The notes under the pieces were generated by a model. It did no database searches and was not told where the DNA came from. It saw only the letters and a list, made by a program, of their open reading frames with translations. A DNA stretch of 64,000 bases, from the NCBI RefSeq assembly GCF_028867965.1, contig NZ_JAPQNT010000001.1:496001-560000 (forward strand), in the 5' to 3' direction. Made by a program: the position numbers and the translations under genes. This DNA comes from Flavobacterium sp. SUN046 (lineage in GTDB: Bacteria; Bacteroidota; Bacteroidia; Flavobacteriales; Flavobacteriaceae). Of this stretch, positions 1 through 64,000 are shown one piece after another (position 1 is the first letter of the stretch; each line of letters starts with the position of its first letter).

Positions 1-2
1 AT

Positions 3-755
3 ATTGCGCAAGCCGAAAAAATGTCTTACGAAGTTGCGGTTACTGTGATTCAAAATGAAGTAAATTCATTGAAACACAAATTGCAAAATGAAGGTGTAAT
101 TTCTCTTAAAAATATTGGTGAACTAACTTTAAACTCTGAGAAAAATTTGGTTTTTATTCCAGCCGATCAAGTTAATTATTTAACTTCTTCTTTTGGATTA
201 TCAACTTATTCTTCGCCAGCTGTAAAACGTGAAATTTTCACAGAAGAAATCGAAATTGTTGAAGAAGAAGCTCCAATTGCCTTTGTTCCAGAGAAAAGAA
301 GCACATCTAATTTATTGAAATATGCAGCTGTTTTTGTACTTGGCGGAAGTTTACTTGGTGCAGGTGGTTTCTTCGGAAATCAATATTACCAAAAACAAAT
401 TCAAGCAGAAACTCTAGCCGTTCAAACTAAAGTTCAAAAACAAGTAGAACGAAAAATTCAAGAAGCTACTTTTTTTATTGCTAATCCGTTGCCGTCTGTA
501 ACTCTTACGGTTTCTGAAAGTAAAATGCCTTATCACATTGTTGCTGGCGCATTTTTACAAGAAGATAATGCCGAAAAAATGTATCAAGAATTGGTGAAAT
601 TGGGTTACAATGCTAAGAAAATAACTAAAAACAAACACGGATTGTTTCCTGTACTTTACGGAAGTTTTGCCACTTATTCTGAAGCTCAAACCGAAATGGA
701 ACGAATCAAGAAATCTCACAATCCAGAAGCGTGGTTGTTGATTGAAGAACTATAA
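3..755 (+). CDS. SPOR domain protein with HU/CCDC81-like N-terminal region, 5' partial
   Basis: The frame is open to the left edge of the window, so the ATG at 21 is an internal methionine and the true start lies outside. Counting from that ATG, residues 1-70 resemble the end of the HU/CCDC81-like domain that flavobacteria place ahead of SPOR. One membrane helix lies near residues 98-116 (LLKYAAVFVLGGSLLGAGGF). A SPOR domain covers about residues 168-244, starting at MPYHIVAGAF. SPOR domains bind denuded glycan strands of peptidoglycan, usually at division sites, and here the domain would face the periplasm. A clear terminator follows the stop. The domain calls are from memory of the families; the partial status is seen directly. 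Confidence 0.85.
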   Translation: MAQAEKMSYEVAVTVIQNEVNSLKHKLQNEGVISLKNIGELTLNSEKNLVFIPADQVNYLTSSFGLSTYSSPAVKREIFTEEIEIVEEEAPIAFVPEKRSTSNLLKYAAVFVLGGSLLGAGGFFGNQYYQKQIQAETLAVQTKVQKQVERKIQEATFFIANPLPSVTLTVSESKMPYHIVAGAFLQEDNAEKMYQELVKLGYNAKKITKNKHGLFPVLYGSFATYSEAQTEMERIKKSHNPEAWLLIEEL

Positions 756-759
756 AAAG

Positions 760-790
760 AATCCCGATTTACTTCGGGATTTTTTGTTTT
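760..790 (+). terminator. Rho-independent terminator of the SPOR gene
   Basis: A 7-bp stem ATCCCGA/TCGGGAT (761-767 and 774-780) with a 6-nt loop is followed by TTTTTTGTTTT. It starts five bases after the SPOR stop codon. Confidence 0.85.
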
Positions 791-813
791 TAATGGTTTG
801 GAGTTTTAAATAG

Positions 814-924
814 CACTTCGACAAGCTCAGTGTGACAATCTGCATCTAATTAGCATTTGAATAATGATTGCAATTTTATTATTTAGCAATTATTAAAACG
901 GTTGTAAGTATGAGCTTGTCGAAG
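814..924. repeat. Inverted pair of a dispersed intergenic repeat
   Basis: CTTCGACAAGCTCA (816-829) is repeated in inverse orientation as TGAGCTTGTCGAAG (911-924), 14 of 14 bases. The left copy is embedded in CACTTCGACAAGCTCAGTGTGACA-type sequence, which I know as a common flavobacterial intergenic repeat, and a relative occurs inside the mbnP-like gene at 22281-22303. This fills most of the 300-base gap between the SPOR gene and the thioesterase; I see no gene in it. Confidence 0.7.
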
Positions 925-1036
925 ACCTTTTAAAAGCGCTTTAGTGAGTTGAGAAACTAATAAATAATTTACTAAATTTTATAACTGTTTTTGTTTTTAT
1001 CGAACTTAAGTTAATTAATGGTTCAAACAAATTAAA

Positions 1037-1044
1037 TACCTTTG
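1037..1044 (+). promoter_or_regulatory. -7 promoter box of the thioesterase gene
   Basis: TACCTTTG fits the Bacteroidetes -7 consensus TAnnTTTG and lies 11 bases ahead of the ATG at 1056. The expected -33 TTG, 19 bases upstream, reads TTA (1015-1017), one mismatch. Confidence 0.6.
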
Positions 1045-1055
1045 CAAAAAAAATT

Positions 1056-1565
1056 ATGAATCCAAAACATCCAGCTGACTCTTTAACGATACTTACTGAT
1101 TTAGTTTTACCAAGTGAAACTAATCCTTTAAACAATCTTTTTGGTGGTGAATTACTTGCTCGTATGGACAGAGCCGCTAGTATTGCTGCACGAAGACATT
1201 CAAGAAGAATTGTAGTAACTGCATCTGTTAATCATGTTGCCTTCAATCGTTCAATTCCATTAGGAAGTGTAGTTACAATAGAAGCTAAAATTTCAAGAGC
1301 ATTTACTTCATCTATGGAAATATTTTTAGATGTTTGGATTGAAGATAGAGAATCTGGAATTAGGGCTAAAGCCAATGAAGCAATTTACACCTTTGTTGCT
1401 GTTGATGAAACAGGAAATCCAGTTGCAGTTCCGCCATTAGAACCTGAAACAGAAGAAGAAAAATCAAGATATGATGCTGCTTTAAGAAGAAAACAATTGA
1501 GTTTGGTTTTAGCTGGAAAAATGAATCCGCATGATGCTACTGAATTGAAAGCGTTGTTTGTGTAA
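1056..1565 (+). CDS. Acyl-CoA thioesterase, hotdog fold (YciA/BFIT-like)
   Basis: The 169-residue product is a single hotdog-domain thioesterase that would hydrolyse acyl-CoA to free acid and CoA in the cytoplasm. The family signature is present: N..NNLFGGELLARMDRAASIAA near residues 23-43, with the conserved N and D positions, then VTASVNHVAFNRSIPLGSVV near 53-73. The C-terminal tail (residues 140-169) is charged and specific to this group. It is a monocistronic gene between its own -7 box and a strong terminator shared with the convergent envC-like gene. The natural substrate cannot be read from the sequence. Confidence 0.88.
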   Translation: MNPKHPADSLTILTDLVLPSETNPLNNLFGGELLARMDRAASIAARRHSRRIVVTASVNHVAFNRSIPLGSVVTIEAKISRAFTSSMEIFLDVWIEDRESGIRAKANEAIYTFVAVDETGNPVAVPPLEPETEEEKSRYDAALRRKQLSLVLAGKMNPHDATELKALFV

Positions 1566-1569
1566 TATA

Positions 1570-1600
1570 AAAGTCCCGAATTTATCGGGACTTTTCTTTT
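1570..1600. terminator. Bidirectional terminator between convergent genes
   Basis: A 10-bp stem AAAGTCCCGA/TCGGGACTTT (1570-1579 and 1585-1594) is flanked by T runs on the right and A-rich sequence on the left. It can end both the thioesterase (+) and the EnvC-like gene (-), whose stop is at 1600. Confidence 0.85.
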
Positions 1601-2853
1601 TATCTACTTATCCATTGCGTTGGATTGGCATAAGTTGTATTTTGAGAAATCATGAACTTAAGAATTGTTTTTCCTTCGGCATTGGTTCGTATTTTTCCTA
1701 AAACTTGTTTAGTGGTAACTTTATCTCCAGCGCTAACATTTACACTTCCTAAGTTTTGATAAATCGTGAAAAAATCTCCATGTTGCACACAAACGGCTTT
1801 GTTTAATGGTGAAATAACAATAACTTTAGTTACTTCGCCACTAAATACAGCTCTTGCATTAGCACCCGAATCAGTGGTTATTTCAACACCACTATTATGA
1901 ATAACCAACGATTTATAAACTGGATGCGGTTGATCGCCATAACCCAATGTGATTACTCCTTTTTCAACTGGCCAAGGCAATCGTCCTTTATTGGCTTTGA
2001 AATTATTCGAAATTAATTGTCCTTCAGGTGTTAAAACAATCTTAGTTGATTCTTCAATTTTTTTAGTTTCGGCAGCAGTCGTTGTTTTCGGATTGGCTTT
2101 GGCTTTAGCAGCAGCAGCTTTTCTATTAGCTTCGGCAATTGCATCACGAATTAACTTTTGAATTTGAGCATCAATTTTTTTGTATTCTTGTTGCTTTTTC
2201 TTGATTTCGGCAGCAATTTGCTTTTTGTCTTTCTTTAAACTATTGGCAATTTTTTCTTGCTCTTGCTTTTCTTTTTCTAAATCTTGACGTTGCTTTTCTT
2301 GCTCGGCTAATAGTTTTTCTTTTTCGGTTTTTTGTCCGCTTAGTTTAGAATTGTAATCGGCAAGTTTATCTGTTTTATCTTTAATTTCATCGCCTTGCAT
2401 TTTTCTGTAACTAGAATATTGCTTCATGTATTGCAAGCGTTTGTAGGCTTGTAAAAAGTTTTCTGATGAAAGTAAAAACATAGCTCTACTTTGTTGTGAA
2501 CGACTTTTATAAGATTTTACAATCATTGCTGCATAATCTTCTTTTAGTATTACCAAATCTTTTTTGAGCTTATTAATTTGAACTTGATTAATGTACATGT
2601 CGTTGCTCAACAACTTGGTTTGCTTAGTTGTAGTGTTTATTAGTTTCTCTTTTAAACCGATTTTTTCTTTTTGTAACAATAACAATTTTCCAACCGATTT
2701 TTCTTTACCGCGAACTTCTTGAAGCATGCGCTCTTTTTCTATAATTTCTTGTTGAATTTTAGCTTTCTTTTGTTCGAGTTCTTCTTGCGTTTGTTGGCTC
2801 CATGCAAATGAAGTTAGGCAAACTAACAGTAATGTAAATAAACGCTTTTGCAT
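1600..2853 (-). CDS. EnvC-like murein hydrolase activator, degenerate LytM/M23 domain
   Basis: After a signal peptide (MQKRLFTLLLVCLTSFAWSQ), a long charged coiled coil runs over about residues 20-255, followed by a C-terminal LytM/M23 peptidase domain (about 300-417). The zinc-site motifs are broken: the first reads HNSGVE instead of HxGxD, the usual YxHL reads YQNL, and the usual LHFE reads LKFM. The domain is therefore probably inactive and, as in EnvC and NlpD, activates periplasmic amidases during daughter-cell separation. The frame opens at 2901, but I chose the ATG at 2853 because only that start gives a signal peptide and it lies four bases after the upstream gene's stop. It is the distal gene of the DUF4292-EnvC pair. 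Confidence 0.85.
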   Translation of the reverse strand: MQKRLFTLLLVCLTSFAWSQQTQEELEQKKAKIQQEIIEKERMLQEVRGKEKSVGKLLLLQKEKIGLKEKLINTTTKQTKLLSNDMYINQVQINKLKKDLVILKEDYAAMIVKSYKSRSQQSRAMFLLSSENFLQAYKRLQYMKQYSSYRKMQGDEIKDKTDKLADYNSKLSGQKTEKEKLLAEQEKQRQDLEKEKQEQEKIANSLKKDKKQIAAEIKKKQQEYKKIDAQIQKLIRDAIAEANRKAAAAKAKANPKTTTAAETKKIEESTKIVLTPEGQLISNNFKANKGRLPWPVEKGVITLGYGDQPHPVYKSLVIHNSGVEITTDSGANARAVFSGEVTKVIVISPLNKAVCVQHGDFFTIYQNLGSVNVSAGDKVTTKQVLGKIRTNAEGKTILKFMISQNTTYANPTQWISR

Positions 2854-2857
2854 AGTT

Positions 2858-3628
2858 TTAATTCTTATCGATGTAAATTCTCTCGTAACCTTCAGGAACA
2901 TTGTATGGAAAAGAAAGTTCTTCGTTGAATGTACTGTTTTTGTATTCTATTTCGATATTGGTTTTATTGTCGCTTTGTCTAGCATTGATTGACAAAGATA
3001 ATGGTAAAATGGCTTCATCATATTTTTTAAAATCAGGATAAACCACTTGCAACGTTCTGTCCAACGATGGCTGGTTGATTTCTTGGCGTTTGATTAAAAA
3101 ATTATCTGATTCAAAATAAAATGCTTTTTCTGCTTTGCCATCATTTGCTTGTAATTTGTATAATTTTTCCATTATTGAAACTACAAATTTTCCTTTATGT
3201 AAATCATCAATTGCTCTGCCAATGAGTAGATTTTGAACTTTTTGATAATCTAAATCGGTTCCTAACCACTTACTCAAACCAGCATAATCGCCTTCAAAAT
3301 ATTTATTTCCAATCTTATCATAATACTGCACCGATGTTGGTGTAATCAATGCTTTGGCCATTGTAATTCCGATAACACGAATAATAACTAAGATTTTTTC
3401 GTCTTTTTTTATTCTGATTTCAGCTGCAACATTTTGAGAGTTTTTGGCATCTTCATAATGTGCGCTTGCCTTTATATATAATGAAGAAAAATCGGTTTTA
3501 TTGTTGTAATGATTCTCAATTATTTTTTCAGCAGAAATTGTAGTGCTAGCATTACCTTCGGCTAAAACGGCTTTGGGTTTACAAGAAGCTAAAAATAACA
3601 GTGCTAAAATTGCTAAATATCTTTTCAT
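2858..3628 (-). CDS. DUF4292-type lipoprotein
   Basis: The 256-residue product begins with a lipoprotein signal (LALLFLASCKPK), so it is probably lipid-anchored in the periplasm or outer membrane. The rest is beta-rich, with many alternating hydrophobic residues as in LolA/LolB-like folds, and it matches the flavobacterial DUF4292 pattern as I remember it. It sits between a TPR protein and an EnvC-like amidase activator, a conserved flavobacterial order. A role in envelope assembly is an inference; no catalytic motif is visible. Confidence 0.75.
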   Translation of the reverse strand: MKRYLAILALLFLASCKPKAVLAEGNASTTISAEKIIENHYNNKTDFSSLYIKASAHYEDAKNSQNVAAEIRIKKDEKILVIIRVIGITMAKALITPTSVQYYDKIGNKYFEGDYAGLSKWLGTDLDYQKVQNLLIGRAIDDLHKGKFVVSIMEKLYKLQANDGKAEKAFYFESDNFLIKRQEINQPSLDRTLQVVYPDFKKYDEAILPLSLSINARQSDNKTNIEIEYKNSTFNEELSFPYNVPEGYERIYIDKN

Positions 3629-3657
3629 GGTTTGGATTCCAATTTAAAACTTTCGTT

Positions 3658-5034
3658 TTATTTCTTTTGTTTTTCTATTAATTCATTGGCTTTAGAAAAA
3701 TACAAATCTTTCTTTTTCATATCGCCTAAACCGTTGTAAGCTTCGCCCAATTGAAGGTTGAAATTGATTTCTAAAATTTTATTGTCAATTACAAAATCAA
3801 TTCCCGATTCTAAAACTTCTTTAGCTTTTTTAAATTTCTTTAATTGATTGTTTGCTAATCCGTTATAGTAATACAATTCGGGTTGTGTTGGAAACAATTG
3901 CAGCTGGTCTTCTGATGCTTTTTCTAAATTCTCAAATTGTAGGTTTTCTGTATAAGATTGTAATAATAGTAAAATAGTTTCCATGTCGTCATTTGTAGTT
4001 TTCAAATGCATTTCATAGTACTTAATTGCTTTTGCCCAATCTTTTTTAGATTGATAAAATTTCCCAATTTCTTTAGCAACTTTTACTTCTTTATCGTTAT
4101 CAAAATAGCCAATTGCTTTATCTAAATCTTTATCGAATTGCGGATTATTTTTAGTAAAAATCAAAAATTCATTTAAAATTCGGTGTTTGATTCTTTTATC
4201 AATTTTATCACTTGCAAAAACAATGTTCATTGATTTTACGGCTTTTTCGCCATCATTATTATTCAAATGAAATTTAAACAAACTCACTTGCGCCCAATCG
4301 GAAGTTGGAATTTCTTTTTCTAAATCTTTAGCAACTTCTAATGCTTTTTCTTCTTGATTGCTTTGCGAATACAAATAAATTAAAGCTATATAATTGGCTT
4401 CGTCTTTTGGATTCTTCTTAATTTTATCAATCAAATTGGCTTTTTCAGAACCTTGATATTTAGCGTCTTTTAGAATATCGGCTTTATACAATTCACGTTT
4501 ATCTGATTTTCCAACCGTTCCATTTAATTGGTTTATCAAATCTAATGCTTTGTCAAATTGTGAGGTATTCATGTACAGCGAAACCAAATCTTCTTTATAA
4601 TCTGACTTGAATTCGACTAATTTTTCAACAATAACTATTGCTTGATTAAAATCGCGTGTGTCATAACATACGTCGTACATACCAACCCAAGCCCAACGGT
4701 TTTTTGGATCAATTTGGGTAGCCTTATTAAAACTATCATACGCTTGTTTGTATTTTTTTTGCAAATAATAATTCTTGCCTAATTCAAAATAAACTACTCC
4801 GTTTTCAGGTTGAATGTCTTTGCATTTTTCTAAAGCATCGATCGCTTTATCATAGTTTTCAATTCCTTTTTGCTTTAGCGATTCATAGAAAGATTCTTCA
4901 AATTTGTTTTCTGCCAAAGCCAATGTATCTTTAGGTTCAGTTTGAGCCAAAAGAGCCGTTGGAATACAAAATATTCCGAAAAGGAAACCGAAAAAAACTG
5001 TTTTTATTCTATTTTTATTTGACACAAATTTCAC
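3658..5034 (-). CDS. Secreted tetratricopeptide repeat protein
   Basis: A signal peptide (FFGFLFGIFCIPTALLAQ) is followed by an array of TPR-like helical pairs over most of the 458 residues, for example NGVVYFELGKNYYLQKKYKQ near 80 and AKAIKYYEMHLKTTNDDMET near 337. TPRs bind protein partners, here most likely in the periplasm. The start is unusual: no ATG precedes the signal peptide, and the candidates are GTG at 5034 or GTG at 5025. Both lie inside a dispersed repeat (5021-5052), so the first residues seem to derive from that repeat. It heads the run TPR, DUF4292, EnvC-like. Confidence 0.75.
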   Translation of the reverse strand: MKFVSNKNRIKTVFFGFLFGIFCIPTALLAQTEPKDTLALAENKFEESFYESLKQKGIENYDKAIDALEKCKDIQPENGVVYFELGKNYYLQKKYKQAYDSFNKATQIDPKNRWAWVGMYDVCYDTRDFNQAIVIVEKLVEFKSDYKEDLVSLYMNTSQFDKALDLINQLNGTVGKSDKRELYKADILKDAKYQGSEKANLIDKIKKNPKDEANYIALIYLYSQSNQEEKALEVAKDLEKEIPTSDWAQVSLFKFHLNNNDGEKAVKSMNIVFASDKIDKRIKHRILNEFLIFTKNNPQFDKDLDKAIGYFDNDKEVKVAKEIGKFYQSKKDWAKAIKYYEMHLKTTNDDMETILLLLQSYTENLQFENLEKASEDQLQLFPTQPELYYYNGLANNQLKKFKKAKEVLESGIDFVIDNKILEINFNLQLGEAYNGLGDMKKKDLYFSKANELIEKQKK

Positions 5035-5052
5035 TAATTATCACAAATTTTT
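5021..5052. repeat. Dispersed repeat overlapping a gene start
   Basis: GACACAAATTTCACTAATTATCACAAATTTTT shares the core TTTCACnAATTATCACA with the end of wecB (48907-48923). It overlaps the first codons of the TPR gene. Confidence 0.5.
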
Positions 5053-5095
5053 ACATTGAAATTAAATTTCACTAACGTTTATAATCTATATTTCT

Positions 5096-6106
5096 TTATT
5101 CTAAAACAGAATAATCTCCAATACTAATACTGGTAAAATTTCCGTCAAAACTAGCATGATTTCCTATCATAGCGTTGTCTAGATTGGCGTTTTTGATGTG
5201 CGCATGGGTTTGAACTAAACTATTTTTAATTGTTGTATTGAAAACATGAGTTCCGTTGCCGAGTGAAACATTTGGTCCAACAACTGCATCAATCAAAACC
5301 ACATCTTTACCGATATAACATGGCGGAATAATAGTCGAATTTTCTAATTTCACATCATGATCAACTAAATGTTCGCCATCATTGTGTAAAAAACCTAGCA
5401 TTCTTGAATTGGTTTCAACCGTTACGTCTTTGTTGCCGCAATCCATCCATTCATCAACTTTTCCTGGTACAAATTTCATGCCTTTTGCCATCATTTGCTT
5501 AATTCCATCGTTTATTTGATATTCGCCACCATGAATAATATTGTTGTCTAACACCAATTGCAATTCATTTCTTAAAACGGAAACATCTTTAAAATAGTAT
5601 ATTCCGATAACGGCTAAATCGGAAACGAATTCTTTAGGTTTTTCGACCAATTCTATAATTTCATTATTTTCATTCAAATTGATTACACCAAAAGCTTCGG
5701 GTTGATCGACTTGTTTTACCCAAATTACAGAATCGGCGGTTTGATCTAAATCGAAATCGGCACGAATTAACGTGTCGGCATAAGCAATAACCGCTGGTCC
5801 AGACAAAGAATTTTTGGCACACATAATCGCATGACCTGTTCCTAAAGCTTTATTTTGGTAGTAAATTGTTCCTTTTGCACCCAACTTTTGAGCAATTGCA
5901 ATTAATTCTTCTTCTACTTTTTTGCCAAAACTTTCGTGAATGATAAAAGCAACTTCGTCAATTGGTTGGTTTAAAACTGTTGCAATATCTTCTACTAATC
6001 TATGTACGATCGGTTTTCCTGCAATTGGAATTAATGGTTTTGGTACTGTTAATGTATGCGGACGTAATCTTGAACCGCGTCCTGCCATTGGTACTATTAT
6101 TTTCAT
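5096..6106 (-). CDS. Sugar-1-phosphate nucleotidyltransferase
   Basis: The N-terminal domain carries the NTP-transferase signature MAGRGSRLRPHTLTVPKPL (residues 7-25), which binds the nucleotide and Mg2+. A central Rossmann-like domain (to about residue 225) has ADTLIRADFDL and VEKPKE motifs. The C-terminal third has hexapeptide-like beta-helix turns (HDVKLENSTIIPPCYIGKDV). The protein would make an NDP-sugar from NTP and a sugar 1-phosphate in the cytoplasm; which sugar and nucleotide cannot be told. At 336 residues it is shorter than GlmU and lacks its acetyltransferase extension. It lies downstream of the flippase and dut genes, suggesting a link to glycan synthesis. Confidence 0.8.
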   Translation of the reverse strand: MKIIVPMAGRGSRLRPHTLTVPKPLIPIAGKPIVHRLVEDIATVLNQPIDEVAFIIHESFGKKVEEELIAIAQKLGAKGTIYYQNKALGTGHAIMCAKNSLSGPAVIAYADTLIRADFDLDQTADSVIWVKQVDQPEAFGVINLNENNEIIELVEKPKEFVSDLAVIGIYYFKDVSVLRNELQLVLDNNIIHGGEYQINDGIKQMMAKGMKFVPGKVDEWMDCGNKDVTVETNSRMLGFLHNDGEHLVDHDVKLENSTIIPPCYIGKDVVLIDAVVGPNVSLGNGTHVFNTTIKNSLVQTHAHIKNANLDNAMIGNHASFDGNFTSISIGDYSVLE

Positions 6107-6123
6107 ATTATTGTTTTTATTTT

Positions 6124-6143
6124 AACCGCAAAGCTCGCAAAGA
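6124..6143. repeat. Short CGCAAAG repeat
   Basis: AACCGCAAAGCTCGCAAAGA holds two CGCAAAG units and matches a frequent flavobacterial intergenic repeat as I remember it. It lies in the 70-base gap between the nucleotidyltransferase gene and dut. Confidence 0.45.
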
Positions 6144-6176
6144 TTTTTGTATGTCAATTGATATTAATACTTATTA

Positions 6177-6611
6177 CTACTTTACACCAGTACTTCCAAA
6201 ACCGCCTTCGCCTCTTGACGTTTCTGATAATTCTTGAACTTCAATCCATTCGGCGCGTTCGTGTTTGGCAATGATTAGTTGAGCAATTCGTTCGCCGTTT
6301 TCAATCACAAAATCTTCATTGGATAAATTTACTAAAATTACTCCAATTTCGCCACGATAATCGGCATCGACTGTTCCTGGTGAATTTAAAACAGTAATTC
6401 CTTTTTTGAAAGCTAATCCGCTTCTTGGTCGAACTTGTGCTTCGTAACCAATTGGTAATTCGATGAAAAGTCCGGTTTTTACAAGTGTTCTTTCAAGTGA
6501 TTTTAACGTAATTGATTCTGAAATATTGGCGCGTAAATCCATGCCAGCAGAAGCTATAGTTTCGTAATTTGGTAATTCGTGTTGTGATTTATTTATTATT
6601 TTGATTTGCAT
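6177..6611 (-). CDS. dut: dUTP diphosphatase
   Basis: This 144-residue trimeric dUTPase converts dUTP to dUMP and pyrophosphate, which keeps uracil out of DNA and feeds dTMP synthesis. All five family motifs are present in order: AGMDLRA (23-29), RPRSGLA (62-68), [13 protein letters not shown] (79-91, with the catalytic Asp), GERIAQLI (106-113), and the C-terminal P-loop-like [10 protein letters not shown] (133-142). The ATG overlaps the stop of the upstream flippase gene by one base (TAATG), so the two are translationally linked. No oddities. Confidence 0.96.
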
Positions 6612-8077
6612 TATTTTGCTTTTCTTTTGATGATTCTTAGTAAAGTTTCTTTTTCGCTGTAATATATGAAATATAAAAATAGTGAAAGTAAAAGTATTTT
6701 TATCAAATAAGTTTCCCTAACATAAGGAACATAAAATGAAATCCCTGAGAATAAAATTGTGAGCCCAAGATAGCTGAAAATTTTATTAAAATCGTACGGA
6801 ATTGGATAGCTTTTTTGACCCATTTTATAGGATATTATCATCATGCTTCCATAAGCAGCAATGGTTGCAATTGCCGAACCATAATAACTCATTGTTGGAA
6901 TAAGAAGATAATTTAATGCTAGTGTAACCAATGCGCCAATTATGGAAATATACGCGCCAATATGTGTTTTATCAATTAATTTATACCATACCGATAAATT
7001 GGTGTAAATTCCTAGAAAGAAATTTGCTACAACTATAAGTGGAACTACTTGAATTGCATCCCAATATTTAGAATCAGGAACTAATGGATGTTTTAATAAA
7101 TCAATAAATGCAATTACAAACAAACAGATGAACGATCCAAAAATCACAAAATATTTGGTAATTGTTGCATACGTTTGTTGCGCGTTTTCATTGCTTGCGT
7201 GACTAAAGAAAAACGGCTCAATCCCGAGTGTATAAGCTGTTCTAAAAAGCACCATAAACATTCCGATTTTGTAACATGCAGAATAAGCTCCGATATCTGA
7301 TAATGGAACGTGCATCCAATCTAGAAAAATTTTATCAAAATGCTCATTTATGGCAAATGCAATTCCGGCTATTAGAATTGGAAGTCCATATTTCATCATT
7401 TTTTTCCACAGAATGACATCAAATTTCCAAGCTATCTTCAAATAATTTGGAAGTAATATCAATAAAGTAATCAAACTAGCTACAAGGTTGGAAACAAAAA
7501 TGTAACCAATTTGAAAGTTATCAAAATAAATGGTGCTTAAAAAACCATTGGGATTATTTGTAGCTATTTTGGGTAAAAAAGCTAGAAAAAAAACATTTAA
7601 CAATAAGTTTATAGTAACATTTGCCATCTTGATTACGGCATATTTCATGGGTTTTTTCTCGGCACGAAGCTTAGAAAATGGAATTATTGCCAGAGCATCT
7701 AAAGTTAAAATCCAAATGGTGTACGTGATGTATTCTACATTAATTTCAGACCAACTTGCTAATGTATTTCTGAACAATAATGACATTACTAAAAATCCTA
7801 AAGAAGACCAAAAAAGCGATACGGTACTTGTTGAAATAACATTTTTCTTATCGTCTTCAGAATTATAAAATCTAAAAAAAGATGTTTCCATTCCGTAAGA
7901 CAAAACAACATTGAAAAAAACCAAATAAGCAAAAATTACAGAAACTTCTCCCATTTTACTTTTGTCTGGCAAGTAACACACAAACAACGGATTTAGAATA
8001 AAGCTAATTATCCTTGGAAATACTGTTGCCAGTCCGTAAATTAAAGTTTGTTTAAAAAGATTTTTATATAAACTCAA
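6611..8077 (-). CDS. Polysaccharide biosynthesis flippase (MATE/Wzx-like)
   Basis: The product has about 12-14 predicted membrane helices and the start expected for flavobacterial oligosaccharide flippases ([20 protein letters not shown]). It would move lipid-linked sugars across the inner membrane. The frame opens with a TTG at 8101, but that codon is the end of a good -7 box (TATTTTTG, 8106-8099). I therefore place the start at the TTG at 8077, where the conserved family N-terminus begins. The gene overlaps dut by one base. It stands apart from the main polysaccharide cluster at 46-64 kb and may serve another glycan. Confidence 0.82.
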
Positions 8078-8098
8078 AGTAGCTTTTATTTTAAGCGA

Positions 8099-8106
8099 CA
8101 AAAATA
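8099..8106 (-). promoter_or_regulatory. -7 promoter box of the flippase-dut operon
   Basis: On the minus strand the sequence reads TATTTTTG, fitting TAnnTTTG. The -33 triplet 19 bases upstream reads TTT instead of TTG. It predicts transcription starting just ahead of the TTG at 8077. Confidence 0.5.
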
Positions 8107-8119
8107 AGGTTTTCTTTGT

Positions 8120-8557
8120 TTATGAAAATCCATTTTCATCAATAGTTTTGATAAAGTGAAATCCTCGTGGAACGTAACCTTGATTGTAGTAAAAACGATG
8201 CGCTTCAAAGTTTCCTGTAAAAGCGTCTAAAACGATACAAGTACAATTTAATTCTTTGGCTTTTTCATCAATAAATTGGGTTAATATTTTTCCAATTCCT
8301 TTTTTTCTGTACTCTGGATGTACTATAAAATTGTCAATTTCTATGTATTTTCCGGTCCATAATTTTGTTCCAAACCAAAATCCAGTCATTCCAATGCAAA
8401 TTTCATCTTCAAATAGTGCAACTTGCTTGTAGTTTTTAGGAATCATATCAATCAAAAAAGATTCATATTTTTCAATTGTCATGTTTGGATATAGAAATTT
8501 GATAGTTTCTAATTGCGACAGCATTTCTTGAATTGTAGTAAGTTCTTTAAGTTTCAT
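8120..8557 (-). CDS. GNAT family N-acetyltransferase
   Basis: The 145-residue product fits a single GNAT domain, which transfers an acyl group from acyl-CoA to an amine. Motif A, which binds the CoA pyrophosphate, is seen as HPEYRKKGIGKILTQFI (residues 77-93, pattern R/QxxGxG/A). It is followed by the typical FTGNFEAHRFYYNQGYVPRG near the C-terminus. The substrate is unknown. The gene stands alone, after the AAA+ operon's terminator and upstream of the flippase gene on the same strand. Confidence 0.85.
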   Translation of the reverse strand: MKLKELTTIQEMLSQLETIKFLYPNMTIEKYESFLIDMIPKNYKQVALFEDEICIGMTGFWFGTKLWTGKYIEIDNFIVHPEYRKKGIGKILTQFIDEKAKELNCTCIVLDAFTGNFEAHRFYYNQGYVPRGFHFIKTIDENGFS

Positions 8558-8585
8558 TATTTGAATTTATCGTTATAAAATTAAC

Positions 8586-8614
8586 AAAAAAGCGTCAACT
8601 AAATTTGACTCGCT
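8586..8614 (-). terminator. Terminator of the ABC/AAA+ operon
   Basis: On the minus strand AGCG(AG)TCAA / TTGACGCT forms a stem with a two-base bulge, followed by TTTTTTG. It lies about 20 bases after the stop of the AAA+ gene. Confidence 0.65.
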
Positions 8615-8634
8615 CATTAATTTTTATCTGTTTT

Positions 8635-10134
8635 TTACTCCAAATAAACTTGCTTAACTGTTTCTGTTGGTTCGGGAATATCTCCTTCGGTGATCGTCTT
8701 TAATGCTTTTTTAGATATTTTTTTTATCTTAACAATCCTATTTGCTTGATTTTGAACGCATTTTTCAAATATATTTCTGGCAACTCTAGCATTTCCAAAG
8801 CTATCGTCTTTCTTTTGATAAAGTAATTCAAAAGTATCACTTATTTTTTCTAATGCTTCTGGAGTTAAAATAAAATCAGATTTTTGGCAAAATGATTCGA
8901 AGATTTGTATTAATTGTGATGGCGTAAAATGCTCGAAAAAGAAATAGCGGTTAAATCTAGAACGCAATCCAGGATTGGAAGCTATAAAAAGCTGCATTGG
9001 TTCATTATATCCAGCGACTACAACGGCTAAATCGTCACGAAAATCTTCCATTCGTTTTAGTAACGTATTTACAGCTTCGGCACCATAATCATTTCCTAAA
9101 CCATTTTGATTTAGTCCGTATGCTTCGTCAATAAACAAAACGCCACCTTTACTTTCTTCTACTACTTTGTTGACTTTAGTTGCTGTTTGACCAACATATC
9201 CAGCAATCATTCCTTCACGATCGGTTTCATAAAGTTGACCTTTAGACAAATAACCTAAATGTTTGAATATTCTTCCTAAAAGTCGTGCTACCGTTGTTTT
9301 TCCTGTTCCTGGTGGACCGATAAAAACGGTATGCAACATAATTTCAATGTTTTTTAAACCTTGTAGTTCTCGTTTTTTTTGAACTTCTAGTAGATTTATA
9401 ATTTCATTTACGTCTTGTTTTACCTTATCTAAACCAACTAATTGATGCAATTCTTCAAGCACTTTTTCTAATGTATCTTCTTCAGAAATGGCTGTTATAT
9501 TTGAATTAGCAACTGCTTTTTTAGATTCTAAAATTTGCTTTGTTGCTTCTTTATCAAAACTCAAATTGAAAGATAAATGAGCAAAGTTTTCATATGAATT
9601 TAGAATTTTTTGGAGGTTTGGATTTTTAGTTTCTGACAAAGCAGTTAATAAAAAACTCTGGTTTTGCTTATCATTTATGGAAGTAATTCTGTTTTGTGCT
9701 CTAATGTTTTCAAGATTAGAACAGAAATTTGAATCGGTGATCAATTTGTTTAATGTGGTAATTGCTTTTTCATCGGCAAAATGATTGTTCTTCAAAGCAT
9801 CAAAATAATAGGCCAAAACAAATCTTGATTTTTCGGTTTCTATTGAGCTATTCTGATTGTAAATTGAAATAATATCCGATAAGAAAAACTCTTGGGCTTT
9901 GTATTGATTTCCGTTAGAAGTATTTGAATTAACTAATGAATTGACCTTGTTTACGAATTCAGAACTGTTATTTAATTCGTTACAAAGATTTATAATCGTG
10001 GTAGTTTCTAATTTAAGTTTGGAAACAAAAATTGCATCAAAATAAACTTTACTCGGATTGAATTCTTCTTCAATATAATTTTTTATTGATAAAAAAGAAT
10101 CTTCTAAAAAGGATATTGGATTGGTTTTTTTCAA
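8635..10134 (-). CDS. CbbX/CfxQ-type AAA+ ATPase with a novel N-terminal helical domain
   Basis: Residues 225-499 form an AAA+ module of the CbbX/CfxQ (and EccA) type: the lead-in LVGLDKVKQDV (232-242), Walker A GPPGTGKT (273-280), Walker B VLFIDEA (332-338), and the arginine-finger region PGLRSRFNRYFFF (388-400). Such ATPases remodel protein complexes in the cytoplasm. Residues 1-220 are helical and unlike CbbX; the stretch near 100-135 recalls TerB-like helical domains, but weakly. The start is a TTG 10 bases after the ABC ATPase stop; no in-frame ATG is near. It is the last gene of the operon before a terminator, so its client is probably an operon-encoded coiled-coil protein or the transporter. 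Confidence 0.8.
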   Translation of the reverse strand: MKKTNPISFLEDSFLSIKNYIEEEFNPSKVYFDAIFVSKLKLETTTIINLCNELNNSSEFVNKVNSLVNSNTSNGNQYKAQEFFLSDIISIYNQNSSIETEKSRFVLAYYFDALKNNHFADEKAITTLNKLITDSNFCSNLENIRAQNRITSINDKQNQSFLLTALSETKNPNLQKILNSYENFAHLSFNLSFDKEATKQILESKKAVANSNITAISEEDTLEKVLEELHQLVGLDKVKQDVNEIINLLEVQKKRELQGLKNIEIMLHTVFIGPPGTGKTTVARLLGRIFKHLGYLSKGQLYETDREGMIAGYVGQTATKVNKVVEESKGGVLFIDEAYGLNQNGLGNDYGAEAVNTLLKRMEDFRDDLAVVVAGYNEPMQLFIASNPGLRSRFNRYFFFEHFTPSQLIQIFESFCQKSDFILTPEALEKISDTFELLYQKKDDSFGNARVARNIFEKCVQNQANRIVKIKKISKKALKTITEGDIPEPTETVKQVYLE

Positions 10135-10144
10135 GGTTTTTACT

Positions 10145-10975
10145 TTACGAATTCATCATTTGATGCACAATCTGCTTTGCAATTTTATCGTGATCTTCAC
10201 AATAAGCTTTCCAGCAAATTCCCATTTCTCTCAAGTCATATTTAGCAACAATTGAACCATAATTTTGCAATTTTCCGTTTACGGTTGGATAACCAATTAC
10301 ATAAATTGATTGCGCTAATTCTAATGCTAATTCGATATCGTGTGTTGAAAAAATAACAGTATTATAATCGTTAGAAGTGCTTAATAACTCAAATGATTTT
10401 TTAACTTCTTCAATATTTCCGACATCTAAACCCGAAAATGGCTCGTCTAAAACAATCAATTTATCTGATGATAAAAGTTGTTCAATAATAGCTGTTCGCT
10501 GTCTTTGTCCGCCAGAAAGTTCGTTTGGATATTTATCTTTACAATTATCTAATCCCCATTCATTAATGTATTGTGCGATTTTTTTATTTTTTTCTGTTTC
10601 TGACAGCTCTGATTTTCTTAAAGCAAATTTGAATGTTTGTTCAACGGTTTTATGTCTGAATAACGTGTATTTTTGATCTACAAATCCAATTTCGCCTTCA
10701 ACAACTGGTTTAGCGGCGTCAATTTCTTTGCTGTCGAAATTTTTGATTAAAATTTTACCTGTGTTAGGTTGAATTAATCCAGTTAATGCTTTAAAAAAGG
10801 TTGATTTTCCTCTCCCAGACCTTCCAACAACGGCAATTACTTGTCCGGTATTTTCTTTGTTTGGTCGCACAACATTCTTTTCAACAAGTGAAATGTCTTT
10901 GATAATGGTTACATCATCATAAACAACACTCAGATTTTCTACGTATAGAAGCGTTTCTTTAAATTCAAATTCCAT
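10145..10975 (-). CDS. ABC transporter ATP-binding protein
   Basis: This 276-residue nucleotide-binding subunit has Walker A GRSGRGKST (51-59), Q-loop Gln at 101, signature LSGGQRQR (153-160), Walker B LIVLDEPFSGLD (173-184) and the H-loop STHDIE. It resembles NitT/TauT-family ATPases and pairs with the permease two bases upstream. Two parts are unusual for that family: a polar insert (about residues 34-46) before Walker A, and a C-terminal tail (about 235-276) ending in a predicted helix with two cysteines. The tail could be a regulatory or docking element; that is inference. Confidence 0.9.
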   Translation of the reverse strand: MEFEFKETLLYVENLSVVYDDVTIIKDISLVEKNVVRPNKENTGQVIAVVGRSGRGKSTFFKALTGLIQPNTGKILIKNFDSKEIDAAKPVVEGEIGFVDQKYTLFRHKTVEQTFKFALRKSELSETEKNKKIAQYINEWGLDNCKDKYPNELSGGQRQRTAIIEQLLSSDKLIVLDEPFSGLDVGNIEEVKKSFELLSTSNDYNTVIFSTHDIELALELAQSIYVIGYPTVNGKLQNYGSIVAKYDLREMGICWKAYCEDHDKIAKQIVHQMMNS

Positions 10976-10977
10976 AG

Positions 10978-11748
10978 TTATATTTTTGAATATCTAAAAA
11001 TTGATTTTCTTAGGAAATTGATAAACCAATCTAATCCTAAACCAATAAGTAAAATGATGATTTGTAAAGCAATTATTCGTCCGTGGTTCATAAATTTATC
11101 AGAGTTTTTTATCAAAAATCCTAAACCTCCAGAAGCAACAACGATAGATTCTACAGTAACTAACATCATCCAGGTTATCGCTAAATTTTGACGAATAACG
11201 TCAATTACATAATCGATTCTTCCTAAAACAATTACCTGCCAAAGCACTTCAAATCGATTGCATTTTAAGGTTTTGGCATGATCAAATTCTTCTTGTGGAA
11301 TATCCTTGACAACTCCAATTAATGAAGTGGTTAGATACGTTGTTAAGAAAATTACTAAAATCCAAACTTGCATATTTCTAGCTTCGTGAACAATTAAAGT
11401 AATGTAAAATGACAATCCTGTAAAAGGTAGAAATCGCAACTTAGTTACAAATTCAGATACTGGTTTTAATAACGGAATTGGCCAAGAATAAGCAAATAAA
11501 AGTGCGATAATAATAGCTAAGAAAATAGAAAGAAAACACAGTTTTAACGATTGAAAAATATGTACCACCAATCCTTCATTATACAAAGCCGAGAAACCTT
11601 GAAAAACTTGACTTGGTGAAGGAAACAAATGTTTTTCTCCCATAGTTCCTAGAAACCACAAGGTGAACAAAACAACTATCCAAGCAATCAAAATTATCGT
11701 TTTTTGAGTTTTGGATATTTTCTCGAAAGGCATTAATAGTTTTATCAT
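10978..11748 (-). CDS. ABC transporter permease (NitT/TauT-like)
   Basis: The 256-residue protein has about six membrane helices and the EAA-loop region typical of importer permeases (FDHAKTLKCNRFEVLWQVI, then ESIVVASGGLGFLI). In the family this loop docks the ATPase. Neighbours are the ATPase (2-base gap) and, upstream, the OmpA-fused binding protein. Homologues import nitrate, taurine or similar anions, but the ligand here is unknown. A hairpin terminator separates it from the upstream gene, so it is probably expressed at a lower level than the binding protein. Confidence 0.88.
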   Translation of the reverse strand: MIKLLMPFEKISKTQKTIILIAWIVVLFTLWFLGTMGEKHLFPSPSQVFQGFSALYNEGLVVHIFQSLKLCFLSIFLAIIIALLFAYSWPIPLLKPVSEFVTKLRFLPFTGLSFYITLIVHEARNMQVWILVIFLTTYLTTSLIGVVKDIPQEEFDHAKTLKCNRFEVLWQVIVLGRIDYVIDVIRQNLAITWMMLVTVESIVVASGGLGFLIKNSDKFMNHGRIIALQIIILLIGLGLDWFINFLRKSIFRYSKI

Positions 11749-11753
11749 AATAT

Positions 11754-11794
11754 TAAAAAAATAAGGCTTTCAAAATTGAAGTATTGAAAGCCTT
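11754..11794 (-). terminator. Intra-operon terminator/attenuator after the binding-protein gene
   Basis: An 11-bp perfect stem AAGGCTTTCAA/TTGAAAGCCTT (11763-11773 and 11784-11794) is followed on the minus strand by ATTTTTTTAAT. It lies between the OmpA-fused binding protein and the permease, so partial read-through would give more binding protein than transporter. Confidence 0.75.
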
Positions 11795-11803
11795 GTTAAG
11801 TTT

Positions 11804-13618
11804 TTATTTTAAGAAAGTTACAACAACTCTTCTGTTTTGCGCTTTTCCAGAAACTGAATTATTATCTCCAACTGGTTCATTTTGCCCTTTACCGTCAATT
11901 AATTGAAAACGATTAGCAGGAATTCCTTTTTGTTTTAAATAATCAACAACTGCTTGCGCTCTGTTTTTAGATAACGATAAATTAGAATCTGGATTTCCAA
12001 CATTATCAGTATGACCAACTATTGTTAATTTAGAGTTCTCAGCTTGAATAAGCAAGTTATAAATTTTCTCTAAATCTTTAGACGAAGAACTTTGCACATC
12101 GGCACTACCTGAACTGAAATTAATTTTCCATTCTCCAGAAGCCATAACCTCGGTTGCAGTTGCACTATAATCGGCTTTATCAGCTTTTGATGATTCGATA
12201 TCGTTAATGTTTTTAAGATAAAATAAATTTACCGCTTCATCATAAGAAGATACTTTTCCAACATTTTCATTAAACCCAAACGGATTCAATTCGGTTAAAT
12301 AAGTTCCAACTTGATTGTAAACTGCTTTGTAACGATTTACACCATCTGAAAGTCCAAAATATTGCATTGCATCGGCATAATTAAAAACTTTAGAACCACC
12401 CATATTATAAGTCAAACCATTTTTAGTGCCTTGTTGTCCTTTGAACATTTTGTACCAATATTCAGCATTTTCTATTTGATAAGTTGCAGCTACAGCTTCT
12501 GAAGCTCTAACTTTCCAATCTTCATAATTTTTCATTTGGTTGGAAGCCGTCAATGCCGATTTTAAAACATTCGTAACAATCTCAGGATTTTTAGCTGCCC
12601 ATTCTTTAACGCCAATTATAACTGTAGGCATTTGATTATTAAACTCTTTAGTAGAAACAATGTCAACAAAACCTGTTAATTTATCGAAAACTGTTTTATC
12701 TCCTGGTGTCCAAGTTGCACAACCGTCAATTTTTTTTGTTACTGATTTTCCAGTTAATTTTCCGTTAGAAACTTCTTTCAAAGAAACTGTAAATCCAGCT
12801 GTTTGCGATTTGATTAATTCCTCTGCCGATTTCATATAATCATCATCTTGCGATGGATAAATGTTTACGGCATCTGCGTCGTAAGTTGAAGGATCTGGAT
12901 TTACTTTTAATCCGTTAGCAAAACAATAATTTACGGTTGTAACCCAGTCTCCATCTCCTAAAACTGCCGAAATAACTGCACCTTTCATTGATTTAGGATT
13001 TGATTTCCATTCTGGTGGACCAATTAATTTATCTTCACCATAACTCATCCCAACTGCTCCAAAAACTTGCAAATGGTATTTGTCTTTTCCGTAAGAAGCG
13101 TCTAATTCCTTCTGAACTGAACTTATATAAAACGGAGCACCATCACCCATAATCATTACCATTCCAGCACTTTTATCAGATGTTGGAAAATTAGTTCCGC
13201 CGTCAAATTCTTTAATAAATTTCATTTGCATATTACGCAATTCAGACAGCCAATCTTGACGAATGATTTCAACATTTAAACCGTTTTTTTCCATTAATGA
13301 ACCTTTGGTAGTTTTTGGTCCACCATTAGAAACAATAATTCCAGATTCAGCATTCCAAGCATAACCAGCAATTCTCACTAAAGGTTTAGAGGAAACTTCA
13401 GACGAAACTTCAGTACTTGGCAATGCAATTTTTTCTGCATTTGTGGTATTATTAACATCGGTTGTGTTAAGTTCGATTCCGTTTAATTGTTTAGAAACTG
13501 CTGTTTTTAATCCTGGAGAAATGAAATAAATTGCGCCCAAAACGGCTCCGATTCCACCAATGACAATAAGTAATTCTGAAAAAGTTGTTAGTTTAGTTGT
13601 TCTTAAAATTTTTCCCAT
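11804..13618 (-). CDS. Solute-binding protein fused to an OmpA peptidoglycan-binding domain
   Basis: The 604-residue product starts with a membrane helix (about 12-34) without an obvious cleavage site, so it is probably anchored in the inner membrane. Residues 78-450 resemble a type 2 periplasmic binding protein (start PLVRIAGYAWNAESGIIVSN). Residues 494-604 form an OmpA-like domain with the peptidoglycan-contact positions kept: HTD (536-538), NRAQAV (552-557) and NRRVVV (595-600). The protein would link the inner membrane, a ligand and the cell wall. It is upstream of an ABC permease and ATPase, so it is probably their substrate-capture subunit. The ligand is unknown. Fusions of this kind are annotated in databases as phosphate-type binding/OmpA proteins, a label without functional proof as far as I know. 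Confidence 0.82.
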   Translation of the reverse strand: MGKILRTTKLTTFSELLIVIGGIGAVLGAIYFISPGLKTAVSKQLNGIELNTTDVNNTTNAEKIALPSTEVSSEVSSKPLVRIAGYAWNAESGIIVSNGGPKTTKGSLMEKNGLNVEIIRQDWLSELRNMQMKFIKEFDGGTNFPTSDKSAGMVMIMGDGAPFYISSVQKELDASYGKDKYHLQVFGAVGMSYGEDKLIGPPEWKSNPKSMKGAVISAVLGDGDWVTTVNYCFANGLKVNPDPSTYDADAVNIYPSQDDDYMKSAEELIKSQTAGFTVSLKEVSNGKLTGKSVTKKIDGCATWTPGDKTVFDKLTGFVDIVSTKEFNNQMPTVIIGVKEWAAKNPEIVTNVLKSALTASNQMKNYEDWKVRASEAVAATYQIENAEYWYKMFKGQQGTKNGLTYNMGGSKVFNYADAMQYFGLSDGVNRYKAVYNQVGTYLTELNPFGFNENVGKVSSYDEAVNLFYLKNINDIESSKADKADYSATATEVMASGEWKINFSSGSADVQSSSSKDLEKIYNLLIQAENSKLTIVGHTDNVGNPDSNLSLSKNRAQAVVDYLKQKGIPANRFQLIDGKGQNEPVGDNNSVSGKAQNRRVVVTFLK

Positions 13619-13647
13619 TTTTATTTTAAATTTGTTTTATAATTCAG

Positions 13648-14772
13648 TTAAAAAATATCGCCAAAACCGCCGCTGTTAAGCTTATCGTCTTTAGACATTT
13701 TGTAATTTGGATTTGTATATTTTGATGAATCTGGAATAGTGTTGTCACCAGTTTTAATTTCATCGGCAAGCGAATCTAATCTTGAATACAATTCGTCGTT
13801 ATCTACAGAATATTTAGAAGTTAATGCATCTATATCGATTAAGTTTTCAGATGTTCTTGCAATATCTTGAGCAATTGTAGATGTTACTACATCAAGAGCA
13901 TATTCTAATTCCCAATCTTTAGTAAACATCATTGCACTTTTAGCAGATTCTGTAGCTTGTTTGGCATTTTTAGCAAATTCGTATTCCTTCTTTAACATTA
14001 CAATTGTTGTGTCAAAATCGGCAATTTTAATATCGATTGCCGTTCCTGCTAAAGTCAATTTTCTATCCATTTTACCTAAAACGTTGGCACGAACTCCATA
14101 TTTTTGAATAAAACTTTTGCTTTGATCGTATTGATTTGCAATTCGTTGAGAATCGCTTAATTTTCTAGCTAATTCACTTTGTAACGCTACATATTCATCG
14201 GTATCTTTGGCTGCAATTCCGTTTTGTCGAACCATTTCATCCATTGCTGATTTTAATTTTTCGGATTGACGTTGTAAACTCAAAACATCATCTTGAAAAC
14301 TTTTGGCTTCTTTTTCAGATTTAGTCGCTTCCATTTCCATTTCTGTTTTTAAACCTTTTAGCTTTGCCTTGGTACTTTTAAAAACCTCTTGATTCTTAAT
14401 CATTTTCTGTTTTTGCTCTTCCAATTCTGCAAAAGGATTGCTCTGAATCAATGCTTTATGTAAATTTTTAGTTGCAAAACGTAGTCCTTTCATAATTACA
14501 GGAAACATCATCACTAAAAATATCAAGAATACTCCAGTTGCTGAAAGTGCAATTGCTTGACCTAACATTGTAAATAGTGGAGGAATAATGTAAGTCCAAG
14601 TTAGGTATCCACCAACTCCCAATAGTGCTGCTGCTAATATCCAAAAAAGTGATTTTTCTCCTTTTTTAAGTGTATTTGAACTTAAAGCGATTTCGCCTTT
14701 AGATTCGTCAAAGTGTTTTAATATGGGTAATTCTAAAAGTGTGCTTTTTTCTTGTTCGTATCTGCTCTCCAT
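13648..14772 (-). CDS. Membrane protein with two N-terminal helices and a long coiled coil
   Basis: I do not recognise a named family. Two hydrophobic helices lie near residues 42-62 and 68-93, preceded by a short N-terminal region. A highly charged coiled coil runs over about 115-300 (for example KLKGLKTEMEMEATKSEKEA). The C-terminus is polar and ends in a glycine-rich stretch (LNSGGFGDIF). The topology suggests both ends are in the cytoplasm. The long helical hairpin recalls PspA-like or TelA-like proteins in general form only. It follows a coiled-coil gene after four bases and precedes the OmpA-fused binding protein by 29 bases, so the three are probably co-transcribed. Confidence 0.7.
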   Translation of the reverse strand: MESRYEQEKSTLLELPILKHFDESKGEIALSSNTLKKGEKSLFWILAAALLGVGGYLTWTYIIPPLFTMLGQAIALSATGVFLIFLVMMFPVIMKGLRFATKNLHKALIQSNPFAELEEQKQKMIKNQEVFKSTKAKLKGLKTEMEMEATKSEKEAKSFQDDVLSLQRQSEKLKSAMDEMVRQNGIAAKDTDEYVALQSELARKLSDSQRIANQYDQSKSFIQKYGVRANVLGKMDRKLTLAGTAIDIKIADFDTTIVMLKKEYEFAKNAKQATESAKSAMMFTKDWELEYALDVVTSTIAQDIARTSENLIDIDALTSKYSVDNDELYSRLDSLADEIKTGDNTIPDSSKYTNPNYKMSKDDKLNSGGFGDIF

Positions 14773-14776
14773 TATA

Positions 14777-15442
14777 TTATAAATATTGGTTTATCCCGGT
14801 TACTATTACATTTATTGAATCTAACATTTTCTTTTTGGCTAAATCATTGGCTTCAATTTTAAGTTGAAACTCATTGAATTGTGCACTATTATTTGCATCT
14901 ACTTTTTCTAGTTCGGCTTTGCTTTTGGATAATTCGGCTTGAAGTTGAGCAATTTTAGATTCTAAATCACTAATGTTTTTAGTTAATGTTTCTTTTTGTT
15001 TTAAAATAGAATCGCCTAAATCTTTTCTCTTAGCTTTACCGGTAGCATCATATTTTGAATAAACATTCTGAATTTCAGAAATATAATAGTTGCTTTTTTC
15101 TAATAAAAAGGCTTTAGTAAGTTCTGGATTTATGGTTTTACCCATTGTAAATGCCATTTGATAACTTTGAGGATTGGTAGCTCCAACAGAAATTACAGAT
15201 TTGTACATTTCAAAAAAATCAAATCCCGATTGGTTCAACGATTCAAATCCTTTTTCATAAACAGCAAAAACTTCATTTAAAAACGGATTATTATTTCCAG
15301 CATCAGCATTAGGTTGAAATGTTCCTGTTGTATCTGGAAATTTATTTATTGTACTTGAAACATCATTGCTTTTAACCTCTTGCTTAGCCGAATCTTCTTC
15401 GTTAATAAAAAGGCTTTTCCAATTAAAACTATTTGTACTCAT
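14777..15442 (-). CDS. Cytoplasmic coiled-coil protein, first gene of the ABC/AAA+ operon
   Basis: This 221-residue protein is not recognised. It has no signal peptide or membrane helix. Residues 1-50 are polar and probably disordered, 51-135 are helical (FLNEVFAVYEKGFESLNQSG), and 150-205 form a coiled coil (ISDLESKIAQLQAELSKSKA). It is the first gene of the operon, with about 175 bases of non-coding DNA upstream and no clear TAnnTTTG box. Its pairing with the coiled-coil membrane protein four bases downstream suggests a complex of the two. Confidence 0.65.
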   Translation of the reverse strand: MSTNSFNWKSLFINEEDSAKQEVKSNDVSSTINKFPDTTGTFQPNADAGNNNPFLNEVFAVYEKGFESLNQSGFDFFEMYKSVISVGATNPQSYQMAFTMGKTINPELTKAFLLEKSNYYISEIQNVYSKYDATGKAKRKDLGDSILKQKETLTKNISDLESKIAQLQAELSKSKAELEKVDANNSAQFNEFQLKIEANDLAKKKMLDSINVIVTGINQYL

Positions 15443-15560
15443 TGGTTTATTATTTGGTTTACTTCAATTATACGTAGTAACCGACAAAAAGTTACTAATT
15501 AATTTATAAAAATAAGAAAATTAGTCTTAAAATGCTTTTTTATGGTGACTTTTTAGCAAA

Positions 15561-15590
15561 CAAAAAAAGAGTCTACTTTCGTTGACTCTT
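15561..15590 (-). terminator. Terminator of the arylsulfotransferase gene (AGAGTC-type)
   Basis: On the minus strand AAGAGTC..AC-GAAA-GT..GACTCTT forms a stem with a GAAA loop, followed by TTTTTTTG. It is nearly identical (two differences) to the terminator after atpG at 26487-26517. Confidence 0.8.
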
Positions 15591-15617
15591 ATATAATCTA
15601 TTTTACTTAAAATATAT

Positions 15618-17267
15618 CTATTTATTAATTATCACTTTAAATGATTTTGAATTAGTGGCGTTAGAAATTTTTACAAAATAAATTCCGTTATAAATTGCAT
15701 CTGTTTCAATTATACTCAAAGTGCTTCCTTGGAGAATTTTTGATGATTTTACTACTTTTCCTAACTCATCAATCAAATCAACATTTAAATCAGTTTCAAT
15801 TAAATCAGTTTGAATTGTAATAAAATTAGAAGCTGGATTTGGATAAATAGTAATGTTAATTTTGTCAATATCAAATTCATTTGAATTTAAAATCAAATTA
15901 CAAGAAGCCGAAACAGTGTTAGAACTTTCAATTGTGTTTCCAGCTGTTAAAGTATGTCCTGCAAATCCTGAATAAGTTGTTGGATAATATGTACATCGAA
16001 AAACATTACTCATTGTTGGCGTTGTTCCTTGACTTATTATTCCTGTTGTATTAACTGGATTTGTGTATTTCCAAACTTGAGTTCCATTGGTTGTAACTTC
16101 TGTAAAAATGCCGCTCGGGCCATTGCATAAAAGCACATTACCGTTAGATAATTGTTGTGCGCCGGAAATGTTCATAGCGTAATAATTATTCGGATTTCCG
16201 TAATTGTAATTCCATGAAGTTGTAGTTGGTAAATAGGGTAGTGTAGCAGTATAGTTGTTTCCGTTTACTGGTGGATTTATTATTTCTACTGTTGAATAAT
16301 TTCCGCCAGTTCTATTCAATCCGTTATTAAAAATCATAATTTGGTTTTCAAAAGGTAATCCAGGTTCTATCCATCTAACATTGTGCTGACCAAATAATTT
16401 TTTATCGGTAGTTGTTCCGTTATTATATGCCGCAGGATTTCCCCAACGATAGATAAAATCGCCACCATTTCCAGAATTTCCACCAGAATGACTTGCTGCT
16501 TGTGCCGTTGTTGTGCTATGATCGATAATCCAAATTTCATTCAAATTGTGTGAACTGACTACGATTTGATCTAATGTTGGATTGTAATCAATTGCATTCA
16601 TGTGAATCCAATCGGCTGTAGTTGCAGTTGCACCATAATTGATATTTAATAATTTAGGATTTGAAGACACGACTCCAAAATTAGACTTACTTGCGTCATA
16701 ATCTTGAATTAAATGATCCCATAAATGCCATTCCCAAACAATTGTTCCGCCAGATGTTCCAGAAGGTTGCACTTCTAAAATCTGTTCTGACCAAAGTGTT
16801 GTTGGTACTAAAGTTGGGTTTCTTCCATTTGCAATAGCTTGTGTGTTGGTTTTTAATTCCCAAGAAATTATCAAAACATTTCCGTTTGGTAAAGCTTTTA
16901 CGTCGTGATGTTGGCATTTTGTAGCGTCCGAAACGGTATAACTCCAAGTTACATTTCCGTTCCAATCAATTTTTTGAACAATTCCGCCTGTTCCTCCGGC
17001 CGTAAATGTTGCATTGTTGGTATTTCCGGTTCTTAACAAAGTTCCATCTGATAAAAGATAACACGATTGTCCTGTTTTGTATGTACTTGGCCAAGTTTTT
17101 ACTTGTTTACCACATTTATTGATAAGATACGTTGTTGTGCTTGTGTTTGGTGCAAACAATACATAACCATCATCTAAACTTCCTGCATCATGTTGTTGTA
17201 AACCAACAGTTTGAGAATAATTTAAAATTGAAAAAAAACAAATGGATAATAGTAGAAGTTTCTTCAT
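15618..17267 (-). CDS. Arylsulfotransferase-like protein with T9SS sorting domain
   Basis: A signal peptide (LLLSICFFSILNYSQ) precedes a beta-propeller-like region of the arylsulfotransferase family (about residues 25-450), with motifs such as HHDVKALPNGNVLIISWE and FGQHNVRWIEPG. In this family a histidine takes the sulfate from a phenolic ester and passes it to another phenol, without PAPS. A type IX sorting domain ends the protein (about 471-549, INITIYPNPASNFITIQ), so it is secreted or surface-attached. Its sorting domain is about 78% identical by eye to that of the adjacent YHYH-type protein. A terminator separates it from that gene, so it may have its own promoter. The substrate is unknown. 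Confidence 0.8.
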   Translation of the reverse strand: MKKLLLLSICFFSILNYSQTVGLQQHDAGSLDDGYVLFAPNTSTTTYLINKCGKQVKTWPSTYKTGQSCYLLSDGTLLRTGNTNNATFTAGGTGGIVQKIDWNGNVTWSYTVSDATKCQHHDVKALPNGNVLIISWELKTNTQAIANGRNPTLVPTTLWSEQILEVQPSGTSGGTIVWEWHLWDHLIQDYDASKSNFGVVSSNPKLLNINYGATATTADWIHMNAIDYNPTLDQIVVSSHNLNEIWIIDHSTTTAQAASHSGGNSGNGGDFIYRWGNPAAYNNGTTTDKKLFGQHNVRWIEPGLPFENQIMIFNNGLNRTGGNYSTVEIINPPVNGNNYTATLPYLPTTTSWNYNYGNPNNYYAMNISGAQQLSNGNVLLCNGPSGIFTEVTTNGTQVWKYTNPVNTTGIISQGTTPTMSNVFRCTYYPTTYSGFAGHTLTAGNTIESSNTVSASCNLILNSNEFDIDKINITIYPNPASNFITIQTDLIETDLNVDLIDELGKVVKSSKILQGSTLSIIETDAIYNGIYFVKISNATNSKSFKVIINK

Positions 17268-17297
17268 TGAATATTTGGTTTCTGTTAAGATTTATTT

Positions 17298-17337
17298 AAA
17301 AACTAAAGGTTTAATTCAAAAGTAGAATTAAACCTTT
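17298..17337 (-). terminator. Terminator of the metal-response operon (after the YHYH gene)
   Basis: A perfect 13-bp stem AAAGGTTTAATTC/GAATTAAACCTTT (17305-17317 and 17325-17337) with a 7-nt loop is followed on the minus strand by TAGTTTTTAAA. Confidence 0.8.
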
Positions 17338-17360
17338 TATACCATAAAACCTAAAATTTA

Positions 17361-18707
17361 TTATTTATTAATAATTACTTTTTTGGTAATAGAATCTTTA
17401 CTATTTGATAATCTAATAAAATAAACGCCATTATAGATATCATCTGTTTCTATAACTGATAGTGTGCTTCCTTGAAGGATTTTACTTGATTTTACAACTT
17501 TTCCTAATTCATCAATTAAATCTACATTCATATCAGATTCAACTAAATCTGTTTGAATAGCAATAAAATTAGAAGCTGGATTTGGATAAATAGTGATTTT
17601 TGACTCGTTTAAATTAAATGTTTCATTAGCTAAAACATAAGTAGTAGTTCCTGTTGGAACAGTTGTTACGGTTGTTGCAACTTTATTTCCATAAAATGTT
17701 GGTCCAACAGCATAAGGATAAGCCGAATTATGATTAGCGTCTACAGTTGTAAAATAACAATAAATCCCGGCAGGATATTCAGGAGTTACACAAAATCTTC
17801 CGTTGTGTATATCTAAATAAGATGCGTCAGTTGGATGAGCAATAAATTCATAATCTTCTCTAAAATAGCCTAATGGGTATATGGTACTCACCGCAGGTCC
17901 ATCTAAAACATCGGTTCCGTCTGCCCAAACTGTTCTTGTAGTAATATTTCTGTATTGGTAACTCGATTTCATTCTAACAATACCACCTGTTCCGTCAACA
18001 TTTGCATAAGCATAAGCACCATAAATAGGAAAACCATCGTAAGCAAAACCAAGTAAAGGTGAATGTTGGGTTGAATTGATAACATATAAACCATCAGAAG
18101 GATAAGTTGAGCAAACTGTAGAAATAACCGTCAAATCTAAACCAAAAGCACTCGGATTTTGATGATGATGATAATTTCCTCCAGCTGGATGCGCTTTAGA
18201 ACAGTCAAAACCTCCTCGTTCTCCAACAACAGCATCTCTATTCCATTTTCCATCTCCTGTACAACTCATAATTGGTCCACCACATATTGTACTAGTAGAA
18301 TTTTTCCAAGAAACACCATCACGATAATCAAACAGAGCAACGCCATTGATAAACAAACCAATATTTCCACCAGTTGTGGCAGTAGCAGTTCCAGTATTTT
18401 GAGTAGGAGTTAACGGAAATTTAAAAATTTTATTTTGAGCTGTTGCTAATGTTGGATTTCCATCTAAAAATGGTCCTGTAATATATGCTGGAATTCCGGT
18501 TGCTGAAACATATACATTTGTAGCATCATATTGAACTGTTTGAACATTGGCTTGAACTGCATCTACAATTGGTGTTGAATTTCCAGAAACATAATGGCGA
18601 CCTACAATTCCAGTTGTGTTTCGTAACCATCCAGTAATTGCAGGATTGGTTTGTGAAAACAACAAACAATTTGTATATAAAAGTAGTAATAAAGTAAATT
18701 TTTTCAT
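17361..18707 (-). CDS. YHYH-type domain protein with T9SS sorting domain
   Basis: A signal peptide (LLLLYTNCLLFSQ) is followed by a region of the YHYH type (about residues 90-330), with GNIGLFINGVALFDYRDG, a histidine cluster in GGNYHHHQNPSAFG, and LLGFAYDGFPIYGAY. The naming motif YHYH reads YHHH here, and the histidines could bind metal. A T9SS sorting domain follows (about 370-448, KITIYPNPASNFIAIQ). The gene is the last member of the operon that starts with the ECF sigma factor and lies 18 bases after the redoxin gene. The function of YHYH proteins is not established; the copper link comes from the context. Confidence 0.75.
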   Translation of the reverse strand: MKKFTLLLLLYTNCLLFSQTNPAITGWLRNTTGIVGRHYVSGNSTPIVDAVQANVQTVQYDATNVYVSATGIPAYITGPFLDGNPTLATAQNKIFKFPLTPTQNTGTATATTGGNIGLFINGVALFDYRDGVSWKNSTSTICGGPIMSCTGDGKWNRDAVVGERGGFDCSKAHPAGGNYHHHQNPSAFGLDLTVISTVCSTYPSDGLYVINSTQHSPLLGFAYDGFPIYGAYAYANVDGTGGIVRMKSSYQYRNITTRTVWADGTDVLDGPAVSTIYPLGYFREDYEFIAHPTDASYLDIHNGRFCVTPEYPAGIYCYFTTVDANHNSAYPYAVGPTFYGNKVATTVTTVPTGTTTYVLANETFNLNESKITIYPNPASNFIAIQTDLVESDMNVDLIDELGKVVKSSKILQGSTLSVIETDDIYNGVYFIRLSNSKDSITKKVIINK

Positions 18708-18725
18708 TCTTTTTATTTTAGTTAG

Positions 18726-19343
18726 TTAATCCATTTTTTGTTTTTCGCCTCTTATAAAAATTCTACACCCAAACGATTCAGATTTTGGTGTTGTAACTTG
18801 TTTTCCTTTTAATAATTCGTTAACAGCATTTGCTATATAATTATGTTCGGCTTTTTCTGGTTCAGATGCATTATCATTGATTGCTCCTTGGTATTTTATG
18901 TCATAATTACCTAATTTATTTTTCCAAATAAGGAACGCTTGTGGTGTGTTTTTAGCCTTAACTTTTCTTACAATAATTTGATTTTTATCTTGTAAATACG
19001 GAAAGTTAAATTTTTCTTTTTTTACTTTTAATTGCATTTTCTTAAAAGATTCTTCTGCATAAGCTAACGTATCCATTGAATTTATTGCTATTAACGGAAC
19101 ACCTAATTTTTTATATTTTGCATTTAATGCGTTTAAAGTATTGGTATATAATTTTGCCATCGGACATTTATTACAGGTAAAAACAAGTATAAATCCTTTA
19201 GCTTTTTTATAATCTGATAAGGCAACTAACTTATTTGTAGAAGCGTTTTTTAATTTAAAATTAGACAATCCTTTTTCTTTATCAAGAATCGTAAAACTGG
19301 AAATCAATAGCGCCAAAATAAATAAAAGAAGCGTTTTTCTCAT
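18726..19343 (-). CDS. Periplasmic redoxin/thioredoxin-fold protein
   Basis: The 205-residue product has an N-terminal signal or anchor helix (LLLFILALLISSFTIL) and a thioredoxin fold of the peroxiredoxin-like type: LVFTCNKCPMAKLY near residues 53-66 with a CxxC pair, then INSMDTLAYAEESFKKM and the cis-proline region KNTPQAFLIW. It would act in the periplasm as a thiol oxidoreductase or metal-handling protein. It follows the multicopper oxidase by two bases, which suggests a role in copper insertion or thiol repair around copper. The C-terminus has another cysteine in ESFGCRIFIRG. Confidence 0.8.
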   Translation of the reverse strand: MRKTLLLFILALLISSFTILDKEKGLSNFKLKNASTNKLVALSDYKKAKGFILVFTCNKCPMAKLYTNTLNALNAKYKKLGVPLIAINSMDTLAYAEESFKKMQLKVKKEKFNFPYLQDKNQIIVRKVKAKNTPQAFLIWKNKLGNYDIKYQGAINDNASEPEKAEHNYIANAVNELLKGKQVTTPKSESFGCRIFIRGEKQKMD

Positions 19344-19345
19344 GA

Positions 19346-21058
19346 TTATTTTTTAATGAATTTTCTTGTTGTTACACTTTTGGTTTCTTTGTCCATCATT
19401 TGAAAAGTATAAATACCCGATTCTAGTGAAGAAATATCAATTCCATTTTGCCATTGTGGTTGTGGAAGCATCAACACTATTCGACCTTCAATTGTTGATA
19501 TTGTAACATAATAAATTTCGGCAGATGCATCTTTTAAATTCACAAATAATTTATCAGATGTTGGATTTGGATACAAACTAAATTCGGTACTAGGTGCATT
19601 TACATTTGTTGACAAAGCACTCGAAACTATAAATTGTCCCATCATTCCGCCATCTTCATGACCTGCAAAATGACAATGGTACATATACGGATGATTTACA
19701 TCTGAATCGGCAAAATCATCAAACTTAGCAACAAAAACTACCGTTTCATTTCGACTAATAAAAAAAGTATCTTTCCATCCCGATTCATAAGCTCCAACTG
19801 CTCCAGTACTTCTAGAAATAATTTTGAATTCAACATCGTGCAAATGAAAACCATGACCAAAAACACCATTAGTATTTGTAATTGTCCATTTTTCTATATC
19901 ATTTAAATTAACCACTTTTGGAGTCATTGTTAGAGAAAAAGTAGTATTGTCAAAGTTAAATGGTGTTCCACCTGGTTGTCCATTTGTAATTGCAATAGTT
20001 CTATTTACAGTCGCATCTGCCGCAGTCCAATAGGTATTGTTTGCTAGTGTTGATGGTACAGCAATAATTGGATTTGCCGTTGTAGCGCCAATATTTATAT
20101 GCAAAACATTAAAAGTAGTATTGTTCAACAAGCTACCAAATGTTCCAGATGTTGCCGGTTCGCCTCCGGGAAAACTATTAGATTGACCTGAATTATAAGC
20201 TTTTAAATCAATGCTAGTTCCTACAACATCATTGCTTAAATCAACTAGTATTTCAACACGTTCTCCAACCATTAATTTTATTCTGTTAGTAGTAACTGGT
20301 GCATTTAATAGTCCGCCATCATTTCCAATGATATAAAAATTTCTGTTATCGCTAAATCCCAAATTATAACCGCGTTCAATTTCGGCATTTAAAATTCGCA
20401 TTCTAACGTATTGTTTCGGCAAAGTATATTGTGCATTTAGAGTTCCGTTAGTCAACATATAATCACCATAAACTCTAGTAGATGCTGGCGGTGTAACAAA
20501 TGTATTAGTCGTTGTATTAAAACTTCTGCTAGTTAATGCTAACACAATATCGTCAGTGCCATACGTTCTTGGCAAGGCTAATGCTGATTCAATTGGATCT
20601 TTTACAATAATAAAACCACCAATACCTTTTGTAATTTGTGCTTGTGTAGTTTCGTGCAAATGAGGATGATACCACAATGTTGATGCTTGATTCATAACCG
20701 TCCAATAAGGTTGCCAAAGTGTTCCAGCAGGAATAACTTGGTGCGGACCGCCATCCATAACGGATGGTAAATGCATTCCGTGCCAATGAATTGTAGTTGA
20801 TTCATTTAAATTATTTGTAACATTCATGTGAACATCATCGCCTTTATTAATAAACAAAGTTGGTCCCCAAAATGTTTCATTATTTATTGAACCAGTAATA
20901 GTTTGATTACCAGTAACAAGTTGTTTAATCGATTCGTGAATATTCAAATTGAAAGTTGTTCCATACAAAGCTTCTGGCATTGTCATGGTGTTGTATTGTC
21001 CGTAAGATTTTACTATACAAATAGTTATGCTTAAAATGAAGAATAATTTGAATTTCAT
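19346..21058 (-). CDS. Multicopper oxidase with T9SS sorting domain
   Basis: The 570-residue enzyme has a signal peptide and all four copper motifs: HWHG (91-94), HPH (131-133), HGFHLH (402-407), and HCHFAGHEDGGMM (461-473), the last with the type 1 Cys462 and axial Met. It is therefore probably active: it would oxidise an organic or metal substrate and reduce O2 to water. A T9SS sorting domain (about 492-570, FSLYPNPTSDKLF) exports it across the outer membrane. Its neighbours, a di-heme peroxidase, MbnP-like protein and redoxin, point to copper handling or Cu(I) oxidation, but laccase-type activity is equally possible. Confidence 0.9.
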   Translation of the reverse strand: MKFKLFFILSITICIVKSYGQYNTMTMPEALYGTTFNLNIHESIKQLVTGNQTITGSINNETFWGPTLFINKGDDVHMNVTNNLNESTTIHWHGMHLPSVMDGGPHQVIPAGTLWQPYWTVMNQASTLWYHPHLHETTQAQITKGIGGFIIVKDPIESALALPRTYGTDDIVLALTSRSFNTTTNTFVTPPASTRVYGDYMLTNGTLNAQYTLPKQYVRMRILNAEIERGYNLGFSDNRNFYIIGNDGGLLNAPVTTNRIKLMVGERVEILVDLSNDVVGTSIDLKAYNSGQSNSFPGGEPATSGTFGSLLNNTTFNVLHINIGATTANPIIAVPSTLANNTYWTAADATVNRTIAITNGQPGGTPFNFDNTTFSLTMTPKVVNLNDIEKWTITNTNGVFGHGFHLHDVEFKIISRSTGAVGAYESGWKDTFFISRNETVVFVAKFDDFADSDVNHPYMYHCHFAGHEDGGMMGQFIVSSALSTNVNAPSTEFSLYPNPTSDKLFVNLKDASAEIYYVTISTIEGRIVLMLPQPQWQNGIDISSLESGIYTFQMMDKETKSVTTRKFIKK

Positions 21059-21119
21059 ATTTATAGTATTTTTATTTTTAGACGAAAGAATATTTTATTT
21101 CTTGCGCTCTTTTAAAAAT

Positions 21120-22139
21120 TTATTCTTTTGGGTAAGAAAATCTCGGATTAAAAAGAAATTCTTTATCGGTTAAAGTCTTTAAAAAAGCTACTAAATCAGT
21201 TCTATCGTTATCAGATAAATTCATTGGTTTTGACAATTCTTTAGATAAATTTTTACTCTTTTGTAATGAATTATAGTGTTTTACAACTTCGGTTAATGTT
21301 TTAAATCGACCGTCGTGCATGTACGGAAATGTAAATTGTATGTTTCGTAATGTTGGAACTTTAAATCGCAATGAATCTTTTGGGTTTTGAGTGATCTTCA
21401 TTCTTCCAATATCATTTAAAGTTGGGTCAATTACTAAACCATTATTTTCAAATTTATCACTCGTAAACAAAGGTTCTTTATGGCACGAAGCACAGTTTTG
21501 TTTGAACAAATTATAGCCTTTTTGTTCCATTTCGGTAAATTTTTCTTCTTTTCTAATCACTTTATCATATTTGGAATTAGACGAAGTTAATGAAACCACA
21601 AATTGCGAAAGTGCTTTTAATGTCAATTGTCCTGTGATTTTATTTGTGCCAAAAGCTTTTTGAAATAGTATTTTATACTTATCCGATTTTTGAAGTTTTG
21701 CAACCACATTTTCTAGCGTTTCATCCATTTCAACTTCACTAGTAATTGGATGAATGGGTTGCACTTCTAAATTATTTACGCCGCCATCCCACATAAAATC
21801 TTTATTCCAAGCCAAATTTTGAAGTGATAACGAATTTCGAGTTCCAATTTTTCCTTCAATTCCGTGACTCAAATCGTGGTCTACGTGAGTAAATCCTGTT
21901 TGTTGCAAATGACAACTGGCGCACGAAATGGTGCTGTCTTTAGATAAAATTGGATCGTAAAATAGTTTTCGTCCTAATTGAAATCCTTCTTCGGTTAATG
22001 GATTTTTAGAAAAATCGTAGTGAGGTTTTGACCAACCTTTTGGAACTTCAAAATAAATTGGAGTGAAAGCCAATTTGGCAAATCCCAAAAAAGCAAAAAA
22101 CAAAATACCAAATAGTACAATTAAGACACCTTTTTTCAT
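21120..22139 (-). CDS. Di-heme cytochrome c peroxidase, MauG/MbnH-like
   Basis: This protein has an N-terminal signal/anchor helix and two c-type heme motifs, CASCH at 73-77 and CASCH at 216-220, in the spacing of bacterial di-heme peroxidases. FPYMHDGRFKTLTEVVKHYN near residue 275 fits the family. At 339 residues it has the size of CcpA, MauG and MbnH. It overlaps the MbnP-like gene by four bases, and MbnP and MbnH are known partners: MbnH oxidises a tryptophan of MbnP to kynurenine. MbnH-type function is thus likely, though a plain H2O2 peroxidase cannot be excluded. Confidence 0.88.
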   Translation of the reverse strand: MKKGVLIVLFGILFFAFLGFAKLAFTPIYFEVPKGWSKPHYDFSKNPLTEEGFQLGRKLFYDPILSKDSTISCASCHLQQTGFTHVDHDLSHGIEGKIGTRNSLSLQNLAWNKDFMWDGGVNNLEVQPIHPITSEVEMDETLENVVAKLQKSDKYKILFQKAFGTNKITGQLTLKALSQFVVSLTSSNSKYDKVIRKEEKFTEMEQKGYNLFKQNCASCHKEPLFTSDKFENNGLVIDPTLNDIGRMKITQNPKDSLRFKVPTLRNIQFTFPYMHDGRFKTLTEVVKHYNSLQKSKNLSKELSKPMNLSDNDRTDLVAFLKTLTDKEFLFNPRFSYPKE

Positions 22140-22843
22140 TCGACAGTAAACATTTTTACCGATTCATCAGCAATTTTCATAGCAACTTTTCCAGGAATCA
22201 TAATAGAATTGGTTTCACTTAAATGAACTTGGTCAAATAATTTTGCTAAATCAACTTTAATTACAAGTTCGTTATTTGGCATTTCGACTGCGCTCAGCGT
22301 GACAGGTTTTGAGATTGAAATTTCAATTGTTCTCATCGCATAATTGGGTTTCAAATAACCGCCAACATGAAAATGAAATTGATTCTTTCTAGTCTTACAA
22401 CTGTTACTTTTTCCTTCAATTTTCATATTAATAAATCCACTTTGCCAAGCCCAATACATTCCGTTTGTTGCGTCCAAATCGTCTGCCATTGCTCCAGAAA
22501 CTGAAGCTAAACTGTCAACACCAATATTGAATTTTATTGATTTAATAGTTTTATTTGAATCGCTTTTTAAAGAAAACTCTAATGATTCTGGTTTTTCGAT
22601 ATCTATTAAATGATAACTTTTATCTTCTTTATAAGTTGAATTATCATTATAATTAATCTCAAATGAAGACAAGTAGAATTTTATGGTTTCTAAAGTTAAT
22701 GTGTCGTTTTTTGAAATATATTTATCGCCTAATTGAATTGATTTATCATTAAACTTCAAATCTATTTTTAGAGAAGTTTTTTGACTAAAAGTATTTGAAA
22801 TAATCAATAAAAAGAAAAATAAGATCCAAATTCTATCTTTCAC
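22136..22843 (-). CDS. MbnP-like copper-binding protein
   Basis: The 235-residue secreted protein (signal MKDRIWILFFFLLIISNTFS) has the MbnP pattern: FYLSSFEI near 56-63, GMYWAWQSGFINMKIEG (128-144) and QFHFHVGGY (155-163). Trp131 and Trp133 are candidates for the kynurenine-forming residue and His157/His159 for metal ligands. It starts at a GTG overlapping the end of the sensor gene by 11 bases and overlaps the di-heme gene by four, so the three are translationally coupled. Oddly, codons 181-188 (VTLSAVEM) coincide with a dispersed repeat, TTTCGACTGCGCTCAGCGTGACA. The repeat keeps the frame. Confidence 0.8.
   Translation of the reverse strand: MKDRIWILFFFLLIISNTFSQKTSLKIDLKFNDKSIQLGDKYISKNDTLTLETIKFYLSSFEINYNDNSTYKEDKSYHLIDIEKPESLEFSLKSDSNKTIKSIKFNIGVDSLASVSGAMADDLDATNGMYWAWQSGFINMKIEGKSNSCKTRKNQFHFHVGGYLKPNYAMRTIEISISKPVTLSAVEMPNNELVIKVDLAKLFDQVHLSETNSIMIPGKVAMKIADESVKMFTVE
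22281..22304. repeat. Dispersed repeat inside a coding region
   Basis: ATTTCGACTGCGCTCAGCGTGACA matches the flavobacterial repeat type also seen at 814-837 (shared frame TTCGAC....GCTCAG.GTGACA). It lies within the MbnP-like gene and encodes part of residues 181-188 on the minus strand. Confidence 0.6.
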
Positions 22844-23297
22844 GTTCTGGTCGTTGTCTATGTTGTTTACTCTGAAACATTTCAGATAATTTCGTGGTCA
22901 ATTCATTGTAATCTTTGAATTGATTTGGCTTACAGAGTTTTTTTATGTCTAAAAAATGATTGAAATGTGTTTGTTCAATTTGAGATTGAAATTGTGCTAT
23001 TTTTAAAAACAAACCATCAGTAACTGATTTGTTTTCAGTAGTTTTTAATTGACTGTATAATTCATTTTTACAATTTTTTATAGAATCATTTAGGCTTTTA
23101 ATTTTCTCTTTATGAACGGTAATTAATTTATCATAATCTGCTATTTGATTTGTATCAAAATGTAATTTATGAATAACTACTTCTCTTGGTGTGTGTTTTC
23201 TTCCGTTTGGACCAGATAGAAATAAAAAGGCAAGAATTCCAAAATTTAACAGCAATAATGCAATTACTGAAAACGTTAATAATTTTGTCTTATTCAT
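22833..23297 (-). CDS. Spy/CnrX-like periplasmic metal sensor
   Basis: One N-terminal membrane helix (residues 8-28, VIALLLLNFGILAFLFL) anchors a helical periplasmic domain of about 120 residues with long charged helices (YDKLITVHKEKIKSLNDSIK), a pattern of the Spy/CpxP/CnrX heavy-metal resistance family. Such proteins sense metal or misfolding and, in the CnrYXH system, keep the anti-sigma factor inactive or active. Here it follows the ECF sigma factor and the small anti-sigma candidate by three bases. The metal is not identified; the histidines at 40, 44 and 56 (VIHKLHFD, VHKEK) could be ligands. Confidence 0.75.
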   Translation of the reverse strand: MNKTKLLTFSVIALLLLNFGILAFLFLSGPNGRKHTPREVVIHKLHFDTNQIADYDKLITVHKEKIKSLNDSIKNCKNELYSQLKTTENKSVTDGLFLKIAQFQSQIEQTHFNHFLDIKKLCKPNQFKDYNELTTKLSEMFQSKQHRQRPERER

Positions 23298-23300
23298 AAA

Positions 23301-23570
23301 TTAATTATATAATTGATTGTCTTGATTTAATGATTTTTCAAACGAAGCGGTTTGATTTTTTGCAGCACTATTTTGATTGTTTATTAAAATTAAATTTAAC
23401 CCAATTAACAAAATAATCGAAGCAGCAACAAGCCATAAAGTCTTCAATGGAACTACTTTAGTTTTATTTATTTTCTGATTTATTTTTTCATATAAATCGT
23501 CGTTTGGAGCAACTTGCGTAATTCCATTTGTGCTATTTAATACGTTCTCTATAAAATCTTCTTTTGTCAT
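23301..23570 (-). CDS. Putative membrane anti-sigma factor
   Basis: This 89-residue protein has a cytoplasmic N-terminal half (MTKEDFIENVLNSTNGITQV), one membrane helix (about 45-63, LWLVAASIILLIGLNLILI) and a short periplasmic tail. The arrangement, directly after an ECF sigma gene and before a CnrX-like sensor, is that of CnrY-type anti-sigma factors. No zinc-binding HxxxCxxC motif is present, again as in CnrY. The role is inferred from position and topology. Confidence 0.65.
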   Translation of the reverse strand: MTKEDFIENVLNSTNGITQVAPNDDLYEKINQKINKTKVVPLKTLWLVAASIILLIGLNLILINNQNSAAKNQTASFEKSLNQDNQLYN

Positions 23571-23585
23571 ATTTACTATATTTCT

Positions 23586-23615
23586 ACTGCTAACTGCGAC
23601 TGAAAACTGTTAACT
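23586..23615. repeat. Short intergenic repeat
   Basis: ACTGCTAACTGCGACTGAAAACTGTTAACT contains two ACTGyTAACT units and resembles a common flavobacterial intergenic repeat. It lies in the 61-base gap between the sigma and anti-sigma genes, downstream of the sigma stop. Confidence 0.45.
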
Positions 23616-23631
23616 ATTATTTAGACGCATT

Positions 23632-24183
23632 TTATTTTTTATTCTTGCGGTATTCTAAAAATTTATTTGATAATTTTTCTTTTAATGAAGATTTTGCTCT
23701 AAAAATCAATGATTCTATTGCCGAAATACTCATTTCCATAATTTCTGCAACTTCTTGATTACTCAATCCATCAACTTTAGACAAGATGAAAGCAGTTTTC
23801 TGATTTTCAGGTAATGTGTTAATAGTTGCAAACAATACCTTTGCATCTTCTATATTTTCTAATAAAATTCCTGGATGTTCAAAGTTTGAAAAATTTTGAT
23901 ATTCCTTTTCGTTTTCTGACTTTTTACCAAACATAAAAAAACGTTTTTTACTATTTTTTTGTTTTATAAAATCCAACGATTGATTGATTGTAATTCGATA
24001 AATCCACGTTTTTATAGAAGAATTACTTTTAAACGTTTCCATAGATTGATATACTTTTACGAAAACGTCTTGTGTAATTTCTTCAGCATCTTCAGTATTT
24101 TGCGAATAATTCAACGCAACATTATAAACCAATAGTTTATATTGATTGAAAATTGCAGTAAAATCATTCTTGTTGTTAGCCAT
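23632..24183 (-). CDS. ECF-type RNA polymerase sigma factor
   Basis: The 183-residue protein has sigma region 2 (residues 12-80: YNVALNYSQNTEDAEEITQD and the promoter-melting KTWIYRITINQSLDFIK) and region 4 (about 120-170: ILSKVDGLSNQEVAEIMEMS, a helix-turn-helix). It lacks regions 1.1 and 3, as expected for ECF factors. It heads the minus-strand run anti-sigma, CnrX-like sensor, MbnP, di-heme peroxidase, multicopper oxidase, redoxin, YHYH. By analogy with CnrH it probably drives its own operon when the sensor detects metal. No -7 box of the housekeeping type is evident just upstream, which fits ECF autoregulation. Confidence 0.88.
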   Translation of the reverse strand: MANNKNDFTAIFNQYKLLVYNVALNYSQNTEDAEEITQDVFVKVYQSMETFKSNSSIKTWIYRITINQSLDFIKQKNSKKRFFMFGKKSENEKEYQNFSNFEHPGILLENIEDAKVLFATINTLPENQKTAFILSKVDGLSNQEVAEIMEMSISAIESLIFRAKSSLKEKLSNKFLEYRKNKK

Positions 24184-24262
24184 ATTTTAATCTACTATTT
24201 TAAGACTTAAGCTTGTAGAAAAGGTTTAAAAAGGCTAAAATAATGTTTTTGAAAATACGAAA

Positions 24263-24293
24263 AACAAAAAAGAGTCTGCAAAATCTACTCTTT
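24263..24293 (-). terminator. Terminator of the T9SS surface-protein gene
   Basis: On the minus strand AAAGAGT...ACTCTTT forms a 7-bp stem with an 11-nt loop (24269-24275 and 24287-24293) followed by TTTTTTGT. It lies about 22 bases after the gene's stop. Confidence 0.65.
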
Positions 24294-24314
24294 ATATACC
24301 TGTTTTTATTAAAT

Positions 24315-26306
24315 TTATTGTTTACTAAACTTCATATTTGTAACCATATTTTCAGATACTATTTTTAAAATATAATTTCCAGATTTTAAATTAGAAACAT
24401 CTAATTTATTAGTTGGATTTATAAAAGTTTGAATTAATTGCCCTAACATGTTATAAACCAAAATATTTTTTATGTTAACTTGTTTTGTATTTTTAATGGT
24501 TAAAAAATCAATTGCTGGAATTGGAGATAGTGTAAAGTAATTTTGAAATTCGTAATCCTTAATTTTTAAACTCTGAAAGGTTGATATCGAAGTATTTGTT
24601 GTAATTGGCAAATTGTAATCAAAGTAAATTTTGGCACTATTGGTAATTTGATCGCCAACAACTAAAGTAGATTTTGATTTTATTTTAAAAACAACATAAC
24701 CATCATTGGTAGCATCATCAAAAGGAAGATTTATTCCTTCATAAATAAATTCTACATTATTTTCGTTTGAAATTTTGGTAATGCATGGATGAGAACTATC
24801 AACAAGTTGCAAGGTAGAAACATCAAATTTCGAACTATCAATAACATCATTTACCACAATATTTAAAGCATTGGCGGTTCCAGTATTTTCAAAACGAATT
24901 TTATAATGCACATAATCACCGATTTTTGATGAATTAATTGTGCTTCCTTCTAAACATACTTTATCATTTGGATCATATGAGCTGTAAACAGTTTGATTTA
25001 CTTCGGCACTATTATCTGTTGGCGTTTCATCTGTTAACCCAGCTATTAATGTTGTAAAATTTAACACATCACCACTATTTATAGGTGGCGTTTCTAGCGA
25101 AGAGTTTAGATTTAATACAATTGTAATTTCTCTAGTTTCAAATGGTTGTAAGTTTACAAAACTCCAAGTTACTGTATTAAGAATTGATGATGTTGTAGCT
25201 GGATTTGCAGAAACAAAATCTAAAACAGAATCATCAAAATTAAGATTAATTGTTCCTGATTGCGTTTGTGTTCCTTTATTTCGATATTTTATTTTATAAC
25301 TTGAATCATAACCTGGTCCTAAACTAATATATGAAAATAAGTCAATTCCCAAATCATTGTGAACTCCATTTGCAGTAACGCAAAAATTTTGATTAAATGG
25401 ACTTGCTGTTGCAGGAAAATCAACCAGAACAGTAGTTGGCGAAACTGTAAAATAACTAGGATTTTCTATAAGTGGCGTTATTGTTGTTGAACCACCAGTT
25501 ACAGGAATAGTATAATTTCCAGAGGTATTTGCTATTTGTAAACCTGTATTTGTACCATTAGAAAGATTGAATTTAATGTTTGGAACTAAACTATCATTAC
25601 TATCGCAACCATCATTATTAGTGTCAAATTTTGTGTTACCATTAATTATATAATATTTTCCACCAGGATTAAAAGAACAATAGGTATTTACCTCACAATT
25701 AGAATAACCATTCTGTTGTATGGAATTTTGAATGAAATTATAAAGTGAAAGGGGCTGAGTAGTATCTATTGCTCTTATGCAGATATAATTTAGGTTTGGA
25801 TTATTATTAAAAGATAAATCTGTTATTGTAGCTGCAAAATTTGTGTCGTCAATTCCTTTTAAATTTAAACTAGATAACAAGTTATTATCACAATTAACAC
25901 CTAATCCTAAATTTATAATTGAACTAGTATCTAAAGTGGTTAATAAATTAAAACTGCAATCAATTAAAAATAAATTAACATTATTTGACAAATCGAGCGT
26001 TGTAAGTTGATTGTTGTTACAAAATAAATTTGATAAATTCGCGAATACACTTAATCCTTCTAAAGAGGATATATTTGAATAACTCACATCTAATTGATAT
26101 ACTTGTACTGCCTCACTAATTTCAATTTCACCGTTATTGTTTGTGTCAATAATAATTGATGAACTAAAATTTGAGCCAATGGCAATATTATTTGTTGTGT
26201 TTGCAGCAAGTAATTTTGCTTTAAAATTAGCATCGGGAATATTGATAGTTTGTGCATTTATAATTCCTGTTATAAGAACTATTAATGAAAGTATTGTCTT
26301 TTTCAT
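24315..26306 (-). CDS. Large T9SS surface protein with LRR-like and DUF11-type repeats
   Basis: A signal peptide (LSLIVLITGIINAQ) is followed by leucine-rich-repeat-like turns (about 70-150, LSNLFCNNNQLTTLDLSNNV), a calcium-loop-like segment (DTNNNGEIEISEA near 54-66), and two beta-sandwich repeats, the second starting SYDPNDKVCLEGSTINSSKI near 447. A T9SS sorting domain closes it (about 585-663, YFTLSPIPAIDFLTIKN). Proteins of this form are surface-exposed and often adhesive; no enzyme motif is seen. It is monocistronic, with a 130-base gap to the ECF sigma gene and its own terminator, so it may not be part of the metal operon. The 236 bases upstream hold only AT-rich DNA and the atpG terminator. 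Confidence 0.78.
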   Translation of the reverse strand: MKKTILSLIVLITGIINAQTINIPDANFKAKLLAANTTNNIAIGSNFSSSIIIDTNNNGEIEISEAVQVYQLDVSYSNISSLEGLSVFANLSNLFCNNNQLTTLDLSNNVNLFLIDCSFNLLTTLDTSSIINLGLGVNCDNNLLSSLNLKGIDDTNFAATITDLSFNNNPNLNYICIRAIDTTQPLSLYNFIQNSIQQNGYSNCEVNTYCSFNPGGKYYIINGNTKFDTNNDGCDSNDSLVPNIKFNLSNGTNTGLQIANTSGNYTIPVTGGSTTITPLIENPSYFTVSPTTVLVDFPATASPFNQNFCVTANGVHNDLGIDLFSYISLGPGYDSSYKIKYRNKGTQTQSGTINLNFDDSVLDFVSANPATTSSILNTVTWSFVNLQPFETREITIVLNLNSSLETPPINSGDVLNFTTLIAGLTDETPTDNSAEVNQTVYSSYDPNDKVCLEGSTINSSKIGDYVHYKIRFENTGTANALNIVVNDVIDSSKFDVSTLQLVDSSHPCITKISNENNVEFIYEGINLPFDDATNDGYVVFKIKSKSTLVVGDQITNSAKIYFDYNLPITTNTSISTFQSLKIKDYEFQNYFTLSPIPAIDFLTIKNTKQVNIKNILVYNMLGQLIQTFINPTNKLDVSNLKSGNYILKIVSENMVTNMKFSKQ

Positions 26307-26486
26307 GATTTCTACTATTTTTTAAAAACAAAAAGTCATAAAGTTAAACGCTTGAATTTTATGTTTAATTAATTTTTATTGCTTTATTATTTTTATGGTT
26401 TTGTTTATGCTTGTTGCATCTATTTGACAATAAATCAACTGTAGAGCCAAATCTAATCATTTTTCATATTTAATTTATACGTAAGC

Positions 26487-26517
26487 AAAAAAAAGAGCCA
26501 ACTTTCGTTGACTCTTT
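26487..26517 (-). terminator. Terminator of the ATP synthase operon (AGAGTC-type)
   Basis: On the minus strand AAAGAG-CAAC-loop-GTTG-CTCTTT forms a stem of 10 pairs with one mismatch (26492-26517), followed by TTTTTTTTGC. It lies 25 bases after the atpG stop and is nearly identical to the terminator at 15561-15590. Confidence 0.85.
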
Positions 26518-26541
26518 ATATATTCTTTATTTTGAATTACA

Positions 26542-27402
26542 TTATCCTTTCAAGGCCTCAGCTCCACCAACAATCTCTAAAATCTCATTGGTGATTGCAG
26601 CTTGACGTGCTTTGTTGTAAGTTAATTTCAATTGATTTCTTAAATCGGTTGCGTTATCAGTTGCTTTGTGCATTGCGGTCATACGAGCGCCGTGTTCAGA
26701 AGCAAATGAATCTCTAATTGATTTATACAATTGCGTTTTCAACATTTTAGGAATCAATGTTTCAACGATTTCTTCTTTTGACGGCTCAAAAATATAATCT
26801 CCTGTTGAAGCAGGCTTATCTGATTTTATTGGAGCTAATGGTAAAAATTGTTCGGTTTGAACGATTTGTGTAGCTGCATTTTTAAATTGATTGTAAACTA
26901 TTTCAATTTTATCATAATCACCAGAAGTAAATTTTTCTGTTAAAATGTTTGCAATAGTTGCTACATTATCAAAAGTCAAATTATCATAAACATCACTATG
27001 ATTTTCAATAACTGTACTTGTTTTTGCAAGAATATCATTTCCTTTTTTACCAATTGCAAAGATGTCAACTTGCTTTCCGTTGTAAGATTCAGCTACAACT
27101 TTGGCTTGTTTGATAACATTTGTGTTAAATGCACCACACAAACCTCTATTTGATGTAATTGCAACTACTAAAACCTTATTGATTTCGCGTTGTTTGGTGT
27201 AACTTCCGCCAACTTCACCTTCAAGAGTTGAAGATAAATTTTGCAATAATTCAGTTAGTTTTTCGGCATAAGGTCGCATTGCTGTAATTGCATCTTGTGC
27301 TTTTTTCAACTTTGCAGCAGAAACCATTTTCATCGCAGAAGTTATCTGCATCGTTGATGAAACGGAAGTAATTCTATTACGGATTTCCTTTAAGTTTGCC
27401 AT
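26542..27402 (-). CDS. atpG: ATP synthase F1 subunit gamma
   Basis: The 286-residue gamma subunit forms the central rotor shaft of F1. The N-terminal helix reads MANLKEIRNRITSVSSTMQI with the usual TSAMKMVSAAKLKKAQ, and the C-terminal helix has the conserved ARQAAITNEILEIVGGAEAL. SNRGLCGAFNTN near residue 85 is also typical. It is the last gene of the operon; 72 bases with a large hairpin separate it from atpA. No atpD or atpC follows, as expected for Bacteroidetes, which carry those genes elsewhere. Confidence 0.96.
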   Translation of the reverse strand: MANLKEIRNRITSVSSTMQITSAMKMVSAAKLKKAQDAITAMRPYAEKLTELLQNLSSTLEGEVGGSYTKQREINKVLVVAITSNRGLCGAFNTNVIKQAKVVAESYNGKQVDIFAIGKKGNDILAKTSTVIENHSDVYDNLTFDNVATIANILTEKFTSGDYDKIEIVYNQFKNAATQIVQTEQFLPLAPIKSDKPASTGDYIFEPSKEEIVETLIPKMLKTQLYKSIRDSFASEHGARMTAMHKATDNATDLRNQLKLTYNKARQAAITNEILEIVGGAEALKG

Positions 27403-27420
27403 GTTTTTGAGTATTAAGAT

Positions 27421-27468
27421 TTAAGTATTAAGTATCAAGATGTCTTATTCTTGATACTTAGTACTTAA
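27421..27468. repeat. Large hairpin repeat between atpA and atpG
   Basis: TTAAGTATTAAGTATCAAGA (27421-27440) pairs with TCTTGATACTTAGTACTTAA (27449-27468) over 20 bases with one G-U position and an 8-nt loop. Partial copies of the GTATTAAG unit precede it (27411-27430). There is no T-tract, so it looks like a repeat or RNA-stability element rather than a terminator. Confidence 0.7.
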
Positions 27469-27474
27469 TACTTT

Positions 27475-29052
27475 TTAAATATATTTTGCTGAAATTTCTT
27501 TAGCTGCTTTTTCTAAAACGTCAGTAATGTTATCGTCTAACTTACCTGCTTTTAGTGCTGCTAATGTATCCTTGTGAGAGTTTTTTAAGTATTCGATAAA
27601 ATCTCTTTCGAATTCTTTTACTTTATTCACAGGAACGCTTCTCAATAAATTTTTAGAACCAGCATAGATAATTGCAACTTGATCTTCAACAGTATATGGA
27701 TCATTTACTGCTTGTTTCAAGATTTCAACGTTTCTTCTACCTTTTTCAATTACGTTTAAAGTAACTGCATCTAAATCAGAACCAAATTTAGCAAACGCTT
27801 CCAATTCACGGAATTGTGCTTGGTCTAATTTTAATGTTCCAGCTACTTTTTTCATTGATTTAATCTGAGCGTTACCTCCAACACGAGATACCGAAATACC
27901 TACGTTAATTGCAGGACGAACTCCAGAGTTAAACAAATCTCCATCAAGGAAAATCTGTCCGTCTGTAATCGAAATTACGTTTGTTGGAATATAGGCAGAT
28001 ACGTCACCAGCTTGAGTTTCGATAATTGGTAAAGCAGTTAACGAACCACCACCTTTTACGATACCTTTCAAGTTGTCTGGTAAATCGTTCATGTTTTTTG
28101 CAATATCATCATCCGCAATTACTTTACAAGCTCTTTCTAATAAACGAGAGTGTAAGTAAAAAACGTCTCCAGGATAAGCCTCACGTCCCGGTGGTCTTCT
28201 TAATAAAAGAGAAACCTCACGGTAAGCTACTGCTTGTTTTGATAAATCATCATAGATAATCAAAGCAGGACGACCTGAATCACGGAAATATTCTCCGATT
28301 GCTGCTCCAGCCATTGGTGCATAAACTTGCATCGGAGCTGGATCAGAAGCGTTAGCAGCTACAATAGTTGTATAAGCCATTGCTCCTTTTTCTTCTAATG
28401 TTTTTGCAATTAAAGCTACCGTTGAAGCTTTTTGTCCAATTGCAACATAGATACAGAATACTGGTTGCCCAGCATCGTAAAATTCTTTTTGATTTAAGAT
28501 AGTGTCGATACAAACTGTTGTTTTACCAGTTTGACGGTCACCAATAACCAACTCACGTTGCCCTCTACCCACTGGAATCATCGCGTCTATTGACTTGATA
28601 CCTGTTTGTAATGGTTCTGTTACTGGTTGACGAAAGATAACTCCTGGAGCTTTTCTTTCTAATGGCATTTCGTATAGTTCGCCACCGATTGGTCCTTTAC
28701 CATCGATTGGGTTACCTAAAGTATCTACTACACGACCTACGATTTGCTCACCAACTTTTAAAGAAGCAATACGTTGTGTACGTTTTACAGTAGAACCTTC
28801 TCTAATTCCTGTAGATGGTCCTAAAAGTACAACACCAACATTGTCTTCTTCTAAGTTCAATACGATCGCTTCCAATCCGTTGTCGAATTGTACTAACTCA
28901 CCATATTGAGCGTTTGATAAACCGTAAACACGAGCGATACCATCACCCACTTGAAGTACAGTTCCTACTTCTTCTAACGATGCACCAGATTCAAAACCTG
29001 ATAATTGTTTTTTTAATATTGCTGTAATTTCAGCTGGTTTAATTTCTGCCAT
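27475..29052 (-). CDS. atpA: ATP synthase F1 subunit alpha
   Basis: The 525-residue alpha subunit has the P-loop GDRQTGKT (about 171-178) and the alpha/beta signature [14 protein letters not shown] near residue 380. It forms the non-catalytic nucleotide sites of the F1 hexamer. N-terminal beta-barrel and C-terminal helical domains are full length. An unknown secreted-protein gene lies 12 bases upstream, between atpH and atpA, which is not part of the usual operon. Confidence 0.97.
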
Positions 29053-29064
29053 AATATTTTATTA

Positions 29065-29577
29065 TTATCTACCTAAATTTATGTTTAAGCCCGATCTTCT
29101 TGGCTCTTCTTTTATAATAACTGTATTAGTATTATTGTTTGTAGTGGTTTTACTTAATCTATCAGAATAAGGCGTTCCATATTTTTCAATTAATCTTTTA
29201 ACTTTATCTTCATCAAAAGTACCGTCATCATTTATACACTTTGAATTATAAATAATAGCAATTGCCTTTTTAAAAGTCATGTCTAATTCTATTGCTCTAT
29301 TCAGACCTAGAAATTTAACTTCAATGTATTTCAATTCACCATTCTTGTTATAATTTGTAATTGGCTCAACACCTGGAACTATAACAAGATTCATGTAAAC
29401 AACTTCTTCTTTATTAGAAGTCAACATTAAGCTACAATTTTGACTAAAGCCTCCGCATCCATCATAATTTAACCAAGCTTTGTCATCAACTAAGACTTCA
29501 CCTTTTTTAAGTTTTATGTCTTGTGAAAAACCCATAAGTGATATGAAGAAAACCAAAAATGTAATTGCTTTTTTCAT
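29065..29577 (-). CDS. Unknown secreted protein inserted between atpH and atpA
   Basis: The 170-residue product has a signal peptide (AITFLVFFISLMGFSQ), a mixed beta-rich region with three cysteines (YDGCGGFSQNCSL near 39-51, SKCINDDG near 112-119), a helix (EDKVKRLIEKYG) and a polar, asparagine-rich tail ending in GLNINLGR. I recognise no family. It is spaced 5 bases from atpH and 12 from atpA and so is co-transcribed with ATP synthase. Nothing links it to the enzyme except position; it may be a recent insertion expressed from the strong operon. Confidence 0.7.
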   Translation of the reverse strand: MKKAITFLVFFISLMGFSQDIKLKKGEVLVDDKAWLNYDGCGGFSQNCSLMLTSNKEEVVYMNLVIVPGVEPITNYNKNGELKYIEVKFLGLNRAIELDMTFKKAIAIIYNSKCINDDGTFDEDKVKRLIEKYGTPYSDRLSKTTTNNNTNTVIIKEEPRRSGLNINLGR

Positions 29578-29582
29578 ACTAA

Positions 29583-30110
29583 TTAATTTGCAAATTCACG
29601 TTTCAACTCACTCAATTTGCTAGCGACAGAAGCGTTGTACTGCTGATCACCAACTCTTAATATAAATCCACCAATAATTGCTGGATCTACTATATTCTCG
29701 ATTGTAATTTTCTTGGTTGAAAATTCTGCAATCTTAGCCAAGACTTTAGCTTCTAATTCTGGAGTAATTGGGAAAGCTGTTGTTACTTTTGCAACCTCAA
29801 CACCATTACTTTCATCATATAATCTATTGTATTCTTTAGCTATTGATTCTAAGATTTCAAATCTTTTGTTTTCAAACAATAAATTGAACAAACTAGTTGT
29901 TTCTGATTGTGCATTTGAAAAAATTTCAGACAAAGCCGCTTTCTTAACATCCATTTTTATTACTGGACTAGTTAAAAAATCTTTCAATTCAGTGCTTTCT
30001 GCTACAGCGGCAACAATTGACTTCATGTCATTATTAACAGCTTCAGCTTTTCCTGAAGTTTGAGCAATGTCTAATATTGCTTTGGCGTATCTAATCGCTG
30101 CTCTAGACAT
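29583..30110 (-). CDS. atpH: ATP synthase F1 subunit delta
   Basis: The 175-residue delta (OSCP) subunit couples the F1 head to the peripheral stalk. The N-terminal helical bundle starts RAAIRYAKAILDIAQTSG, and the C-terminal part has the typical IGGFILRVGDQQYNASVASK. It lies 5 bases from atpF upstream and 5 bases from the unknown secreted gene downstream. Sequence conservation in this subunit is low, but order and signature leave little doubt. Confidence 0.95.
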   Translation of the reverse strand: MSRAAIRYAKAILDIAQTSGKAEAVNNDMKSIVAAVAESTELKDFLTSPVIKMDVKKAALSEIFSNAQSETTSLFNLLFENKRFEILESIAKEYNRLYDESNGVEVAKVTTAFPITPELEAKVLAKIAEFSTKKITIENIVDPAIIGGFILRVGDQQYNASVASKLSELKREFAN

Positions 30111-30115
30111 AATGA

Positions 30116-30616
30116 TTAGTTTAATTTTGCGTCACCCAACATTTTCTCTACCAATTTGGCTTGAGAATCTTTGTTAGATAATTCGTCTCTTAATACTTTT
30201 TCTGCAATTTCTAATGACAAAGAAGAAACTTGATTTTTCAATTCTGTCATAGCTGCATTTTTCTCGCTTGTAATTGCTGCTTTCGCTTGCTCGATGATTT
30301 TTTCACCAGCCGCTTGTGCTTCTGCTTTAGCATCGTTAATCATTTTGTCTTTGATTTCACGAGCTTCTTTCATCATTGCATCACGCTCAGCTCTTGCATC
30401 TGCTAATAATTTCTCATTATCAGATTTCAAGTTTTGCATTTCCTTTTTAGCATTTTCAGCAGAAAGTAAAGCATTTTTAATACCTTCTTCTCTTTCGTTT
30501 ACCGCGTCAAGAATTGGTTTCCAAGCGAATTTTTTCAAAAGGAAAATCAATGCTACGAATAAAATTGTTTGTAAAATAAACAATCCTAATGAAATATGTC
30601 CAAATAATTCTTCCAT
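30116..30616 (-). CDS. atpF: ATP synthase F0 subunit b
   Basis: The 166-residue peripheral stalk subunit has one N-terminal membrane helix (LGLFILQTILFVALIFLL), then FAWKPILDAVNEREEGI and a long charged helix to the C-terminus (LLSAENAKKEMQNLKSDNEK). It is a single b-type subunit, with no b' partner seen. It lies between atpE and atpH. Confidence 0.95.
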   Translation of the reverse strand: MEELFGHISLGLFILQTILFVALIFLLKKFAWKPILDAVNEREEGIKNALLSAENAKKEMQNLKSDNEKLLADARAERDAMMKEAREIKDKMINDAKAEAQAAGEKIIEQAKAAITSEKNAAMTELKNQVSSLSLEIAEKVLRDELSNKDSQAKLVEKMLGDAKLN

Positions 30617-30698
30617 TATATTATATCTTTAAAATAATTACTTTTTAATAATTAACAAAAGTTGCGACCAACCGTCACAACTTTTGTTTTTTTAAATG

Positions 30699-30890
30699 TT
30701 ACGACGCAAAAATTGCAGCGAAACCAATACCTTCAATAAGTGCAGCAGCAATAAGCATAGCTGTTTGAATTTTTCCAGTAGCTTCTGGTTGACGAGCGAT
30801 AGCATCCATTGCAGATCCACCGATTCTTCCGATACCAATACCAGCACCAATAACTACTAATCCTGCTCCAACGATTCTAGGAATTTCCAT
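30699..30890 (-). CDS. atpE: ATP synthase F0 subunit c
   Basis: The 63-residue c subunit has two helices joined by the polar loop ARQPE (32-36), with the ion-binding Glu at position 53 in AALIEGIGFAAIF. The residues around it do not show the extra ligand motif of Na+-type rings, so it is probably a proton-type ring; that is inference. It is short compared with the 70-80 residues of proteobacteria, as usual for this phylum. Confidence 0.95.
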   Translation of the reverse strand: MEIPRIVGAGLVVIGAGIGIGRIGGSAMDAIARQPEATGKIQTAMLIAAALIEGIGFAAIFAS

Positions 30891-30923
30891 AATGTATATA
30901 TATTTAATTAAACATTCAAATTA

Positions 30924-32072
30924 TTAATGAGCTTCTTCATGGTGGTGCTCTTCTGAAGCAGAACCAAAATATAAAGCCGCTAACATGGTAAAAATATACG
31001 CTTGTAATAAAGCTACTAAAACTTCCAATAATGTTAAAACAAATGATAATAGGAAAGCCAACGGACTTCCAACAATACTGTTTGCTTTGTACATTAGTGC
31101 AATTAAACTCATTAATACCACGTGACCTGCCAACATGTTTGCATACAAACGAATCATTAATGAAAAAGGTTTAATGATAGTTCCCAACAACTCGATTGGT
31201 GCCAATATAAATTTCATTGGAACTGGTACACCTGGCATCCAAAAAATGTGTTTCCAATAATCTTTTTTAGCAGTAAATGTTGTGATAATGTAAGTTAAAA
31301 GAGCTAATGCTCCAGTAATAGCTAAATTTCCAGTGATGTTAACTCCTAGTGGTGTTAATCCAAAAACATTTGAAAACCAAACAAAGAAAAAGATAGTCAA
31401 CAAGAAACTCATGTATTTTCTATAGTTTTTTTCACCAATATTTGGAATTGCAATTTCGTCTCTAATATAAAGAATGATAGGTTCAAAAAATCTTCCTGCT
31501 CCTTTAGCAATAGAACCATTTTTTTTGTATGATTTTCCTAATCCTGCAAACAATAAAAACATTAATACACTAACCACAATAATCATGAAAAAGCTTTTTG
31601 TGATTGAAAAATCTAATGGTTTTTCGTTTTCTATATGTCCTTTTGCATTTTCTGTTAAAGTTCCTGTTGCATCGGTTTTGTATATTTTACCGTCGAGGTG
31701 ATTTATTTTATAGAAGTTTCCGTTTGATTCTGCTACTGCTTCTCCATGTTGGAATTTAGACGACATAAAAAATTGAACTCCGTTATCCCAAAGAATAATA
31801 GGTAATGGAAAACCAACATTGTGTTCTCCTTCTTTTCCATAAGAAAAAATGTGAAAATCGTGAGAATCTAATAAGTGATGTTGAATAAATTCTTTTCTTT
31901 CTTCGTCCTTTTTTTCATCTTCCGATAAAACTTTAGTTTCAGCAGTAGTAGCTAAGGCAATAACCTCCTGTTTTAAAGGTAAGGCATCATTGACATTAGC
32001 ATTACTAAATAAAGGAAAAAATGCTACTAAAGCGGCGAATATGAATTGCAGTGGTTTGTTTGAAAACAACAT
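30924..32072 (-). CDS. atpB: ATP synthase F0 subunit a
   Basis: The 382-residue a subunit has a long N-terminal region typical of Bacteroidetes: a signal-like helix (FIFAALVAFFPLFSNANV) and about 130 further residues before the membrane core. The core has the essential arginine in SLMIRLYANMLAGHV near residue 308 and several further helices. The C-terminus is histidine-rich (EEHHHEEAH). It begins the atpB-E-F-H-A-G part of the operon, with its own -7 box at 32112-32119. Confidence 0.95.
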   Translation of the reverse strand: MLFSNKPLQFIFAALVAFFPLFSNANVNDALPLKQEVIALATTAETKVLSEDEKKDEERKEFIQHHLLDSHDFHIFSYGKEGEHNVGFPLPIILWDNGVQFFMSSKFQHGEAVAESNGNFYKINHLDGKIYKTDATGTLTENAKGHIENEKPLDFSITKSFFMIIVVSVLMFLLFAGLGKSYKKNGSIAKGAGRFFEPIILYIRDEIAIPNIGEKNYRKYMSFLLTIFFFVWFSNVFGLTPLGVNITGNLAITGALALLTYIITTFTAKKDYWKHIFWMPGVPVPMKFILAPIELLGTIIKPFSLMIRLYANMLAGHVVLMSLIALMYKANSIVGSPLAFLLSFVLTLLEVLVALLQAYIFTMLAALYFGSASEEHHHEEAH

Positions 32073-32111
32073 ATCTGATTATTTCTTTAATTTATTTTCT
32101 CAAATTTGGTG

Positions 32112-32119
32112 CAAAAGTA
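32112..32119 (-). promoter_or_regulatory. -7 promoter box upstream of atpB
   Basis: On the minus strand TACTTTTG fits TAnnTTTG and lies 40 bases upstream of the atpB ATG. The -33 triplet 19 bases upstream reads TTT instead of TTG. It suggests that atpB-atpG can be transcribed apart from sprE and atpZ. Confidence 0.5.
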
Positions 32120-32187
32120 CAATATTAATTAATATTAGAAAGTATTCATTTTAATTTTTTTGATAAAATCATCAGGTTTGTAACAAA

Positions 32188-32586
32188 TTACTGATTTTTA
32201 TTTAAAATTCTTATTGTTACAACCGTTTCTATTGTCAAAAACACAGCAAATACCATAAAAAAATTAATTTTTTCTGGTGTTACTAATTTATTTGTGGCTT
32301 GCAATATAGGATGTAGTAGAATATAAGCTAAAACCATTTTGATACAAGTTAATAACAAAAAAGTTTGTCCTACACTATCAATATTCCTTTCTTTAATTCT
32401 TATTAAGATGTAAACTATAATTACAGAACAAATAAGAAAAAATAGATACAATAGATACAATGGATACCTAAAATTAAATTCTTTTTCTTGACTTTCAATT
32501 AAGATAAAAAATGTTTCATGAATTACAAAAACAATAATTGAAAGAAGTGCTGTTTCTAAAATAGGCTTGTATTTATTAAGATTCAT
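32188..32586 (-). CDS. Small membrane protein upstream of atpB
   Basis: The protein has four hydrophobic helices (KPILETALLSIIVFVIHETF, YPLYLLYLFFLICSVIIVYI, and two more). Two ATGs are possible: 32604 (MNPITIMNLNK) and 32586 (MNLNKYKPIL). I prefer 32586 because it gives a smaller overlap with atpZ (11 bases instead of 29). I know such small integral proteins ahead of flavobacterial atpB and recall DUF6168 for some of them. By position it may act like AtpI in assembling the c ring; this is an inference. Confidence 0.65.
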   Translation of the reverse strand: MNLNKYKPILETALLSIIVFVIHETFFILIESQEKEFNFRYPLYLLYLFFLICSVIIVYILIRIKERNIDSVGQTFLLLTCIKMVLAYILLHPILQATNKLVTPEKINFFMVFAVFLTIETVVTIRILNKNQ

Positions 32587-32818
32587 TATTGTTATCGGAT
32601 TCATTTATATCTTTAAGCTGTCTATTCAAATTATAGAACGCAAGTGCAACTCCTAATAAAGTTAAGACTTTCACGTACACTTTATGTGAATTTGGGTATT
32701 TTACATCCAACCAATCGCCACCTTTGGAAAACAAAAATATCACTACTCCCATTTGAATCGGAATATTGATTAATGCCAACCACTTGTTACGCTGTTTTTT
32801 CTTCGACTGGTTGTCCAT
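32576..32818 (-). CDS. atpZ: AtpZ/AtpI-family protein
   Basis: This 80-residue protein has two membrane helices: WLALINIPIQMGVVIFLFSK and VKVLTLLGVALAFYNLN, with the GDWLD motif between them. The AtpZ/AtpI pattern of two helices joined by a short polar loop with G.(W/Y)LD fits. In other bacteria AtpI/AtpZ help assemble or stabilise the ATP synthase rotor or form Mg2+/Ca2+ channels. It overlaps the bactofilin gene by 32 bases, so it is translationally coupled to it. Confidence 0.75.
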   Translation of the reverse strand: MDNQSKKKQRNKWLALINIPIQMGVVIFLFSKGGDWLDVKYPNSHKVYVKVLTLLGVALAFYNLNRQLKDINESDNNNES

Positions 32819-33191
32819 TGTGTGGCAAGTTTTTTACATGTGGTTTCATTACACAACTGGCGCTGAACTCTGCTCCTGGTTCTACAGATAATTTTCCGCA
32901 TACTACTTCTCCGTGCACACTAGCTTTCGCCTTTAAATTTAGAATTTCAGAAACCTGGATTTTTCCATCAAATTTTCCTTCAATATCACAATTTTTACAA
33001 ATGATATCACCTTTTACGCTACCAGCTGGACCAATTACTAGTTTTCCTTTAGATTCGAAATTACCTATTAAATGTCCGTCCAATCTAAAATCGGCTGGCG
33101 AAATAATATCTCCTTTAATAGTTGTTCCTTCAACTATTCTGTTGGTCTTTCCTAAAAGATCGGTGTATGATTTTGGTTTTTTATCAAACAT
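32787..33191 (-). CDS. Bactofilin
   Basis: The 134-residue polymer-forming cytoskeletal protein has repeating short beta-strand turns of the bactofilin domain (residues 20-110: IVEGTTIKGDIISPADFRLD, GHLIGNFESKGKLVIGPAGS). Bactofilins self-assemble into filaments without nucleotide, often at the membrane, and shape the cell or localise enzymes. It lies between the sprE-like lipoprotein (4-base gap) and atpZ (32-base overlap). Confidence 0.92.
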   Translation of the reverse strand: MFDKKPKSYTDLLGKTNRIVEGTTIKGDIISPADFRLDGHLIGNFESKGKLVIGPAGSVKGDIICKNCDIEGKFDGKIQVSEILNLKAKASVHGEVVCGKLSVEPGAEFSASCVMKPHVKNLPHNGQPVEEKTA

Positions 33192-33195
33192 AACT

Positions 33196-36060
33196 TTAGG
33201 GTTTTTTAGGCATGTCTGGCGCTGGTGGCATCATGTTTTGAAGTGCTGGATCATTGGAATTTTGCGGATTCAAATCCATTTTCTGTGGATTATCAGGTAT
33301 TCCATTTGGCATATTTCCTTTTCCTTTTTGAGGAATTAAATTTTTTATGACTTGATTTTCTTTAGGTTGTTCGTCACCTTTTTTATTATTCTCAGACTTT
33401 ACTTCGGGTAAAATAATATTTCTTTGTACTGGTATTATCGGTTTGTTCAGCCAATCTCCAGAAATATATTCATCGATATTTTTTTTAATTTGAACCACTT
33501 TATAATTTTCACTCGAAATTACAATTGCAGGTTCTGCTATTTTGTAATCTTTAAATTCTTTTAAAACTTGCGCAATTCCTTTAGCATTATCTAAAAGTTT
33601 AATGCCATGAATAACTATAAAGTTTTTGTCAATAGTGTAAATATCGGTTGAAATTGTCAGTTTTTCAATGGTTCTTTCTTTTGCAAACTTGGTTAGTTTT
33701 TCTAAAAGTGCTTTGGTATTTTTATCTTCTAAATTATCTGCTTTGTACAAAATATTCCAACTCAATGGAAATTCTGAATTGAAAGTCAACGATTCTAAAT
33801 ACGGAATTTTAGTTGCAATAAAAACTTCGGTTTCTTTTCCTTCTTCACTATTTGGGTAGGTTAAAGCTACATAATTTAATGCTTTTTTATATTCAGCCAA
33901 ACCTTTTAATTTTCCAACAAGATTTGCTTTAAGTAATTCAAATTTTGGCAACATTTCTTCACCAGTAAATTGCTCAATAGCTACTTCTGTTTTAGGAAGT
34001 ACTTCACGATATTTTTGGTCTTCATATTCTTTGTACAAACTTAAATAAGCAACTTCTGGCGTAGAGCCAACAAGATTTGCGCCATTAGGATTGCTTATTA
34101 TTTGAGCATATCGAGAATCTGGATATTGTGAAATAATTTTAGATTTCATTGCCAAGGCTTTGCTTGGATCAATAATTTCGTAAATTTTATACAAATTATA
34201 CATTGAAGGCAAAACCAAACGCTCTTCGGGTTTATTCTCTAAAAGTTTTTCAAGTTTGTCGGCAGCGCGTTTGTATTCTTTAAATTTTTCTTTGTAAATA
34301 ACTCCTAATTGGTAGTAGGCAAAATTTCGTTCTTTAGCAATACTATCTAATATCTTGGTTGATGTTGGAATTTGTTTTAAATAGAAATCGGTAGTATATT
34401 TTTCGTCAACTTGTTTTGTTTTTCCATCTTCAGAGGTTGCATCGGCATTATCATTAGAATCTTCTGGATTTTTAACGTCTTTAACTGTTTCTTTAGATAA
34501 TCTCCAATTGTCAACATGAGCTCTATCACCCCATTTTTTCTTAAATTCTACTTTTCCATAAGCTACAGTTGTAGGATTATAAAAATAGAACGTACTTGTT
34601 TCAGAATTTGAAAATAGTGGTGCTGGTGTTATTGGTTTTACATCAAGTTGTTTTGAATTTGGTGCATCCGATTGAAAAATATCTGGTGAACCACCATTAT
34701 CTTTATTTTCACCCGATGCTTTGGCTGCTTTTTCGGCCAGTTCAAGTTGCTTTTTTTCTTCTTTTTTTAATTTATCAATATATTCTTTATAGTAGCTTTC
34801 TCTTTCAGATGGTGAAAACGAAGCGACTTTTAAAATACTATCATTTCGTTGTGCAATTCCTTCAAATTTAATTACATCATCAAGATTTTCTCTTTTTTTA
34901 GCAATCAATTTGTATTCTCTTGTTCTAGAATTTAAGACGGTTAACGTGCTGTCAAAATATTTTCCAGCTGTAACGTATTTGGCTTTATTAAAATAAATAT
35001 CGGCTAGATTTCTATAATTGGAAGCGGTCAAATAAGTGTCTTGTCCTTTTTTCTTGAGTGAAGTATTGTAATATTTTGTAGCAACATCGGGCATTTTTAA
35101 CTTATCATAAAATAACGCCACTTGATGGTTAAGAACATCTAAAAAAGGTCGGTTTTCTCTATCTTTTAAAAGTTTTGTGTATTTTTTCATGAAAACTAAT
35201 GTGTCGCCATTAGCAAAATCAAATTGTGCTGCTTGTCGTGCATGTGCCTGAATTACATATTGGCGTGCCGATTTTCGTTTCATATCAATAACCTCTTGAT
35301 ATTTGGCGAAAGCACTATCTTTATAACCTTTTTCTTCATATACTTGACCTAGAATAAAACGGTAACGCGATTTTTCTTCGTCTGATTTTGTGAATTCTGT
35401 AGCCAATTTTAGTTTTGCAATAGCACTATCTTTTTCTTTCAAATTTAAAAATGCTTGCGCCAAAGTAGCATTTGCATCGGCGAAAATTTGGTCTTTAAAT
35501 TTAATCTCTTTTAATAATTTACGAAGATTTATAATAGCCAAAGCGTCGTTTTCCATACGCATGTTGGTTTTTTCTCTCCAAATTTTAACTTCATAAATCT
35601 TATCACTATTTGGATATTTGTACAAAACATAATTAAACGCTTCTAAAGCCGGAACAAAACGTTGGTCATAATATCTAGTTTTACCCAACATTAAATGCGC
35701 TTCATCCATTTGAGGATTTTTTTCGCTTCCGCCAATGTTCATTGAGTGTTTTTGAATTGCCATTGTAGCTTTAGTTTCGGCTCTTTCAAAATTGGCGTTT
35801 TTGGCTTGACCAGGCAACATTTGCTCTTGTGTAATTTGCATACGTTCTACAGGAAGCGTTTGCCAAAAGTTATCTTTAAATTGCGACTTTAAGTCTGCTA
35901 TTCCTTTATCTAAAGCTATTCCGCCGTTGTAAAGAATATTGTCTTTGGTGGTTAACGAATTATAATTTCTAGAAACAAACGTGTTTTTCTTTGTAGAACA
36001 AGCTACAAAAAAAGCGACAATTGTTATTATAATGATGTATTTGAATGTACTGGTTTTCAA
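33196..36060 (-). CDS. sprE: SprE-like TPR lipoprotein (gliding motility/T9SS)
   Basis: The 954-residue protein starts with a lipoprotein signal (IIIITIVAFFVACSTKK, Cys21) and contains many TPR-like repeats from about residue 100 to 750 (for example AYAKYQEVIDMKRKSARQYV-type helices). The C-terminal part (about 880-954) is rich in proline, asparagine and methionine. By length, lipobox, TPR array and position it matches F. johnsoniae SprE, a lipoprotein needed for gliding and type IX secretion. T9SS cargoes in the window (five sorting domains) fit. The start is TTG; no in-frame ATG precedes the signal. It begins the run bactofilin, atpZ and downstream atp genes. Confidence 0.78.
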   Translation of the reverse strand: MKTSTFKYIIIITIVAFFVACSTKKNTFVSRNYNSLTTKDNILYNGGIALDKGIADLKSQFKDNFWQTLPVERMQITQEQMLPGQAKNANFERAETKATMAIQKHSMNIGGSEKNPQMDEAHLMLGKTRYYDQRFVPALEAFNYVLYKYPNSDKIYEVKIWREKTNMRMENDALAIINLRKLLKEIKFKDQIFADANATLAQAFLNLKEKDSAIAKLKLATEFTKSDEEKSRYRFILGQVYEEKGYKDSAFAKYQEVIDMKRKSARQYVIQAHARQAAQFDFANGDTLVFMKKYTKLLKDRENRPFLDVLNHQVALFYDKLKMPDVATKYYNTSLKKKGQDTYLTASNYRNLADIYFNKAKYVTAGKYFDSTLTVLNSRTREYKLIAKKRENLDDVIKFEGIAQRNDSILKVASFSPSERESYYKEYIDKLKKEEKKQLELAEKAAKASGENKDNGGSPDIFQSDAPNSKQLDVKPITPAPLFSNSETSTFYFYNPTTVAYGKVEFKKKWGDRAHVDNWRLSKETVKDVKNPEDSNDNADATSEDGKTKQVDEKYTTDFYLKQIPTSTKILDSIAKERNFAYYQLGVIYKEKFKEYKRAADKLEKLLENKPEERLVLPSMYNLYKIYEIIDPSKALAMKSKIISQYPDSRYAQIISNPNGANLVGSTPEVAYLSLYKEYEDQKYREVLPKTEVAIEQFTGEEMLPKFELLKANLVGKLKGLAEYKKALNYVALTYPNSEEGKETEVFIATKIPYLESLTFNSEFPLSWNILYKADNLEDKNTKALLEKLTKFAKERTIEKLTISTDIYTIDKNFIVIHGIKLLDNAKGIAQVLKEFKDYKIAEPAIVISSENYKVVQIKKNIDEYISGDWLNKPIIPVQRNIILPEVKSENNKKGDEQPKENQVIKNLIPQKGKGNMPNGIPDNPQKMDLNPQNSNDPALQNMMPPAPDMPKKP

Positions 36061-36168
36061 TGTAAAAACGTTTTAATAATTAACTTAAAAAAGCTAATTT
36101 TAGTATAACTAACTGGTAAAAATACGTTTCTTTTTGATACCTGAAAAAAAATAATGCTTTTTTTGAAT

Positions 36169-36209
36169 AAGAAATCCGCAGAATAAGATTCTTAAACTGC
36201 GGATTTCTT
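36169..36209. terminator. Hairpin downstream of the ABC ATPase gene
   Basis: A perfect 13-bp stem AAGAAATCCGCAG/CTGCGGATTTCTT (36169-36181 and 36197-36209) with a 15-nt loop lies 18 bases after the ABC ATPase stop. There is no strong T-tract on the minus strand, so termination is likely but not certain. Confidence 0.55.
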
Positions 36210-36226
36210 AATTTTCACATTAAAAT

Positions 36227-36925
36227 TTATACTGCAAAAAAGGCTTCTAATTCTTTTAATGTTTCTGGCGAAGTTTCGATGTCTTTCACAATTTCTCCTT
36301 TATTTAAAGCTACAATTCTATTGCAAACTTCAACTGTGTGAACTAAATCATGTGATGAAACTAAAACCGTAACATTGGGATTATCGGCTAATTCTTTAAT
36401 GATTTTTTTCAATCGATTTACTGTTGTTGGATCTAAATTGGCAAACGGTTCGTCTAGAATTACCACTTCTGGATTTCCTATTAAAGTGGCAATAATTCCA
36501 ACTTTTTTCATGTTTCCTTTAGATAAATCTCGCAAATATTTTTTGCTGTTCAAGATTTCTCCGTTAAAAAATTCTTCGTGTTTTTTTAATAAGGCGTCAA
36601 CATCGGCTTTATTTTGATTTCTTAAATCTCCAATAAAATAAAAATATTCTTCGGCAGTTAAATAACCAATTAAGAAACTTTCATCAATAAAAGCAGAAGT
36701 GTACGGTTTCCAGGCTTCACTTGTGTTTACTTGAATTAATCCGTTATTTATATGCCCAGTTGTTGGTTGAATTAAATCTAATAACAAACTAAAAAAGGTT
36801 GTTTTTCCAGCACCGTTATTTCCAACTAAACCGAAACTTTGTCCTTTTGGAATTTCAAGATTGGATATATTTAGAACTTTAACTCCGTTATTATATGTTT
36901 TTGAAAGGTTGTTTACTTGTATCAT
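36227..36925 (-). CDS. ABC-2 type exporter ATP-binding protein
   Basis: The 232-residue ATPase has Walker A GNNGAGKTT (about 35-43), the signature region LSKGNMKKVG near 135, Walker B EVVILDEPFANLDPT (about 153-167) and H-loop SSHD. The signature deviates from LSGGQ, reading LSKGN, which is common in DrrA/CcmA-like exporters. It pairs with the multispanning protein 51 bases upstream on the same strand. The substrate is unknown. Confidence 0.88.
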   Translation of the reverse strand: MIQVNNLSKTYNNGVKVLNISNLEIPKGQSFGLVGNNGAGKTTFFSLLLDLIQPTTGHINNGLIQVNTSEAWKPYTSAFIDESFLIGYLTAEEYFYFIGDLRNQNKADVDALLKKHEEFFNGEILNSKKYLRDLSKGNMKKVGIIATLIGNPEVVILDEPFANLDPTTVNRLKKIIKELADNPNVTVLVSSHDLVHTVEVCNRIVALNKGEIVKDIETSPETLKELEAFFAV

Positions 36926-36976
36926 GTTTTCTATATTTTGTAGATTGTAAAAATGTATATTGTACTATTATTCAAA

Positions 36977-38449
36977 CTAATCTGCTTTTTTATAAGCTGC
37001 TATAGTTGCATATTTTTCAGTTTTGTAAATTTTTTCTATTTTTGAAAAAACATAGTTTCTAAAAGCGAATCCTAAAATTCCAGCTAATGCAACAAAAAGT
37101 AATCCAATATTTGGTGAAAAAACATAATATCCTATAGCATATAATGCCATTGGTAAAAGTAATTTTGGTATTGCAATTAGCATCGTTTTCAAATTAAAAG
37201 CTTGCTTGTCTCCAAAAGCACCTTTAGCTTTAGATAAATCGATTGGTGTTTTAACGAATGCACCACCAAGCATTACCAAATGCGAGTTTACACCGATATT
37301 AAAAATGGCGCCAACAACAATTAACATGTAAGTTTCAAAGCCAAAATAAAGATAAAAAGAGGCAATTATAGTTGAAATAATTGTTCCGATAACCATTAAC
37401 CACCATTTAGAACTGATGTATTCTCGGTATTTAATATTTTGGCTCATCATCAATTGATAATAAGCGCTATCCCAACTCGGTACAAATTGTCCGAAGGTGA
37501 ATAAAAATCCACCAGAAACAAATATTCCTGCAAAAACTTTCATTGCTGGATTGTCGTAAGCTTTTATCGAATGAGTGAAAAACAACAAACCATAAAAAAT
37601 AAAAACAACACTCATTATTACTGTTGTTCGAGAACGTTTATTACGTTTTAATAATCGGATATCATTTTTTAAGAATGTTCCTAAAGTCCCAAATTGATTC
37701 AACCAAGTAAAATTTTCTGTCTTAGCGATTTCACTTTTTTTAGATAAACCTTCATCAAGATTCAAATTACTCTTGAAATAACTAAAAGCAAAATAGTACA
37801 ATACAATTGCCAATAAAATAGGAATTAAAAAGATATAATTAGTAGTATAAAATCCCTGAAAAAATGAAACTGTGTACTTTGTAATATCAAATATTTTAAA
37901 ATAATGAGCTGCGCCCAAACCTGCAACTAAAACTAATACAGAATAAAAAATACTGTCTTTATTATTTATTAAAACATTGATGAAATTATTGATGAAAATC
38001 ATTGCCATTATTCCGATGTGCCATAAAATCACATTTAAAACAGAGTAACCATTAATTAATAGCGTAATTGAAAACGGAATAAAGAAAAAAGCATGTAACC
38101 AATTAAAAAACGACAAAGCCGTTTTGCCTAAAGTGAAATGTACAATTGTATTTCTCTTAATTGGTAATGTTAGTAATGGTTTGATATTCAGTACAGGCAT
38201 TTTTTGAAGAAAGAAACGAATTATCAAATCAACGACTAAATAATAAATCACAAATTTATTGATGGTTATTAATGGTTCCAAATGGAATTCTTCTCTTATT
38301 AAAAAGAAAGCTCCAATACCTACGCCAACAAAAATGACAATAAAATACAATGCAAAAAAGCCCATGAAAACTTTCATTGCAACATTAGTTCCAAAGGAAG
38401 CCGATCGAAGAAAAGACTTTAATTCAAGATTAATAAAATGTTTGAACAT
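36977..38449 (-). CDS. ABC-2 type permease (DUF5687-like)
   Basis: The 490-residue protein has about twelve membrane helices, starting with FFALYFIVIFVGVGIGAFFL, in the pattern of the DUF5687 membrane protein common in Bacteroidetes. The next gene downstream encodes its probable ATPase. It would form the membrane half of an exporter for lipids, peptides or another unknown substrate. The ATG at 38449 is followed by HFINLELKSF, a likely cytoplasmic start. Confidence 0.75.
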   Translation of the reverse strand: MFKHFINLELKSFLRSASFGTNVAMKVFMGFFALYFIVIFVGVGIGAFFLIREEFHLEPLITINKFVIYYLVVDLIIRFFLQKMPVLNIKPLLTLPIKRNTIVHFTLGKTALSFFNWLHAFFFIPFSITLLINGYSVLNVILWHIGIMAMIFINNFINVLINNKDSIFYSVLVLVAGLGAAHYFKIFDITKYTVSFFQGFYTTNYIFLIPILLAIVLYYFAFSYFKSNLNLDEGLSKKSEIAKTENFTWLNQFGTLGTFLKNDIRLLKRNKRSRTTVIMSVVFIFYGLLFFTHSIKAYDNPAMKVFAGIFVSGGFLFTFGQFVPSWDSAYYQLMMSQNIKYREYISSKWWLMVIGTIISTIIASFYLYFGFETYMLIVVGAIFNIGVNSHLVMLGGAFVKTPIDLSKAKGAFGDKQAFNLKTMLIAIPKLLLPMALYAIGYYVFSPNIGLLFVALAGILGFAFRNYVFSKIEKIYKTEKYATIAAYKKAD

Positions 38450-38547
38450 ATATTTGGTTGTTTTGGTTTGATTATTAGTTTATAAATTTTAGTAATTGTT
38501 ACAAATAATTTCAAACTTTGTATAATCTAAAAATTGTTGCTATTTCT

Positions 38548-38555
38548 TACCTTTG
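38548..38555 (+). promoter_or_regulatory. -7 promoter box of the reductase gene
   Basis: TACCTTTG fits TAnnTTTG and lies 14 bases upstream of the ATG at 38570. Because the frame opens earlier, at 38534, this box supports the later start. I see no good -33 triplet. Confidence 0.6.
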
Positions 38556-38569
38556 TAAAAAATAATACC

Positions 38570-39622
38570 ATGTCAGCATTCTATAAATTACAAGTAAAAG
38601 AAGTAAAACGCGAAACAGCTAGTGCAATTTCGGTTGTTTTTAATATTCCATCTGAATTAAAATCAGCCTATCAATTTATTGCTGGTCAATACATTAATCT
38701 AAAATTAACCCTTGACGGAACTGAAATTCGTCGTGCGTATTCAATCTGTTCATCGCCTAATAGTGATGAATTGCGAATTGCCATAAAATCGGTGAAAAAC
38801 GGAAACTTCTCAAAATTTGCAAACGAAAACTTAAAAGTTGGTGACTTAATTGAAGTTGGTCAACCCGAAGGAAAATTTACATTTGAACCCAATTCTGATA
38901 AGCAAAAAAACTACGCAGCTTTCGTAGCTGGAAGCGGAATTACACCAGTATTATCAATACTTCACTCGGTTTTAGAAAACGAACCTAAAAGCTCTTTCGT
39001 ATTGGTTTACGGAAATAAAACTCCTGAAGAAACCATTTTTCACAATCAATTACACGAGTTACAATTAAAATATGTTGGTCGCTTTTTTGTGCATTATGTG
39101 TACAGTCAAACGAAAGTTGAAAACGAACTTTTTGGAAGAATTGATAAATCGAATATCAATTTTGTTTTGAACAACAAACACAAAGAAAAAGAATTTGATA
39201 AGTTCTATTTATGTGGTCCAGAAGAAATGATTAATTTGGCAACTACCGTTCTAAAAGAACACAATGTTGCTGAAAAAGATATTAAATTTGAATTGTTTTC
39301 AACTTCATCTGCCGAAAATTCGGATGCTGGTTCTCACCAAGGTCACACCAAAATCACAATTTTAGTTGATGGTGATGAAGCAACCTTCGAAATGAGTCAA
39401 AAGCAAACCGTTTTGGAAGCGGCTTTAAAACAGGGAATTGACGCACCTTATTCTTGTCAAGGCGGAATTTGTAGCAGTTGTTTGGCACGAATCTCAAAAG
39501 GAACAGCCGAGATGAAAAAGAACTCTATTTTGACTGATAAAGAAGTTGCCGAGGGATTAATTTTGACTTGTCAAGCGCATCCAACTTCTAGTGAATTGTT
39601 TGTTGATTTTGATGACGTGTAA
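38570..39622 (+). CDS. Ferredoxin-NADP reductase with fused 2Fe-2S domain (PaaE-like)
   Basis: The product (350 residues from this start) has an FAD domain with RRAYSICSSP near 59-68, an NAD(P) domain with GSGITPVLSI and YLCGPEEMI, and a C-terminal plant-type 2Fe-2S ferredoxin domain with the cysteines CQGGICSSCLARI and a later LTCQAHP. It would pass electrons from NADPH to an oxygenase or reductase; PaaE-type reductases of phenylacetate epoxidation share the layout. I use the ATG at 38570 because the -7 box lies just before it and SAFYKLQVKEVKRET is the normal family start. Confidence 0.9.
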   Translation: MSAFYKLQVKEVKRETASAISVVFNIPSELKSAYQFIAGQYINLKLTLDGTEIRRAYSICSSPNSDELRIAIKSVKNGNFSKFANENLKVGDLIEVGQPEGKFTFEPNSDKQKNYAAFVAGSGITPVLSILHSVLENEPKSSFVLVYGNKTPEETIFHNQLHELQLKYVGRFFVHYVYSQTKVENELFGRIDKSNINFVLNNKHKEKEFDKFYLCGPEEMINLATTVLKEHNVAEKDIKFELFSTSSAENSDAGSHQGHTKITILVDGDEATFEMSQKQTVLEAALKQGIDAPYSCQGGICSSCLARISKGTAEMKKNSILTDKEVAEGLILTCQAHPTSSELFVDFDDV

Positions 39623-39698
39623 TCAGTTGGCAGTATTAAGATTTCAGTATTCAGTTATTTAGATTGTGTTGAAATTGATTTTTGAAGTTGATTTTGTC

Positions 39699-39727
39699 TT
39701 CTCGAGTTCAGTCGAGGAATTTTTTAT
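39699..39727 (+). terminator. Hairpin repeat and probable terminator after the reductase
   Basis: CTCGAGTTCAGTCGAG forms a 5-bp stem (extended by TT/AA over a bulge) and is followed by TTTTTT (39720-39725). The CTCGA..TCGAG sequence resembles a dispersed flavobacterial repeat and lies 77 bases after the stop. Confidence 0.5.
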
Positions 39728-39738
39728 TATATAAACAA

Positions 39739-40047
39739 ATGAAAAACAAACTCGAAATATTTAAAAAAGCGCAAGATCTTTTGGACGAACCCGAAGTTCA
39801 AGAGCTTTTAGAGTATTGTGAAAAATTGGAAGATGAGTTGGTTGATTTCAAATTTGAAAAAGACAAAAACAAAGAATTAATTATGCTCGATATGATTAAG
39901 GAAGTCATAAAAGGCTGCAATGCTATTGAGAAAGAACAAGCAGAACACGAGCGTTTTGGTTATGAAATACCAAATTATCCTGAAACAATTTCTAATTTAA
40001 AGAGTTATATTTTAGGTATTTGTAAAGATAATCAGATATATATGTGA
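39739..40047 (+). CDS. Unknown small acidic protein
   Basis: The 102-residue cytoplasmic protein has no signal or membrane helix and is helical and acidic (LDEPEVQELLEYCEKLEDEL). Two cysteines are seen (residues 30 and 61). The frame opens at 39682, but that start would lie within the hairpin repeat ahead of the gene, so I use the ATG at 39739. It is followed after 16 bases by a secreted GldM-like protein, with which it is probably co-transcribed. Family not recognised. Confidence 0.6.
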   Translation: MKNKLEIFKKAQDLLDEPEVQELLEYCEKLEDELVDFKFEKDKNKELIMLDMIKEVIKGCNAIEKEQAEHERFGYEIPNYPETISNLKSYILGICKDNQIYM

Positions 40048-40063
40048 GATAGAACAGAACTAT

Positions 40064-40678
40064 ATGACCAAATTATTCCTGAAGATAATACCATTTTTAA
40101 TTATTGTTCAAACATTTGGACAAGAAATTAATATTACTAGTTCTAGGTCTGAACTTATTAATGGATTTCCAAATTATTTGACCGTTAAAAGTAAAAATTT
40201 AAAAAGACTTAGATTTGAAACAGATAATGGAAAAATTGAAACTTTAAGTGGTGACCAAATTATAGTAAGTCCAAAAGCTATTGGTAACTTAAAAGTGATG
40301 GTTTTTGATAAAGATCTAAAAATATTTGAAAGGATATTTCAAGTCAAAGATCTAAAACCTGTCTTATATTTTTCAACACTAAAAACTGAACAAACCATTG
40401 TTTCAGAATCTGACTTATTAAAAATTGATACTGTTTCTCTATATTTTCCAGATTTAGGCTGTTCTGATTTTTCCGACACTTCGTTCAAATGTGATATTAT
40501 TATAAAAAATAATAATGAAACAGTACTATTTACAACTAATAGTAAAAGAATTCCAGATAATGTTAGGGAAAAGTTACTTACTTTAAAGGAAGGTGATGAA
40601 ATTAATTTTAAAAATATAATATATACAGTTGGAAATAAAGAATTCCATGCCGATAATGTATCATTAAAAGTTAAATAA
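40064..40678 (+). CDS. Secreted protein resembling the C-terminal domains of GldM
   Basis: A signal peptide (FLKIIPFLIIVQTFGQ) is followed by about 185 beta-rich residues. The pattern resembles domains D3-D4 of GldM: INGFPNYLTV near 35 (compare the RGIPNPIS turn), IFQVKDLKPVLYF near 101, and ILEGDEINFKNI-like ending KEGDEINFKNIIYTVGNKEF near 178. GldM is an inner-membrane T9SS motor component; here only the periplasmic end domains occur, without its membrane anchor. The resemblance is by eye. The function is unknown; it could bind GldM partners or be an unrelated Ig-like protein. Confidence 0.6.
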   Translation: MTKLFLKIIPFLIIVQTFGQEINITSSRSELINGFPNYLTVKSKNLKRLRFETDNGKIETLSGDQIIVSPKAIGNLKVMVFDKDLKIFERIFQVKDLKPVLYFSTLKTEQTIVSESDLLKIDTVSLYFPDLGCSDFSDTSFKCDIIIKNNNETVLFTTNSKRIPDNVREKLLTLKEGDEINFKNIIYTVGNKEFHADNVSLKVK

Positions 40679-40824
40679 CCTTGTTTTAAACATATTTTTT
40701 ACTAAACAACTAGGTTTTTGTTTTATTTGGACGTTTTTTCACTTTTATTTTTTCACGTAAAGGTTTCATTATATTTTAATATTGGTTTATTAAAATTTAA
40801 CTTATGTAAAGCATAGAAAACTTA

Positions 40825-41871
40825 TTAAGGATTCAAAATTGCACTAATCGTTTCCACAACACTTTCAACAGAAATACTCCGCATAACATAGTCATAACCA
40901 ACAGCTTTTTTATTTCCATAAACCGAAGTTGGTAGTAATGGAAACTGATTTCTATCAGCAATCAAGCAATTTTCTAAAGGTTGATTGAACGGAGAAAATC
41001 CAGCATACGGATGCGTTGCACCCCAAAGTGTAATGACTTTTACTCCCAACATTGCTGCAATATGTGCGTTTCCAGAATCCATAGAAAGCATCACCTCAAG
41101 ATTGGAAATTAAGTGTAATTCTTGTTCTAAATTTAGTTTTCCAGCTATAACAATTGCATTTTCTTTTCCATTTGAAAACTGATTTAAGATTTCGATTTCT
41201 TTATTTCCGCCACCAAAAAGAAAGATTTTATTATTTGAATTTGATGCCAATTCATCTATTACTTTTTGCATTAAATCTTGTGGGTATACTTTACTTTCAT
41301 ATTGTGCAAAAGGCGCAATTCCAATCCAGTTTTGATTTTCTTTTTGATCTGAAATTTTTATGATTTCTTCAGATAAAACTGCTTTGGATGGAAACTTTGG
41401 ATGCGACAAACTGACTAAAAAACCAAGTTGATTGAATGTTTCAACATGGCGCTCGAACATTGATTTTAAAGGTTTAAAAACTTTATTATTTAAACTTGTC
41501 AGCGCTTTCTTTTCGGCTCTTCCTTTATGTGTAAAAGCGACTTTTTTTCCGCTTAAAGCAAATAGTTTTCGGATAATTTTTGAACGTAAAACATTATGCA
41601 AATCAGCAACTACGTCAATATTCAATTTCTTTAAATCAAAATACAATTTCAATAATCCTATGAAACCTTTATGTCGGTTTTTTACATCAACTTCAAAGAA
41701 ATCAAGATTCGGAATTCCATTAAAAAAAGGTTTGAAAAATGGTCGTGAAACTAGTGTAATTTTAACGTCTGGATTTTGTTCTACAAAAGCTCTAATAACA
41801 GGAACCGTCATGGCAACATCGCCCATTGCTGACAATCTTATTACGGCTATATGTTTTATATTTTTGGACAA
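40825..41871 (-). CDS. Glycosyltransferase family 9 (heptosyltransferase-like)
   Basis: The 348-residue enzyme matches GT9 (ADP-heptose:LPS heptosyltransferase family), with the N-terminal IAVIRLSAMGDVAMTVPV (residues 9-26) and the C-terminal ALTPxxx-like region LSMDSGNAHIAAMLGVKVITLWGATHP near 263-289. It would add a sugar from a nucleotide donor during LPS core or other glycan assembly. It starts with TTG at 41871: no ATG precedes the conserved first strand, and a stop lies seven codons upstream. The 146 bases downstream show no gene. A 25-bp inverted repeat lies ahead of it. Confidence 0.85.
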   Translation of the reverse strand: MSKNIKHIAVIRLSAMGDVAMTVPVIRAFVEQNPDVKITLVSRPFFKPFFNGIPNLDFFEVDVKNRHKGFIGLLKLYFDLKKLNIDVVADLHNVLRSKIIRKLFALSGKKVAFTHKGRAEKKALTSLNNKVFKPLKSMFERHVETFNQLGFLVSLSHPKFPSKAVLSEEIIKISDQKENQNWIGIAPFAQYESKVYPQDLMQKVIDELASNSNNKIFLFGGGNKEIEILNQFSNGKENAIVIAGKLNLEQELHLISNLEVMLSMDSGNAHIAAMLGVKVITLWGATHPYAGFSPFNQPLENCLIADRNQFPLLPTSVYGNKKAVGYDYVMRSISVESVVETISAILNP

Positions 41872-41886
41872 AATTAGATATGAATG

Positions 41887-41959
41887 TTGTCATTTCGACG
41901 AAGGAGAAATCGCATTAAATTATTAAAATTATGTGATTTCTCCTTCGTCGAAATGACAA
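41887..41959. repeat. 25-bp inverted repeat between GT9 and DUF4254 genes
   Basis: TTGTCATTTCGACGAAGGAG+AAATC (41887-41911) pairs perfectly with its reverse complement at 41935-41959 across a 23-nt loop. On the minus strand it lies just after the DUF4254 gene and is preceded by T-rich sequence; it may end that transcript. The sequence type is a known flavobacterial dispersed repeat as I remember it. Confidence 0.75.
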
Positions 41960-41972
41960 AAAAAATTAAAAG

Positions 41973-42578
41973 TTACTTCTTATTCTGATACAAAACCGGA
42001 TTCAAATCATCGTCGTTGTACATTTTCATTTGTTTGTACACCTTCATAAATTTATCACCATTTTCAATATCAGTCAATAAATCATCAATTGCTGTTGATA
42101 AATCGGTTCTTTGTTCTAAAAGCACATTTAATTTTTCTTGACATTTATCTCGGTGTTCTTGTGAAGCTTCTGTACGATTAGCTTCCTCGTTCATGTGATA
42201 AATTTTTAATGCCAAAATTGACAATCTATCCAATGTCCAAGCTGGAGATTCTGAATTTATTTTTGCAGACGATTTCACGTCAACTGAAGCATATTTTTGA
42301 AGAAAATAACTATCAATATATTCAACCATATCAGTACGCTCTTGATTTGAAGCATCAATTTTTCTTTTCAAAGTTAATGCTGCAACTGGATCAATATTTG
42401 GATCACGAATAATGTCTTCATAATGCCATTGCACAGTATCAATCCAATTTTTAAAATACAATAAATGTTCGATTTTTTCTTTCGGATACGGATTGTTAAT
42501 TGCTTGGTTTACATTATCGTAAACGTGATAATCCTTGATACTTTGTTCAAATATAGAATAGGCAAATTTTGAAAACAT
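41973..42578 (-). CDS. DUF4254-type protein
   Basis: The 201-residue product is helical, cytoplasmic and acidic, with the DUF4254 pattern as I know it: an N-terminal FEQSIKDYHVYDN, a central PVAALTLKRKIDASNQERTD near 88-107, and LDRLSILALKIYHMNEEANR. The frame opens at 42599, but a -7 box (TATCTTTG, 42604-42597) overlaps that codon, so I use the ATG at 42578. It is divergent from upp. The function of the family is unknown to me; it often sits next to the GT9 gene in flavobacteria. Confidence 0.75.
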   Translation of the reverse strand: MFSKFAYSIFEQSIKDYHVYDNVNQAINNPYPKEKIEHLLYFKNWIDTVQWHYEDIIRDPNIDPVAALTLKRKIDASNQERTDMVEYIDSYFLQKYASVDVKSSAKINSESPAWTLDRLSILALKIYHMNEEANRTEASQEHRDKCQEKLNVLLEQRTDLSTAIDDLLTDIENGDKFMKVYKQMKMYNDDDLNPVLYQNKK

Positions 42579-42596
42579 AATTATAAATTTTATTTG

Positions 42597-42604
42597 CAAA
42601 GATA
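42597..42604 (-). promoter_or_regulatory. -7 promoter box of the DUF4254 gene
   Basis: On the minus strand TATCTTTG fits TAnnTTTG and predicts transcription starting near 42590, ahead of the ATG at 42578. The -33 triplet reads TTC instead of TTG. Confidence 0.55.
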
Positions 42605-42655
42605 GTTTTTATACTTTTAACGTGAAACTTTGAACTTTAAACTTTAAACAAAAAC

Positions 42656-43309
42656 ATGCAGATTCATTATATTTCAGAAAACAACAGTATTTTAAATCAT
42701 TTTTTAGCTCAAATTCGTGATGTCAACATCCAAAAAGACAGCATGCGATTCAGAAAAAATATTGAGCGAATTGGTGAAATTATGGCGTATGAATTAAGTA
42801 AAAATCTAGAATATAAAGCTATTGAAGTACAAACACCACTTGCTATAAAAAAGACTACAACTATTGCAGATAATGTGGTCTTGTGTTCTATTCTTCGAGC
42901 AGGTTTAGCATTACATACTGGTTTTATGAACATTTTTGACGATGCTGAAAACGGTTTTGTTTCTGCTTATCGTCATCATCCAAACCACGATGATTATTTT
43001 GAAATTTTGGTTGAATATCAAGCAGCTCCATCATTTGAAAATAAAAATCTAATTTTAATTGATCCAATGTTGGCTACTGGTCAATCAATCGTTGCGGTCT
43101 TTAATAAACTAATGACTGAAGAAACTCCTAAAGAAATTCACATTGCAGTTGTAATTGCTGCGCCAGAAGGAATCGCTTATTTAGAAGAAAATTTACCGAA
43201 AGACTGTCATTTGTGGGTTGCCGCTTTAGATGAAAAACTGAACGAGAAAAACTACATTATTCCGGGTCTTGGCGATGCTGGAGATTTAGCTTACGGTAGC
43301 AAATTATAA
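42656..43309 (+). CDS. upp: Uracil phosphoribosyltransferase
   Basis: The 217-residue enzyme makes UMP from uracil and PRPP in pyrimidine salvage. The PRPP-binding motif LIDPMLATGQSIVAV (about 138-152) is intact, as is CSILRAGLALHTGFM near 81-95. The C-terminal uracil-binding region PGLGDAGDLAYGSK ends the protein. It is divergent from the DUF4254 gene and its last six bases overlap the convergent membrane-protein gene. Confidence 0.95.
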   Translation: MQIHYISENNSILNHFLAQIRDVNIQKDSMRFRKNIERIGEIMAYELSKNLEYKAIEVQTPLAIKKTTTIADNVVLCSILRAGLALHTGFMNIFDDAENGFVSAYRHHPNHDDYFEILVEYQAAPSFENKNLILIDPMLATGQSIVAVFNKLMTEETPKEIHIAVVIAAPEGIAYLEENLPKDCHLWVAALDEKLNEKNYIIPGLGDAGDLAYGSKL

Positions 43310-44233
43310 TTGCGAAAAGAAACAAAATAATCCACATGCAATTGAAACAAATAATATGATTTCTTGTTGTATTTTATTTTGCATGTACTCTATAGTATTG
43401 GTTGCCATAATTGCCATTGGCAAAAAAGTAAATATTAGTAAATCATTACTTTTATTGATAGAAATTACAAAAATTACAATTCCGATAAAAACCGCAAAAA
43501 GCACTTTTTTATACGATGCTTGAAGATTCAAAGGCTTATTTGTAAGTGAAAAAACAAATGGAAACAGAAAAAAAACTACAAAAACCGCATAAATCGAGAA
43601 GGCAATATTTTGATACTTATCGGTAAAATAATCCAGTTGTAAATTTATAGTTTCTTTTTCTAAGTAAAAATTTATGGCCGATTTATCAAATAATAAAGCA
43701 TAAAAAACAAAAATAATTGACGTTGTAAAAAGTGCTACAAAAGGAATAAGCCAATTTCTATAATCTCTAGAAACGTGAAAGATTATTGAAATATAAACCA
43801 AAATGATAAATAATATGGCCCAAAAATGAAATAAACTTGCTACAAAAATCCACAACGCTGCATCAAATATTTTTTCTTTTGGAGCTTTTAACGTTTGAAG
43901 TGAAACCAATCTTCTCATTGATAACAATATGAAAAAATTAGCTAAAAGCAAATTAATATTATTTAAAACACTAGGGAAAAAGAGTAGAAAAATAAAATAA
44001 AAAAGAACTGTATACGAGCTATCTTTAGTCAATAAATTTTTTTTTACAATAAAATTAGAAAGAAATAGCGAAGCAAATAAAATTACGAGTATTCCTGCTT
44101 TTTTGGTTATTTCAATACCCGAAGTAGCGCTTGAAACCGCATGAAATTGGTACAAAAAAAAGAATAAAACCATTAATATTCCCATTAAAGAATAATTAAT
44201 TGGTGTAGATTTTTTAAAAATGCTTGTAATCAT
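43304..44233 (-). CDS. Flavobacterial multi-spanning membrane protein (DUF6427-like)
   Basis: The 309-residue protein has about nine hydrophobic helices and no signal peptide (starts MITSIFKKSTPINYSLMGIL). It matches a flavobacterial family that I recall as DUF6427, usually encoded beside upp and a small DUF6341 gene. A conserved context of salvage gene and membrane protein suggests a common function, but none is known. Its ATG lies 48 bases from the divergent small gene, and its -7 region is shared. Confidence 0.7.
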   Translation of the reverse strand: MITSIFKKSTPINYSLMGILMVLFFFLYQFHAVSSATSGIEITKKAGILVILFASLFLSNFIVKKNLLTKDSSYTVLFYFIFLLFFPSVLNNINLLLANFFILLSMRRLVSLQTLKAPKEKIFDAALWIFVASLFHFWAILFIILVYISIIFHVSRDYRNWLIPFVALFTTSIIFVFYALLFDKSAINFYLEKETINLQLDYFTDKYQNIAFSIYAVFVVFFLFPFVFSLTNKPLNLQASYKKVLFAVFIGIVIFVISINKSNDLLIFTFLPMAIMATNTIEYMQNKIQQEIILFVSIACGLFCFFSQL

Positions 44234-44253
44234 GAGGATATTTTATACTTTTG
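44224..44253 (+). promoter_or_regulatory. Promoter of the small DUF6341-like gene
   Basis: TTG (44224-44226), 19 bases, then TACTTTTG (44246-44253) is a complete match to the Bacteroidetes -33/-7 consensus. It overlaps the start codon of the divergent DUF6427-like gene. Confidence 0.7.
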
Positions 44254-44281
44254 TGGTTGTAAATATAATACTTGTTTAAAA

Positions 44282-44512
44282 ATGAGAGCATTTTTTGAAG
44301 GAATACAGTCGCTTTTTGTTGATTTTTTATTTAAACCGCTTGATGGTTTACGTGCATTGGAGCTAGACAATTGGTGGTTAGCCAATATTGTTAGTTGGAC
44401 ATTAATGGCAATTTGTGCTTATTACATGATTTATTGGATCAAACAATTACGTATTTTTGACGAATCAGGAACAGAAAACCAAGATACTACGGCACATTCG
44501 TTCTTAAAGTAA
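44282..44512 (+). CDS. Small membrane protein (DUF6341-like)
   Basis: The 76-residue product has an amphipathic N-terminus ([20 protein letters not shown]), one membrane helix ([19 protein letters not shown]) and a polar tail. I recall this family as DUF6341, which is flavobacterial and sometimes mislabelled as uracil phosphoribosyltransferase because it is adjacent to upp. It overlaps purD by nine bases at the 3' end. Function unknown. Confidence 0.7.
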
Positions 44513-45778
44513 GTCGAAACCGATATCTTTTCTAAAATACATCTTATCAAAATGTAGCTTGTCTATGTTTTGATAAGATTTTTTTATGGCTTCTTGAAAG
44601 CTTTCGCCAAATGATGTAATGGCTATAACACGACCACCATTTGTTACAACTTTTCCATTTTCTAATTTCGTTCCGGCATGAAAAACTAAAGAATCTTCAA
44701 TAGTTTCTAATCCAGAAATTTCAAAACCTTTTTCATACTCTTCAGGATAACCGCCAGAAACTACCATAATTGTTGTGGCGCTTCTTTCATCAATTTCTAA
44801 AGTTACTTCATCTAATTTCTGATTTCCAACTGCTTGAAAAAGTTCAACCAAATCACTTTTTAATCTCGGAATCACAACTTCCGTTTCTGGATCGCCCATT
44901 CTTACATTGTATTCAATAACAATTGGTTCGCCATTAACGTTTATTAATCCAATGAAAACGAATCCTTTATATTCTATTCCGTCTTTTTGTAAACCTTCAA
45001 TAGTTGGTTTTACAATTCGAGTTTCTATTTTTTCTAGCAAAACTGCATCAGCAAACGGAACTGGAGAAACGGCACCCATTCCGCCAGTATTTAAACCTGT
45101 GTCGCCTTCACCAATTCGTTTGTAATCTTTTGCTGTTGGAAGAATTTTATAATTTTTTCCGTCTGTTAAAACAAAACAACTTAATTCAATTCCGTCAAGA
45201 AATTCCTCAATAACCACTTTTGAGCTAGCATTTCCAAATTTGGCGTGCACCAACATATTTCGCAATTCAGTTTTGGCTTCTTCTAAATCTTGAATGATTA
45301 AAACACCTTTTCCTGCGGCTAATCCGTCGGCTTTTAAAACAAACGGCGGTTGTAACGTTTCTAAAAAACGACATCCTTTTTCAACCGTTTCTTTTGTAAA
45401 ACAATCATAAGCTGCGGTTGGAATTCGGTGCTTTACTAAAAATTCTTTGGCAAATTCTTTGCTTCCTTCTAATTGCGCACCAACTTTTGACGGACCAATT
45501 ACCGGAATATTTTTTAAATCAGAATCATTTTTGAAAAAATCATAAATTCCTTGAACCAATGGATCTTCTGGGCCAACAACAACCATTTCGACTTTTTCTG
45601 CTAAAGCAAAAGTTTTTAATCCTTCAAAATCTAAAATATTTAAAGAAACATTTGTAGCAATTTGAGACGTTCCAGCATTTCCTGGAGCAACAAAAAGTTT
45701 AGCGCATTTAGGTGATTGCAACATTTTCCATGCTAAAGCGTGTTCTCTTCCTCCAGAACCAAGTAGTAAGATTGTCAT
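44504..45778 (-). CDS. purD: Phosphoribosylamine-glycine ligase (GARS)
   Basis: This 424-residue ATP-grasp enzyme makes GAR from phosphoribosylamine, glycine and ATP, in purine synthesis. The N-terminal [17 protein letters not shown] (3-19) and the ATP-grasp motifs [13 protein letters not shown] (near 144) and [20 protein letters not shown] (near 280) are intact. Its start is preceded by a -7 box (TATTTTTG). No other purine genes are next to it. Confidence 0.96.
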
Positions 45779-45802
45779 TGTGTTGTGTTGTTAGTTGTAG
45801 TG

Positions 45803-45810
45803 CAAAAATA
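45803..45810 (-). promoter_or_regulatory. -7 promoter box of purD
   Basis: On the minus strand TATTTTTG fits TAnnTTTG and lies 25 bases upstream of the purD ATG. The -33 triplet 19 bases upstream reads TTA instead of TTG. Confidence 0.5.
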
Positions 45811-45884
45811 GTTTGTTTTGAGATGAATATAAAGTGAAACTGATAAAAAGTTTTCAGATTATCAATTATCATTTTTGGTTTTCT

Positions 45885-45892
45885 TATTTTTG
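45885..45892 (+). promoter_or_regulatory. -7 promoter box of the PaaK/CapK-like gene
   Basis: TATTTTTG fits TAnnTTTG and lies 17 bases ahead of the GTG at 45910. No -33 triplet is evident. It may drive the plus-strand polysaccharide genes up to the GT4 gene. Confidence 0.45.
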
Positions 45893-45909
45893 GAGAAAAT
45901 AGATTTTCT

Positions 45910-47223
45910 GTGTTCCAATTTTTCAATTTATCGCTTCGATTAAACGGTTTTCCGATGAAGAAGGCAACTTCTGAATTTGAGAAAATTGTTTCAATATCTG
46001 AAACTGATTTTGAAAAATATACGATTGAAAAACGTAATGAAATTGTTGATTTTCATTTAAAACACAACAAATCATATCAAGAATTTATTGGGGAAAAATC
46101 ATTTTCAACTTGGGAAAATCTTCCCATTCAAACCAAGAAAGACTTTCAAAAACCTTTGTCAGAAAGACTTTCAGATGGTTGTACTTTGAAAAATGTTTAT
46201 GTCAACAAAACTTCAGGTTCAAGTGGCGATCCATTTATTTTTGCTAAAGATAAATTTTGTCATGCACTAACTTGGGCAAATATTATTTCAAAATTTGGTT
46301 GGTTCGATATTGATTTTAATACGTCTAAACAAGCTCGATTTTACGGAATTCCTTTGGATTTTATCGGAAATAAAAAGGAACGAATGAAAGATGTTTTAAA
46401 AAATAGTTATCGATTTCCTATTTTTGATTTATCAGATAAGTTTCTTGAAACGGTTTTAGTAAAATTTAAAAAAACTAATTTTGATTACATTAACGGTTAT
46501 ACATCTTCCATTGTTTTATTTGCTAAATTTTTACAACAAAAAAACATCGTTTTAACTTCGGTTTGTCCAACTTTAAAATGTTGTGTGGTTACATCAGAAA
46601 TGTTATTTGAAGAAGATAAATTATTGATGGAAAAACAATTTGGAGTTCCAATTATCAATGAATACGGCGCTTCTGAGTTGGACTTAATTGCTTTTCAGAA
46701 TCCAAAAGGTGAATGGCAAGTAAATTCGGAATCCTTATTTGTAGAGATTTTAGATGAAAATAACAACGTTTTACCTAACGGAAAAGAAGGTCGAATTGTT
46801 ATTACTTCGTTGTACAATAAAGCGCATCCATTCATTAGATATGACATTGGTGATATTGGGATTTTGGACGAAAAAAGCACGTTTAAAAAACCGATTCTGA
46901 AAAAATTAATAGGTCGAACGAATGATATTGCCATTCTTCCAAGCGGAAAAATAGCACCTGGTTTGACGTTTTACTACGTAACCAAAAGCATTATTGAAGA
47001 CGACGGAAATGTAAAAGAATTTGTAATAAAACAAACCAAAATCGATACTTTTGAAATTGAATATGTAAGTGAATTGGAGTTAAACGAAAATCAAATTCTA
47101 ACAATCGAAAAAGCTATCACAACTTATTTAGAGAATGGTTTGACTTTTACATTCGCCCGAAAAGAAAAATTAGAACGCAGTAAAAGTGGAAAATTGAAGC
47201 AATTTGTTTCGATGATGAAATAA
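45910..47223 (+). CDS. PaaK/CapK-like adenylate-forming enzyme
   Basis: The 437-residue product belongs to the phenylacetate-CoA ligase-like family (adenylate-forming fold): motif KTSGSSGDPFIFAKD (near 100), NEYGASELD (near 252), FIRYDIGDIG (near 312) and IGRTND (near 333). Related CapK proteins sit in capsule clusters and may activate or attach acyl or amino-acid groups to sugars. The start is GTG at 45910, giving a typical N-terminus (FQFFNLSLRLNGFPM); ATG 45955 is an alternative. It is first in the plus-strand polysaccharide segment. Confidence 0.8.
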   Translation: MFQFFNLSLRLNGFPMKKATSEFEKIVSISETDFEKYTIEKRNEIVDFHLKHNKSYQEFIGEKSFSTWENLPIQTKKDFQKPLSERLSDGCTLKNVYVNKTSGSSGDPFIFAKDKFCHALTWANIISKFGWFDIDFNTSKQARFYGIPLDFIGNKKERMKDVLKNSYRFPIFDLSDKFLETVLVKFKKTNFDYINGYTSSIVLFAKFLQQKNIVLTSVCPTLKCCVVTSEMLFEEDKLLMEKQFGVPIINEYGASELDLIAFQNPKGEWQVNSESLFVEILDENNNVLPNGKEGRIVITSLYNKAHPFIRYDIGDIGILDEKSTFKKPILKKLIGRTNDIAILPSGKIAPGLTFYYVTKSIIEDDGNVKEFVIKQTKIDTFEIEYVSELELNENQILTIEKAITTYLENGLTFTFARKEKLERSKSGKLKQFVSMMK

Positions 47224-47247
47224 AATATAAACCATTATAACAACTAT

Positions 47248-47772
47248 ATGAGCCAAATTTTAATTATTTCTGAAGAAACGATTTCAGATAAAATTTACTT
47301 TATTAGAAATCAAAAAGTGATGTTAGATCGTGATTTAGCAACACTTTATGGAATACAAACAAAAGTTTTAAAACAAGCCGTGAAAAGAAATATTTCTAGA
47401 TTTCCAGACGATTTTATGTTTGAATTATCAGATGCTGAGTTTTCAAATTGGAGGTCACAAATTGTGACCTCCAATTCAGACAAAATGGGTTTACGTTATG
47501 CACCAATGGCATTCACAGAACATGGCGTTTTAATGTTATCAAGTGTTTTGAATAGTGATAAAGCAATTCAGACTAATATTTCTATAATGCGTATTTTTAC
47601 AAAAGTGAGACAAATGCTTTTAGAAACGACAGAAATTAAATTAGATATTGCTCAAATTCAAAAGAAATTAGAAAACCACGATAAGAATATTGAATTGGTT
47701 TTTAGTTACCTAGACGAATTGTCCGATAAAAAAGAAGAAAAACCAAGAACAAAAATTGGTTATAAAAAATAA
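47248..47772 (+). CDS. ORF6N domain protein
   Basis: The 174-residue protein has an N-terminal ORF6N domain: KIYFIRNQKVMLDRDLATLY near 14-33, VLKQAVKRNISRFPDDFMF, and MAFTEHGVLMLSSVLNS near 88-104. A C-terminal coiled coil (KLDIAQIQKKLENHDKNIEL) follows. ORF6N/KilA-N domains bind DNA in phages, but Bacteroidetes genomes carry many chromosomal copies without phage genes. It lies between the CapK-like gene and wecB, so it could regulate the cluster. A 31-bp perfect palindrome lies inside its coding region. Confidence 0.85.
   Translation: MSQILIISEETISDKIYFIRNQKVMLDRDLATLYGIQTKVLKQAVKRNISRFPDDFMFELSDAEFSNWRSQIVTSNSDKMGLRYAPMAFTEHGVLMLSSVLNSDKAIQTNISIMRIFTKVRQMLLETTEIKLDIAQIQKKLENHDKNIELVFSYLDELSDKKEEKPRTKIGYKK
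47446..47476. repeat. 31-bp perfect palindrome inside the ORF6N gene
   Basis: AATTGGAGGTCACAA / A / TTGTGACCTCCAATT has two 15-base arms around one central base. It encodes part of SNWRSQIVTSN. A hairpin in the mRNA or a self-operator site is possible. Confidence 0.85.
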
Positions 47773-47820
47773 GCAAGTATCTTAAACTACATGAGATACT
47801 GAAACAAGTTCAGCATAAAT

Positions 47821-48927
47821 ATGAAAATAACAATAGTTGCAGGAGCAAGACCAAATTTTATAAAAATCGCACCAATTATAAAAGCGATTGAAAAACGACA
47901 ATTAGAAGGAAAAAATATTTCTTTTAGATTGGTTCATACAGGTCAGCACTATGATAAAAACTTGAGTGATACTTTTTTTGAAGAATTGAATATTCCACAT
48001 CCAGATGCTAATTTGGAAGTAAAAAGCGGATCACAATCGGTTCAAACAGCGGCAATTATGGTCGCTTTTGAACAAGAATTACTTCAAAATTCGTGTGATA
48101 TGGTTTTAGTTGTTGGCGATGTAAATTCAACTATGGCTTGTGCAATTGTTGCCAAAAAATTAAACATAAAAGTAATTCATATTGAAGCCGGAATTCGATC
48201 TGGCGATATGACAATGCCGGAAGAAATCAATAGAATTGTTACCGATAGTATTACTGATTATTTCTTTACAACCTCAACTTGGGCAAGTGAAAATTTACTG
48301 AAATATGGCACAGAAAAATCAAACATTCACTTTGTTGGAAATGTGATGATTGATACTTTGTTCCAGAATTTAGATCGAATTTCAGCTCCAAATTTTTGGA
48401 AAGATTTTGGTTTAGAAAATGGAAATTACATCATCTTAACTTTACATCGACCATCAAACGTTGACGAGGAGAAATCATTGATAGATTTACTTAATGGTAT
48501 TGATAGAATGGTTGGTGATAAAAAAATAATTTTTCCGATTCATCCACGAACAAATGCAATTTTGGGCGAACAAAATTTAGATTTTAAAAACATCTTATTT
48601 GTAGAACCGCAGAGTTATTTGAATTTTATGTATTTGATAAAAAACAGTTTTGCAGTAATTACAGATTCTGGTGGAATTTCGGAAGAAACTACCGTTTTAG
48701 GAATTCCATGTTTTACTATGCGAACCACAACCGAAAGACCAGAAACTATAGAAATTGGAACTAATACGTTGGTTGGAATTTCTATTGAAAATTTGACTTT
48801 AGAATTTACAAAATTTCTAAAAAATGGTCTATCTAAAAAAGGAATTCCTGATCTTTGGGACGGAAAAGCTTCGGAACGAATTATTGATGTCTTATTAAAC
48901 ACTGATTTCACAAATTATCACAGATAA
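47821..48927 (+). CDS. wecB: UDP-N-acetylglucosamine 2-epimerase (non-hydrolysing)
   Basis: The 368-residue enzyme interconverts UDP-GlcNAc and UDP-ManNAc. It starts KITIVAGARPNFIKIAPII and has the family features HTGQHYDKNLSD near 40, VVGDVNSTMACA near 99, HIEAGIRSGDMTMPEEINR near 120, and the C-terminal DSGGISEETTVLG near 281. ManNAc is a typical sugar of capsule and O-antigen repeats, which fits the cluster. The last residues (TDFTNYHR) are encoded by a dispersed repeat sequence that continues beyond the stop. Confidence 0.93.
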   Translation: MKITIVAGARPNFIKIAPIIKAIEKRQLEGKNISFRLVHTGQHYDKNLSDTFFEELNIPHPDANLEVKSGSQSVQTAAIMVAFEQELLQNSCDMVLVVGDVNSTMACAIVAKKLNIKVIHIEAGIRSGDMTMPEEINRIVTDSITDYFFTTSTWASENLLKYGTEKSNIHFVGNVMIDTLFQNLDRISAPNFWKDFGLENGNYIILTLHRPSNVDEEKSLIDLLNGIDRMVGDKKIIFPIHPRTNAILGEQNLDFKNILFVEPQSYLNFMYLIKNSFAVITDSGGISEETTVLGIPCFTMRTTTERPETIEIGTNTLVGISIENLTLEFTKFLKNGLSKKGIPDLWDGKASERIIDVLLNTDFTNYHR

Positions 48928-48978
48928 GATTTTTAACCAATTCTGTGAATTTAATCTGTGAAATCTGTGAAATCTGTG
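48907..48978. repeat. Dispersed/tandem repeat at the end of wecB
   Basis: TTTCACAAATTATCACAGAT (from 48906) overlaps the last wecB codons. After the stop, AATCTGTG recurs three times at a 9-base period (48953, 48962, 48971), in inverse orientation to the first part. Similar text is found at 5021-5052. Confidence 0.6.
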
Positions 48979-48985
48979 TTATAAA

Positions 48986-50170
48986 ATGAAAGAAATCTTA
49001 ATTATATCCAATTATTATCCGCCAGAAAAAGGTGCTGCTGCCAACAGAATTGAGCAGTTAGCGTTGAAATTACATCAAAATGGATATGAGGTTTCTGTTA
49101 TTTGTCCGCTAGGGAATTATCCCAAAGGAGAATTGTTTTCTGAATATAAAGGTAAATTTTCTGTTACTGAAAATCGCAATAATATTACCGTAAAACGACT
49201 TTGGATTTATCCTAGTGTGAGTAAGAATTTATTGGTTCGGATTATTTCTGTTTTATCCTTTTCAACCTCGCTTTTCTTTTATTTATTGTTCAAAAAAACA
49301 CCTCAAAAAGTTGTAGTTCAATCGCCGCCATTATTACTTTCTTTTATTTCTGTTTTTGTGCTTTCTTTAAAAAAGAAGAAAATCATTCTTAATATTTCAG
49401 ATCTTTGGCCTTTAGCTGCAATTGAATTGAAAGCTTTGAAAGAAAATTCGTTTTCGCATAAATTCTCGCTATTTTTAGAGCGCTCTATTTATAAAAAAGC
49501 AACTGTAATTATAGGACAATCGAATGAAATTATTACTCATGTAAAATCATTATTTCCAAATAAAAACTGTTATTTATACCGCAATTTTCCAGATCATGAG
49601 GTTGATAAATTGGATTTAAATACAGCAGCCAATCAGCCCATAAAAATATTCTATGCGGGACTTTTAGGAATCGCTCAAGGTGTTTTAGAATTATGTGAGA
49701 AAATAAATCTTACTGGACTTAACATTGAATTACATCTATTTGGTGATGGTGCCGAAAAACATCAAATTGAAACTTTACTTTCGTCTGAAAAAGGCAATAA
49801 AATTTTCTTTCACGGAATGATGGAGCGAAAAGCATTGCATGAAACGCTCAAAACTTTTGATATTGCTATTGTTCCGTTAATAGTTAGAATTTATGGTTCA
49901 GTTCCGTCCAAAATTTTTGAATATGGTTCACTCGGGTTTCCAATACTTTATTTTGGTGGTGGCGAAGGCGAAACTATTGTGGAAGAAAATAATTTAGGTT
50001 GGGTTGCCCAAGTAGGAAATTATGATGATTTGAATAAAAAAATTAATTTGATTTCAGAATTGAGTAAATCAGAATTGGAGGCTATGAAAAATGAAATCTT
50101 TAAAAAAACTAAATTGTCTTTTAATTTAGACCGTCAAATGAATTTTTTAATTGAAGAAGGTGTTTTTTAA
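48986..50170 (+). CDS. Glycosyltransferase family 4 (WbuB-like)
   Basis: The 394-residue enzyme has the GT-B fold of GT4: an N-terminal ILIISNYYPPEKGAAANRIE (residues 4-23), a donor-side region KIFYAGLLGIAQGVLELCEK near 222 and HLFGDGAEKHQI near 254, then SVPSKIFEYGSLGFPILYFG near 310 with the E of the EX7E motif. Its closest named form is WbuB, which transfers N-acetyl-L-fucosamine. It is the last plus-strand gene of the segment, and its stop overlaps the convergent transferase gene by four bases. Confidence 0.88.
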   Translation: MKEILIISNYYPPEKGAAANRIEQLALKLHQNGYEVSVICPLGNYPKGELFSEYKGKFSVTENRNNITVKRLWIYPSVSKNLLVRIISVLSFSTSLFFYLLFKKTPQKVVVQSPPLLLSFISVFVLSLKKKKIILNISDLWPLAAIELKALKENSFSHKFSLFLERSIYKKATVIIGQSNEIITHVKSLFPNKNCYLYRNFPDHEVDKLDLNTAANQPIKIFYAGLLGIAQGVLELCEKINLTGLNIELHLFGDGAEKHQIETLLSSEKGNKIFFHGMMERKALHETLKTFDIAIVPLIVRIYGSVPSKIFEYGSLGFPILYFGGGEGETIVEENNLGWVAQVGNYDDLNKKINLISELSKSELEAMKNEIFKKTKLSFNLDRQMNFLIEEGVF

Positions 50171-51519
50171 TAGGCTTTATCTTCGCCTTTAACAGCATTT
50201 AAAACTGTTAAAAAAACAATCTTTGAATCTAATAAAAGTGACCAATTTTCTAGATAAAAAATATCATATTTCACTCTATTTATGATGTCTTTTTCAGATT
50301 CAACTTCGCCTCTATAGCCATTTGTTTGAGCCAATCCAGTAATTCCAGGCTTAATAAAATGTCTTACCATGAATTTATCGACTCTTTTTGCGTACATTTC
50401 TGTGTGACTTACCATGTGTGGTCTTGGTCCAACAACCGACATATCGCCAAGAATTACATTAAAAAATTGTGGCAATTCATCAATACTTGTTTTACGAATA
50501 AATTTACCTATTTTGGTTATTCTTGGATCATTTTTAGAAACTTGCTCTAAATCTGCAATTTCATTTAATGTCATTGATCTAAATTTATAACAATCAAATT
50601 CGTGGTAGTTTAATCCGTTTCTTCTTTGTTTAAAAAAAACTGGTCCTTTAGACTCTAATTTTATTAACAGGGCTAAAATTGGTATCAGCCATGACAATAT
50701 TCCAATTATTACAATAGAAGCAAATATTAAATCAAAACTTCTTTTAATGATTTTGTTAGCAGAAATGTCTAAAGGTATATTTCTCAAAGAAACTATTGGA
50801 ATATAACCGTAATAATCTAACTTTAAATTTCTTGCCGTTGGCTCTTTTTCGTCTGGTAAAAATTTTAAGGTAATTAAATTATTATCAGTGAAATCGATGA
50901 AATTATTTACATCAGTATTAGACAAATCTGACAGCGCGCAATAAATTTCATCAATTTTATTTTCGATAACAAAGTTGAAGCAATCTTGAATTTCTTGCTT
51001 TTTTGATTTTTTTAAATTGAAATTATTGATTAATTTATATCCATAATTTGGATTCTCATTAAAGAAATTAATCAATTCAGAAGTACTTTTCTCTTCTCCT
51101 ATAATTACAACTTTTCTAAAGTTACCACCAAAAACAACTCGTATTCGTCTTAAAAAATAATATATAAATAATTTTTCAGAGGCAATTAAAATAATTGAAA
51201 TTGAAACAAATTCTAAAATTAATGATGGCTTAGAAAATTTCAAGAAATAACCTATGTATGCGAAATTAACAATTGTAAAAACAATGTATTGTTTCAGTAT
51301 TTTTTCAAATATTTCTAAAGTTTTAGTGAAACGATATACTTCATAAAACTTTACGTTCCATGAAATTACTATCCATGAAAAAGACAAAAAGAGATGGTAA
51401 TAAAAACCGTTTAAGGAATTTATCAAAAGGTTATATGCTAGTAAATTTATTATAATTAAATCTAGCACATAAGAAAATGGTCTTATATATACTGAAAATC
51501 TTCCGGTATGTCTTTGCAC
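50167..51519 (-). CDS. Initiating sugar-phosphate transferase (polyprenyl glycosylphosphotransferase)
   Basis: This 450-residue WbaP/WcaJ-like enzyme attaches the first sugar phosphate to undecaprenyl phosphate. The N-terminal half has four membrane helices (residues 15-130) and a Rossmann-like region with VVIIGEEKSTSELI near 137. The C-terminal catalytic domain has KRSFDLIFASIVIIG (from 258), KGPVFFKQRRNGLN, YKFRSMTLNE and ELPQFFNVILGDMSVVGPRP. The start is GTG at 51519, directly after the upstream gene's TAA; TGRFSVYIRPF is the normal family start. It is the last gene of the minus-strand cluster. Confidence 0.92.
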   Translation of the reverse strand: MQRHTGRFSVYIRPFSYVLDLIIINLLAYNLLINSLNGFYYHLFLSFSWIVISWNVKFYEVYRFTKTLEIFEKILKQYIVFTIVNFAYIGYFLKFSKPSLILEFVSISIILIASEKLFIYYFLRRIRVVFGGNFRKVVIIGEEKSTSELINFFNENPNYGYKLINNFNLKKSKKQEIQDCFNFVIENKIDEIYCALSDLSNTDVNNFIDFTDNNLITLKFLPDEKEPTARNLKLDYYGYIPIVSLRNIPLDISANKIIKRSFDLIFASIVIIGILSWLIPILALLIKLESKGPVFFKQRRNGLNYHEFDCYKFRSMTLNEIADLEQVSKNDPRITKIGKFIRKTSIDELPQFFNVILGDMSVVGPRPHMVSHTEMYAKRVDKFMVRHFIKPGITGLAQTNGYRGEVESEKDIINRVKYDIFYLENWSLLLDSKIVFLTVLNAVKGEDKAY

Positions 51520-52503
51520 TTAAAAAATGTATTTAGAAAAATCTTTGTGTTCCTCTTTTAATAATTCTTCATTTGAAAGGGATTTAAAATAGTCATAAGT
51601 AATTTTCATTCCTTCGGCTCTATTCACTTTTGCTTCCCATCCTAGTATTTCTCTGGCTTTGGTTGTGTCCGGTTGACGCTGTAATGGATCATTTATAGGT
51701 AATGGATGATATACTACTTTTTGATCAGTTCCTGTTAGTTTTATTATTTCTTCAGCAAAATCTTTAATGGTAATTTCATCTGGATTTCCAATATTTACTG
51801 GGTAAACATAATCTGAATGTAATAATCTAAAAATTCCTTCTACTTGGTCGGTTACATAACAAAAAGAACGCGTTTGCATACCGTCTCCAAAAATAGTTAA
51901 ATCTTCTCCACGTAATGCTTGGCCAATAAAAGCAGGAATTACACGACCGTCATTAAGTCGCATTCTTGGACCATACGTATTAAAAATCCTTACAATTCTT
52001 GTTTCTACTCCGTGAAAAGTATGGTATGCCATTGTTATTGACTCTTGAAAACGTTTTGCTTCATCATAAACACCTCTTGGCCCAATTGTGTTTACATTTC
52101 CATAATATTCCTCTGTTTGCGGATGCACTAATGGATCTCCATAAATTTCTGAAGTTGAAGCAATCAAAATTCTAGCTTTTTTTACTCTTGCTAAACCTAA
52201 TAAATTATGTGTGCCAAGAGAACCAACTTTTAATGTTTGAATTGGTATTTTTAGGTAATCAATAGGGCTTGCAGGTGATGCAAAATGTAAAATATAATCT
52301 AATTCTCCTGGAACATGTACAAATTTTGTAATGTCATGATGGTAGAATTCGAAGTGTTCTAGCTTGAACAAGTGTTCGATATTTTTTAAATCTCCAGTTA
52401 TTAAATTATCCATTCCGATAACAAAATATCCTTCTTTTATAAAACGATCACAAAGATGTGATCCAAGAAAACCTGCTGCGCCAGTTATTAATATTCTTTT
52501 CAT
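51520..52503 (-). CDS. UXS-like SDR (UDP-glucuronate decarboxylase type)
   Basis: The 327-residue extended SDR has the NAD motif [10 protein letters not shown] (8-17), the [20 protein letters not shown] signature (73-92) and the catalytic YDEAK (Tyr and Lys near 147-151), with ASTSEIYG ahead. The HFASPASP stretch is typical of UDP-glucuronate decarboxylase (UXS), which makes UDP-xylose. Close relatives among dTDP-glucose dehydratases cannot be excluded. It overlaps the ligase-like gene by four bases (ATGA). Confidence 0.85.
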
Positions 52504-53828
52504 ATTTTATCTATTTGGGTTTCCTCTGGCTCTATTTTTAAAAGATTAAACATGCAATAAATTGTTATAAAAAACACGATACCTCTTTGCCTGCAGAAAA
52601 ATGATTCTGACAAAAATAAGATTATCATTGTGATTGCAAAAGCAATATGAAGAAAATCTTTTTGTTTCCATGCATTATTAAAATTATAATACAACATTGC
52701 TAATAAAATAATAAAAGCAACAACTCCTAATTCAGAGAATGTTTGAACATATTGGTTGTGAAAATTAAATTCTCCATAACCATTATATAAATTGTGCTCC
52801 TTTACTTTTGCCTTAATTTTATCTTGAGAAGCTTCTAATCCGTAACCTGTAAATAAAATGTGGTCTTTCTGGAGCATTTCGATAAAAATTCTCATTTGAT
52901 AAACTCGCATAGCTGTACCTGGAAAGAAATGATTTTGTTGAAATTTATCCATTGTCCAGGCTTGTTTCAAACTTACATTATAAACTTTTCCGTTAGGATC
53001 TATATTCTTATTATTTAAGGTGTTGTCTACAAAAGCTGTTTCGTATTCTAATAAAAATCTGTCTTTTACCTCTTTTACAAAGAATAACGAGAAAATTACA
53101 AATAAAGAAACGGTTGTAATTGTTATCGTCTTTACACCGTTAGAAATTGGTGCAAAAAAGGAATAATAACAAATTATCATTATAAAATCAATTGTAATTA
53201 TACTTTTGGAAGAAAGGAGAAATATAAAAATTGATAAAATAATCAACGCTATTTTATCTAATGTTTTCTTCTCTTTTATTGAAACAAAATAAAAAACTGC
53301 AAATGATGCAAAAACGGAAACATAAATTGCATTCAAATCTAAAGTAACCAATTGATGATAAAAAAAAACGGTCGCATTATTTGTATCTATGTATCTAAAA
53401 AAGGCATTTGTTAAATAGTATAAAGCATAAAGAACCATACTGAATCCATACCATCTAAAAGATTTATAAATAGATTCTCTACTTAACTTTGGAATTAAAA
53501 AAAAGGCAATTGGAATAAATAAAAAGGGTAATTCTTTTTGTAATCCTTTTAAAGTCAAGTTTAATTCTCTTGTCCAAAGCAAGGAAAGTATCATTATAAA
53601 ATAAAGCGCGATAGGTAGAATTAGGTATTTGTTGAAAGTAAATACTTTTTTTTCTTTATACAATAAAGATGTTAAAACTAATGCTATAATTGTTAAACTA
53701 ACAAAAATGTTTTTTAAAGGAATAGAAATTAATATGGCTGCTAAGAGATAAGTAAATACTGATGGTTTTTTGAAAAAATCAGTTTTTTTTATTGAAGCCG
53801 TTTTCAAAAATTTGTAAATATTTGCCAT
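52500..53828 (-). CDS. O-antigen ligase/polymerase-like membrane protein 1
   Basis: The 442-residue protein has about eleven helices and a large periplasmic loop with the Wzy_C-type motif [18 protein letters not shown] (about 363-380). Such proteins either join O-antigen to lipid A (WaaL) or polymerise repeats (Wzy). The ATG at 53828 overlaps the end of the upstream glycosyltransferase gene by 50 bases, a long but plausible overlap; helix 1 begins only near residue 25. A second protein of this kind is encoded at 56057-57319. Confidence 0.82.
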
Positions 53829-54876
53829 TTATTTTATTCCAATTGTAATCGTTCGCAATAGCGTTGAAGTTATTTTGAATTAATCGCAAGTTATCACTTT
53901 TTTTGATTTTTTCAATTAATATTTTAACTTCTTGTGCGCTTGAAAAATAATAGGCATTTTCATTAAGAATTGCATTGTTAAATTCGTTTTTGTGCGCAAT
54001 GATTAGTGCATTTGATGCCATTGCTTCTAGTAGAGACGGATTGGTTCCGCCAACAGAATGTCCGTGAAAATACAAATTAGAAAAATAGCGAAGATTATCT
54101 AAATGTTCTAAATTATAAATAGCTCCTAAAAACTTAATGTTCTCAATAGATTTGAATTTATCTTTTAAATAATTACCAAATTTAGTATTATGATTACCTA
54201 TGACTAATATTGGCGTCTCGTCATTGCTTAAAGCTACTCCGTCTAAAATAGTTTCTATGTTATTTTCAGGCTCTAAACGAGCAATTATCATGTTAAAATT
54301 ATATTTTTGAACGTGATATTCTTTGATTAACTCTTCATTTGGATTCAAAAATTGATTGGCTCCGTATGCTATGTAAGTAGAATCTTTAGAATATTTATTT
54401 TTTATATAATTTTGAATTCCTATAGAGTCTGAAATTAAATAATCACTACTATGTACTGCTAGTTTTTCGGCAAACAAGAGCATCTTCTGCACGACTTTAG
54501 AGTATTTGGTTCGCTTCCATTCTAAGCCATCCATATTGGTAAATAGTAATGCTTTTTTAGGTAACAACTTACACCAAATAGAACTGCTTGTATAACCCAA
54601 CTGAAGTACAATATCAAAATTTCGCTTTCTAATATCTAAAATACAATTCAAATCGTAAATAAATTGACCTGCGGTTCCTACTTTACATTCGGGATCGTAT
54701 TTATGTATAATGTTTACACCTTTAAAAGTTTTTTCTTGATAAGGATGATTGTGAGAATTGTAAACATAAACTTCATGACCTTTCTCAACTAAATAAACTG
54801 AGAAAAATTCGGCAAATTGCTCAAAGCCACCATAAAAATTGGGTACACCTCGCGTTCCTAAAATGGCTATTTTCAT
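53779..54876 (-). CDS. Glycosyltransferase family 4, DUF1972 type
   Basis: The 365-residue GT-B enzyme begins KIAILGTRGVPNFYGGFEQF, the mark of DUF1972 rhamnosyltransferase-like enzymes. It continues with VLQLGYTSSSIW near 92, DGLEWKR near 116, RLEPENNIE near 200, and SVGGTNPSLLEAMASNALII near 276, holding the donor-binding Glu. The acceptor and sugar are unknown. It is 83 bases downstream of another GT4 gene. Confidence 0.87.
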   Translation of the reverse strand: MKIAILGTRGVPNFYGGFEQFAEFFSVYLVEKGHEVYVYNSHNHPYQEKTFKGVNIIHKYDPECKVGTAGQFIYDLNCILDIRKRNFDIVLQLGYTSSSIWCKLLPKKALLFTNMDGLEWKRTKYSKVVQKMLLFAEKLAVHSSDYLISDSIGIQNYIKNKYSKDSTYIAYGANQFLNPNEELIKEYHVQKYNFNMIIARLEPENNIETILDGVALSNDETPILVIGNHNTKFGNYLKDKFKSIENIKFLGAIYNLEHLDNLRYFSNLYFHGHSVGGTNPSLLEAMASNALIIAHKNEFNNAILNENAYYFSSAQEVKILIEKIKKSDNLRLIQNNFNAIANDYNWNKINGKYLQIFENGFNKKN

Positions 54877-54959
54877 GAAATATTCCTCTTAAAGAACTGC
54901 AAAAGTAAGATTTTTAATGGTGAAATAAAAACTGGAAATTAATTTTAATAAACAATAAT

Positions 54960-56060
54960 TTAAGCTTCTTCTTTTAGAATCATTCTTTTTATGATTAAGG
55001 CAGATATTGTCCAATTATAATTGTCTTTTAATTTTTGAATTTTTGGTAAATCAATATCCCCAGAAATAGTTTTATTTATAACTTCCAACATGTTTTGCTT
55101 ATTGTTGGGATCGAATTGATTTCCTTTCATGAATTTGAAATCAGCCATTGCTGTTGTATTGGAACATGCTGTTGGAATTCTAGCTGCTACGGATTCTAAT
55201 GGAGGAATCCCAAAGCCTTCTGCAAATGATGGATAAACTGACAGATTTGCACCTCTTAACAATAATAATAATTGTTCGAAATCGACTTTGTTTAAAGTTA
55301 CAATTTTAGCTTTAATTTCATCTGTTAAGGTGCCATAATAGTCATTATACATTGTATTATTGATGGCTTTATCGCCAATGAAAACTAATGAATAATCGTT
55401 GTAGAATTTATTTTCTACAAATACTTTTAGCAACGTGTGATGGTTTTTTCTTGGTTCCCAGCGGCTTATATACAACCAATATTTTTCTAGATTGTATTTT
55501 AGTTTCACTTGTTGTTTGATTTTAGTTTTATCGTATTGTTGAAAATAGTTAGAATCAACAGCATTTGGTGAGATTTGAACGTTTTGAATGTTGAAATGCT
55601 TTTGAATTTGATTTTTTGAAAACTCAGAAACTGTTAAGACAATATCTGCTTTTTGAGCACTCCATTTAAAAAGATACTTGTTTTTGATTCGATATAATAA
55701 AGGAAAATATTCGGGAAAATCTAGAAATAAAACATCATGAATGGTGTTGATGTATTTACAATACTTTAATGGCGGAACTATGTATTGAAAATGTGCATAA
55801 TCAATTTTATGTTGTTTAATTAGTATAGGAATATCAATTAACAAGCGGTAAAATTTATTGTGGTATTTGTATTTTAAATAATGTACGTTTTCTTGTTTTC
55901 CAAAAATAGTTGTTATTTTTTCTAAATCATTAGCAGCAAAAAAGAATTGCATGTCTTTATCCTTAATCATTTCAAGATAAATACCTTTCAAGTAGGTTGT
56001 TGTTCCTTGAAAATTTCCGTCAAAAACATGGCAATCTACAAATATATTAAAGGATTTCAT
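54960..56060 (-). CDS. Glycosyltransferase family 4/1
   Basis: The 366-residue enzyme has GT-B features: NTIHDVLFLDFPEYFP near 100, ILTVSEFSKNQI near 137, WLYISRWEPRKNHHTLLKVF near 193 (the donor-side start), and SFAEGFGIPPLESVAARIPT near 278 with the EX7E-like motif. It would add one sugar to the lipid-linked repeat on the cytoplasmic side. Its ATG overlaps the upstream membrane gene (ATGA). Confidence 0.9.
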   Translation of the reverse strand: MKSFNIFVDCHVFDGNFQGTTTYLKGIYLEMIKDKDMQFFFAANDLEKITTIFGKQENVHYLKYKYHNKFYRLLIDIPILIKQHKIDYAHFQYIVPPLKYCKYINTIHDVLFLDFPEYFPLLYRIKNKYLFKWSAQKADIVLTVSEFSKNQIQKHFNIQNVQISPNAVDSNYFQQYDKTKIKQQVKLKYNLEKYWLYISRWEPRKNHHTLLKVFVENKFYNDYSLVFIGDKAINNTMYNDYYGTLTDEIKAKIVTLNKVDFEQLLLLLRGANLSVYPSFAEGFGIPPLESVAARIPTACSNTTAMADFKFMKGNQFDPNNKQNMLEVINKTISGDIDLPKIQKLKDNYNWTISALIIKRMILKEEA

Positions 56061-57319
56061 TCTTGCTCAATTATAGTATTATTACCTTCTTTATGAAAAT
56101 AAAGTAGTGCTCCTAAAAGGAATATAATTATGTCTCTTGAATTGTAAATACCGGTTATTGTAAGTGTAGTGAATAAAAAAATTAGTCCAAATGCCGAAAC
56201 CCAAACTGTTGCAAATTTATTTACATTATCAATTATGTATATCTTTTTGTAAATTGATACTAAAAAATAGACTAAAATTAAAAGGCCAATTAATCCTGTT
56301 TTATAAAATATATAAACATAGCCATTATGTAATTCCGAAATTAGTTTTAATCCTTTTTTGTTTTCACCAGTAAGTGGAGCTTCGAACTTTAAATTTACAA
56401 GCGAACCTTGTCCAGTGCCTATTATATAGCTTAAAGGCTGTTCTTCCATTAACGCAAAGGCTCTTTTTGCCTCATAACCACGCCAATGATCCCATAAGTC
56501 TTTGTGGTTCTCTCGGTCTATTTTTGTCTGAAACAATTCACTCGGTGCATTTTTAATTTTATAAAGAAATGTTTCAAGACCTGGTTTATTTCTATCAATT
56601 TTCACTGAAAATAAATATGCATATAATCCAATTAACAATAATAAAACAATTCCAAGAACTTTAATCGTTCTTGTGGTAACATAGGTGTAACCATGAATTG
56701 ATAATAAAATTATTATTGAAGCAATAATCATTGTTCTTGAAAAGTATAATACACAAGATAGTAGAAGAATTATAAAAATAAAAAATGTATTTGTATTAAA
56801 TTTAAATAATGGTCTTCCTTCAAATTTTTTGTAATAACTCAAAAAGAAAATTGCTATAAGTTCTAAGAAATTATCTTTTGAAAAATCTCTTACTTGCTCA
56901 ACAGATCCAGAAAAAATCTCGCCTGTAGAAAATAAAACAATAAAATGAATAACCGCAGATACAAATCCACAAAGAACAATTGTTTTAATGAAAACTCTAA
57001 AATTATTTATTTTTTTGTAAAAAAAGTATCCTATCAATATCCCTAAAATGGGCTTTATAAAGTGAAAAATGTCTTTGATTAAATTGAAAGACTTGTAATT
57101 ATGAAAGAAAAAAACAATAAACCCAATTAAAAACAAAACTAAAAGTGGCTTCAGTAGTGAAAAAAATGAACTCGTAAAATTTATCTTTTGAGTGAAGGCA
57201 TAAAAACTTAATACAAAAATTTGAAGAATAATATTTGCTCTAAAAGAAGCAACATACAATTGTGAAAAGAGTACAAGTACAAATAAAATTGTATAAAATT
57301 TAGAAACACTTATTTTCAT
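56057..57319 (-). CDS. O-antigen ligase/polymerase-like membrane protein 2
   Basis: The 420-residue protein has about ten to eleven helices and a periplasmic loop ending with SELHNGYVYIFYKTGLIG (about 327-344), the Wzy_C pattern with its conserved His. It resembles the protein encoded at 52500-53828 in type but not in sequence, so one is likely the polymerase and the other a ligase. The assignment between them cannot be made from sequence. Confidence 0.78.
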   Translation of the reverse strand: MKISVSKFYTILFVLVLFSQLYVASFRANIILQIFVLSFYAFTQKINFTSSFFSLLKPLLVLFLIGFIVFFFHNYKSFNLIKDIFHFIKPILGILIGYFFYKKINNFRVFIKTIVLCGFVSAVIHFIVLFSTGEIFSGSVEQVRDFSKDNFLELIAIFFLSYYKKFEGRPLFKFNTNTFFIFIILLLSCVLYFSRTMIIASIIILLSIHGYTYVTTRTIKVLGIVLLLLIGLYAYLFSVKIDRNKPGLETFLYKIKNAPSELFQTKIDRENHKDLWDHWRGYEAKRAFALMEEQPLSYIIGTGQGSLVNLKFEAPLTGENKKGLKLISELHNGYVYIFYKTGLIGLLILVYFLVSIYKKIYIIDNVNKFATVWVSAFGLIFLFTTLTITGIYNSRDIIIFLLGALLYFHKEGNNTIIEQE

Positions 57320-57368
57320 TATGTCGTCTTTTTTAGACTTTTCAAAAATAAATTATTTATTTTGTTTT

Positions 57369-58169
57369 TTAGTTGCTTTTAAGCTTTTTTACAAACTTAT
57401 TTATTTTTAAAGAGGTTGAAATTATAATTTTATTGACTCCTTTAAAATGCTTAGAAATATATATTTCATAACCTTTAACTAAAAGTGGATTTTTAGACTT
57501 ATTAAATCCAACAAAATGAATGTAACTGTATTGTGATAAAAAAACTCTTTTGTAACCTTTATCTGAAATGCGTTTACATAAATCGACATCTTCTACATAA
57601 AGAAAATAATCTTCATCAAACCCATTTATTTCAGTGTAAACTCTTCTTGGTATCATTAAAAAAGAACCACTTAACCAATCAACTTCATAGCATGTTTTTA
57701 AAAAATTACCTGATTTGAATTCTGTATTGCTTTCTTGGATTTTTTTCATCCAAAAAAGATTTATAAAGTTTGGAAAATTGCCTGAAACTGGGAGATAATT
57801 TTTATTACCATTTAACATGTTAATTCCGATTGCTCCTATAGATTTATCTGATTTTAATTTCTCTAAAACAGGCTTTAGACTATCTAAAACAATTGTATCA
57901 TTGTTTATTAGTAGTAAATATTCTCCTTTAGATTGCTTGAAAGCTTCGTTATTTCCTTTTCCAAAGCCGTAATTTATTTTCGACTCTATAAGTTTAATTT
58001 CCGGATAATTTTCTTTTATATAGGTGCAACTTTCATCTTGTGAATTGTTGTCAATAACAATTATTTCAGATGAGATTCCTATTAATTTTTGACGCAACGA
58101 TTCTAAACAGTCTTTTAAAAACCGTTGTCCATTATAATTTACAATTATTACAGATAATTCTATATTCAT
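57369..58169 (-). CDS. Glycosyltransferase family 2
   Basis: The 266-residue GT-A enzyme starts ELSVIIVNYNGQRFLKDCLE and has GKGNNEAFKQSKGEYLLLIN-NDT near 70-92 with the metal-binding aspartate, then WLSGSFLMIPRRVYTEINGFDEDYFLYVEDVDLC near 164-197 (quoted in parts), the acceptor-side signature of rhamnosyltransferase-like GT2 enzymes. The sugar is unknown. It lies next to the Wzx-like flippase, with no gap. Confidence 0.92.
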   Translation of the reverse strand: MNIELSVIIVNYNGQRFLKDCLESLRQKLIGISSEIIVIDNNSQDESCTYIKENYPEIKLIESKINYGFGKGNNEAFKQSKGEYLLLINNDTIVLDSLKPVLEKLKSDKSIGAIGINMLNGNKNYLPVSGNFPNFINLFWMKKIQESNTEFKSGNFLKTCYEVDWLSGSFLMIPRRVYTEINGFDEDYFLYVEDVDLCKRISDKGYKRVFLSQYSYIHFVGFNKSKNPLLVKGYEIYISKHFKGVNKIIISTSLKINKFVKKLKSN

Positions 58170-59450
58170 TTAAATAAAAGTATAAAACCCGAGTTTCTTT
58201 TTTATAATTACTACAAAAATACTATTGACAAGTATGTTTGTTATCAAACTTGATGTTGCGGCTCCTTCAATACCGTACTTAGGAATTAAATATAAGTTTA
58301 GAAGTACATTTAAAATAAAACCAATGAAAAAAATATTTTTTACAACGTGTTGATTATTAGTCATGTTTAGTATTTGATCTACATTTCCTGTCATTGCATT
58401 AAAAAGTGCTCCTAATGTAATTAAAATTAATGTTGTGCTACCTGCTTGAAACCCACTACCAAATAATCCTAAAATTGATTTACTAAAAAGTATTAAAATT
58501 AAAGCTGTTGGAACAGTTAAAAGAATAACTATTTGAGTAGCTCGATTGACTACTTTTTTTAATTCTTGATTGTCTTTTTTATGGTATAATTCAGAAATTT
58601 TTGGCATTACAACAACATTCATTGATACTACAAAAAACAGTGCCAGATAACCTACTTTAAATGCGGCATTATATATACCAATATTGGATGCTGTTTCTAA
58701 TCTTCCTAACATTAAAATATCTGTCCAATTTAATAAGATTAAAAAAATACCGCTTACCATCATAGGAAATGATTTTTTTAATATCTCTTTGGAAGAAACC
58801 ATTGGATTTATTGATTTTTTACCTGAAAAAACAATTAAAAAACCTATTAAAACCGAAACAAAAAAAGAGGTTGTATAACATAACAATATCAAATAATTGG
58901 GTAATTTTAAAAAATAAATTATTGCTAAAAAACCCAAAAAGAGAACATTTGGAAAAATAAAAGTAATTAATGAATAAATTAAAGTTTTTTTTATAGAAAT
59001 AAAATAATAGCAAAGTAATTCATGTAAAATCATGAATGGAATACTTAAAGAAATAATTTTGAAATAGTTGGTTAATTCAGGTTTAGAAAACAAAAATTGA
59101 GCTAAAAATTGAGCTCCAAAAAGAAAAAAAAACATCGGAAAAACAGAAATAATAAGAATTATTTTGGTTGTTTTAATTAGTAAACCTTTTGCTTTTTCGT
59201 GACTATCAAATCCGCCGGTAAAAGAGACAAATGCATAAGGTGTTCCAACTGCAAAAACCATTACAACCATTTGTAAAACAGTTAATGATAGTGAATAACT
59301 TCCAAAATTTTCCTTGCCAAAAAAATTTGTTATGAATGAAATAGTTAAGAAGCTCAAAACCATAGCTATCATTCTAAATAGAAATGTAATTCCGCCTTTT
59401 TTTAGTATATCACTGATAATTTCTTTATCTAAAAATAGTTTTTTTATCAT
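58170..59450 (-). CDS. Wzx-like flippase
   Basis: The 426-residue protein has about twelve helices in the MOP exporter pattern (start GGITFLFRMIAMVLSFLTIS; then FFGKENFGSYSLSLTVLQMV). It would flip the undecaprenyl-linked repeat unit across the inner membrane. It abuts the GT2 gene downstream and the unusual glycosyltransferase gene upstream, without gaps. It is the flippase of this cluster, distinct from the one at 6611-8077. Confidence 0.88.
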   Translation of the reverse strand: MIKKLFLDKEIISDILKKGGITFLFRMIAMVLSFLTISFITNFFGKENFGSYSLSLTVLQMVVMVFAVGTPYAFVSFTGGFDSHEKAKGLLIKTTKIILIISVFPMFFFLFGAQFLAQFLFSKPELTNYFKIISLSIPFMILHELLCYYFISIKKTLIYSLITFIFPNVLFLGFLAIIYFLKLPNYLILLCYTTSFFVSVLIGFLIVFSGKKSINPMVSSKEILKKSFPMMVSGIFLILLNWTDILMLGRLETASNIGIYNAAFKVGYLALFFVVSMNVVVMPKISELYHKKDNQELKKVVNRATQIVILLTVPTALILILFSKSILGLFGSGFQAGSTTLILITLGALFNAMTGNVDQILNMTNNQHVVKNIFFIGFILNVLLNLYLIPKYGIEGAATSSLITNILVNSIFVVIIKKKLGFYTFI

Positions 59451-60272
59451 TTATATTTCATCTAATAAATCATCTACTAATTTTTTCCAATTTACTAACG
59501 GAGACATTGTTTGATCATGCATGTGCGAGGTTAGTGACGGCATTGGTGATAAGCAAAGTAACTTGTTGTAAAATAAAGACTTTCCAAAAAGGTTTTTACT
59601 AAGAAAACGGTCGTTAGCTTTATTAGAAGCTTTCAATAATTTATCCTTATATTTTTTAACACTTTCAGCTTTCATTAAAAACGTAAAAGTAGTATCTGAT
59701 ACTTGTCTCCAATGACAATCACTAGTGTGAAATATAAAATTTGGAGTTGAAAATTTAAAACTATATCTGTCAGGATAGTCACAAGGGTGAATTATTATTT
59801 CGGGCTTTTTAAAAAATCTAGGAATAGATATCAATGTTATTTCCCTTTTTCTTAAAAGCTGTTTTATTCTAAAATTTCCTGGAATTATTGTTTCCCTTTC
59901 ATTTATCAATGTAATTATTTTTTGAAAGGTTTCAGGTGTATGTAAATAGTCATCTTCACAAAAATAAACCCATTCATTGTCATTAAATTGTTCCGCTATT
60001 TTTATAGTTTCTCTTATTGATTTATCGTTTCCATAAATACCTTCGTTAAACTGAACATTATACTTTAAAAAAAAAGCCTTCATTTCTATTGATAAGTCAT
60101 CGCCAAGAACTATAATATTGTAATTATATCCTTGTAAAGAATTGTATAAACTTTTAAAACAAATTTTTATAAGTGTCTTTTTATCCAACCCAAAAGGTCT
60201 AGGTGAACCATGTGCTGAATTTACTTTATCACAGGCTCTAAAAATTATATTTATTTTTGGTGAAACTGACAC
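59451..60272 (-). CDS. Glycosyltransferase-like protein (GT-A type)
   Basis: The 273-residue protein starts INIIFRACDKVNSAHG and has a GT-A-like core with YNIIVLGDD near 51 and EWVYFCEDDYLHTP near 100-113, whose ED-D can serve as the metal-binding motif. It has no membrane helix. It is probably a glycosyltransferase, though it lacks the clear GT2 N-terminal signature. The start is GTG at 60272. It sits between the flippase and the very large membrane protein. Confidence 0.65.
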   Translation of the reverse strand: MSVSPKINIIFRACDKVNSAHGSPRPFGLDKKTLIKICFKSLYNSLQGYNYNIIVLGDDLSIEMKAFFLKYNVQFNEGIYGNDKSIRETIKIAEQFNDNEWVYFCEDDYLHTPETFQKIITLINERETIIPGNFRIKQLLRKREITLISIPRFFKKPEIIIHPCDYPDRYSFKFSTPNFIFHTSDCHWRQVSDTTFTFLMKAESVKKYKDKLLKASNKANDRFLSKNLFGKSLFYNKLLCLSPMPSLTSHMHDQTMSPLVNWKKLVDDLLDEI

Positions 60273-60357
60273 AATATTGGTTTTAACTTGATTTAATTAA
60301 TGTTTTCAAAGTTCAAAGGCTTAAAAAAATATTATAGAACTATTTTTAAAATAAAAT

Positions 60358-62853
60358 TTATTTAATAATCAATGTCTTGTCACTAAAAAGAACTGCTTTT
60401 TTGCTGTTCTTATCAGTAATCAATATTCCAACTTTATATTGACCTGCCTTAATTTGGTTTTGTTTTAACCTAACCGAGAATCCTGAATCATTATAATTGA
60501 AATTATCTTTAATACTCGAGGTAACATCTTCTCTCAGTGTTTTGTCGGTTTCTATTTCATAAATAATTTTACCGTTATTTAGAGTTACTTTTATTTGTGA
60601 GCTAGTTGCATCTTGTTTATTAATTGCAGCCCAACCTTCTATATAAATATTGCCTGCTTGTAATTCTGCTTTTTCTACATTTCCTATGATATTTCCAGTA
60701 GATTTAGGAATTATGTCTAATAATAATGGTGGTGCTTTCTTTTTTAAATCAAATTTAGGTGATTGATCGACCAATTGATAAGTCCATTTATTGTTTTTAT
60801 CTTTTATTGCAATTGCCAAAGAATATTTTTCCTGATTTAATTTGTCAGTATAAATACTTATTGAAAAACCTGCATTGTTAAGATTTCCTTTATTTTTAGC
60901 TGCAGTAACATCAGGTCTTTTAGTAGGATTTGTTTTGTACAAAAAAGTTTTATTTTCATTTGTTAACAATATATAAATAGAATCATTTTTATTTTCATAA
61001 CTGTCATTTTTAATTGCCCAACCGTTCAATTGAATTATATCATTTCGATAAATATTTTTTTCAAAATTAAATTGTATTTTGTTTTTTTCAAATACAGGAG
61101 TATCTATTACGAAAACCTCATTGGCTTTTCTAACAGATTTAATGATTGAGTCAATTTTTCTGTTTTCTAAATTCGTTTTATTTATGTTCAAATTTATTTT
61201 ATTTTCCTTTGAATACAAATAATAAAATCCATCTAAATATCTAATATTAACTTTGTTTTTATTAATTAAATTATAAAAATTTGGTATGTCATTAGCGGTG
61301 GTTAAGAATAGATCATTCCTGTTTATTTCTGCTTCGTTAATGTTTATTAATAAAGAATCTTTGAAATTGTTATTTATTTCTTGAGTCTCTCTAGCAACAT
61401 AACCACATGTAATTGGTAATTTATTTTTTAGTGCCATTATGCACAAGTCTTGATATGAAGATGTATATAATAAATTATTATCAAATGGCTTAACAGTAAT
61501 AATTCTTTTAAAATTTGAAGTAATATTTACCCATTCTTTCTCTGAAATTTTTTCGTTTTTATAATCTCCATAAGATAAATTTTTAGATGCTAACATCGGT
61601 TTTGTATCGTATAACTGAATAAAAGTTATTAGAATCAAAAAAGGAATCTTAATTTTATCTGATAATTTATTTTTTACGAGTAAAAGAATTGAAATTAAAA
61701 ACAAGGAGTAATACATTAGCCAAATAAATCTCCCACTCGCTCTAAAAATACCGCCAAACTTTAAGGCAATTTCCGGAAGTGGTATCGTAAAAAGTGTGTT
61801 TTCATAAAAAGTCACTTTATTAGTAACCGCAAAAACAATAGATAAAAAAACCAATATAAAAAATGGAATTAATCCTTTGTTTTTATATTGTTTATTTTTA
61901 ATTATCGGGACAATAGCAAATAATATTGTAGTAATAAGTAAGATAATAATCCCTAAACCTAAATAACCATAACCTTCATATTGTTGTGGAGTTGCACTAT
62001 TTAATTGTGGAATAATAGGAGAAAATCCACAAGGGTTCCAAAAGGAATTTAAATTAAAACTGTATAATCCATAACTATTTTCAACATTCATTTTTACACT
62101 ATTATCAAAAGCCAATAGCCCAATTATAATCCAAAAAAACAGAACCACTAAAATAGGCGAGATAATGTACAAAGCCATTTTTTTTAATGATATTAGCTTA
62201 CTGTAATAAAAATGTTTAAAAGGTAAAATAATATTAAATCCAATAATCATTAGTAAAAGATATGGATTTATTAAAGCACTTAAAATTGTTATTATTATTT
62301 GTTTTTTGTTAATAGCATCAACATTTTTACTGTTTGGATTTATTAAATAAAAATAGATTGAAGCTAGTAATAACCAATGTGCGCAAAGTGCAGGATGCAT
62401 TCCTCTATAAACCAATATTGGGTTAAACACAATTAAAATGACAGCTAAATATATATAAAAAGGTTTTGCTTTAAATAATTCTAAAATTTTAACAGTATAA
62501 AAACCTGTTAATAAATGACATACTAAAAGCCATATACCTAAATACTGAAATGTTTCTGGCAGTAAAAATGAGAATGTTTTAAAAAAAATTGCTAATAAAG
62601 GTATTGAATCTGTATATCCAACATTAGTTCCTGCAGGATAATTATAATTTTCAATATGTCCCAATGGAAAATGCCATGGCTCACTTCTAAAATATGCCCA
62701 GCCTAAATAATGTTGACCCCAATCATGGTATGCTGACATTATCCAATTTATGTTTGAAGGAAAAATAATTTCTAATCCATAAACCAGCTGAAAACCTATT
62801 AATACTATAATAGCAGAAAAAAGATACGTTTTGTTTTTTAATGTTTTATACAT
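60358..62853 (-). CDS. Large membrane protein (DUF6311-like) with repeated C-terminal GWA domains
   Basis: The 831-residue protein has about eleven to twelve helices over residues 8-410, typical of GT-C-like glycosyltransferases, with early polar motifs YHDWGQHYLGWAYFR and NYNYPAGTNVGYTDS. A periplasmic region follows, with two similar beta-sandwich repeats at about 595-700 and 725-831. Each has a GWA turn, an R-x-DVT motif and N-GFS, then I-DKN (LNGWAIKND and YIEGWAAIN starts). The frame opens with TTG at 62859; I use the ATG at 62853. A fragment of the same domain ends the next gene (63914-64000). Sugar and lipid donor are unknown. Confidence 0.72.
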   Translation of the reverse strand: MYKTLKNKTYLFSAIIVLIGFQLVYGLEIIFPSNINWIMSAYHDWGQHYLGWAYFRSEPWHFPLGHIENYNYPAGTNVGYTDSIPLLAIFFKTFSFLLPETFQYLGIWLLVCHLLTGFYTVKILELFKAKPFYIYLAVILIVFNPILVYRGMHPALCAHWLLLASIYFYLINPNSKNVDAINKKQIIITILSALINPYLLLMIIGFNIILPFKHFYYSKLISLKKMALYIISPILVVLFFWIIIGLLAFDNSVKMNVENSYGLYSFNLNSFWNPCGFSPIIPQLNSATPQQYEGYGYLGLGIIILLITTILFAIVPIIKNKQYKNKGLIPFFILVFLSIVFAVTNKVTFYENTLFTIPLPEIALKFGGIFRASGRFIWLMYYSLFLISILLLVKNKLSDKIKIPFLILITFIQLYDTKPMLASKNLSYGDYKNEKISEKEWVNITSNFKRIITVKPFDNNLLYTSSYQDLCIMALKNKLPITCGYVARETQEINNNFKDSLLININEAEINRNDLFLTTANDIPNFYNLINKNKVNIRYLDGFYYLYSKENKINLNINKTNLENRKIDSIIKSVRKANEVFVIDTPVFEKNKIQFNFEKNIYRNDIIQLNGWAIKNDSYENKNDSIYILLTNENKTFLYKTNPTKRPDVTAAKNKGNLNNAGFSISIYTDKLNQEKYSLAIAIKDKNNKWTYQLVDQSPKFDLKKKAPPLLLDIIPKSTGNIIGNVEKAELQAGNIYIEGWAAINKQDATSSQIKVTLNNGKIIYEIETDKTLREDVTSSIKDNFNYNDSGFSVRLKQNQIKAGQYKVGILITDKNSKKAVLFSDKTLIIK

Positions 62854-63799
62854 TGTCAATATTTTCTATAAATTCTAAATATATTTTTGAACTAGGTGCG
62901 CTAATGTTTTTTCGAGAGCTTAATTGCAGTAATAAAACAATTAATGTTACTGAGAAAAGTTGTAAAATAATTCCAGAAATTATAAGTATTAAACTAGATG
63001 CCCATCCAGGAATTGCATTATTTGTGAACATTTTTTGATATAAAATATACATTACTGAAAAAAAACATATCCCAATTCCGTATAAAGAGTATCTTAAAAT
63101 TCTTAAAGATAAAAAATCAAAATAAACAGCTATTGAACTTAGTCCATGAATAATTAAACTATTCAAATTCATCTTTGAAACTCCTTTATAACGCTTACCT
63201 CTGTCAAGCAAAACTTTATCAAAAGGAATTTTAGACTGTATAATGCCTCCCGAATAATGATTCCAAATATTATTTTGATGAACAACTTTACCTAATAGTC
63301 TTTTGGGAATAATACTGAAATTTCCAAAGTTAATCTTTTGCCCAGTTAAAAAATAAAAAAGATATTTGTAAAAAAAATATCCTGCTTTAAACAGTATTGA
63401 TTCCTGTCTCTTTTTCCTCTGTGCAAAAATTATTTTTTGTTGTTTTTCTTTTTCTGCTTTTTCTATCAAAAACCTTATGTCTTCAGGTCTATCTTCACCA
63501 TCACAATCCAAAACTATCACATAATCATATTGCTCTATTTCATTATAAATATACTGTAAGCCAACAGCTATGGCCCGTTGATGACCAATATTTGTCTTTA
63601 AATTTAGTATTCTTAAAGGAAATTCATAATTCAAGATTTCTCTTTTGTCTAATGAACCATCATTTACTACAATTATATTAAAAACATAAATTTCTTCATA
63701 TTCTTTTTGAATTAGTTTTACATTGTCAACAAGTATATTAAAGCTTTCCCAGTCATTATAAACAGGTGTTAAACAATATATATTTCTTAAATCACCCAT
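62846..63799 (-). CDS. Glycosyltransferase family 2 with C-terminal membrane helices (DPM1/GtrB-like)
   Basis: The 317-residue enzyme has a GT-A domain with LTPVYNDWESFNILVDNV near 10, VVNDGSLDKRE near 46-56, DYVIVLDCDGEDRPEDIRFL near 93-112 (the DxD motif), and two C-terminal helices (about 235-292). GtrB/DPM1-like enzymes make polyprenyl-phosphate sugars that are used by GT-C enzymes in the periplasm. The large DUF6311-like protein, whose start overlaps this gene by eight bases, would be a natural user. A complete promoter lies upstream (63870-63899). Confidence 0.88.
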   Translation of the reverse strand: MGDLRNIYCLTPVYNDWESFNILVDNVKLIQKEYEEIYVFNIIVVNDGSLDKREILNYEFPLRILNLKTNIGHQRAIAVGLQYIYNEIEQYDYVIVLDCDGEDRPEDIRFLIEKAEKEKQQKIIFAQRKKRQESILFKAGYFFYKYLFYFLTGQKINFGNFSIIPKRLLGKVVHQNNIWNHYSGGIIQSKIPFDKVLLDRGKRYKGVSKMNLNSLIIHGLSSIAVYFDFLSLRILRYSLYGIGICFFSVMYILYQKMFTNNAIPGWASSLILIISGIILQLFSVTLIVLLLQLSSRKNISAPSSKIYLEFIENIDNV

Positions 63800-63869
63800 T
63801 AATAATTTGCTTTTAGTTTCTTATATTTTTAACATTAAACAAAAAAAATATGTGCCTTTTTCTTGAAAG

Positions 63870-63899
63870 CAAATTTACATTTATATAATTCACCTCCAA
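63870..63899 (-). promoter_or_regulatory. Promoter of the DPM1/GtrB-like gene
   Basis: On the minus strand TTG (63899-63897), 19 bases, then TAAATTTG (63877-63870) matches the Bacteroidetes -33/-7 consensus completely. It predicts a leader of about 65 bases. Confidence 0.65.
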
Positions 63900-63913
63900 G
63901 TAAACATCCAATT

Positions 63914-64000
63914 TTAATTATATTTTAAAATCTTATCCGTGCTCATATAATACTCCTTTCTGTTTTTATTAACTACTAAAATACCCAACTGATATTTGCC
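63914..64000 (-). CDS. 3' end of a gene with the same GWA-type C-terminal domain (partial)
   Basis: Reading the minus strand from the right edge gives 28 codons and a TAA (63916-63914). The protein end reads GKYQLGILVVNKNRKEYYMS and then TDKILKYN. It aligns with the end of the DUF6311-like protein (AGQYKVGILITDKNSKKAVL, then FSDKTLIIK): G-YxxGIL, then NKN/DKN, then S-DK. The gene itself lies mostly beyond the window and probably encodes another large glycan-related protein. The gap to the next gene (115 bases) holds its neighbour's promoter. Confidence 0.7.
   Translation of the reverse strand, partial: GKYQLGILVVNKNRKEYYMSTDKILKYN

What the first reader, a model, noticed from the sequence alone, without database searches (positions are those of the whole stretch)
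8635..15442. Envelope-spanning ABC/AAA+ operon of unknown function
Six same-strand genes combine two coiled-coil proteins (one with two membrane helices), a solute-binding protein fused to an OmpA peptidoglycan-binding domain and tethered by an N-terminal helix, a NitT/TauT-like permease and ATPase, and a CbbX-type AAA+ ATPase with a new N-terminal domain. The parts are recognisable but their combination is not one of the named transport systems I know. It suggests an importer or sensor fixed between inner membrane and cell wall whose assembly is remodelled by an AAA+ ATPase. Spacings (4, 29, 55, 2 and 10 bases) support one transcription unit.
Basis: partly seen in the sequence, partly recalled or inferred. 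Interest (0 to 1): 0.78.

Follow-up and report, generated by a model that had tools for sequence, protein, structure and literature searches.

The report
Wall-tethered ABC transporter with PspA-like partner
A conserved set of bacterial genes appears to couple a nutrient-type pump that is fixed to the cell wall with a membrane-anchored relative of the membrane-repair protein PspA, and in one genus also with a protein-pulling motor; a like combination has been noted in print, and I found no experiment on it.

Summary
In detail: six minus-strand genes at 8635-15442 with gaps of 4, 29, 55, 2 and 10 bases. The domain calls are right, but the unit divides in two. A five-gene core (coiled coil 1, two-TM coiled coil 2, SBP-OmpA, permease, ABC ATPase) lies in order on one strand in 70 of 84 related loci; contig ends cut 12 of the other 14. 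The CbbX-class AAA+ gene was seen beside it only in the window's genus: the same 12 of 150 genomes as the SBP, 0 of 84 other loci. Coiled coil 2 is best read as a membrane-anchored PspA/ESCRT-III-type protein: profile score 54.9, controls at most 29.5; one relative scores 35.8 or 33.5 bits, by search, against Pfam's cut-off of 33.9; fold comparison is only suggestive. Ravi et al. 2024 (PMC11237479, passages read) already describe operons of PspA/Snf7 proteins with a TM segment, AAA+, ABC ATPase, permease and PBPB-OmpA protein. So: a new variant (CbbX-type motor) of a published, apparently untested association; likely a wall-tethered importer organised by a PspA-like scaffold.

The parts
14777..15442 (-). 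coiled coil 1 (cc1), 221 aa: low-confidence N-terminal stretch, three short helices, long C-terminal helical hairpin; no TM segment
   Evidence: model m813c2809b7bd, pLDDT 78.3, pTM 0.62, residues 1-6 and 14-34 under 50; no PspA signal above its reversed control (28.7 against 28.7)
13648..14772 (-). coiled coil 2 (cc2), 374 aa: two TM helices, then PspA/ESCRT-III-like helices and a conserved C-terminal tail
   Evidence: TM 45-63 and 76-94; helices 39-109, 113-184, 191-283, 287-320, 326-340; hhalign to PspA score 54.9, controls 29.5 or less; PspA_IM30 matches in relatives, none in this protein itself
11804..13618 (-). solute-binding-like domain with N-terminal TM segment (16-34) and C-terminal OmpA domain (501-596), 604 aa
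   Evidence: PF00691 68.0 bits; TM; weak NMT1 and NMT1_2 matches (E 0.015) in one relative; discrete family
10978..11748 (-). NitT/TauT-type permease, 256 aa
   Evidence: PF00528 15.9 bits, below the cut-off of 26.4, but 30.4 and 29.5 in relatives; NCBIfam SaoP 1.8e-14, TauC 2.1e-12, NtrB 2.7e-10, far below their cut-offs; solved relatives CmpB and nitrate permease
10145..10975 (-). ABC ATPase, 276 aa, motifs intact (GRSGRGKS, LSGGQ, LIVLDEP, STHD)
   Evidence: PF00005 102.8 bits; motifs
8635..10134 (-). CbbX/SpoVK-class AAA+ ATPase, 499 aa, with a fast-evolving N-terminal region without a Pfam or NCBIfam family of its own; TTG start in this ORF call
   Evidence: CbbX structures E 3.1e-51 over 214-486; motifs; residues 36-210 are 27-52% identical, residues 221-400 78-82%, to 13 orthologues; the phage family phrog_4339, function unknown, aligns from residue 103 to 492 (E 5.2e-32)
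15562..15590 (-). hairpin followed by T run between the upstream 549-aa gene and cc1, probably that gene's terminator
   Evidence: coordinates counted by hand on its output

Best explanation
The core is an ABC importer of the NitT/TauT kind whose binding protein is not free in the periplasm: it is held in the inner membrane by an N-terminal helix and to the cell wall by an OmpA domain (domains shown, tethering inferred). cc2 is a PspA/ESCRT-III-type protein in which two TM helices stand where PspA has its membrane-binding helix alpha-0 (homology supported, not proven); with cc1 it most likely forms a scaffold on the cytoplasmic face that clusters the importer or stabilises the membrane around it (inferred from co-conservation). 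In one genus a CbbX-class AAA+ motor has joined the operon and probably pulls on a scaffold subunit to disassemble it, as Vps4 does to ESCRT-III (inferred). The substrate is unknown; the many invariant residues of the binding domain argue for one specific ligand.
For: Core in order on one strand in 70 of 84 loci, 12 of the other 14 cut by contig ends. cc2-PspA profile score 54.9 against 27.5 and 29.5 (reversed) and at most 25.4 in 40 block shuffles; the aligned part pairs the NPF or DP before cc2's first long helix with PspA's EDP. PspA_IM30 falls on the operon's cc2 in all three genomes of one family, 35.8, 33.1 and 29.6 bits with a cut-off of 33.9, and matches 12 of 60 cc2 relatives at E 0.01 or better. 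Helix order of the model fits PspA (its order recalled); Vipp1 6zvr is the first Foldseek row, prob 0.95, and Vipp1 entries make 8 of the 50 rows shown. ATPase and AAA+ motifs and the OmpA motifs HTDN and N..LS..RA are intact. AAA+ orthologue in the same 12 of 150 genomes as the SBP. About 90 columns of the binding domain are invariant in 7 sequences of three families. A Band_7 protein lies beside the core in L070, and Band-7 next to pspA is reported in Bacteroidota (PMC9239133, passages).
Against: The window's own cc2 has no PspA match and a same-genus-only profile gives no signal (score 27.5), so homology rests on relatives 15-24% identical to it. The one relative over Pfam's cut-off in the genome search (35.8) is just under it when its ORF is scanned (33.5). 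No Foldseek match is significant (first E 0.054), and VIA-align ranks other helical hairpins (Smc5/6, PI3K iSH2) at the top, with no Vipp1 in the 50 entries shown. The model is mediocre (pLDDT 70.7, pTM 0.38). L080 has SBP, permease and ABC but no cc1 or cc2, and L125 only cc2 and SBP. cc2's C-terminal motif is as conserved where no AAA+ gene was seen, so it is no motor-specific tag. There is no ligand or transport evidence, and no metabolic gene recurs at a constant place beside the core.
Confidence: 0.5

Rival explanations
1. Envelope strain sensor rather than nutrient importer: the SBP-OmpA protein, fixed in both the inner membrane and the wall, reports a small molecule or the wall-membrane distance, and the ABC parts gate assembly of the PspA-like protein for membrane repair.
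For: Two anchors by sequence; PspA-like partner; no metabolic gene recurs at a constant place beside the core; the second locus of Parachryseolinea silvisoli (L125) keeps only cc2 and SBP; NtrC-type response regulators lie downstream of the core in L055-L057.
Against: ABC ATPase motifs intact, and permease and ATPase are kept with the rest in 70 of 84 loci, which a pure sensor would not need; the binding domain keeps many invariant residues.
Confidence: 0.25
2. Ordinary importer with two unrelated coiled-coil accessory subunits; the PspA likeness of cc2 is a coiled-coil effect.
For: VIA-align favours other hairpins; no PspA match in the window's own cc2.
Against: Reversed and heptad-block-shuffled controls score about half or less; Pfam's PspA model is matched by more of the 60 cc2 members (12) than any other Pfam-A model (next 5) at E 0.01.
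Confidence: 0.17
3. The AAA+ gene is only a neighbour and serves another complex (compatible with any of the readings of the core).
For: Found at 0 of 84 core loci outside the genus; another ORF stands between ABC and AAA+ in 4 of 15 same-genus carriers.
Against: Same 12 of 150 genomes as the SBP; the other 138 have no orthologue, though two of them have a different CbbX-class match at 46 and 41% identity. Same strand and downstream position in the 14 complete operons, the window included.
Confidence: 0.25

Closest known systems
PspA/Snf7-TM - AAA+ - ABC ATPase - permease - PBPB-OmpA operons of Ravi et al. 2024 (PMC11237479, section 18; outline and passages seen)
   Same: Same gene content at the level of domains, and the same proposed link between membrane remodelling and solute transport.
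   Different: Their main text does not name CbbX or SpoVK; it speaks of Vps4-like AAA+ with Snf7 and of a protein with two AAA+ domains with PspA. Here the AAA+ is CbbX-class and was not seen beside the core outside one genus. Their example OGG56892.1 was not compared and their supplement was not read.
PspA / Vipp1 (IM30), bacterial ESCRT-III
   Same: Profile similarity around the first long helix, order of helices, N/DP before that helix.
   Different: Two TM helices in place of helix alpha-0; no Pfam match in the window's own protein.
NitT/TauT ABC importers (NrtB, CmpB, TauC, SaoP)
   Same: Permease sequence family; ATPase type; weak NMT1 likeness of the binding domain in one relative.
   Different: Binding protein fused to OmpA and membrane-anchored; two extra helical subunits.
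CbbX / SpoVK / EccA AAA+ ATPases
   Same: AAA+ module and lid (residues 214-486), GYVG pore-loop motif (role recalled).
   Different: Different N-terminal region; 213.8, 258.8 and 233.1 bits against cut-offs of 459.25, 422.95 and 466.65, so none of the named equivalogs.

Membership tests
PspA/IM30 (bacterial ESCRT-III) for cc2 | Match to the PspA_IM30 profile at the curated cut-off | tested here: inconclusive
   Window protein: no match. Relatives: G628 35.8 bits in the genome search (cut-off 33.9) but 33.5 when its ORF is scanned; G318 33.1; G411 29.6.
PspA/IM30 (bacterial ESCRT-III) for cc2 | Profile-profile similarity above coiled-coil controls | tested here: met
   54.9 against 27.5 and 29.5 (reversed) and a maximum of 25.4 in 40 block shuffles; depends on including relatives (same-genus-only profile 27.5).
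PspA/IM30 (bacterial ESCRT-III) for cc2 | Long alpha1 - alpha2/3 hairpin followed by alpha4 and alpha5 (recalled) | tested here: inconclusive
   Helices 113-184, 191-283, 287-320, 326-340 in a model of pLDDT 70.7; first Foldseek row Vipp1 but E 0.054; VIA-align top rows are other hairpins.
PspA/IM30 (bacterial ESCRT-III) for cc2 | N-terminal amphipathic helix alpha0 of classical PspA/Vipp1 | tested here: not met
   Two TM segments stand there.
PspA/IM30 (bacterial ESCRT-III) for cc2 | Polymerises on membranes | not testable with these tools
   -
NitT/TauT ABC importer | Permease of the family | tested here: met
   SaoP, TauC, NtrB profiles E 1.8e-14 to 2.7e-10, below the equivalog cut-offs; CmpB and nitrate permease structures E 2.6e-8 and 5.1e-6.
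NitT/TauT ABC importer | NMT1-type binding domain | tested here: inconclusive
   E 0.015 in one relative, L055; no PDB sequence matches the A3 profile up to E 1.
OmpA-type peptidoglycan-binding domain | OmpA profile and the D/R motifs (role recalled) | tested here: met
   68.0 bits, cut-off 27.2; HTDN at 536, N..LS..RA at 546.
CbbX/SpoVK-class AAA+ | AAA+ module and motifs of the class | tested here: met
   CbbX structures E 3.1e-51; motifs.
CbbX, SpoVK, EccA equivalogs | Score at the equivalog cut-off | tested here: not met
   213.8 of 459.25, 258.8 of 422.95, 233.1 of 466.65 bits.
PSP-ABC operons of Ravi et al. 2024 | PspA/Snf7 with TM, AAA+, ABC ATPase, permease, PBPB-OmpA in one operon | tested here: met
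   Domain content matches the text, with cc2 as the PspA/Snf7 part only as far as goes; sequence relation to OGG56892.1 not tested.

The most novel reading that the evidence does not exclude
A CbbX-class AAA+ motor, of the class that includes the Rubisco activase CbbX, serves as the Vps4-equivalent of a membrane-anchored bacterial ESCRT-III scaffold that corrals a cell-wall-tethered ABC importer: an ESCRT-like machine that organises transport rather than fission, with a motor recruited independently of Vps4.
Probability: 0.25. Interest if true: 0.75.

Novelty: new variant of a known kind. Interest (0 to 1): 0.5.

Why it matters
Ravi et al. write that it is unknown how PspA homologues without an associated AAA ATPase regulate their assembly. 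Here related cores occur with and without a linked AAA+ gene, in cultured soil bacteria such as Chitinophaga and, in one genus, at a chromosomal site that is empty in other species; so that question, and the link between PspA-type scaffolds and transport, could be tested directly by deletion.

Tried and rejected
Phage defence: PADLOC matches are partial matches in the AAA+, ABC and OmpA parts and one weak match to a short stretch of cc2 (17.6 bits). Phage origin: no PHROG for cc1 or cc2 (SBP, permease and ATPase were not sent). Plasmid carriage of the SBP (query L098): 291 plasmid records matched, 0 covering at least 80% of the query; the 40 rows shown match only its C-terminal part, from residue 436 on, which holds the OmpA domain. 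RNA element: none at gathering thresholds in 4000-20000. cc1 as a second PspA: not supported (28.7 against 28.7 reversed); its Foldseek list has no significant match and is led by a pore-forming toxin subunit at E 0.052. Sigma-70-type promoter scan: 36 found, 35.8 expected. C-terminal tail of cc2 as an AAA+ tag: the ending [YF]xx[LI][LIMF] is in 75 of 80 relatives whose loci show no AAA+ gene of this kind, and the other five have H at its first place. A first cc2-PspA comparison (score 36.4) used a PspA set spoiled by wrong-strand ORFs; redone. VIA-align listed no Vipp1 among its 50 entries.

Not possible: the protein database search; a structure of the SBP or of the AAA+ N-terminal region (both jobs went to cc1 and cc2); other phyla (one genome-contig scan, 80 of its 250 relatives returned); the supplements of Ravi et al.
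Full report
What is there. The window lies in a 3.37-Mb assembly. No tool names its genus; that it is a large genus of Bacteroidota, probably Flavobacterium, is my inference. A hairpin with a T run lies upstream of cc1. Downstream lie genes that read as a GNAT acetyltransferase, a flippase, a dUTPase and a nucleotidyltransferase (my reading, no family search).

Distribution in the genus. The SBP domain is present in 12 of 150 same-genus genomes, the own one included; the best matches of the others are OmpA-type matches, with a gap from E 3e-293 to 6e-21. One of the 12 (G248) is partial, on a 5.6-kb contig. The AAA+ orthologue (E 1.3e-98 or better) is in the same 12; two of the other 138 have a different CbbX-class match over the ATPase part, 46 and 41% identical (which lists 34 of its 150 rows). 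Three more carriers came from a phylum sample. Of the 14 carriers fetched, 13 hold all six genes in order; the 14th is the contig fragment. In 4 of 15 carriers, the window included, an ORF stands between ATPase and AAA+: a PhyH-family protein in L049, ORFs of the same length in L050 and L053 that I did not scan, and a 183-aa ORF without a Pfam match (best E 0.4) in L040. cc2 was found in 1 of 100 genomes of different genera of the family, the own one.

One site. Genes that read as ATP synthase subunits b, delta, alpha and gamma (my reading) lie upstream of the operon in 12 of 15 carriers, and the flippase-dut-nucleotidyltransferase run lies downstream in 11 of 15; both flanks are seen in 9 (L040-L048). 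The window has only the second, and two carriers lie at contig ends. Of 13 single-contig non-carriers that I chose among the 138, 10 have both flanks close together without the operon, with up to four other genes between; in 3 the ATP synthase flank is not there. This fits repeated loss, or gain by exchange, at one site.

Distribution in the phylum. 8 of 395 sampled genomes have the SBP at E 1e-40 or better: four of the genus with the own one, one of a second family, three of a third; a profile of the SBP domain alone finds the same 8 at E 1e-10, so this is a discrete family. The second family is Chitinophagaceae: the contig has the length of, and the match is identical to, a record of that name (L132). 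A scan of named genomes found 250 relatives, of which the best 80 were returned; by title most are Chitinophagaceae, some Cytophagales. In 84 loci (these 80 and four from the sample; L132 and L054 are the same contig), tblastn finds cc1, cc2, SBP, permease and ATPase in order on one strand in 70. Twelve of the other 14 are cut by contig ends. L080 lacks cc1 and cc2; L125, a second locus of Parachryseolinea silvisoli beside the full L108, has only cc2 and SBP. None of the 84 has a match to the window's AAA+ at 1e-6 within the stretch held; I did not search the rest of those genomes for one. An earlier count by ORFs gave 63 of 84, because overlapping ORFs hid some genes. Families found in 6 or more of these loci were confined to related loci or lay at varying places (my reading).

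cc2 is PspA-like. Pfam finds no PspA match in the window's own cc2, but PspA_IM30 matches 12 of the 60 aligned members at 0.01 or better; the next family, PriC, matches 5. In three genomes of the third family, PspA_IM30 matches fall on the operon's cc2: 35.8, 33.1 and 29.6 bits in the genome search, cut-off 33.9; scanned as ORFs, the first gives 33.5 and the third 29.0. The own genome has no PspA match at all, while another carrier, G330, has an ordinary PspA elsewhere. An alignment of 68 cc2 proteins from all lineages against 31 PspA proteins scores 54.9 (probability 90%); reversing either side gives 27.5 and 29.5, and 40 shuffles of seven-column blocks give at most 25.4. The matched part is PspA's EDP and first helix, 72 columns. 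Narrower sets score less: 50.9 with the third family first and the window left out, 38.9 without both, 27.5 for the genus alone. The AlphaFold2 model has one long membrane stretch, a hairpin of two very long helices and two shorter ones, the order that I recall for PspA. Foldseek ranks a Vipp1 chain first and has Vipp1 in 8 of the 50 rows shown, but nothing is significant; VIA-align puts Smc5/6 and PI3K hairpins on top and shows no Vipp1. I hold PspA/ESCRT-III kinship of cc2 to be likely, about 0.75, not proven.

Tails. After a variable linker, cc2 ends in [YF]xx[LI][LIMF] (with up to two more residues) in 75 of 80 relatives, with H for the first residue in the other five, and in GGFGDIF in the eight same-genus members aligned. 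A flexible linker with a short conserved end recalls ESCRT-III proteins (from memory), but as no AAA+ gene of this kind lies beside these cores its partner is more likely a core protein.

cc1. The model shows a low-confidence N-terminal stretch, three short helices and a long hairpin. It has no PspA signal above control.

SBP-OmpA. The OmpA domain is certain, its motifs are present. The binding domain has no Pfam match in the window at E 1; one relative has weak NMT1 and NMT1_2 matches, and no PDB sequence matches its profile up to E 1.

AAA+. The module is CbbX-class with intact motifs, but well below the cut-offs of the named equivalogs. The N-terminal region is 27-52% identical to orthologues whose ATPase core is 78-82% identical, as one might expect of a binding region that changes fast; the phage family phrog_4339, function unknown, covers part of it.

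Literature. Ravi et al. 2024 (PMC11237479; outline and passages seen) describe operons with PspA and Snf7 homologues with a TM segment, an AAA+ ATPase, an ABC ATPase, a permease and a PBPB-OmpA protein, and propose a link between membrane remodelling and solute transport. They also mention, in Bacteroidetes, a third PspA-like coiled-coil protein beside PspA and Snf7. Their main text does not hold the words CbbX or SpoVK. No paper of the library holds both CbbX and PspA, and theirs is the only one holding four of PBPB, OmpA, PspA, permease and membrane remodeling. Further searches (titles and starts of abstracts seen, one search lists 20 of 99) showed me no experimental study of such an operon; most subscription papers are not in the library.

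Verdict. Real, conserved, and a new variant of an association already in print.

Noticed in passing
L191-L203 against L040-L053 and window 6611-15442: In the genus the operon tends to occupy one chromosomal site, between ATP-synthase-like genes and a flippase-dut-nucleotidyltransferase run; 10 of 13 chosen non-carriers have these flanks close together without it.
   Followed up: yes
L125 and L108 (Parachryseolinea silvisoli): One genome has a full core (L108) and a second locus with only cc2 and SBP (L125), which hints that cc2 and SBP are the closest partners.
   Followed up: partly
L070:13775-15718: A Band_7 (SPFH) protein of 647 aa is the next ORF downstream of the core; a similar-looking ORF follows the core in L067.
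   Followed up: partly
L055:12545-13993, L056:4055-5419, L057:13006-14370: NtrC-type response regulators (receiver, sigma-54 activator, Fis HTH) lie downstream of the core on its strand in three genomes of one family; whether they regulate it is unknown.
   Followed up: no
L049:11572-12303: A PhyH-family gene sits between the ABC ATPase and the AAA+ gene; ORFs of the same length stand there in L050 and L053.
   Followed up: no
window 15618-21058: Upstream of the operon lies a run of secreted-looking proteins on the same strand, two of them with a similar T9SS-like C-terminal stretch, and a multicopper-oxidase-like protein (my reading of the translations).
   Followed up: no
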